Shown here piece by piece: positions 1-35,141 of a stretch of DNA of 35,141 bases. The stretch covers positions 1-35,141 of the forward strand of contig JAFGXB010000134.1 in NCBI GenBank assembly GCA_016936875.1. The letters run 5' to 3'. The DNA is from Burkholderiaceae bacterium. Lineage in GTDB: Bacteria > Pseudomonadota > Gammaproteobacteria > Burkholderiales > Burkholderiaceae_C. Positions within the stretch are counted from its first letter, which is position 1; each line of letters opens with the position of its first letter. The translations under genes and the position numbers were made by a program. The notes under the pieces were generated by a model. That model saw only the letters and a list, made by a program, of their open reading frames with translations. It did not search any database and was not told where the DNA came from.

Positions 1-276
1 GAACCCGCACTGGCGCTCACCGGGCACCGGCCCAGCGCGGATGGTTTGCGCGACATCCGTCATATCGTCGCGCAAGCCGGCAATTTTTTGCGCGACACGG
101 GCTGGCTGCTGCTGGAGCATGGTTTCGACCAGGCGGGCGCCGTGCGCGCCCTGCTGCAGGCGCACGGCTGGCGCGACGTGTTCAATGCGCGAGACCTGGC
201 CGGAATCGAGCGTGTCAGCGGAGGGCGTTGTCCCCTCCCGCAGCAAATGCAAAGCCCCCCTTATAAAATGACTTGA
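1..276 (+). CDS. prmC: Peptide chain release factor N(5)-glutamine methyltransferase PrmC/HemK, C-terminal part (truncated by window start)
   Basis: Frame 1 open from base 1: EPALALTGHRPSADGLRDIRHIVAQAGNFLRDTGWLLLEHGFDQAGAVRALL..., typical PrmC C-terminus; followed by grxD as is common in Burkholderiales. Confidence 0.85.
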   Translation, partial: EPALALTGHRPSADGLRDIRHIVAQAGNFLRDTGWLLLEHGFDQAGAVRALLQAHGWRDVFNARDLAGIERVSGGRCPLPQQMQSPPYKMT

Positions 277-301
277 TCGACATCAAACAGGAAACGCAAC
301 C

Positions 302-619
302 ATGTCCAGCGTGCAGGAACAGATTGATCAAATCGTCAAGAACAACGACGTCGTGCTGTTCATGAAGGGGTCTCCGCAGTTTCCCATGTGCGGGTTTTCG
401 GGCCGTGCGGTGCAATTACTCAAGTCTTGCGGCGTCAGCCAGATCAAGGCGGTTGACGTGCTGCAGGACGAGGGCATTCGCCAAGGCATCAAGGAATACG
501 CCAACTGGCCGACCATCCCGCAGCTCTACGTCAAAGGCGAGTTCGTCGGTGGCTCGGACATCATGACCGAGATGGCGCAGAGCGGCGAGCTGCAGACACT
601 GCTGGCCAGCCTCAAGTAA
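302..619 (+). CDS. grxD: Monothiol glutaredoxin Grx4/GrxD family
   Basis: 105 aa with CGFS active site (FPMCGFSGRAVQ) and WPTIPQLYVKGEFVGGSDI signature. Confidence 0.95.
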   Translation: MSSVQEQIDQIVKNNDVVLFMKGSPQFPMCGFSGRAVQLLKSCGVSQIKAVDVLQDEGIRQGIKEYANWPTIPQLYVKGEFVGGSDIMTEMAQSGELQTLLASLK

Positions 620-637
620 ACCCACCCGGCCGCGCGC

Positions 638-1237
638 TTGAATTCCCCCGCTGCCACCAACGCCCGGCCCCGGCTCATCGTCGCGCTGACCGGCGCCACA
701 GGCATTGTTTACGGCGTGCGGCTGCTGCAACACCTGCGCCGACTGGGTACGGTGGAAACGCATCTGCTCATTTCCGCCGCCGGCATCCTCAACCTGAAGG
801 TGGAAATGGATCTCGACCGCAAGTCGGTCGAAGCGCTTGCCGATGTCACCCACCCGGTAGGCGATATTGGCGCAAACCTTGCCAGCGGGTCGTTCTCCAC
901 GCTGGGCATGGTGGTGGCGCCGTGCTCCATGCGCACGCTGGCCTCCATCGCCCACGGGTTTTGCGACAACCTCATCACCCGCGCGGCAGACGTTTGCCTG
1001 AAGGAACGGCGCAAACTGGTTTTACTGCCGCGTGAAGCACCACTCAACCTCGCGCATCTGCGCAATATGACCGCGGTGACGGAAATGGGCGGCATCATCT
1101 TCCCGCCGCTACCCGCGTTTTATCTGCGTCCCAGCAGCATTGAGGCCATGGTCGATGCCAGTCTGGCCCGCGTGCTCGACCAGTTCGGCATCGGCCATGA
1201 TCTTGGCGTGGAATGGGCGGGGATCAAATCAACGTAA
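638..1237 (+). CDS. ubiX: Flavin prenyltransferase UbiX (TTG start)
   Basis: 199 aa; LTGATGIVYGVRLL, CSMRTLASIAHGFCDNLITRAADVCLKERRKLVLLPREAPL motifs of UbiX/Pad1. Confidence 0.92.
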   Translation: MNSPAATNARPRLIVALTGATGIVYGVRLLQHLRRLGTVETHLLISAAGILNLKVEMDLDRKSVEALADVTHPVGDIGANLASGSFSTLGMVVAPCSMRTLASIAHGFCDNLITRAADVCLKERRKLVLLPREAPLNLAHLRNMTAVTEMGGIIFPPLPAFYLRPSSIEAMVDASLARVLDQFGIGHDLGVEWAGIKST

Positions 1238-1326
1238 ATTCAGCATGGCGGCATGGCGGTTTGTCCAATGTCATTGTGAGCTCATGTAACTCGGGCCTAT
1301 AAAGACAGATTCATCAGGAGTCTGCC

Positions 1327-2508
1327 ATGAACAAGCCTTCCGCCGCGCGCACAACCAGCCCGCACCCTGCAGCAAAAAAAGTTGCCGCCAAGCCCCCTGC
1401 TCGGCGACGCACCGTGGCGCATGACAAGGTCGCCCAAGGGGATATCCCCCCACATCTCACCCAGTCCGGTGTGCGCGACTTTGTTCTTGAACAATCGCAG
1501 GAGGCTGCCCAGCTCGCCGAGCTGTCCGCGCTGGACTCCATCCTCAAAAGCGCCACCGCGGAAGGGGACGCCAATGCGGGCGTTCAGGCCATCCTCGAAG
1601 GCGACGCCCCGGACGATGCCCAAGCCATGCGCGCCGCTTTAGGCTTGCCCGCAACCGAGGCCGTGCCGCACCACACCAGTGACGAACTGGCGCCAGACTG
1701 GCGCAAGGGCGGCTATCCGTACAAATTCAAAATGCTGCGCCGCGACTACGAGCGCGAAAAATTTGTCTTGCAGACGGAATTGCTCAAACTGCAGGCGTGG
1801 GTCAAGGAGACTCAGCAGCGGGTGGTCATCCTGTTCGAGGGCCGCGACGCCGCGGGCAAGGGCGGCACCATCAAACGGGTGATGGAGCACCTCAACCCGC
1901 GTGGCGCGCGTGTGGTGGCGCTGGAAAAACCCAGTGAGGTCGAACGTGGGCAGTGGTACTTCCAGCGCTATGTGCAGCATCTGCCCACAGCAGGAGAGAT
2001 CGTGCTGTTCGACCGCAGTTGGTACAACCGTGCCGGAGTCGAGCGGGTGATGGGCTTTTGCACGCCGGCGGAATACACCGAGTTCCTGCGACAGGCGCCC
2101 GAATTCGAGCGCAACCTGGTGCGCAGCGGCATTCATCTCATCAAGTTCTGGTTTTCGGTCAGCCAGGAAGAGCAGCGGCGGCGCTTCAAGGAGCGCCAGG
2201 TGCATCCGCTCAAACAGTGGAAACTCTCCCCGATCGACATGGCCTCACTCGACAAATGGGACGACTACACCCGCGCCAAAGAGGCCATGTTCTTTCACAC
2301 CGACACCGCAGATTCCCCCTGGACGGTGGTGAAATCCAACGACAAGAAACGCGCACGCCTCAATGCCATGCGCTACCTGCTGCATTCCATGCCCTACACC
2401 GGCAAGGACGTGGCGCGCATCGGTGAAGTGGACAACCTGATCGTGGGCCGCGCCAACTTCATCCACGAACGCGGCGAGCACGATTTGAGCAAGGGCGAAT
2501 ACGTCTGA
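1327..2508 (+). CDS. ppk2: Polyphosphate kinase 2 family protein with a basic, disordered-looking N-terminal extension
   Basis: FEGRDAAGKGGTIKR Walker A, FDRSWYNRAGVERVMGFC, KFWFSVSQEEQRRRFKER motifs of PPK2. Confidence 0.93.
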   Translation: MNKPSAARTTSPHPAAKKVAAKPPARRRTVAHDKVAQGDIPPHLTQSGVRDFVLEQSQEAAQLAELSALDSILKSATAEGDANAGVQAILEGDAPDDAQAMRAALGLPATEAVPHHTSDELAPDWRKGGYPYKFKMLRRDYEREKFVLQTELLKLQAWVKETQQRVVILFEGRDAAGKGGTIKRVMEHLNPRGARVVALEKPSEVERGQWYFQRYVQHLPTAGEIVLFDRSWYNRAGVERVMGFCTPAEYTEFLRQAPEFERNLVRSGIHLIKFWFSVSQEEQRRRFKERQVHPLKQWKLSPIDMASLDKWDDYTRAKEAMFFHTDTADSPWTVVKSNDKKRARLNAMRYLLHSMPYTGKDVARIGEVDNLIVGRANFIHERGEHDLSKGEYV

Positions 2509-2521
2509 CGCCCGCCTGCCC

Positions 2522-3052
2522 CTATGGCTCCCAAGGAAACGCAGGGCCGGCCCAAGTGTCCTTGACCCCCACGGGGGGCGGATCGGCAAGCCGACCCTGG
2601 GGGCGCTCAGGAGAACGAAAGCGCGCCGTGAATGCGCTTTGCAGCGCGGCGTCCAGTGCGGGCAGCCGCGCGCGCAGTTCGCTCAATTGTGGTGCCTCCG
2701 CGCTGCGCTGCGGCGCCGACCAGGCGGACTGCGGCCAGTACGCATCCCAGCGCCAGCGGGCGATCACATGCCAGTGCAGATGCGGCACGACATTGCCCAG
2801 GCTGGCGAGGTTGATCTTTTCGGGCTGCAACTGGGCGCGCATGGTCTGCTCGGTCAGCGCCACGGCATCCATGCAGCTCAGCCGCTGCAAGGCGCTCAGG
2901 TCGCTGAACTCGGCCACATGCCCGGCCCAGACCACACGGTAAAACGCGGGCAGCAAGGCGTCCTCGGCGCGGATCAGCCGAAAGTCTGCGCCGCGCCAGA
3001 CCACGACGCCGCCGTCCGTCTGGCAAAGTGGGCAAGCCATTTGACTTGACAT
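2522..3052 (-). CDS. HIT family protein
   Basis: MSSQMACPLCQTDGG...; HLHWHVIARW matches the HIT HxHxH-type motif. Start chosen at MSSQM; the longer ORF to 3493 overlaps the anti-sigma gene. Confidence 0.85.
   Translation of the reverse strand: MSSQMACPLCQTDGGVVVWRGADFRLIRAEDALLPAFYRVVWAGHVAEFSDLSALQRLSCMDAVALTEQTMRAQLQPEKINLASLGNVVPHLHWHVIARWRWDAYWPQSAWSAPQRSAEAPQLSELRARLPALDAALQSAFTARFRSPERPQGRLADPPPVGVKDTWAGPAFPWEP
2536..2610. repeat. Dispersed GC-rich repeat, copy 1
   Basis: gaaacgcagggccggcccaagtgtccttgacccccacggggggcggatcggcaagccgaccctgggggcgctcag; closely matches 35062-35141. Confidence 0.75.
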
Positions 3053-3057
3053 GTCGC

Positions 3058-3780
3058 TCACGCCCGCTGCGCCGTGCCCACCATGATCACCGGGCCTGTC
3101 GGCAAGCCGGTGGGCGAGCCACCTTGCGGTTCCACGCTCACGGCAAACGCCTTGGCCTGCGCCAGATGCGCCAGCGCTGCAGCGGGAATGGCGTACCGCG
3201 TCTGCCCTGCGACGACCACCCCGAGCGACACCGGCGCGCCCTGCGCGGGCAGCAGCCAGAGCTGATAACTCTTGCCGCTGGGTGCCGACATGGCGCCCAC
3301 CGCAGTCAGGGTGAGGGCGCCGTTGTGCACCGTCACCACGGCAGACTGCCCGCCTTTGCCGTGCATCAATGCAGCCATCTGCACCGAGGCGATGGCACTG
3401 CCAGGCGGATTCGGGCGTTGCACCAGAAGCACCACGGAGAACACCACAGCCGCCACCGCCACACCGCCAAGCAGCAGGGAAAGACGTCGCCATACCCGCG
3501 CGCCCCAGCCCGTCTCAGGCGGCACGGCGCGGCGCGGCGCATCAATCCGCGCGGCGATGCCTTGCCAAATGGCGTCAGCAGGCTGGCCGTATTCCGGTCT
3601 GCGGAGCAATGCGGCATCCAGCTGTTCGCGCCAGTGCTGCACCGCGCTGGCAAACGCCGGGCTCTGTTCCAGCAAACGCTGCGCACGGCGCTGCGCGGCC
3701 GGGCTGAGGCCACCAGTGAGCCAGTCAGCGGCCAGACGGTCGAGCAGATCGGCGTTACGGTAGCGCGCTGGCAGGCTCAT
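3058..3780 (-). CDS. Anti-sigma factor (RskA/anti-sigma-K family)
   Basis: MSLPARYRNADLLDRLAADWLTGGLSPAAQRRAQ..., one TM (LSLLLGGVAVAAVVFSVVLLV), C-terminal ...APSGKSYQLWLLPAQGAPVSLGVV...; ATGA overlap with the ECF sigma stop codon. Confidence 0.85.
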   Translation of the reverse strand: MSLPARYRNADLLDRLAADWLTGGLSPAAQRRAQRLLEQSPAFASAVQHWREQLDAALLRRPEYGQPADAIWQGIAARIDAPRRAVPPETGWGARVWRRLSLLLGGVAVAAVVFSVVLLVQRPNPPGSAIASVQMAALMHGKGGQSAVVTVHNGALTLTAVGAMSAPSGKSYQLWLLPAQGAPVSLGVVVAGQTRYAIPAAALAHLAQAKAFAVSVEPQGGSPTGLPTGPVIMVGTAQRA

Positions 3781-4340
3781 CGTGCGCCCTCGCCGAGGCA
3801 ATCGCGCAGCAGCAACACGGCGCGACGAATCAATGTCTTGACCGTACCCAGCGGCAGGGCACGCTCACGCGCCACCTCGGCATGGGTTTGCCCCAGCACA
3901 TAGGCCGCCGCGAGTACGTCACGCTGGCGGGGTGGCAACTGGCCCAGACAGTCCTCCATGTGTTGCCCCTGGAAGCCGGCTTCGAGCAGGGCTTCAGGCG
4001 TGCGGTGATCCGCAATTTCTGGCGGATTGTCATCCGCGTCAAGCTGCATGGGAACCAAAAACTGTGCCTCGCGTTTACTGGCACGCAGCCGGTCGAGGCA
4101 GGTATTGCGTACCAGGGCGGACAGCCACGCTTCGGGGCTGCCCAGATGCGGCCGGTAACTCGCCGCCTGGCCCCAGATTTTCACGTAGGCATCCTGCATG
4201 GCTTCTTCCGCCGCTGAGGTGTCGCGCAGCAGACGCAGGCAAATCGCCCAGGCCCGGCTCCGTGTGGCCGCATACAACTGGCTGAACGCATCGCGATCAG
4301 CCAGCGCGGTGTAGGCCAGCAAGGACTGCAAATCGGGCAT
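3777..4340 (-). CDS. ECF RNA polymerase sigma-70 factor
   Basis: 187 aa with sigma2 (AEEAMQDAYVKIW) and sigma4 (LPPRQRDVLAAAYVLGQTHAEVARERALPLGTVKTLIRRA) regions. Confidence 0.93.
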   Translation of the reverse strand: MPDLQSLLAYTALADRDAFSQLYAATRSRAWAICLRLLRDTSAAEEAMQDAYVKIWGQAASYRPHLGSPEAWLSALVRNTCLDRLRASKREAQFLVPMQLDADDNPPEIADHRTPEALLEAGFQGQHMEDCLGQLPPRQRDVLAAAYVLGQTHAEVARERALPLGTVKTLIRRAVLLLRDCLGEGAR

Positions 4341-4469
4341 GTGCTCTGGGGCGTGTGAGTGTTTGTCTCCTGTCGCGCAGCCGCACCGCAGCTTGCGAAT
4401 TTACAGGAGGACGCGCGGCGCATGTTACCGAGAATGCTGCGCATCCGCCGCGCGTGCAAGCCCTGTCGA

Positions 4470-5072
4470 TCAGGCGATAAACGCGGCTGGCACCGGGTCT
4501 TTGCCCAACGCGTTGCGCAAAATGGCCCAGTGCATGGTTTCGTCGCCCATGATGCTGGCCGCCGCCTTGGCCAGGTCTTTGTTATGAAACTGCGGCACCG
4601 CACCCAGATAGGCGCTGGCCGCGCCCTTTTCCAGACCGGCGGCGAACTCCAGCACATCGGCCTGCGATTTGAGCGACGCGGTGGGAAAGCCATAGTCCGC
4701 CGGTTTCTTCGCCATGACCGGCGTGCCGCCGAGTTTGCTGATGGTGGACGACAACACCTCGGCATGCGCCTTGTGCTGGCCCTGGAATTTCACGGCAACC
4801 GCCAGCACGGGCTTTTCCAGCAGCCCGGACTCCGCGCCCACCTGATAGGCGGCGATGGCCTGGTATTCCAGCCCCAGCGCGGTGTTGAGTATGGCGATGT
4901 CGTCGGAGGTCGATGCGGACATCGTCCCGGCCCAGCTCGTCACCGGCGCCAGGGCGCTGGACGCCGCGAGGCCTGCGGCGAACAGTCCGCCGACGCGGAA
5001 AAACTGCCGACGATCGGCGCCTTGCGCGTCTGCGCCCTGGGGGTTTGAAGCGGTGTCTTGTGTGCGTTGCAT
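4470..5072 (-). CDS. Tat-exported ferritin-like domain protein
   Basis: MQRTQDTASN...DRRQFFRVGGLFAAGLAASSALA (Tat-like RRQFF motif) followed by ferritin-like helices (ALGLEYQAIAAYQ, QGQHKAHAEVL, IMGDETMHWAIL). Start supported by an upstream RBS-like CAGGAG. Confidence 0.8.
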   Translation of the reverse strand: MQRTQDTASNPQGADAQGADRRQFFRVGGLFAAGLAASSALAPVTSWAGTMSASTSDDIAILNTALGLEYQAIAAYQVGAESGLLEKPVLAVAVKFQGQHKAHAEVLSSTISKLGGTPVMAKKPADYGFPTASLKSQADVLEFAAGLEKGAASAYLGAVPQFHNKDLAKAAASIMGDETMHWAILRNALGKDPVPAAFIA

Positions 5073-5275
5073 GATGCATTCTCCTGGGGGATCAAAGCGG
5101 ATCACAGCGCGCCCAACGCGGCTGTTGCAGGAATTACGCCGCGCCGCGGCAATTGGATTCAAGCCAGGATGCGAGTCACCGCATTCCTTTATCCCAGATC
5201 AAAAGATTGCAATTCCGGCATATCGGATTTCAGAGTTTTTGCGTCTTGTCACATTTGAAACAAGCTGTGTCCGTG

Positions 5276-7078
5276 ATGATGCGCGCCTCGACCAAATTGT
5301 TTCGCACACCGCCTGGAGTGTCCGTCATGCCGTTTTCCCGCCGTTTCGCGCCCACCGCCCGCGCCCGCATTGCCTACTGGCTTCGCCTGGTCTCGGTGTG
5401 CGCCGTCGCCATCAGCGCCCCGCCCGTTTTGGCCAATCCGTCGTCGGCGCCGATGTCGGCGCAAGCCGAGGTGGACATTCACTCGCCCTACCGCGTGGTG
5501 CCCAAAATGCCCACCGGGTCAAAAGCCACCGCGGATCACAGCAAGTTCAAGGAACTGCAGGGCCCGTTCAAAAGCGGCCCGGAAGTCACCGCGGCCTGCC
5601 TGAGCTGCCACACCGAGGCGGCCAAGCAGATCAAGGGCACCATTCACTGGAAGTGGGAAGAGGTGGAGCAGGACTCCAAGCGCATCGTCGGCAAGAACAA
5701 GGTGATGAACAACTTCTGCGTGTCCACACCGAGCAACCAGCAGTTCTGCACCGGCTGCCATGTGGGTTATGGCGATGCGAAGTCTGGGGAATTCGTCTCA
5801 TTCAGCAAGCGCCCGGACACCGATGTGGACTGTCTGGTCTGCCATGACCAGACCGGTAAATACACCAAGGCGCCCTATCAGTCAGGCAACCCGCCGACCA
5901 CCCGCATTGAAATGCCGCCAGGATCGGGCAAGTTCATCGAGCCGATTGATCTCGCCGTGATCGCCCAGCATGTGGGCGAACCCTCGCGCGCCAACTGCGG
6001 CACATGCCACTTCAACGGCGGCGGCGGCGACGGGGTGAAGCATGGCGACCTCGACAGCTCGCTGATCAATCCGCCCAAATCCGTCGACGTGCATATGGCC
6101 AAGGACGGCCTGAACTTCCAGTGCCAGACCTGTCACGCCACCGGCGGACATGAGGTGAGCGGCAGCCACTACAAGCTCGACGCCAAGCATGAAGGCGGCC
6201 AGTATGTGCGCGGCAGTCAACACAATATGGGCAGCGCCGCAAGCTGCCAGTCCTGCCACGGCGACACGCCGCACAAGGGCAGTCTGGCGCAGGATCTGAA
6301 CATGCACACCCGCAACATCGCCTGCCAGACCTGCCACATCCCCGAATTCGCGCGCGGCGGCGTGCCGACCAAGATGGAGTGGGACTATTCCAAGGCCGGT
6401 CAGCGCGGCCCGGACGGCAAGCCGCTGGTCCTCAAGGATGAACATGGCCATCCCACTTATCTGGGCATCAAGGGCCAGTTCAAGCTGGGCGAAGACGTGG
6501 TGCCCGACTACACCTGGTTCAACGGCGCGGTGAAGTGGATGAATATTGGCGAGAACGCCGTGCCGAACAAGGACGGAGTGATCGCCATCAACGAGTATGG
6601 CGGCAGCCCGACCGATGGCAAGTCACGCATCTGGCCGGTGAAAACCATGAAAGGCACACAGCCTTACGACCCGGAACTGCACCGCCTGCTCGCCATCCAC
6701 AACGCGGGCTTCGACGATGCGGCTTACTGGCACACCATGGACTGGCAAAAATCCATCGCCGCCGGCATGAAGGAGGCCGGTTTGCAATGGTCGGGCAAGT
6801 ATGAATTCGTCAAGACCACCACCACCTGGCCAATCACCCATATGGTCGCGCCAAAAGACAAGGCGCTGAGCTGCGCGCAGTGCCACACCAACAACGGTCG
6901 GCTGGAGAAGATCGACGGCATCTACATCCCGGGACGCAGCAAGGATCACCAGACCTGGATCGAAACCATCGGCCTGGGCATCGCCGGTCTGAGTCTGGCC
7001 GGGGTCATGGTGCATGGCGGCATCCGCAGTGTCATGTGGCTGCGCCGCCGCAACAAACCCGGCAGCAAGAGCCACTGA
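5276..7078 (+). CDS. Octaheme c-type cytochrome, tetrathionate reductase (OTR) family, C-terminally membrane anchored
   Basis: Eight CXXCH motifs (CLSCH, CTGCH, CLVCH, CGTCH, CQTCH, CQSCH, CQTCH, CAQCH), N-terminal signal region and C-terminal TM (IGLGIAGLSLAGVMVHGG). Start uncertain (ATG at about 5276 or 5329; ORF open from 5153). Confidence 0.88.
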   Translation: MMRASTKLFRTPPGVSVMPFSRRFAPTARARIAYWLRLVSVCAVAISAPPVLANPSSAPMSAQAEVDIHSPYRVVPKMPTGSKATADHSKFKELQGPFKSGPEVTAACLSCHTEAAKQIKGTIHWKWEEVEQDSKRIVGKNKVMNNFCVSTPSNQQFCTGCHVGYGDAKSGEFVSFSKRPDTDVDCLVCHDQTGKYTKAPYQSGNPPTTRIEMPPGSGKFIEPIDLAVIAQHVGEPSRANCGTCHFNGGGGDGVKHGDLDSSLINPPKSVDVHMAKDGLNFQCQTCHATGGHEVSGSHYKLDAKHEGGQYVRGSQHNMGSAASCQSCHGDTPHKGSLAQDLNMHTRNIACQTCHIPEFARGGVPTKMEWDYSKAGQRGPDGKPLVLKDEHGHPTYLGIKGQFKLGEDVVPDYTWFNGAVKWMNIGENAVPNKDGVIAINEYGGSPTDGKSRIWPVKTMKGTQPYDPELHRLLAIHNAGFDDAAYWHTMDWQKSIAAGMKEAGLQWSGKYEFVKTTTTWPITHMVAPKDKALSCAQCHTNNGRLEKIDGIYIPGRSKDHQTWIETIGLGIAGLSLAGVMVHGGIRSVMWLRRRNKPGSKSH

Positions 7079-7114
7079 TCCGCCCCGCATCGCAGGCACT
7101 TCGAGGAATTCGTC

Positions 7115-7780
7115 ATGTCACACAAAAAACACGTCATTCTGTTCAAGCGTTTCGAGCGCTTCTGGCACTGGAGCCAGGCCGGACTCATCATCCTGCTGAT
7201 GCTCTCTGGCTTTCGCATCCACGGCCTGTATGACCTCGGCGTGCAGTTCCAGACCGCGCTGCGCGTCCATACGGTGGCGGCCTGGACACTGGTGGTGCTG
7301 TGGGTCTTCGCCATCTTCTGGCACTTCACCACGGGGGAATGGAAGCAGTACATCCCGACCTTCGACAAGATTTTTCTGGTTGCCCGGCATTACGCCTGGG
7401 GCATGTTCCGCGGTGAAGAACACCCCTATCAGCAAAGCGTTGCGCGCAAACACAATCCGCTGCAACGTCTGGCCTATCTGTGGGTCAAGCTGATGATCAA
7501 CCCCATCATCTGGATCAGCGGCATCTGGCTGCTGTTCTTTGCCGACTGGGGCGCCTGGCCCGTCTGGCAGCAATGGGGCATCAGCCTGCAGACTGTGGCC
7601 TGGGCGCACACCATTGGCGCCTACATGATGCTGATCTTTTTCATCATCCACGTCTATCTCACCACCACCGGCCACACCCCGATGGCGCACATCAAGGCCA
7701 TGATCCGCGGCTATGAGGACGAACCTGTGCACCACCATCCGCGCACCAAGGCGGCGCAGAAATCGGCAGAAAACGCCTGA
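7115..7780 (+). CDS. Cytochrome b/b561-type membrane subunit
   Basis: KRFERFWHWSQAGLIILLMLSGFRIHG..., His-containing TM helices (LRVHTVAAWTLVVLWVFAIFWHF, WAHTIGAYMMLIFFIIHVYL), 36 bp downstream of the octaheme cytochrome. Confidence 0.88.
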   Translation: MSHKKHVILFKRFERFWHWSQAGLIILLMLSGFRIHGLYDLGVQFQTALRVHTVAAWTLVVLWVFAIFWHFTTGEWKQYIPTFDKIFLVARHYAWGMFRGEEHPYQQSVARKHNPLQRLAYLWVKLMINPIIWISGIWLLFFADWGAWPVWQQWGISLQTVAWAHTIGAYMMLIFFIIHVYLTTTGHTPMAHIKAMIRGYEDEPVHHHPRTKAAQKSAENA

Positions 7781-7801
7781 CTTCGGTTTCGGCGAAGCTC
7801 T

Positions 7802-7838
7802 GCGGCCGGACGCTGGCTATTCGCCCGCGCCCGGCCGC
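7802..7838. terminator. Possible hairpin between convergent genes
   Basis: gcggccggacg ... cgcccggccgc inverted repeat (11 bp, one mismatch) between convergent stop codons; no clear T-run. Confidence 0.3.
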
Positions 7839-7840
7839 CT

Positions 7841-10800
7841 TCACACCAGAACGCGCTCGATTCCGCCGTTGTTCGCCGCCTTGACGTACTCGGTCATCCA
7901 GTCTTCACCGATGAGGTGACGCGCCATTTCGATGACGATGTAGTCGGCCTCGAGCAAGCCGTGCTGCAGATCGTTGCCATAGCGTGTGAGCCCCTGCAGG
8001 CAGGACGGGCAGGAGGTGAGGATTTTGATGTCGCCGGAGAAACCGTCGGCGCGCAGCGCCAGTTCGTTCTTGCGCAGCTCCTCTTCCTTGCGGAAACGCA
8101 CTTGCGTGGCGATGTCCGGGCGCGAGATGCCGAAAGTGCCGCTCTCGCCACAGCAGCGCTCGCTCTTGCGCACGTCGTCGCCGAGCAGCGCCTTCACCGT
8201 CTTCATCGGCTCCTGCGTTTTCATCGGGCTGTGACAAGGGTCGTGATACAGATACTTGACCGCGCCAGAAGCTCCGCCCGGCGTGAGGCTGTAGCCCTTC
8301 TCCAGCAGGAATTCGTGGATGTCGATGATGCGGCAGCCCGGAAAGATTTTCTCGAATTCGTAGCCCTGCAACTGGTCGTAGCAGGTGCCGCAGCTCACCA
8401 CCACGGTCTTGATGTCGAGATAGTTGAGGGTGTTGGCCACGCGGTGGAACAGCACCCGGTTGTCGGTGATGATTTTCTCGGCCTTGTCGAACTGGCCCGA
8501 GCCCCGCTGCGGATAGCCGCAGCACAGATAGCCCGGTGGCAGCACCGTCTGCACCCCGGCGTGCCACAGCATGGCCTGCGTCGCCAGCCCCACCTGGCTG
8601 AATAGCCGCTCCGACCCGCAACCGGGGAAATAGAACACCGCCTCGCTGTCCACCGAGGTGCCACGCGGGTTGCGGATGATGGGCACGAAGTCCTTGTCTT
8701 CGATGTCGAGCAGCGCGCGCGCGGTTTTTTTGGGCAGCCCGCCGGGCATGGGCTTGTTGATGAAGTGAATGACCTGCTCACGCATCGGCGGTTTGCCGAC
8801 GGTGAGCGCCGGGTGCGCCGTCTGCGCCCTGGCCACCGGCTTGAGCAGACGCGTGGCCAGCCGCTGTGCCTTGAAGCCCACGCCCACCATGGCGCTGCGC
8901 ACCAGCTTGATGGTCTGCGGCTTGGAGGCGTTGAGAAAGAACATGGCCGCCGCGTTGCCGGGCTTGAAACTCTTTTTGCCCATCTTGCGCAGCAGGTTGC
9001 GCATATTCATGGTCACATCGCCGAAGTCGATGTCCACCGGGCAGGGGGTCACGCATTTGTGACACACGGTGCAATGGTCGGCCACGTCCTCGAACTCTTC
9101 CCAGTGGCGGATGCTCACGCCGCGCCGGGTCTGCTCCTCGTAGAGAAACGCCTCGATCAGCAGCGAGGTGGCCAGAATTTTGTCGCGCGGCGAATACAGC
9201 AGATTGGCGCGCGGCACATGGGTGGCGCAGACGCTTTTGCACTTGCCGCAGCGCAGGCAGTCTTTTACCGACGCGCTGATGGCGCCGATGTCGCTTTGCT
9301 GCATGATGAGCGATTCAAAACCCATCAGGTTGAAGCTGGGCGTGTAGGCGTTGCGCAGATCGGCGGGATGCGCCGGATCGTCGAGCAATTTTCCTTTGTT
9401 GAAACGCCCCTCGGGATCGACCTCGCGCTTGTAAGCGCGGAACGCGCCAATCTCGTCGTCGGTGAGGAACTCCAGCTTGGTGATGCCGATGCCGTGCTCG
9501 CCCGAGATCACTCCACCCAGACTGCGCGCCAGGGCCATGATGCGGGCCACGGCGTCGTGCGCCTGCTGCAGCATGGCGTAGTCGTCGGAATTGACCGGGA
9601 TGTTGGTATGCACATTGCCGTCGCCCGCATGCATATGCAGCGCCACCCAGGCGCGGCTCTTGAGCACGCGCTGGTGAATGGCATCAATCTCGCGGCGCAA
9701 GGGTTCGAACAAGCCGCCGGAGAACACCGCGGCCAAGGGTTTGCGCAACTCGGCCTTCCACGAGGCGCGCAGCGCGTGATCTTGCAGCAGATGGAACAAG
9801 GTGCGATCTTCGCTCCCCCCAGCCGGCAGCGCCAGCAGGGCAGGCGACAGGGCGCGCTGCGCATCGGTCAGCGCCACCAAAGGCATGTCGAGCTGATCGA
9901 GGTAGAACGACCAGCGCGCATGCACTGCGGCAAGCAGTTCCAGCGCCTGGGCGCGCTTGGCCTCCAGGTCTTCCCTGGACAGCGCAGGCTCGCCATCGGC
10001 CAGCTCTTCGTTGCGCGCCAAAGGCAGCGGGCCGCGCAACACGCGATCAATCTCGGCCACCAGCGCCAGCTTGTTCTTCAGCGACAGCTCGACATTGATG
10101 TGTTCGATCCCGTCGACGTACTCGCCCATGCGCGGCAGCGGAATGACCACGTCTTCATTGATCTTGAAGGCGTTGGTGTGACGGGCGATGGCCGCAGTGC
10201 GCTTGCGGTCGAGCCAGAATTTTTTGCGTGACTCGGCACTCACCGCGATGAAGCCTTCGCCCACGCGCGCATTGGCCATACGCACCACTTCGGAAGCGGC
10301 GCGGGCCACGGCGGCTTCATCCTCGCCAACGATATCGCCAAACAGCACCATTTTTGGCAGCGTGCCACGCGCGCTCTTGGTGGCATAGCCCACGGCTTTC
10401 AGGTAGCGGTCGTCCAGATGTTCCAGGCCCGCCAGAATGGCGCCGCCCGGCCGGTCATCGAGAAAGGTCTTGATCTCGACAATGCTGGGAATGGCCTCAC
10501 GCGCCTGGCCGAAAAACTCCAGGCAAACGGTGCGCACATGCGGCGGCATGCGGTGCAAAATCCAGCGGGCGCTGGTGATGATGCCGTCGCAGCCTTCTTT
10601 CTGCACGCCAGGCAGACCGGCGAGGAATTTGTCGGTCACGTCCTTGCCCAACCCTTCCTTGCGGAACTGCGCGCCGGGAATTTCCAGCAGACGGGTGTCG
10701 AGCGGCGTTTTGCCATCGGCGGCGAGGGTGCGAATTTCAAACCGCGCCACGGCCACATCGTGAATCTTGCCCAGGTTGTGATCGAGCCGCTCCACTTCCA

Positions 10801-11818
10801 CCCAGCGACCCTGCGGATCGACCATGCGCCAGGAGGCGAGATTGTCGATGGCCGTCCCCCACAGCACGGCCTTTTTGCCACCGGCGTTCATGGCCACGTT
10901 GCCGCCCACGCAGGAAGCATCGGCCGAGGTCGGATCGACCGCGAACACCAGACCGGCGGCCTCCGCCGCATCGGCCACGCGCTGCGTCACCACGCCGGCC
11001 GGGGTCTGGATGGTGGGCACGGGGTGGGACAAGCCGGGCAACTCCAGATACTCCACCGCGCCGATGCGGTCGAGCTTTTCGGTGTTGATCACCGCGCTCT
11101 TCCACACCAGCGGGATGGCGCCGCCGGTATAGCCGGTGCCGCCTCCGCGGGGGATGATGGTCAGACCGAGTTCGATACAGCCCTGCACCAGCCCGGCAAT
11201 CTCGTCTTCGCTGTCGGGGCAGAGCACGACAAAGGGATATTCCACCCGCCAGTCTGTGGCGTCCGTGACGTGACTCACTCGCGCCATGCCGTCGAAGCGG
11301 ATGGCGCCTTGCGCGCTGTGCCGCCCCAGCACCTTGCGGGTGCGCTGACGCAGCGCCGCAGCCTCGTCGAACCAGGCGGCGAAGGCGGCCACCGCAGCGC
11401 GGGCGCGTTCGAGCAATTGCCGCACCAGGGCGTCGCGCTGGGCTTGCGCGTGGTCGCTGTGCGCGCTGCTGTCGCGGCGGCGATCGATTTCGCGCAGGCG
11501 GTGCTCCAACGCACCAATCAGCGCGGCACGGCGTTTGCGGCTCTGCAGCAAATCGTCCTGAAGGAAAGGATTGCGCTGGACCACCCAGATGTCGCCCAGC
11601 ACCTCGTACAACATGCGTGCCGAACGTCCGGTACGTCGCTCCTGCCGCAACTGGTTGAGCCAGCCCCAGGCCTCGCTGCCGAGCAAGCGCATCACCACCT
11701 CGCGGTCGGAAAACGAGGTGTAGTTGTAAGGAATTTCGCGCAGGCGTGGGGCGGTATCGACCAAATCATGGCCCAGCGCAGGGAGCAAATCAGGAGCGTG
11801 TGAAGCGGGGGCGTTCAT
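7841..11818 (-). CDS. Large FAD-linked oxidase / Fe-S oxidoreductase fusion (DUF3683-containing, D-lactate/2-hydroxyacid dehydrogenase-like)
   Basis: [12 protein letters not shown]...; FAD_binding_4 region ([17 protein letters not shown]), FAD-oxidase C region ([28 protein letters not shown]), 4Fe-4S ([36 protein letters not shown]) and CCG-type cysteine domain ([19 protein letters not shown]). Confidence 0.9.
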
Positions 11819-11989
11819 CGGAACGGCGTCCGGCAGGGGGACGGGGCAGATAAAACGCCATTGTAGGGAGCCCGGTATTTCCGTATGACAAGCACGCCAG
11901 CCGCGCATTCGTGAGAAGAATCACGCAAATCCGAGCCGCATGCGGCAGTGCAACAAGTAAGGGTAATCCCGTGCTTTTAAGCTGCGCGC

Positions 11990-13345
11990 ATGAATGAACT
12001 CAAACTTGCCGAGTTGATGAGCGCGCTCAGTCATGCGCTCGACATGACCGAGGGACAGCCCGAAGGCCACTGCGTGCGCTGTGCCTGGATCGGCATGTCA
12101 GTGGGACGAGCAATCGGCCTGCCCGACCCGCAGCAATGGGAGCTGTACTACACCCTGCTGCTCAAGGACCTGGGCTGCAGCAGCAATGCCGCGCGCATTT
12201 GCGAGCTCTACCTCACCGACGATCTGCAGTTCAAGCGCGACTTCAAGTTGCTCGACGGCAGCCTGCCGCACGTGTTGCGCTTCGTTCTTGACCACACCGG
12301 CCTGCGCAGCGGTCTGGCCGAGCGCTTTCAGGCCACGCTCAATATCTTTCGCAACGGCAAGGACATCGCGCAGGAACTCATCCAGACCCGCTGCCTGCGC
12401 GGTGCCAACATCGCGCGGCAACTGCGCTTTCCCGAAAATGTGGCACGCGGCATCCACGGCCTCGACGAACATTGGGACGGCAGCGGCAAGCCCGAGGGGC
12501 TGGCGGGTGAGCACATTCCGCTCTACGCCCGGCTGGCCCTGCTGTCGCAGGTGGTCGACGTGTTTTTCACCGCCAGCGGCCCGGCCGAGGCGCGCGACGA
12601 AGTGCGTCGGCGTCGCGGCGGCTGGTTCGACCCCGAACTGGCCGACGCCTTCCTCAACCTCTCCGAGCAGGACGCCTTCTGGCAAACGCTGCGCGATCCC
12701 GATCTCGGCACCCAGGTGCTCGCCCTGGAGCCCGCGCAATGTTGCGTACCGCTGGATGAAGACTACCTCGACGAAATCGCCGCCGCCTTCGGTCAGATCG
12801 TCGATGCCAAGAGCCCCTACACCGCCGGGCACAGCGCCCGTGTGGCGCTTTACGCCGACCACATCGCCACCCAGCTCGACGTTGCGCCCGAGCGCCGCCG
12901 CTGGCTATACCGCGGCGCCCTGCTGCACGACGTGGGCAAACTCGGTGTGAGCAATGCCGTGCTCGACAAGGCCGGCAAACTCGACGCGGCGGAGTGGGAG
13001 GCGGTGCAATTGCACGCCACCTACACCGAGCGCATTCTGGGGCGGATCAGCGCGTTTTCCGAGCTGGCCCGCGTGTCCGGCGCGCACCACGAGCGCCTCG
13101 ACGGCACAGGCTATCCGCGCCAGCTCACTGCCGAGCACATCGCCCTGGAAACCCGCATCATCACCACGGCAGACATCTTCGACGCCATTTCGGCCGACCG
13201 CCCCTACCGCGGCGCCGTGCCTATCCCCGAGACGCTGCAGATCATGGCCAAGACCGTCGGCATCGCGCTCGATCCGCGCTGCTTCGATGCGCTCTGCCGT
13301 AGCGTGGAACAGCTCGATGCGCCACCGCCGCCTCTCGCCGCCTGA
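11990..13345 (+). CDS. HD-GYP domain phosphodiesterase
   Basis: C-terminal LLHDVGKLGVSN and AHHERLDGTGYPRQL motifs; N-terminal half resembles a degenerate HD domain. Confidence 0.9.
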   Translation: MNELKLAELMSALSHALDMTEGQPEGHCVRCAWIGMSVGRAIGLPDPQQWELYYTLLLKDLGCSSNAARICELYLTDDLQFKRDFKLLDGSLPHVLRFVLDHTGLRSGLAERFQATLNIFRNGKDIAQELIQTRCLRGANIARQLRFPENVARGIHGLDEHWDGSGKPEGLAGEHIPLYARLALLSQVVDVFFTASGPAEARDEVRRRRGGWFDPELADAFLNLSEQDAFWQTLRDPDLGTQVLALEPAQCCVPLDEDYLDEIAAAFGQIVDAKSPYTAGHSARVALYADHIATQLDVAPERRRWLYRGALLHDVGKLGVSNAVLDKAGKLDAAEWEAVQLHATYTERILGRISAFSELARVSGAHHERLDGTGYPRQLTAEHIALETRIITTADIFDAISADRPYRGAVPIPETLQIMAKTVGIALDPRCFDALCRSVEQLDAPPPPLAA

Positions 13346-13471
13346 GCACAGGCAGCCGCTGCAAAATCAAGTTTTACAGTTCGTCGCCTGCTGCCAGCCC
13401 ATCGTGGATCACTTCGACGCAGAGCGCCGCCGCACTGACGCGGCACCGAATTCAGCCTCTCAGCGACTCGC

Positions 13472-14149
13472 TCAACCGTTTGCCGGTGGCATGGCGACAT
13501 AAATCTCCACCCGGCGATTGGCGGCGCGCCCTTCTGCCGTGGCGTTGCTCGCCACCGGGTTTTGCGGGCCGAGGCCCTGGGTGGAAATACGCTGCGCCGC
13601 CACCCCGCGCGAGACGAGGAAATTCTTCACCGTCAGCGCCCGGTTCTCGGACAGCGGATAGTTGATGGCATCGGTTCCGGTGCTGTCGGTGAAGCCGAAG
13701 ACCTGCACGGATTCAGACGGATTCTGATTCAGCCCGGTCGCCAGGCTTTCCAGAATGGGGTACATGCGCGCATTGATCTGCGCGCTGCCCGTGGCAAAAC
13801 CAGCATCGGCCGGCACATTCATTTTCAGCCGGTTGTCCTGCGTCTGCGTTACCTGCACGCCGGTTCCTGCGGAAGCCGCCTGCAAATCCTGCTTCTGCTT
13901 CTCCAGATGCTGGTTCCACAAATAGCCGCCCAGTGCGCCCACTGCCGCGCCCGCCACAGCCCCGGTCGCCGCGCTCTTGCCCTTGTTTCCACCGGCAGTC
14001 AGCAAGCCGACCAATGCACCGGCAGCAGCGCCAGCGCCCGCTCCCGTCGCCGTGGTCTTCTGGGATTCGTTCATGCTCGCACAACCGCCCAGGGACAGCG
14101 CAACCAGGCTGGCGGACAGGGCAATAGCGATCGATTTCGGGTACATCAT
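13472..14149 (-). CDS. OmpA-family lipoprotein with glycine-zipper region
   Basis: Lipobox LSLGGC; GAGAGAAAGALVG...GAVAGAAVGALGGYLW glycine zipper; OmpA C-terminal VFGFTDSTGTDAINYPLSENRALTVKNFL...GRAANRRVEIYV. Confidence 0.92.
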   Translation of the reverse strand: MMYPKSIAIALSASLVALSLGGCASMNESQKTTATGAGAGAAAGALVGLLTAGGNKGKSAATGAVAGAAVGALGGYLWNQHLEKQKQDLQAASAGTGVQVTQTQDNRLKMNVPADAGFATGSAQINARMYPILESLATGLNQNPSESVQVFGFTDSTGTDAINYPLSENRALTVKNFLVSRGVAAQRISTQGLGPQNPVASNATAEGRAANRRVEIYVAMPPANG

Positions 14150-14257
14150 GGCAATCTCCTTGTTGAAAAATGGGGGTCACATCCTGTCACGAGTTTAGGC
14201 GCATCCAGACCTGAAACAGGAACCGTGAGACCGAATTTGCAGTCTATTCTGCAAGCC

Positions 14258-15169
14258 ATGACACTGCCGTCCAGAAGCATCATGAATCAGCTCGCCGTCC
14301 CTCCCGGCCGCACACGGCCCCCAGCCCAGCCCGGCATCCGCCGGACGCAGCCCCGGTTGCAGGCGCCGCACTGGACACTGGACTGGATTGATTTTTCGCA
14401 GATCCAGATCGATGCCGTGCATGACAACGATGATCTGTTCTACCTGCTGGCCAGCGCCTCATTCGTAGAGTCCGGCTCGGGCACCTACACCCGCAATCTG
14501 GTGGAACATTTCGACGCCCACCCGTCGATCGCGGACTGGCTGCAGCACCAATGGGAGCCCGAGGAACTGCAACATGGCCTCGCCCTCAAGACCTATGTGC
14601 AGACGGTCTGGCCCGCATTCGACTGGGAGGCTGCCTACGTCGCGTTCTTCGACGAATACTCCCGCCTGTGCACAGTCGAGGAGCTGGAGGAAGACCGGGC
14701 GCTGGAGCTCGTTGCCCGCTGCGTGGTGGAAACCGGCACCGCCACCTACTACCAGGCGCTGCGCGATTTCACCGCGGAGCCGGTGCTGGCGGACCTGGCC
14801 GAGCGCATCCGCATGGATGAAGTGCAGCATTACAAACACTTCTACCGCGATTTCAAGCAACTCAACGCCGCGCGCAATCTGCCCCGCACGCGCATTCTGG
14901 GTGCGCTCAAACGCCGCCTGCTTGAACTGCGCACCAGCGACTCGGACATCGCGCTGCGCCATGTCTGGGCCTTCCGGCATGCGCCTGGCGACGCCGATGA
15001 GGTGCCGTTCGAACAAGTGTGCCAGCGGCTCTACAACCGCATGGGCGCGCTGTTGCCGATGGAGCAGGCCGTGAAAATGCTGCTCAAGCCGCTGACCTTG
15101 CCGCATCGCATGGAGCACATCATCGAACGGCCGCTGGCGCGCATCGCCCGGCGCGTGATGTCGACCTGA
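14258..15169 (+). CDS. Ferritin-like diiron-type protein
   Basis: MTLPSRSIMNQLAV...; EPEELQHG, VETGTATYYQALRDF, RMDEVQHYKHFYRDF fit ExxH/DExxH ferritin-like metal ligands. Alternative start at 14282. Confidence 0.75.
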   Translation: MTLPSRSIMNQLAVPPGRTRPPAQPGIRRTQPRLQAPHWTLDWIDFSQIQIDAVHDNDDLFYLLASASFVESGSGTYTRNLVEHFDAHPSIADWLQHQWEPEELQHGLALKTYVQTVWPAFDWEAAYVAFFDEYSRLCTVEELEEDRALELVARCVVETGTATYYQALRDFTAEPVLADLAERIRMDEVQHYKHFYRDFKQLNAARNLPRTRILGALKRRLLELRTSDSDIALRHVWAFRHAPGDADEVPFEQVCQRLYNRMGALLPMEQAVKMLLKPLTLPHRMEHIIERPLARIARRVMST

Positions 15170-15379
15170 ACGTCGGCAGCCTTCTGCGCGTTGAACAACA
15201 AGTGGATAGCGCCGCCCGGCATACCCGACAGCGTTACTCAAGCAATGAAATTCCGCGCCTTCCTCCCTGCGGCACCTCGGCCTATATTGCTCTGGTCAAG
15301 ACGGTGTCGGCCTCTGATTGTTCTGGGGTGAAGGCGCGGTCAGTTGGCCACAGGCTTTACAACAATCGAGGAGATGCAA

Positions 15380-15856
15380 ATGCAAAAGTCCCTGCATATC
15401 GACCCGGACAAGTGCACGGGTTGCCTGCAATGCGAGATGGCGTGCTCGTATGAGAATTACGGAATTTTCAACACCGCCAAAAGCCGCATCAAGGTGTTCG
15501 ACTTTCACGAAACCGGGCGCAAGGTGCCCTACACCTGCACCCAGTGCGACGAAGCCTGGTGCCTGCACGCCTGCCCGGTTGAAGCCATCAAGCTCGACGC
15601 CGCTACGGGCGCCAAGATCGTGCTTGAAGACGTGTGCGTGGGCTGCAAGGTCTGCACCATTGCCTGCCCGTTCGGCACGGTGAACTACGTCGCCGATAGC
15701 GGCAAGGTACAGAAGTGCGACCTCTGCGGCGGCGAACCCGCCTGCGCCGAGGCCTGCCCCACCGGCGCCATCACCTATGTGGACGCAAGCTGGACCGGGC
15801 TGTCGCGCATGCAGCAGTGGGCCGACAAGCTGGGCAACCAGAACGCGGCAGCCTGA
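15380..15856 (+). CDS. aorA: 4Fe-4S ferredoxin-type electron-transfer subunit (AorA-like)
   Basis: CTGCLQCEMAC, CTQCDEAWCLHACP, CVGCKVCTIACP, CDLCGGEPACAEACP give four cubane-type motifs; directly upstream of the AOR large subunit. Start 15374 or 15380; the RBS gaggag favours 15380. Confidence 0.82.
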   Translation: MQKSLHIDPDKCTGCLQCEMACSYENYGIFNTAKSRIKVFDFHETGRKVPYTCTQCDEAWCLHACPVEAIKLDAATGAKIVLEDVCVGCKVCTIACPFGTVNYVADSGKVQKCDLCGGEPACAEACPTGAITYVDASWTGLSRMQQWADKLGNQNAAA

Positions 15857-15912
15857 ATCTGCGCCATGCAACGCGCGCCATCCAGCGCGCCACACAACAC
15901 AAGGAGACGATC

Positions 15913-17760
15913 ATGACCTGGGCCGGAAAAATTCTGCGCGTGAATCTCACGCAAGGCACCATCAAGAGCGAGCCGCTGAACATGCAGTGGGCGCGCGAGT
16001 ACATCGGCCAGCGCGGGCTGGCCACCAAGTATTTTGTCGAAGAGGTGGACGCCAAGGTCGATCCGCTCTCGCCCGACAACAAACTCATCTACGCCACCGG
16101 GCCGCTCACGGGCACCATGGTGTCCACCGGCGGGCGGTATTCAGTCATCACCAAGGGTGCGCTCACCGGGGCCATTGCCTGCTCCAACTCGGGCGGCTAT
16201 TTCGGCGCCGAGCTGAAGATGGCCGGCTGGGACATGATCATCGTCGAAGGCAAATCGGCCAAGCCGGTCTATCTCTACATCGAGAACGACAAGGCCGAGC
16301 TGCGCGACGCCTCGCCGATCTGGGGCAAGACCGTGTGGGAAACCGAGCCCTGGATCAAGAACCATCACCAAGACCCGCTGATCCGCGTCAACTCCATTGG
16401 CCGCGCGGGGGAGAACGGCGTGATGTACGCCGCAGTCGTCAACGACCTGCACCGCGCCGCCGGGCGCAGCGGCGTGGGCACGGTGATGGGCAGCAAGAAC
16501 CTCAAGGCCATCGCGGTGCGCGGCACCATAGGCGTGGGCAATGTGCGCGATCCCAAAGCCTTCTTCCAGGCAGTAAACGCAGGCAAGAAGGTGCTGCACG
16601 ACAACGCCGTGACCGGCCAGGGCCTGCCGAAGTACGGCACGCAGGTGCTGATGAACGTGATCAATGAAATTGGCGCCATGCCCACGCGCAACCACCGCGA
16701 TGTGCAGTTCGACGGCGCCAAAGACATTTCCGGCGAAGCCATGCACGAGCCACGCAAGAGCGACGGCAAACCCAATCTGGTCACCAACCAGGCCTGCTTT
16801 GGCTGCACCATCGCCTGCGGCCGCATCAGCAAGATCGACGAAAAACATTTCAGCGTGGAGAACAAGCCGCAGTACTGGGGCGCGTCGGGCGGGCTGGAAT
16901 ATGAAGCGGCCTGGGCGCTGGGCTCGGCCAATGGGGTGAACGATCTGGAGGCCCTCACCTACGCCAACTTCATCTGCAACGAAGACGGCATGGACCCCAT
17001 CACCTTCGGCGCCACAGTGGGCGCGGTGATGGAGCTGTACGACATGGGCCTGCTGACCAAGGAGCAGCTCGGCGTGGACGCCCCCTTCGGCTCGGCCAAG
17101 GCGCTGACCTACTTCGCCGAAATCACCGCGCGGGGCGAAGGCTTCGGCAAGGAACTGGCGCTGGGCAGCAAACGTCTCACGGCCAAATACGGCCATCCTG
17201 AACTGAGCATGAGCGTGAAAGGCCAGGAGTTCCCCGCCTACGACTCGCGCGGCATCCAGGGCATGGGCCTGGCGTATGCCACCAGCAACCGCGGCGCCTG
17301 CCATCTGCGCGGCTACACCGTGGCTTCCGAAGTGCTGGGCATTCCGGTCAAGACCGATCCGCTGGTGGCGGACGGCAAGCCCGAACTGGTGAAGGCCTTT
17401 CAGGACGCTACCGCGGTGTTCGACTCGGCGGGCATCTGCATTTTCACCAGCTTCGCCTGGACGCTGGCTGACGTGCAGCCGCAGCTCGCGGCCGCCTGCC
17501 TCGAAGAATTCACCATGGATGAACTCAACACCATCGGCGAGCGCATCTGGAATATGGAGCGCGACTACAACAACCGCGCCGGCTTCACCGCCAAAGACGA
17601 CACCCTGCCGCCGCGCCTGCTGAAAGAGCCGGCTAAAACCGGCCCGGCCAAAGGGCTGGTGAACAAGCTGCCGGAGATGCTGCCCAGGTACTACGAACTG
17701 CGCGGCTGGACGGCGGAAGGCACGCTCAAGCCGGAAACCCGGGTGCGACTGGGCCTTTGA
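15913..17760 (+). CDS. aorB: Aldehyde:ferredoxin oxidoreductase large subunit (tungsten/molybdenum bis-pyranopterin family; AorB-like)
   Basis: MTWAGKILRVNLTQGTIKSEPL...GQRGLATKYF; ACFGCTIACGRIS Fe-S motif; GLEYEAAWALGSANGVNDLEAL; DSRGIQGMGLAYATSNRGACHLRG are AOR family signatures. Confidence 0.93.
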   Translation: MTWAGKILRVNLTQGTIKSEPLNMQWAREYIGQRGLATKYFVEEVDAKVDPLSPDNKLIYATGPLTGTMVSTGGRYSVITKGALTGAIACSNSGGYFGAELKMAGWDMIIVEGKSAKPVYLYIENDKAELRDASPIWGKTVWETEPWIKNHHQDPLIRVNSIGRAGENGVMYAAVVNDLHRAAGRSGVGTVMGSKNLKAIAVRGTIGVGNVRDPKAFFQAVNAGKKVLHDNAVTGQGLPKYGTQVLMNVINEIGAMPTRNHRDVQFDGAKDISGEAMHEPRKSDGKPNLVTNQACFGCTIACGRISKIDEKHFSVENKPQYWGASGGLEYEAAWALGSANGVNDLEALTYANFICNEDGMDPITFGATVGAVMELYDMGLLTKEQLGVDAPFGSAKALTYFAEITARGEGFGKELALGSKRLTAKYGHPELSMSVKGQEFPAYDSRGIQGMGLAYATSNRGACHLRGYTVASEVLGIPVKTDPLVADGKPELVKAFQDATAVFDSAGICIFTSFAWTLADVQPQLAAACLEEFTMDELNTIGERIWNMERDYNNRAGFTAKDDTLPPRLLKEPAKTGPAKGLVNKLPEMLPRYYELRGWTAEGTLKPETRVRLGL

Positions 17761-17815
17761 ACCGATGCACCGTTCCCGCGTGGCACAACGCTGCGACGCG
17801 GGAACAGGAGTTCCC

Positions 17816-19102
17816 ATGAAACACCACGTCATCATCGGCAACGGCCCTGCGGGCGTCGTTGCGGCCGAAACCCTGCGCAAAAACAGTCCGGCAGAAGACC
17901 GCATCACTCTGATTGGTGATGAAGACTCGCCGCCCTATTCGCGCATGGCCATTCCCTACCTCTTGCATGGCGACATCACCGAGCGTGGCACCTGGCTGCG
18001 CAAGGACGCGCAGCACTGGAAGCATCTGGGCATCACCCTGCGCCACGACCGGGTGAAATCGCTCGACACCGCAGCCAAATCGCTCACACTCGCCTCCGGC
18101 GACACCCAACCCTTCGACACCCTGCTGATCGCCACCGGCTCCAGCCCGGCGCTGCCGCCCATACCCGGCATTCACGCCCAGCGCGTGCACACCTGCTGGA
18201 CGCTGGATGACGCCCGCGCCATTGCGCAATTCGCCGTGCCGGGTGCGCGCGTCATCCAGTTGGGCGCGGGCTTCATCGGCTGCATCATCATGGAAAGCCT
18301 GGTGCGCCGCCGGGTGCAGCTCACCGTGGTGGAAATGGGCGACCGCATGGTGCCGCGCATGATGGGCGAGACGGCTGGCGGCATGATCCGCGACTGGGTG
18401 CAGGCCAAGGGCGTGGCGGTGCACACCGGCACGCGCATCGAGGCCATCGAATCCAACCCCTCTGATCTCGCCGCGCCGCTGGCCGTGCGCCTGTCCACGG
18501 GAGAGCGCCTCCCGGCCGATCTGGTGATTTCCGCCGCCGGAGTGAAACCCAATATCGGCTTTCTCGAACACTCGGGCGTGCACTGCCTGCAGGGCGTGCT
18601 CACGGACGAGCGCATGCAGACCAATGTGCCCGGCATTTACGCCGCGGGCGACTGCGCCGAGGCCTTCGACGCGCTGTATGGCAAGCCCATCGTCAGCGCC
18701 ATTCAGCCCAATGCGGTCGATCAGGCTTACGTCGCGGCCATGAATATGGCGGGCAAGCACGCCAAGCTGCACGGCGTGACGCAGATCAACGTGCTTGACA
18801 CCCTGGGCCTCATCTCCTGCAGCTTCGGCCAGTGGCAGGGCACGCCCGGCGGCCAGAGCGTGGAGCTGACCGACCGCGCGGCCGGCAAGCATCTCAGCCT
18901 GCAGTTCCTGGGAGATGTGATGGTGGGCAGCAACAGCATTGGCACCACGGCGCATATCGGCGTGCTGCGCGGCCTGGTGGAAGGGCGGGTGAAACTCGGC
19001 GGCTGGAAAGACAAACTGCTGGCCGACCCGACGCGGCTGATGGAGGCCTATCTCGCCAGCGCCCAGGCGCAGGACCGGCGCGGCGATACCGTGCAGCATT
19101 GA
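17816..19102 (+). CDS. aorC: FAD/NAD(P)-dependent oxidoreductase (AorC-like NADH-binding subunit)
   Basis: MKHHVIIGNGPAGVVAAETLRKNSP (FAD Rossmann), GARVIQLGAGFIGCIIMESL (NAD Rossmann), VPGIYAAGDCAEAFD; 55 bp after aorB. Confidence 0.85.
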   Translation: MKHHVIIGNGPAGVVAAETLRKNSPAEDRITLIGDEDSPPYSRMAIPYLLHGDITERGTWLRKDAQHWKHLGITLRHDRVKSLDTAAKSLTLASGDTQPFDTLLIATGSSPALPPIPGIHAQRVHTCWTLDDARAIAQFAVPGARVIQLGAGFIGCIIMESLVRRRVQLTVVEMGDRMVPRMMGETAGGMIRDWVQAKGVAVHTGTRIEAIESNPSDLAAPLAVRLSTGERLPADLVISAAGVKPNIGFLEHSGVHCLQGVLTDERMQTNVPGIYAAGDCAEAFDALYGKPIVSAIQPNAVDQAYVAAMNMAGKHAKLHGVTQINVLDTLGLISCSFGQWQGTPGGQSVELTDRAAGKHLSLQFLGDVMVGSNSIGTTAHIGVLRGLVEGRVKLGGWKDKLLADPTRLMEAYLASAQAQDRRGDTVQH

Positions 19103-19126
19103 GCGCGTGAACCGATCTTCCGCCGC

Positions 19127-19432
19127 ATGGACACTCCCGCATCCCCAGGCACAACAGCATGCGCAGCGCCGCAGGCGACAGTGCGCATCACCCTCAAGCT
19201 GATGGTCACGCTCACCGACTATCTGCCGCAGCCGCGCCAGGGCCACCAGATGGCGCTGGACATCGCCCCGGGCACCACCATCCAGGACGTGGTGGATCGG
19301 TTTCGCCTGCCGTGGAAACTGGTCCACCTTGTGCTGGTGGACGGCGTTTACATCAACCCCGACCAGCGTGACAGCCGCGTCCTCCTGGAGGGGGAGACTC
19401 TGGCGATCTGGCCGCCCGTGGCGGGAGGATGA
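19127..19432 (+). CDS. MoaD/ThiS-family sulfur carrier-like protein
   Basis: VTLTDYLPQPRQGHQMALDIAPGTTIQDVVDRF...VHLVLVDGVYINPDQRDSRVLLEGETLAIWPPVAGG, beta-grasp layout with C-terminal GG. Start codon uncertain. Confidence 0.8.
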   Translation: MDTPASPGTTACAAPQATVRITLKLMVTLTDYLPQPRQGHQMALDIAPGTTIQDVVDRFRLPWKLVHLVLVDGVYINPDQRDSRVLLEGETLAIWPPVAGG

Positions 19433-19731
19433 TGTTTGGCGATCAGGCTCCCGCCAGCGCCAGGCTGGACATGGCCATCACCCGCAGCGAATTCGTGCGC
19501 CAGCTCAAGACAGCGTTTCCTGCCCTGCAAGAGCCGGCGCCGGACGAATTTTCAGGCGAGGATCTTGGCTGTCAGTGGTCGATCCGGCTGCAGCCCACAG
19601 CCCCCACGCGGCTGGGCCTGATCGTGCTGGAACGCTGGCTGGCCGAGATTGCCGTGCAGGCGAAGACGCCGACGCAGCGGCAGCTCTGGTGGCAACGCTT
19701 CAGTGCCCATTTTCAGAAAGGTGGCGGGTAA
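19429..19731 (+). CDS. Small protein of unknown function, last gene of AOR operon
   Basis: ATG overlaps the MoaD-like stop (ggaggatgatg); 100 aa MMFGDQAPASARLDMAITRSEFVRQLKTAFPAL...GCQWSIRLQPTAPTRLGLIVLERWLAEIAVQ. Confidence 0.7.
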   Translation: MMFGDQAPASARLDMAITRSEFVRQLKTAFPALQEPAPDEFSGEDLGCQWSIRLQPTAPTRLGLIVLERWLAEIAVQAKTPTQRQLWWQRFSAHFQKGGG

Positions 19732-20896
19732 GCCGCGCACTGGCCTGCGGATCAACGCCATCGGCGTGCCGCAGAACGCCGTCAAGTATTTGCGGCACCT
19801 CGAACACCGCACGGTTCGGGTGCGCCGCAACCCTGGCGCGAAACGCCGGAAGATCGGCCAGGAAGGTCGGCAGATCGGCCGCAATGGCACGGAAACTCGG
19901 CAGCACCAGGCCATAGCCGTTATCGCGCACCCAGTCGGTGTTGTAGCGCTCCTGCGGCATGGTCCAGGCATTGCGCGCGACGATGACCGGCAGGCCCAGA
20001 TGCAGCGCCTCGCTCAACGAGCCGGGACCGGGTTTGCCGATGAAAAAATCGCCCAGCCGCATCACCTCGGCCACCTCGCTGGTGAAGCCCATCACATGGC
20101 GCGGCTCTGCGGCAGGCAAGGCGCGCAGCTTCGCGGCCAGTTTGGCATTGTGGCCACACATGAAAATGAGCTGCGTGTCGGGCAGGCGCTCGGCAATGGC
20201 CAACATGCTGCGCGAACCATGACCGCCGAACATCACCACGCCAACCGGGCGTTGCGGGTCGAAGCCCATCGCCTGCAGGCGCGCGGCGCGATCGAAGTCT
20301 TGCGGCGCGCGGTAAAAATCCGGGCGGATCATCATGCCGGAAGTGGCATGCACTTTTTCCGGCGCAAAGCCCGCGTCCAGCGCCTGCTGCACAGCGCGCG
20401 GCGAGCCGCAGATGAGATGCTGATCCTGCCCCTGCTCCATCCAGAAATGCGGCGGAAAATCGGCCAGATCGGTCAATAGCGTGACATAGGGCACGCCGGG
20501 CAGGGTGGCCGTCAGGCTGTCAAACAGCGCGCGATTGAAGTTGGGGATGAGCGACACCGCCAGATCGGGTTCGGTGCGCAACCAGTGCAACTTGAGAATC
20601 TTGAGCAGGGTGGGATGCAGCAGACGCAGCGCGCCCTGCAAAAGCTTGAGTTCGTGCCGCAAACCGAGGGTCAGGCCCCGGGCGAGGCGAGCGTTGTAAT
20701 AGTCTTCGGGCGAAAAGGTGTATTTGCGCAGCGTGCCTTGCGGATCGAGCACATCGGTCAGGTTGACCAGGCGCACCTGCCAGGGCAGGCCGGATTGCGC
20801 AATGCTTTGCTGCAGCGCCAGGGCCGATGCCCGGTGGCCCCCGCCAGCGTTGAAATAAATCAAATCGACAGTTTTCATTGGCTGAATGTTGAACAT
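19700..20896 (-). CDS. Glycosyltransferase, MGDG synthase / GT28-like
   Basis: DLIYFNAGGGHRASALALQQSI N-terminus, GVVMFGGHGS, DFFIGKPGPGSLSEALHLGLPVIV nucleotide-sugar-binding C-terminal motif. Alternative start 20878. Confidence 0.85.
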   Translation of the reverse strand: MFNIQPMKTVDLIYFNAGGGHRASALALQQSIAQSGLPWQVRLVNLTDVLDPQGTLRKYTFSPEDYYNARLARGLTLGLRHELKLLQGALRLLHPTLLKILKLHWLRTEPDLAVSLIPNFNRALFDSLTATLPGVPYVTLLTDLADFPPHFWMEQGQDQHLICGSPRAVQQALDAGFAPEKVHATSGMMIRPDFYRAPQDFDRAARLQAMGFDPQRPVGVVMFGGHGSRSMLAIAERLPDTQLIFMCGHNAKLAAKLRALPAAEPRHVMGFTSEVAEVMRLGDFFIGKPGPGSLSEALHLGLPVIVARNAWTMPQERYNTDWVRDNGYGLVLPSFRAIAADLPTFLADLPAFRARVAAHPNRAVFEVPQILDGVLRHADGVDPQASARLTRHLSENGH

Positions 20897-21077
20897 GACA
20901 GTGCACGACACACCTGTGATGTGACGAAATTACCACGTCATGGTTTCATGGAACTTCGGGAATTATGTAAATTTCACGCGGCATGGATTGAGAAAATACA
21001 CAAAATCATGTCCTATTCAGTCTGATGACGGTCAATATCCGTTGCTTACCCCCCACCAAACTGAACTTGGAGTTGTC

Positions 21078-21524
21078 ATGAAATTCAAACTTGCCCTGAT
21101 CGCCGCCGCCGTGCTTTCGCTTGCGGCCTGCCAAAAAGCCGAACAAGCCGCTAGCGGCGCGGCGAGCGCCGCCCAATCGGCCGCCAGCTCTGCCGTCGCT
21201 GCAGGTGCCAGCGCCGCGGGCGCAACCGCCAGCGCCGCACACGGTGCCGTTGCGGGTGCGGCGAGCGCGGCAGGTGGTGTGGTGGATCATGCGGCGAGCG
21301 CCGCGCAAGGTGCGGCAAGTGCCGCCGGCCACGCCGTGGGCGGCGCAGCCAGCGCGGCGGCGGGTGCTGCCAGCGCCGCGGTCCATTCGGGCGCCAATGC
21401 GGTGTCCGACGCTGCCGGCAAAGCGAAAAACGCTGCAGCGGGTGCCGTCGACACGCTGAAGGAAAAGGCCACGGATGCAGCCCATGGCGCGATGGACAAG
21501 GCCTCGCAAGCCGTCAAGCCCTGA
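21078..21524 (+). CDS. Ala/Gly-rich repetitive lipoprotein
   Basis: MKFKLALIAAAVLSLAAC lipobox followed by many GAASAA/ASAA repeats and a charged C-terminus (DTLKEKATDAAHGAMDKASQAVKP); RBS-like ggag upstream. Confidence 0.8.
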   Translation: MKFKLALIAAAVLSLAACQKAEQAASGAASAAQSAASSAVAAGASAAGATASAAHGAVAGAASAAGGVVDHAASAAQGAASAAGHAVGGAASAAAGAASAAVHSGANAVSDAAGKAKNAAAGAVDTLKEKATDAAHGAMDKASQAVKP

Positions 21525-21537
21525 TCTGCGGCAGCAG

Positions 21538-21568
21538 AAAAACGGCGAACTTCGGTTCGCCGTTTTTT
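21538..21568. terminator. Rho-independent terminator (bidirectional)
   Basis: aaaaacggcgaac-ttcg-gttcgccgttttttatt: perfect stem with UUCG tetraloop, T-run and A-run, between convergent genes. Confidence 0.93.
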
Positions 21569-22922
21569 ATTCGTCCGCCTCGGGGTTGTCGAGGCTGAAG
21601 ACTTCGGCGTTGTCGTCGTAGGCGTACACCTCGGCGTAACGGCCCCAATCGATAGCGGTGTCGAGCACTCGGCGGGCTTCTTCCTCGCTGAGATGGTCTT
21701 CGAGTTCGGTGAGAAAGCGCGAGTCGGGCGCACGATGGTTGAAGCGCTCGTCGAGCACTGCGCGGATGCGCGCCACCAGCGGCACGCGCTCGGTCAGGTG
21801 ACGGGCGAACAACTGCTTGCGCTCCTGCAGGCTGCCGTCGACAAAGGTTCGCCCGGCGGGCAGCAGCATGATGTCGCCATCTTCCACCTGGGCGAACCCA
21901 AGCAGTTCCACGCCTTCGATCAGCGGAAACAGGTCGTCCACCGAAAAATGCATGTCCTCGGCCAGATCGGGCAGGCCGATGCGGGTATTGGCATTGCTTT
22001 TCTCCAGCGCGTCCAGCTCTTCGAGCAAGCCAGCCAGCGCGTTGACCGAGAGCGATGGCAGTCGCAGGCCGATGCCCGGCGCCTGTTTGCGCACGGCATC
22101 GCGCCCGGTCGGGCGGGCGGTCATGGCGCCGTAGATGCCTTCGACCAGATCGCGGAACTGCTGCGATTCGCGCTCGCGCGGATGCGGCAGATCGATGTGC
22201 ATTTCGCTGATCACCCGTCCAGGGTTGGAGCCGAGGATGACGATGCGGTCGGCCATCAGCACGGCTTCCTCGATGTTGTGCGACACCAGCAGGATGCCGC
22301 GCGTGGGAATCTTGCGCTCGGCCCACAGGTCGAGCAGATCGGTGCGCAGGGTTTCGGCGGTGAGCACGTCGAGTGCGGAGAACGGTTCGTCCATCAGCAG
22401 CACGTCGGGGTTGATCACCAGGGCGCGGGCGAAGCCCACGCGCTGGCGCATGCCGCCGGACAGCTCGCGCGGATAGGCCGACTCGAAACCGTCCAGCCCG
22501 ATGAGGTCGATGGCCGCCAGCGCACGGGCGCGGCGCTCGGTCGGCGGCACCTTGAGCGCTTCCAGCCCGAGTTCCACGTTCTGCAGCACCGTCAGCCAGG
22601 GAAACAGCGCAAAGCTCTGGAACACCATGGCCAGCCCCGGCACCGGGCCGTCGATCGGCTCGCCGCGGTGCAGCGCGGTGCCGCTGGTGGCGGGCACCAG
22701 CCCGGCCAGGGTGCGCAACAGGGTGGACTTGCCCGAACCGGATCGCCCCAGCAGCACCAGAATTTCGCCATCGCGCAAATCGAGATCAACGCCGTCGAGA
22801 ATGACCAGCTCCCCGCCCTCGGGCGTGCGGTACGCCTTGCGCACTCCGGCCAGATGGAAGATGGGCTGCGCCGCGCCCGCATCCTGTGCGCCGGGCGGTT
22901 CCTGAGAGGCAATGGCTTGCAT
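21567..22922 (-). CDS. NitT/TauT-type ABC transporter ATP-binding protein with AAA-associated C-terminal domain
   Basis: Walker A LLGRSGSGKSTLL, signature LSGGMRQRVGFARAL, Walker B VLLMDEPFSALD; extra ~180-aa C-terminal region (LSVNALAGLLEELDALEKSNANTRIGLPDLAEDMHFSVDDLFPLIEGVELL...). Confidence 0.9.
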   Translation of the reverse strand: MQAIASQEPPGAQDAGAAQPIFHLAGVRKAYRTPEGGELVILDGVDLDLRDGEILVLLGRSGSGKSTLLRTLAGLVPATSGTALHRGEPIDGPVPGLAMVFQSFALFPWLTVLQNVELGLEALKVPPTERRARALAAIDLIGLDGFESAYPRELSGGMRQRVGFARALVINPDVLLMDEPFSALDVLTAETLRTDLLDLWAERKIPTRGILLVSHNIEEAVLMADRIVILGSNPGRVISEMHIDLPHPRERESQQFRDLVEGIYGAMTARPTGRDAVRKQAPGIGLRLPSLSVNALAGLLEELDALEKSNANTRIGLPDLAEDMHFSVDDLFPLIEGVELLGFAQVEDGDIMLLPAGRTFVDGSLQERKQLFARHLTERVPLVARIRAVLDERFNHRAPDSRFLTELEDHLSEEEARRVLDTAIDWGRYAEVYAYDDNAEVFSLDNPEADE

Positions 22923-22945
22923 GCGAATTCCTTGAGAAGCAACAA

Positions 22946-24658
22946 TCAGTCGAGCCGCACGCGCGAGGCGGCAATTTTGTAGAGGCGGTGCCAGACCAGC
23001 CGGTTGATGGCAATCACATACAACGCCATCACACCCACGCCCAGGCCGACCTTCAGCGTCTGCCCCTGCTGGGTGGCCTCGGTGATGTAGGCGCCCAGGC
23101 CCGTGGCGACCAGGGTGTGACTGCCCCAGCTCACCACTTCGGCCACGATGCTGGCATTCCACGCGCCGCCGGATGCGGTGAGCGCCCCGGTGACAAAGCC
23201 CGGGAACACGGCGGGCAGGTAGAGCTTGCGCCACAACAGCCAGCCACGCAGGCCGAGGTTGCGTCCGGCCTCGCGCAGATCGCTGGGAATGGCGGAGGCC
23301 GCGCCAATGACCGAGAACAGGATGTACCACTGGCTGCCCAGAATCATCAGCGGCGCGGTGAACACATTGACATTCAGATGCCAGTGGACGATGGCCACGA
23401 CCACCAGCGGGAACAGCAGATTGGCGGGGAAGGCGGCGAGAAACTGCGCCACCGGCTGCGCCACCGCCGCCCAGCGCGGACGCAGCCCGATCCAGACGCC
23501 CACCGGCACCCAGATCAGTGTGGAAATCGCCACCAGCACGAACACCTTGAACGCGGTGAACGCCCCGAGCAGCAGCACATGCCCCACCTCCGGCCAGCCG
23601 AAGTCGCGCGGCAACACCAGGAACAGCGCCACGATCAGGCCCAGGGTGAACAGCACCATGCAGGCGATGAACACCCGGTCGCCCCAGACGGAAGGTGCGC
23701 GTGGCGCCGATTTGTGCAAGGGCACAGACGGCAGCAGACGCACGCTGGCTTCCCACAGCACGGCGGGCAGCCGCGCCAGCCGCTGGGTGAGGCGGGTGCG
23801 GCGCAGGAAGTCGAGCACCACCGAGCGCGGCGCGTCCACGCTGACGGTGTTGTCCAGGCGGAACTTGTCGGCCCAGGCAACGATGGGGCGGAACAAGAGG
23901 AAGTCGTAGGACACAATGACCACGACCATGGCGAGAATCGCCCAGCCGATGGCCCCGAGATTTTTGGCACCGATGGCCGCGGCGATATACGAGCCAATGC
24001 CCGGCACCGAGACCTGCTGCCCGGCCACGGTGAGCGCCTCGGCAGCGACGACGAAGAACCAACCGCCCGACATGGACATCATCGCGTTCCACAGCAGGCC
24101 CGGCGCGGCATAGGGAAGTTCGAGCTTCCAGAACCGCTGCCAGGCGTTGAGCCGGTAGAGCGTGGCGGCCTCGCCCAGATCGCGCGGCACGGTCTTGAGC
24201 GATTGGTACAGGCTGAACGTCATGTTCCACACCTGCGAAGTCCATACCGCGAAAATCACCGCGAACTGCAGCCCCAGCATGCTGCCCGGAAACAGGGCGA
24301 TGAAGCCGGTCACGGTGATCGACAAATAACCCAGGATGGGCACCGACTGCAGCACGTCGAGCAGCGGCACCATCACTTTTTCGGCATAGCGATTGTTGGC
24401 CGCGATCCAGGCGTAGATCAGGGTGAACACGGTGCTCGCGGCCAGCGCAGCCAGCATGCGCAGCACCGTGTAAAGCGCATATTCAGGCAGATAGCCCGGA
24501 TCGAGCGAGAGCGTGAGGTGTTCGCCCAGATGGAACGGCACCGCCATCTGTCGGCTGGCATGGCCGATGATGAGCAACATGCCGAGGACCAGCGGCAGCG
24601 CGATGAGGTCGCGGCGGTTGGGCAGCGGCAGCGCCAGCGGACGGAAGTTGAGTGCCAT
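22946..24658 (-). CDS. ABC transporter permease, tandem (two-domain) NitT/TauT-like
   Basis: 571 aa starting MALNFRPLALPLPNRRDLIALPL; two BPD_transp_1-like modules (EAATLYRLNAWQRFWKLELPYAAPGL and EAGRNLGLRGWLLWRKLYLPAVFPGFVTGAL). Confidence 0.9.
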   Translation of the reverse strand: MALNFRPLALPLPNRRDLIALPLVLGMLLIIGHASRQMAVPFHLGEHLTLSLDPGYLPEYALYTVLRMLAALAASTVFTLIYAWIAANNRYAEKVMVPLLDVLQSVPILGYLSITVTGFIALFPGSMLGLQFAVIFAVWTSQVWNMTFSLYQSLKTVPRDLGEAATLYRLNAWQRFWKLELPYAAPGLLWNAMMSMSGGWFFVVAAEALTVAGQQVSVPGIGSYIAAAIGAKNLGAIGWAILAMVVVIVSYDFLLFRPIVAWADKFRLDNTVSVDAPRSVVLDFLRRTRLTQRLARLPAVLWEASVRLLPSVPLHKSAPRAPSVWGDRVFIACMVLFTLGLIVALFLVLPRDFGWPEVGHVLLLGAFTAFKVFVLVAISTLIWVPVGVWIGLRPRWAAVAQPVAQFLAAFPANLLFPLVVVAIVHWHLNVNVFTAPLMILGSQWYILFSVIGAASAIPSDLREAGRNLGLRGWLLWRKLYLPAVFPGFVTGALTASGGAWNASIVAEVVSWGSHTLVATGLGAYITEATQQGQTLKVGLGVGVMALYVIAINRLVWHRLYKIAASRVRLD

Positions 24659-24815
24659 GAAAACAGACGCGGTCGGGAATGGAAATTGCAAGAAAGACAG
24701 CCGCCAAGTCTACCGAGCCCGCCGTGAAATTTCGATCTTCTGCCCGTGACAGGCCGCACAGAGAAGTATCCGGGCGTTTCTCGCTCCGATCACAAAGGCC
24801 ATGCACAATTGACGC

Positions 24816-25736
24816 ATGCAAGCCAGAACCTACCTCCGCGCCTCGCTGTTCGCCGCGATTGTCGTCATCAGTCTCAAGCTCCTCGCCTGGAAAGTCACGG
24901 GCTCGGTGGGCTTTTTGTCCGACGCGATGGAATCCATCGTCAACGTCGCGGCGGCGGCATTCGCCCTGTTCATCGTGCGCATTGCCGAAGCGCCGCCAGA
25001 CGCCGACCATCCCTTTGGTCATACAAAGGCGGAATATTTCTCCAGCGGGGTCGAAGGCCTGCTGATTGGCGTCGCCGCAGTGCTCATCCTGGTGGAAGCC
25101 GGGCAACGCCTTACCCAGCCCGAGCCCATCAGCGCCGTGCCGCTGGGTGCGGCCATTTCCGCGCTGGCGACCGCAATCAATCTGGGCGTGGCGCTGTGGA
25201 TGCTGCGCGGTGCCAAGCGGCTGCGCTCCATCGTCATCGAAGCCGATGCCCGCCATCTGATGACCGATGTGTGGACGTCGGTCGGCGTGATCATCGGTGT
25301 GCTGCTGGTGCCTGTCACCGGCTGGCTCTGGCTCGACCCGGTCATCGGCATCATCGTGGCGCTGCACATCCTGCGCGAAGCGTTCTCGCTGGTGAAACGC
25401 TCGGTGGACGGCTTGATGGACAAGTCGATGACCGACGCCGACCTGGCCGCGCTACAGACCGTGCTCGACCGCTTTCGCTCGCAAGACATGCGCTTCGACC
25501 ATGTCCGCACCCGCGTGGCCGGCACCCGGCGCTTTGTGTCCATGCACCTGCACATGCCCGGGCAGTGGTCGCTGCAGCGCGCGGCCAACTGCCGCTACGC
25601 CGTGGAAAAGGCCCTGATCGACGCCCACCCCGGCATGGCGGTCACCATTGAAATGCTCACTGCCGGTCAGGAAAGTCTGCAGGAGGAAAATGAGCAGTCG
25701 CACCACAGCCACGACACGGGCCATTGCCCACCCTGA
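24816..25736 (+). CDS. Cation diffusion facilitator family transporter
   Basis: GSVGFLSDAMESIVNVAAA, PPDADHPFGHTKAEYFSSGVEG, EADARHLMTDVWTSVGVIIG motifs; His-rich C-terminus (EQSHHSHDTGHCPP). Confidence 0.93.
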   Translation: MQARTYLRASLFAAIVVISLKLLAWKVTGSVGFLSDAMESIVNVAAAAFALFIVRIAEAPPDADHPFGHTKAEYFSSGVEGLLIGVAAVLILVEAGQRLTQPEPISAVPLGAAISALATAINLGVALWMLRGAKRLRSIVIEADARHLMTDVWTSVGVIIGVLLVPVTGWLWLDPVIGIIVALHILREAFSLVKRSVDGLMDKSMTDADLAALQTVLDRFRSQDMRFDHVRTRVAGTRRFVSMHLHMPGQWSLQRAANCRYAVEKALIDAHPGMAVTIEMLTAGQESLQEENEQSHHSHDTGHCPP

Positions 25737-25755
25737 TTGCCACTTGGAGACCTCC

Positions 25756-26382
25756 ATGCAACTCACCAGCCCTGCTTTTGCCGATGGCCAGCCCATCCCG
25801 CCGCAATACGCGTTCTGCAAGCCTGCCGTCGTTGGACATGTGGCGCTATCGCAAAACCTCAATCCGCCGCTGGCCTGGTCTGACGTGCCCGCAGGCACGC
25901 AAAGCCTGGTGCTGATCTGCCACGATCCGGACGTTCCCAGCCGCGCGGACGATGTCAACCTCGACGGCCACTCCGTGCCCGCAGACCTGCCGCGAGTGGA
26001 CTTCTATCACTGGCTGTTGGTCGATATTCCCGCATCGCGCACGCAGATCGCCGAAAAAGAATTCAGCCATGAAGTGAGCGCGCGCGGCAAACCTGGACCG
26101 GCTTGTACCGAAGGCATGCGCCACGGCGTGAACGATTACACCGCCTGGTTCGCCGGGGATCAGGACATGGCCGGGCAATACTTCGGCTACGACGGCCCCT
26201 GCCCGCCGTGGAACGACACCCTGCTGCACCACTACATCTTCACCCTCTACGCGCTCGACGTGGCGCGCTGCCCGGTGGACGGCGCGTTCAGCGGTGCGCA
26301 ACTGCGCGCCGCCATCGCCCCGCATGTGCTCGCACAAGCCCGCCTCACCGGCACCTACACCCTCAACCCCGCCCTGCGCTGA
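25756..26382 (+). CDS. YbhB/YbcL (PEBP) family protein
   Basis: MQLTSPAFADGQPIPPQYAF...NPPLAWSDVPAGTQSLVLICHDPDVP...YHWLLVDIP...GYDGPCPPWNDTLLHHYIFTLYAL. Confidence 0.9.
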   Translation: MQLTSPAFADGQPIPPQYAFCKPAVVGHVALSQNLNPPLAWSDVPAGTQSLVLICHDPDVPSRADDVNLDGHSVPADLPRVDFYHWLLVDIPASRTQIAEKEFSHEVSARGKPGPACTEGMRHGVNDYTAWFAGDQDMAGQYFGYDGPCPPWNDTLLHHYIFTLYALDVARCPVDGAFSGAQLRAAIAPHVLAQARLTGTYTLNPALR

Positions 26383-26385
26383 GTC

Positions 26386-26679
26386 ATGCCCGACATCCCG
26401 CAAACTCCCACCCCTACGCCGCCGAAGAAAAAAAGCGGCTGGGGCGTCCAGCTCAGCGGCTTGCTGGGCATCCTCATCGGCATCGCGGTGCTGGTGGGCA
26501 TTTTCAGCCTGTTGCGCGACCGGCTGGTGAACAGCCCGGTGGACGCGCCGCAACTGCAACTCGCCAATGACAGTCCGTGCATGAACGACGGCCTCAAGGC
26601 CCTGGCCGCCAGCGGCAAACCCATTACCTATGGCCAGCTCGGCACCCTGAAAACACAATGCGGGGAAGACGGTGAGTAA
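26386..26679 (+). CDS. Small single-TM hypothetical protein
   Basis: 97 aa; MPDIPQTPTPTPPKKKSGWGVQLSGLLGILIGIAVLVGIFSLLRDRLV; starts 4 bp after the PEBP stop. Confidence 0.65.
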   Translation: MPDIPQTPTPTPPKKKSGWGVQLSGLLGILIGIAVLVGIFSLLRDRLVNSPVDAPQLQLANDSPCMNDGLKALAASGKPITYGQLGTLKTQCGEDGE

Positions 26680-26687
26680 ACCCCGCT

Positions 26688-26720
26688 GAACACCCCAGGC
26701 CGCTTCAGCCTGGGGTGTTC
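26688..26720. terminator. Inverted repeat between convergent genes, probable bidirectional terminator
   Basis: gaacaccccaggc cgcttca gcctggggtgttc: 13-bp perfect stem; weak T-run. Confidence 0.6.
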
Positions 26721-28215
26721 ACGCTCTTGCAAACTGCACCTGCACCCTGAGCCCGCGGCCCGGCGTGTGTAGTGGCAAGTCGCTCAGTGTGATCTCGGCG
26801 TCGTGCTGGCGGGCAATTTCGCGCACGATGGCCAGGCCCAGGCCGCTGCCTTCGCTGCCGTTGTCGAGAATGCGATAGAACGGCTCGAACACCAGTGCGC
26901 GCTCGGCCTCGGGAATGCCGGGGCCGCTATCGTCCACCTGCAATTGCACCACGACTCTGGCACCCGGGCCGTCGGCCACGGCACTGCGCAAACGCAGGGT
27001 CACGCTGCCGCCGGGCGGGGTGTAGGTGATGGCGTTGTGCAGCAGGTTCTTGATCAGCTCGTGCAGCAGCAGGGCGTTGCCGCGCATGGGAAGTTTTGTG
27101 GGCGGGCTGTCGAACTCCAGGTCCAGGCCTTTGTCGAGAGCGAGCATGGCCAGCTCCTGCATGGCCTCGGCGGCGGGCTGGCGCAGATCAATCGTTTCAA
27201 ATACCGCGCGGGCCGCACCGCCCTGATTTTCGGCGCGGGTCAAGGCAAGGAGCTGGTTGACTAGGCGGGTGGTGCGCTCCACGCTGCGACCGATCTGCCG
27301 CAGGCTGGCGCGCAGTTCCTCGGGATCGGTTTCGCGCTGCGCCAGTTCGGCCTGCATACGCAGACCGGCCAGCGGCGTCTTGATCTGGTGGGCCGCGTCG
27401 GCGATGAAGCGTTTCTGCGTCTGCAAAGACTGCTGCAGGCGGGCGAACAGACTGTTGATCGAATCGACCAGCGGCGCAATTTCTTCCGGCGCCTCCCGCT
27501 CGTCGATCGGGCTGATGTCGTCGGCGCGGCGGCGGCGGATGCGCGCCTGCAGTTCGTTGAGCGGCGCGATGCCCTGCCCCAGTCCGAACCAGACCAGCAG
27601 GATGAAGATGGGCACGACGACAAACTGCGGCAGGATGACGCCCTGCACAATGTCGCGCGCCAGCCGTGTGCGCGCATCCATGCTCTGCGCCACCTGCACC
27701 AGCACCGGCACCGCCCGAGGCGCCCCGGCCGCAACGGGAGGCCACGCCCAGGCGGCGGCCAGCCGCACGCTGTGGTCGCCCATCTCGCCATCGCGCCACG
27801 ACACCGCCAACGGCCCCGAGGCGGCGTGGCTGGGCGGCAGCATCGCCGGTGACGGCAAACCCGCCGCCCCGGCCAGCAGCGCGCCGGACACGCTGCGCAC
27901 CTGATAGCCCAGAATGCCACCGGCCGGCGGCTGCCGCAGGGTCTGCTGCCACAAGGCCGACTGCACAGCGTCCTGCGCGCCCTGCGTCTGCACCTGCGCG
28001 GCGAGCTGCCTCAAGGTGTGTTCCAGCGCGGCGTCGTAAGGCCGTGCGGCAATGGCCTGCGCCACGAGGTAGGTGATGCCGATGGACAGCGGCCACAGCA
28101 GCAACATCGGCGCGAGCATCCAGTCGAGAATTTCGCCGAACAGCGAGCGCGGATGGCGTCTGCCGCCCCGCGCAGGTTCGCCTGCAACGCCCGGTTGCGG
28201 CGGCAGATCAGACAT
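26719..28215 (-). CDS. Two-component sensor histidine kinase
   Basis: MSDLPPQPG...; HAMP region; KRFIADAAHQIKTPLAGLRMQAEL H-box; N-box LIKNLLHNAITYTPPGG; G-box DSGPGIPEAE, GSGLGLAIVREIA. Confidence 0.92.
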   Translation of the reverse strand: MSDLPPQPGVAGEPARGGRRHPRSLFGEILDWMLAPMLLLWPLSIGITYLVAQAIAARPYDAALEHTLRQLAAQVQTQGAQDAVQSALWQQTLRQPPAGGILGYQVRSVSGALLAGAAGLPSPAMLPPSHAASGPLAVSWRDGEMGDHSVRLAAAWAWPPVAAGAPRAVPVLVQVAQSMDARTRLARDIVQGVILPQFVVVPIFILLVWFGLGQGIAPLNELQARIRRRRADDISPIDEREAPEEIAPLVDSINSLFARLQQSLQTQKRFIADAAHQIKTPLAGLRMQAELAQRETDPEELRASLRQIGRSVERTTRLVNQLLALTRAENQGGAARAVFETIDLRQPAAEAMQELAMLALDKGLDLEFDSPPTKLPMRGNALLLHELIKNLLHNAITYTPPGGSVTLRLRSAVADGPGARVVVQLQVDDSGPGIPEAERALVFEPFYRILDNGSEGSGLGLAIVREIARQHDAEITLSDLPLHTPGRGLRVQVQFARA

Positions 28216-28918
28216 CGGGCTTGACGGCCTCGCTGGTCGGCGTGGGGGCAGGAACAATTTTTTCCAGGCAGTAACCCAGGCCGCGCACCGTGGCGATGCG
28301 CACCGGTCCCACCTCGATCTTCTTGCGCAGCCGGTGCACATAGACCTCGATGGCGTTGGTGCTCACCTCTTCCCCCCAGACGCACAGATGCTCGACGAGC
28401 TGGTCTTTGCTCACCAAGCGGCCCGCGCGCTGTAACAGCACTTCGAGCAGGGTGAGTTCGCGCGCCGAGAGTTCCACCACATGGCCGTCGAGCGTGACCA
28501 CGCGGCCGGTGATGTCGTAGTGCAAAGGGCCGTGCTGGATGATGGCGCTGGCCCCGCCCATGCCCCGGCGCGACAGCGCCCGAACCCGCGCCTCAAGCTC
28601 CTGCAGGGCGAAAGGTTTGGCCATGTAGTCGTCGGCGCCCAAATCGAGGCCGCGCACCTTGTCTTCCACACTGTCGGCGGCGGTGAGGATGAGCACCGGC
28701 ACGGTGGTGCCGCGCGCGCGCAGTTTGCGCAGCACGTCAAAGCCCGACAGCCGCGGCAGCCCCAGATCGAGAATCAGCAGATCGAAGGAGTTGGATTGCA
28801 GCGCCGCATCGGCGCTGTTGCCATCGGCCACCTGATCGACGGCGTAGCCCAGCGCGCGCAGGGAACGCAGCAGCCCATCGGCCAGAACCCGGTCATCTTC
28901 GGCAATCAGAATCCGCAT
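28208..28918 (-). CDS. OmpR-family response regulator
   Basis: MRILIAEDDRVLADGLLRSLRALG...LLILDLGLPRLSG...LTAADSVEDKVRGLDLGADDYMAKPF; winged helix LTLLEVLLQRAGRLVSKDQL; 8-bp overlap with the kinase. Confidence 0.94.
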   Translation of the reverse strand: MRILIAEDDRVLADGLLRSLRALGYAVDQVADGNSADAALQSNSFDLLILDLGLPRLSGFDVLRKLRARGTTVPVLILTAADSVEDKVRGLDLGADDYMAKPFALQELEARVRALSRRGMGGASAIIQHGPLHYDITGRVVTLDGHVVELSARELTLLEVLLQRAGRLVSKDQLVEHLCVWGEEVSTNAIEVYVHRLRKKIEVGPVRIATVRGLGYCLEKIVPAPTPTSEAVKPDV

Positions 28919-28976
28919 GCTTGTCTCCGCGATGAACCGACTGCGCTGCCGTTGCGCTTCGGCGTTTCTGGGGATT

Positions 28977-30074
28977 TTAGGCCGCAGCCGCCTCGCGCCG
29001 CTGCAGCGAAACCGGCAGCGCCCCGGCGAGCTGCATCTGCAGGGTGCGCGTGGGGAAGGCAAACGCGACGCCGTGCCGGGCCAGCACGCGCATCAGGCCG
29101 AGATTGATGGCTTGCTGGGTGTTCATATACGCGGTGTAGTCGGACGTGTTCATCCAGTACACCACCTCGAAGTTCAGGCTGGAATCGCCGAAATCCTTGA
29201 AATGCGCGCGGTCGAAGCGGGCGTCGGGCTGCTGATCGACGATGGCTTTGACCATGGCCGGGATCTGCTCCATGGTGTCTGCCGGGGTGTCATACGTCAC
29301 GCCGAAGGCGAACAGGATGCGCCGCTCCTGCATGAATTTGTAGTTGCGCAGCCGCGCCTTGGTCAGATCGGTGTTGGAGAACACCACGATCTCCCCGCTG
29401 ATGGAGCGGATGCGCGTGGTCTTCAGGCCGATGTTTTCCACCGTTCCGGAGAAGTTGTCCACCACGACGAAGTGCCCGATCTGAAAGGGTTTGTCGAGCA
29501 CGATGGACAGGCTGGAGAACAGATCGCCCAGAATGTTCTGCAGCGCCAGGCCCACGGCAATGCCGCCCACGCCCAGACCGGCCAGCAGGGTGGTGACGTT
29601 GAAGCCGAGGTTATCGAGCAGCAACAGGAACACCAGCGACCACAGCACCAGCCGGGCGATGAAGCTCATCGCGGCCAGGCCGGTGGCGGTTTCGGGGTCG
29701 TGCGCGACGGCACGCTCGCGTGACACGCGAATCCAGAAGTCAAGAAAGCGCGAGACCCACAGGCCAATCTGCAAAAACAGGCCGACCGCCGCCAGCCCGA
29801 TCAGCCACTTCGCAGTGGTGGCGGGTAACACCAGACTCTGCGTCGCCGGGTACAGACCGATAAGAGCGGCCAACGGCAACCGCGTACCTTGCAAGGCACT
29901 CACCAAGGCGTCATCCCAACGATTGCTGGTGCGCGCGGCAAACGCCGCCAGCCACGCGATCAGAATCGGCTTGAGAATGGACACCGCAACCACCACAAAA
30001 ACGAGCCAGCCCAGTGCGATGAGCCCGTTTTGCAGGGAGTTGCCAAGGAACGTCAGGGAGAGCCATGCGGTCAT
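28977..30074 (-). CDS. MscS-family mechanosensitive ion channel (1)
   Basis: TTLLAGLGVGGIAVGLALQNILGDLFSSLSIVLDKPFQIGHFVVV...GTVENIGLKTTRIRSISGEIVVFSNTDL. Confidence 0.92.
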   Translation of the reverse strand: MTAWLSLTFLGNSLQNGLIALGWLVFVVVAVSILKPILIAWLAAFAARTSNRWDDALVSALQGTRLPLAALIGLYPATQSLVLPATTAKWLIGLAAVGLFLQIGLWVSRFLDFWIRVSRERAVAHDPETATGLAAMSFIARLVLWSLVFLLLLDNLGFNVTTLLAGLGVGGIAVGLALQNILGDLFSSLSIVLDKPFQIGHFVVVDNFSGTVENIGLKTTRIRSISGEIVVFSNTDLTKARLRNYKFMQERRILFAFGVTYDTPADTMEQIPAMVKAIVDQQPDARFDRAHFKDFGDSSLNFEVVYWMNTSDYTAYMNTQQAINLGLMRVLARHGVAFAFPTRTLQMQLAGALPVSLQRREAAAA

Positions 30075-30105
30075 TGCGCAGCCTTTCACAAGAGAAATAA
30101 GGGGA

Positions 30106-31248
30106 TCAGGGGGTAAACGGCGGCATGTTCCGGGATGCCTCGCCAGTCGCGGTCGCCGCGTCATGCCACTGCATGCGACGACGGGGCAGATGCTGCGGCT
30201 GGGCGCGCTGCATGTAGGCAATCATGCCTTCGCGGATGCGGCAGCGCAGCTCCCAGGCGCGCGCCGAGTTGGCCGCGCTGACCAGAAAGCGCACCTGCAC
30301 CGCAGTTTCGGTGGCGTCGGTCACATGCACCAGAGCCAGACGGCCGTCCCAGTCGGGGTCGGCTGCGCACAGTCGCTTGAGTTCATCGCGCAGACACTCC
30401 ACCGGGGTGGCGTAGTCCACCCACAGAAACACCGTGCCCAGCAGACTGGCGCTGGTGCGCGTCCAGTTCTGGAACGGGTGTTCGATGAACCATTGCAGCG
30501 GCAGAATCAGGCGCCGGTCGTCCCATACACGGAAGACCACATAAGTGCCCGTGATCTCCTCCACCCGCCCCCACTCGCCCTCAACGATGAGCACATCGTT
30601 GATGCGGATCGGCTCGGTCATCGCGATCTGCAAACCCGCCAGCAGATTGCTCAGCACCGGGCGTGCGGCGAAACCCACCACCAGCCCGGCGATGCCCGCC
30701 GACGCCAGCAGGCTGGCGCCGATCTGCCGCACATCGGGAATGCTCATCAGCGCCACGGCCAGCCCGACGAGCAGAATCAGGAAGCTCAAGACGCGGGTGA
30801 GCACCCGGGCCCGAGTGAGCAGGCCACGCACGGCGAGATTGGCGTCGAGCAGGTTGGGATCGTCGGGCAGTTGCAGACCGCCGCGTCGCAGCACCACGAG
30901 ATCGCCGCCCGCGCGGACCAGACGCATGGCCAGCCAGGTCAAGGCGGCGATCAGCAACAGGTGCAGCGGGTGGATCGTCCAGGACGCGCTGCCCAACGCC
31001 GGCTTGAGCAGCGCCGCATCGATGCGCAGCACCAGCAACAGCCACGCCAGCCGCAGCGGGTTGCGCAGGCGAAGGTACAGAAACTGCCCGTTGCCCTCGG
31101 GCCCGCTCGCCCTCAGCAGCAGGCGCGCCGCCAGCATGAACAGGGGCGCCGCCAGCAGCGTGAGCATGAGCGCCTGCGCCTGGGCCGGATGGGTCGGCAC
31201 CCAGTGCCACAGCATCGTCCAGTTCACGTTCAGATCGCCTGCCATCAT
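30106..31248 (-). CDS. MscS-family mechanosensitive ion channel (2)
   Basis: MMAGDLNVNWTMLWHW...; GASLLASAGIAGLVVGFAARPVLSNLLAGLQIAMTEPIRINDVLIVEGEWGRVEEITGTYVVFRVWDDRRLILPLQWF. Confidence 0.9.
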   Translation of the reverse strand: MMAGDLNVNWTMLWHWVPTHPAQAQALMLTLLAAPLFMLAARLLLRASGPEGNGQFLYLRLRNPLRLAWLLLVLRIDAALLKPALGSASWTIHPLHLLLIAALTWLAMRLVRAGGDLVVLRRGGLQLPDDPNLLDANLAVRGLLTRARVLTRVLSFLILLVGLAVALMSIPDVRQIGASLLASAGIAGLVVGFAARPVLSNLLAGLQIAMTEPIRINDVLIVEGEWGRVEEITGTYVVFRVWDDRRLILPLQWFIEHPFQNWTRTSASLLGTVFLWVDYATPVECLRDELKRLCAADPDWDGRLALVHVTDATETAVQVRFLVSAANSARAWELRCRIREGMIAYMQRAQPQHLPRRRMQWHDAATATGEASRNMPPFTP

Positions 31249-31265
31249 CGGCTCCGCCCGGCCGC

Positions 31266-32747
31266 TCACTGCGCCCGCAACTGCGCGAACAGTTCGAGCA
31301 CGTGGCGGGTCCAGTGGGTGATGTCGTAACGGCTGATGAGCGCATCCATGCGCTGCATGCGCTCGCACTGTTCCTGGCGCGGCATGTCCAGCGCCCGGTC
31401 GATGGCGTCGTCCATCTGGCTGAGGCTGTAGGGGTTGACGAGCACGGCATCCTGCAGCTCCACGGCCGCGCCGGCGAACTCCGAGAGCACCAGCACGCCG
31501 CTCTCGTTCACATGCGCGGCGATGAATTCCTTGGCCACGAGGTTCAGGCCGTCGCGCAGCGGGGTGATCCAGCAGATGTCGGCGGCACGGTAATAGCTCA
31601 GCGTCTCCTCGAAAGGCATGGGCGTGGTCGAAAGCAGGATGGGCGTCCAGGTGAGCGATCCGTGATGGCCGTTGATGCGCCCGACGAGCTGCTCGATGTT
31701 CTGCTGCGCCCGCTTGTAGACCCGCATGCCGTCGGCCGCGGCCACCGCCGTCACCAGCAGCCGGACTCGGCCGTGCAACTCGGGACGGCGCACCAGCAGG
31801 CGCTCGAAGGCCAGCAGCATTTCGCGCGTGCCCTTGGCATAGTCCACCCGGCCGATCGACACGATGATGGTCTGCTCGGCCATTTCGCGGCGGATATGGG
31901 CCACCCGCGCCAGGTTGTCGGGCTTCTGCACCGTGCTGCGGATGAGGTCGGCGTGGGTGCCGATGGGAAAGGCGTCGATGCGCACCCGGCGCCCGCCCAC
32001 GGTGACCGACACCGGCGTGACCGGCTCGGACAGCGCGGTGCCGGTGGCCTGCAGTTCCGGATAAACCTTGCGCTCGACCAACCCGTCGACCTTGCACAGC
32101 GACTGCACCAGCGCGGCAAAGTTGCGGGCGTAGCGCGGCACGTGAAAGCCCACCAGATCGCAATCGAGCAACGAGGCCAGGATTTCGTCGCGCCAAGGCA
32201 GGATGTTGAACACGTCGGGCGCGGGAAACGGCGTGTGGTGGAAAAAGGCGATCTTCACATCCGGGCGCATCTGCCGCACGAAACCCGGCACCAGCCACAG
32301 GTTGTAGTCGTGCACCCAGATCACCGCCCCCGGCGCGGCCTCGGCACAAGCCGCCTCGGCAAACAGGCGGTTGACCTCACGGAACACGGCCCACTGGCAG
32401 TTCTCCGTGGAGTAGAGGGAGGGAAAGCTGTTGAGCACGGGCCACAGCGCTTCTTTCGAGACGACGTGATAGAACTGGCTGATCTGCTCGGGCGTGAGGG
32501 GTAGCCGCACCACCTCGTAGCTGCCATAACTGTCGTTCACCGTGATGCGGCGCTCGAACTTCACCGGCTTGCCCGCGGGCGATTTTTTCCACGCCACCCA
32601 GCTCGCCCGGTCCACCTGGCCAATGAAACCCTTGAGCGCTGGCACGATGCCGTTGGGACTCTTGTTTTCCTTCAGGACGATCTGGCCGTCCTCGCTGTGT
32701 TCCTCATACGGTTGTCTGTGATAGACGATGACCAGAGATGAAGCCAT
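31266..32747 (-). CDS. ggpS: Glucosylglycerol-phosphate synthase (GgpS-like; GT20 family, related to OtsA)
   Basis: [41 protein letters not shown]...ASWVAWKK...[18 protein letters not shown]...[13 protein letters not shown]...[17 protein letters not shown]...[15 protein letters not shown]. The N-terminal YHRxPY...SPNGI...STWVAWK-like pattern recalls cyanobacterial GgpS; immediate neighbours (HAD phosphatase, gpsA) agree. Confidence 0.78.
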
Positions 32748-33489
32748 TGAAATCCCCCTGTTGATGAAATCGCGTCAGCGCGTCGAGCACTCCGGCGGCA
32801 CCCGGTTGCGCGCTGCGGTAAACGTTGTCGTGCGGTGTGATGGCATGCTCCAGCCCCGCTTCGCGGTTGCTCACGGCCACGCCGGTCAGCCCGGTCTGGA
32901 ACATCGACAGATCGTTGAGCGTGTCACCAGCCACCAGGGTGCGGTGTTCGGGCAGGCCCAGCGCCGCCAGAGTGCGCAGCAGAGTCGCGCCCTTCTGCAC
33001 CCCGCGCGGCAACACGTCGAAATACTGGTTATCCGACATCAGGGTGTCGAAACCCAGACGTCGCAGCTCGCTCGCCGCCACTTGCGCTGCCTCGGCACAG
33101 TCGTAGAAATAGGAACGCCTGCGCCCGCTGTAAAGCGGCTGAGGCTGCAACGTCGGATGCTGGCGGACGATGGCTTCGATCTGATACGGCGCGTCGCTGG
33201 GCCAGGCGGCGTCGAGCCAGTGGTCGAGCGCCGGAATGGAGGCGAAGTCGACGCCGGTCGCCACGCTGGTGCCGACATCGCCGATCACATGGTCGGGCTG
33301 CACCGGCAACTCACTCGCAAGTTGCCGCATGAAATCGAGCCCGCGTCCGCTCACAAAAATCAGCACAATCTCGCCGCGGCGCTGCGCGATCCAGTCATAC
33401 AGCGCCGCCCGCTGCGCCGCGCTCCCTCCCAGAAACGTGCCGTCGAGATCGGTGGCCAGAATGGTCTGTGGCATCGCTCCGCCTTTCAT
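32704..33489 (-). CDS. HAD-IIB family phosphatase, candidate glucosylglycerol-phosphate phosphatase
   Basis: ILATDLDGTFLGG HAD motif I, VSGRGLDFM, GDTLNDLSMFQTGLTGVAVSN motif IV; ATGA overlap with gpsA stop and 44-bp overlap with the ggpS start. Confidence 0.82.
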   Translation of the reverse strand: MKGGAMPQTILATDLDGTFLGGSAAQRAALYDWIAQRRGEIVLIFVSGRGLDFMRQLASELPVQPDHVIGDVGTSVATGVDFASIPALDHWLDAAWPSDAPYQIEAIVRQHPTLQPQPLYSGRRRSYFYDCAEAAQVAASELRRLGFDTLMSDNQYFDVLPRGVQKGATLLRTLAALGLPEHRTLVAGDTLNDLSMFQTGLTGVAVSNREAGLEHAITPHDNVYRSAQPGAAGVLDALTRFHQQGDFNGFISGHRLSQTTV

Positions 33490-34658
33490 TGCGCCTGCCG
33501 CGTCGTCGCGCGGGACAAAGAAGAACGCATGCCCTGCGCATCGCGCAGCGGCCGGTGCGCATGCACGCCAGAAGTCACGGGCAGGCCCAGGCCGTCGTCC
33601 TGACGCAGCGGCGCGTTCAACAAGTGTTCCAAGGCCACCGCCGCCGTCTGCCGCTGCCCCAGCACCTCGCGCACCGCAGCAGCCACATGAAGACACAAAC
33701 CCAGCCTGCGCTCCAGGCTTTGCACCGACTGGCAGCTCACCGCGCCCTCGGCCAGCTCGTCGCCCTGCCCCGCCAGCTCGCCCCGCCCCAACCGCATGCC
33801 CAGCCGGGTGTTGCGTGACTGCGCCGATGACGCGGTGAGAAACAGATCACCCGCACCCGCGCTGGACAGCAGGGTTTCGGGCCGCCCGCCCAGCGCCAGT
33901 GTGAGGGCGCGCATGTCCTGCAGGCCGCGGGTGAGAATGGCGGCACGTGCGTTCTCGCCCAGATCGCCGCTCATGGCCATACCGCAGGCGATGGCAATCA
34001 TGTTCTTCAACGCTCCGCCCACCTGCACGCCGATGGCGTCGTCCGTCACGTCGAGCTGCACCCCGCCGGCGGCAAAAGCCGCGCGCAGCCCGTCCGTCAT
34101 GCGCTGCGCAAGGCGCTGCACGTCCACCGCGTTGCGCAAGCGCAGTGCGGGCAGGCCGACGGTCAACGCGGCAGGCTGCCCGCGCACCACTTCCTGCGCG
34201 AAGCTCGGCCCACCGATGGCGCCGATCAGCGCGTCGGATCGCAGCTCCTGCTGCAGCACCTGCGACATCAGCGCGCCGCTGTCGCGCTCGATGCCCTTGC
34301 AGGCAGCCAGCACCACGGCGCGCCGCTGCAGCAAGGGCGCGGCGGCCCGCGCCACCTCGCGCAGCGCGGCCGACGGCACCGCCATGAAAACGGCATCGGC
34401 ACCGTCGAGCACCTCGGCCATCTGGCTGCTCGCCTGCAGCCCCGGGGCCAGTGCCAGATCCGGCAGATGCCGCGGATTGCGCGCCTGGGTGGCGATGGCG
34501 TGGGTGAGATCGGGGCGCCGCGCCCACAGGCGCACCTCAAGCCCGCCGCGCCGCAAGGCGCAGGCCAGGGCTGTACCCCACGCGCCGGCACCGAGAATTG
34601 CAACGGTAGAAGGCCGAATCGGCGTTCCGGCGATGAATGAAGAAGCAGAGTTCTGCAT
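33486..34658 (-). CDS. gpsA: NAD(P)H-dependent glycerol-3-phosphate dehydrogenase
   Basis: MQNSASSFIAGTPIRPSTVAILGAGAWGTALACALRRGG, GGPSFAQEVVRGQPAALTVG, GGALKNMIAIACGMAMSGDLGENARAAILTRGLQDM, SSAGAGDLFLTASSAQSRNTRLG. Confidence 0.93.
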   Translation of the reverse strand: MQNSASSFIAGTPIRPSTVAILGAGAWGTALACALRRGGLEVRLWARRPDLTHAIATQARNPRHLPDLALAPGLQASSQMAEVLDGADAVFMAVPSAALREVARAAAPLLQRRAVVLAACKGIERDSGALMSQVLQQELRSDALIGAIGGPSFAQEVVRGQPAALTVGLPALRLRNAVDVQRLAQRMTDGLRAAFAAGGVQLDVTDDAIGVQVGGALKNMIAIACGMAMSGDLGENARAAILTRGLQDMRALTLALGGRPETLLSSAGAGDLFLTASSAQSRNTRLGMRLGRGELAGQGDELAEGAVSCQSVQSLERRLGLCLHVAAAVREVLGQRQTAAVALEHLLNAPLRQDDGLGLPVTSGVHAHRPLRDAQGMRSSLSRATTRQAQ

Positions 34659-34838
34659 GGACTCTCCCAAGGTCGTGAACAAGCTCGCGCTTGTCCGATG
34701 GCAGGACGCCCAGCAAGGGTGGACGTGGCGACTGGGGGCCGCGCGTGCAGACGCGACCAAAGGACATTCAGCATGAATGCCGTGAAACTCGGGGCCATTT
34801 GAAGCCCGCACGCCGCCCATGTGCCGGGCAGCAAATCC

Positions 34839-34858
34839 GCTGGCCTGCGCAGGCCAGC
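34839..34858. repeat. Perfect 20-bp palindrome
   Basis: gctggcctgcgcaggccagc is its own reverse complement. Confidence 0.85.
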
Positions 34859-34860
34859 TA

Positions 34861-34896
34861 CCGCAAGTAGAACTCGCTACTTACGGCATGTTTTTT
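34861..34896 (+). terminator. Possible plus-strand rho-independent terminator
   Basis: ccgcaagtag-aactcg-ctacttacgg (10-bp stem, one mismatch), then catg and tttttt. Confidence 0.4.
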
Positions 34897-34995
34897 GGTG
34901 ACTCGTTGATCCAAAAAGTTAATGGATAGATTGTAAAGCAAATTGACGATAATTTGAATTTCATTATCACTAAATTACTTGCAACTTTTGGGACG
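34887..34995. promoter_or_regulatory. AT-rich intergenic island upstream of the gpsA-ggp block
   Basis: catgttttttggtgactcg...aaaaagttaatggatagattgtaaagcaaattgacgataatttgaatttcattatcactaaattacttgcaac, markedly AT-rich against a GC-rich background. Confidence 0.4.
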
Positions 34996-35061
34996 ATTCG
35001 AGGTTGATCGCCGCAGCACCCGACGATCTGCCTAATCTGCTTGCGCGCACACGTCTCATGA

Positions 35062-35141
35062 GAAACACGCCGGGCCGCCCCAAGTGTTTCTCACCCCCTC
35101 GGGGGGCTGACGCGCAGCGGCAGGTCTGGGGGCGCTCTCAA
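35062..35141. repeat. Dispersed GC-rich repeat, copy 2 (may extend past window end)
   Basis: gaaacacgccgggccgccccaagtgtttctcaccccctcggggggctgacgcgcagcggcaggtctgggggcgctctcaa; matches 2536-2610. Confidence 0.75.

Follow-up and report, generated by a model that had tools for sequence, protein, structure and literature searches.

The window, the whole stretch of 35,141 nt analysed here, corresponded to one complete contig (C314) of a 2.84-Mb assembly comprising 317 contigs and estimated to be 91% complete. Five tightly spaced genes were located on its minus strand (Table 1), encoding a glycerol-3-phosphate dehydrogenase (GpsA2), a HAD-type phosphatase, a GT20 synthase (GgpS) and two MscS-domain channels (MscS1 and MscS2). 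The gpsA2 and HAD genes shared an ATGA overlap, the HAD gene overlapped ggpS by 44 bp, and gaps of 17 bp and 31 bp separated ggpS from MscS1 and MscS1 from MscS2, respectively; the coordinates, overlaps and gaps given in an earlier sequence-only reading of this DNA were all exact. The five genes most likely constitute one operon read as a single transcript. To call the locus self-contained, as in that reading, was too strong, since a clear glgC for ADP-glucose, the glucosyl donor, lies on another contig and the block carries no degradation or re-uptake gene. An OmpR-type response regulator and a histidine kinase (2CSK_N) were encoded 58 bp after MscS2 (nt 26719-28918, minus strand), and in most Thiomonas loci this pair has stayed close to the block.

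Table 1. Features of the putative glucosylglycerol locus and its upstream region (positions in the window)
Feature	Position (nt)	Strand	Description
Promoter-like site TTCAAA-17 nt-TACAAT	34930..34958	minus	inside block TTGCTTTACAATCTA; consensus match
Inverted repeat AAGTAG-cgagtt-CTACTT	34882-34865	minus	conserved in most aligned Thiomonas
Inverted repeat CTGGCC-tgcgca-GGCCAG	34857-34840	minus	conserved in most aligned Thiomonas
Hairpin GGTCGCG-tctgca-CGCGCGGCC	34737..34758	minus	just 5' of leader RNA core
Leader RNA core	34662..34738	minus	P1 (CCCAGUCG with CGAC..UGGG), hairpin P2, hairpin P3
Shine-Dalgarno GGGAG of gpsA2	34664..34668	minus	partly paired in P1
gpsA2	33486..34658	minus	NAD(P)H glycerol-3-phosphate dehydrogenase, 390 aa; operon-dedicated second copy
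HAD-IIB phosphatase	32704..33489	minus	261 aa, sucrose-phosphatase type; putative glucosylglycerol-phosphate phosphatase
ggpS	31266..32747	minus	GT20 glucosylglycerol-phosphate synthase, 493 aa, predicted from TIGR02398 match, tree and residues
MscS1	30106..31248	minus	divergent MscS-domain channel, 380 aa; PF00924
MscS2	28977..30074	minus	MscS/YnaI-type channel, 365 aa; PF00924, PF21082, PF21088

The GT20 protein scored 650.8 bits on the GgpS equivalog profile TIGR02398 (cut-off 569) and 420.3 bits, below the cut-off of 564.85, on the OtsA profile. The GgpS model gave 252-293 bits for eight other GT20 proteins of the same order, which scored higher with OtsA-type models, and two further GgpS proteins (loci L012 and L101) lay above the GgpS cut-off. 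A GT20 tree was built from 52 proteins, with no cyanobacterial or biochemically proven GgpS among them and with some long outgroup branches; in it, the 35 GgpS rows, including that of the window, fell on one side of a branch with a support of 97/97. Glucose-6-phosphate is bound in E. coli OtsA by Arg9, Trp40, Tyr76, Trp85 and Arg300, residues conserved in proteins of proven activity (PMC1769515). The position of Arg300 is Ala338 in the window protein, Ala, Asn or Asp in 35/35 GgpS proteins and Arg in 16 of the 17 other GT20 proteins; several donor-site residues are unchanged. The window ggpS was the only GT20 gene counted in the assembly, where OtsB was not found by a search that does detect E. 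coli OtsB, and its product was about 95% identical to GgpS of Thiomonas bhubaneswarensis; the host is very probably a Thiomonas. Profile search and GT20 tree, on which the earlier naming of the protein had been staked beforehand, both favour GgpS, and on these comparisons the assignment as glucosylglycerol-phosphate synthase holds. That the protein is instead a trehalose-6-phosphate synthase, with the HAD protein as its phosphatase and trehalose as the operon product, is highly improbable: despite a family shared with OtsA, 27-35% identity to OtsA in the matches and PDB relatives that are trehalose-phosphate synthases, the profiles, the tree, the replaced Arg300 and the missing OtsB weigh strongly against it, and both the sucrose-phosphatase type of the HAD protein and the leading glycerol-3-phosphate dehydrogenase gene argue against it. 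An otsA-like gene was also seen in NZ_CP141089.1, an E. coli record of 4.94 Mb that bears the label "plasmid unnamed1" and looks like a mislabelled chromosome.

The HAD protein matched PF05116 (S6PP, 140 bits) and general HAD models only, with no glucosylglycerol-phosphatase (GgpP) model among the matches listed. In the window the HAD and GT20 domains are encoded by separate, overlapping ORFs, and a fused HAD-ggpS ORF was found in none of the related loci. As the HAD gene was paired with ggpS in every well-flanked locus (see below), we infer that its product is the glucosylglycerol-phosphate phosphatase. The gpsA2 product scored 306.2 bits on NF000942 (cut-off 257) and also matched PF01210 and PF07479. 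Another gpsA, with 38% identity to the operon copy, was located on contig C273, and in the tree a separate group (100/100) was formed by the gpsA genes from the operons of Thiomonas and Thiobacillus-type loci; in some alphaproteobacteria the single gpsA found was the operon copy. The proposal that GpsA supplies the precursor is thus strengthened, the operon gene appearing as a second copy of separate lineage. In Variovorax dokdonensis (L093), ggpS and the operon gpsA grouped with alphaproteobacterial sequences and the other gpsA with those of betaproteobacteria, which suggests transfer of the module.

A total of 481 ggpS-like stretches were obtained from genome contigs; the best 80 of these loci were kept, and 60 of them had enough flank. 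Their neighbours were identified with profiles instead of greedy gene calls, because in high-GC DNA the latter yielded an excess of antisense ORFs. The HAD gene preceded ggpS in 60/60 loci and gpsA did so in 42/60, while genes for MscS, an SSS symporter and a GH13 phosphorylase were found beside ggpS in 20, 11 and 7 loci, respectively. Almost every close Thiomonas or Thiobacillus-type locus retained the 44-bp HAD/ggpS overlap, and the gpsA-phosphatase-ggpS arrangement was conserved across alpha- and betaproteobacteria; judged from sequence comparison, it is an old module. A class-wide scan of 368 other genomes revealed GgpS in three and fused GgpPS in none. Two Hydrogenophaga loci (L106 and L108) had another GgpS-like GT20 gene (nt ~2600-5130; 734-736 bits on a locus-built profile), located upstream of the first by a few kb.

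Among the matches of the GH13 phosphorylase, solved glucosylglycerol phosphorylases came closest (819 and 809 bits); a protein with almost the same score (811 bits) has been deposited as a sucrose phosphorylase, and the next sucrose phosphorylase scored 446 bits. In two loci the phosphorylase gene was followed by those for a symporter and glycerol kinase. Since these sister loci add a glucosylglycerol-splitting enzyme to a locus predicted to make glycerol-3-phosphate and build a glucoside, the phosphorylase of the sister lineage provides strong comparative evidence for glucosylglycerol as the likely product. No such phosphorylase was found in the Thiomonas genomes searched, a search that had no positive-control genome. 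MscS and phosphorylase genes never occurred together in the 60 loci, an exclusion that may reflect ancestry alone, as one change on the tree suffices to explain the phosphorylase. The SSS sodium:solute symporter gene, a candidate for glucosylglycerol re-uptake, was located downstream of ggpS in L031/L042, L036/L044 and L045, and ahead of MscS1 in L044 and L045. By all computational tests the sequence-only reading was right on the metabolite, and from these we infer glucosylglycerol in vivo.

A feature overlooked in that reading lies upstream of gpsA2, namely a three-helix leader RNA of 79 nt that ends just before the start codon. In the consensus, helix P1 (CCaAGUCG with CGACUucGG) encloses P2 and P3, and its final GG is part of the Shine-Dalgarno GGAG, which stands 9 nt from the ATG in 20/20 leaders. 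In distant loci the leader sequence changes and the fold persists. An upstream alignment of seven Thiomonas genomes contained long conserved blocks nearer gpsA2, and the block with the promoter-like site was invariant in all seven; about 0.6 sites matching the consensus as this one does are expected by chance.

A covariance model (R1), trained on 11 loci with the group of the window left out, recovered the window and the six other searched members of that group, each at the syntenic position and in the correct orientation, with E values from 8e-7 to 0.011 in 1.2 Mb (window, 25.2 bits, E 0.011). R1 also matched L058 (nt 7130-7270) and L082 (nt 5320-5450), in which the leader RNA precedes a short GTG-started ORF and then a HAD gene, gpsA being not detected. 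The leader RNA was present in 23 loci. In the alignment of these 23 sequences, which is fitted to the model, 50 cells showed two-sided compensatory change versus 15.1 in shuffles, and covariation was 0.309 versus 0.154 when shuffled (0/500) and at most 0.103 when slid; in the unfitted alignment of 11 sequences it was 0.145 versus 0.101 when shuffled (4/500). RNAalifold recovered 19 of the model pairs on alignment A7. Covariation falls on P2 and P3 more than on P1, which is nearly invariant and overlaps the Shine-Dalgarno sequence; because P1 hardly varies, its support comes from conservation and position more than from covariation. The window leader by itself folded no better than shuffles (z -0.56), so that the case for the leader rests on comparison. 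No Rfam family reached the gathering score for the leader in the window, L059, L064, L069 or L060.

In 2.4 of 3.3 Mb scanned of a close relative, one strong leader copy (64 bits) and no convincing second copy were found. A weaker relative of the leader was present at the corresponding position in Thiobacillus-type loci (L049, E 0.0018; L046, E 0.055), and nothing convincing was found in the other taxa searched. A match of 24.6 bits in L240 (nt 7922-7997), antisense to an ORF similar to enoyl-CoA hydratase, was taken as chance.

It is improbable that conservation of the leader stems from its translation as an N-terminal extension of GpsA2, or from a DNA operator, instead of from RNA structure. 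The gpsA2 frame is indeed open upstream in the window, to nt 34820, and inverted repeats lie near the promoter, but the extension is refuted by in-frame stops upstream in 7/20 leaders and by the divergence of the would-be peptides. Further against this explanation, changes in P2 and P3 keep pairing and not sequence, the distance from GGAG to the ATG is constant in all 20 leaders, and the two loci in which gpsA was not detected retain the RNA in front of the HAD gene. The RNA fold is thus the preferred explanation, and it is apparently previously unreported.

Both channel proteins matched the MscS beta-domain PF00924 (MscS1, 43.3 bits; MscS2, 61.5 bits; cut-off 20.2). PF21082 and PF21088 were over cut-off in MscS2 and had no match in MscS1, which weakly matched MscM and YnaI, whereas MscS2 matched YnaI and MscS; the AlphaFold model of MscS1 (pLDDT 57) was left out of the evidence. 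Four MscS-domain genes were found in the 91% complete assembly, two of them in the block; together with the HAD and gpsA genes that recur ahead of ggpS and the retained 44-bp overlap, this speaks against a chance arrangement. In Thiomonas-type loci and Extensimonas the MscS2 orthologues lie downstream of ggpS, in Simplicispira-type loci upstream of the HAD gene; the linkage has therefore outlived rearrangement. Among 13 Thiomonas genomes, nine possessed ggpS, and of these, seven had MscS1, seven MscS2 and eight gpsA2, whereas orthologues of all three were found in 0/4 genomes without ggpS (Fisher p 0.021 for MscS1 and 0.007 for gpsA2, with some genomes incomplete and kinship ignored). A 38-residue remnant of MscS2 (66% identity) was observed in a Thiomonas genome with a symporter gene after ggpS (G007:C3:36220-36333), suggesting loss of MscS2 in that genome. 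In T. bhubaneswarensis an ORF similar to K+ channels, with a selectivity-filter-like TVGYGD motif and found in no other locus, directly follows MscS2 on the same strand (L033, nt 6815-8071; L040, nt 11768-13024).

The operon could make glucosylglycerol with the MscS genes being mere neighbours that have no role in its release. MscS channels are unspecific, 40 of the 60 glucosylglycerol loci have no MscS gene, and in the window short gaps alone tie the two genes to ggpS. This explanation is nevertheless unlikely, given MscS2 orthologues beside ggpS in two different arrangements, the absence of both channel orthologues from the four Thiomonas genomes without ggpS, and the same pairing in ectoine clusters (PMC13342039). 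Linkage and co-absence thus lend support to the earlier proposal that the channels serve the block as a valve. Since most glucosylglycerol loci have no channel and MscS is unspecific, the channels may be tied to the locus through physiology and not through glucosylglycerol in particular.

Taken together, the locus is probably an osmolyte operon for glucosylglycerol with two release channels and a conserved leader fold at the ribosome-binding site. GpsA2 would convert dihydroxyacetone phosphate to glycerol-3-phosphate, GgpS would join this to glucose from ADP-glucose, and the HAD enzyme would strip the phosphate to give glucosylglycerol, which the two MscS channels would let out, along with other solutes, on sudden dilution. 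Transcription probably begins some 260 nt upstream, and the mRNA leader would end in the conserved fold, a candidate translational switch. A closed P1 would mask the Shine-Dalgarno sequence, so that gpsA2 would be poorly translated, and via the gene overlaps translation of the next two genes would be lowered as well. Under salt, a signal, for which ions, glucosylglycerol, a precursor or other metabolite, or a protein are candidates, would open P1 and allow GpsA2, the phosphatase and GgpS to make glucosylglycerol. More tentatively, and with the odds somewhat against it, the leader might represent a new switch class, a riboswitch or an ion- or osmo-sensing RNA freeing the ribosome-binding site under salt, by which one RNA sensor would govern synthesis, precursor supply and release valves.

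In cyanobacteria, ggpS is co-localised with gghA, glpK, glpD or gpsA, and Synechocystis possesses GgpS and GgpP (PMC6753628). The window shares with that pathway a GgpS of the same curated family, synthase and phosphatase as separate enzymes of a two-step route, and the possible proximity of glycerol-3-phosphate genes; it differs in its phosphatase, a HAD protein of the sucrose-phosphatase type, in the overlaps between gpsA, phosphatase and ggpS, in the two MscS genes that follow, and in that GghA was not seen in the block. Fused GgpPS proteins are known in Azotobacter, Stenotrophomonas, Pseudomonas and Marinobacter, the last with an adjoining glucosylglycerol phosphorylase gene as in the Thiobacillus-type loci (PMC10873239); the phosphatase-then-synthase order is the same, but in the window the two are separate, overlapping ORFs. 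Ectoine clusters contain the precursor enzyme ask_ect (PMC5924519) and, according to PMC13342039, citing Czech 2022, MscS-type channels. There too, one cluster combines the making of an osmolyte with its own precursor enzyme and an MscS channel, although the solute is another, the enzymes are unrelated, and the window adds a second MscS gene and a structured leader. The arrangement of substrate supply plus valve, earlier thought unusual, is therefore not new as an idea. Its use for glucosylglycerol appears new in the literature searched, in which no glucosylglycerol operon with MscS genes and no paper linking Thiomonas to glucosylglycerol were found. The leader resembles known translational riboswitches and leader RNAs in having several helices, in belonging to a metabolic operon and in a closing helix that takes in the ribosome-binding site; unlike them, it is a candidate known from sequence comparison with no Rfam match, and in the 2.4 Mb scanned its single strong copy belonged to one type of operon.

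These findings extend the ectoine pattern, in which solute, precursor enzyme and safety valve are kept together, to an unrelated osmolyte, and suggest glucosylglycerol as a solute of Thiomonas and its relatives. The part most surprising to a specialist is the leader RNA: a covarying leader at the ribosome-binding site offers a testable route by which osmotic sensing may enter the control of osmolyte synthesis.
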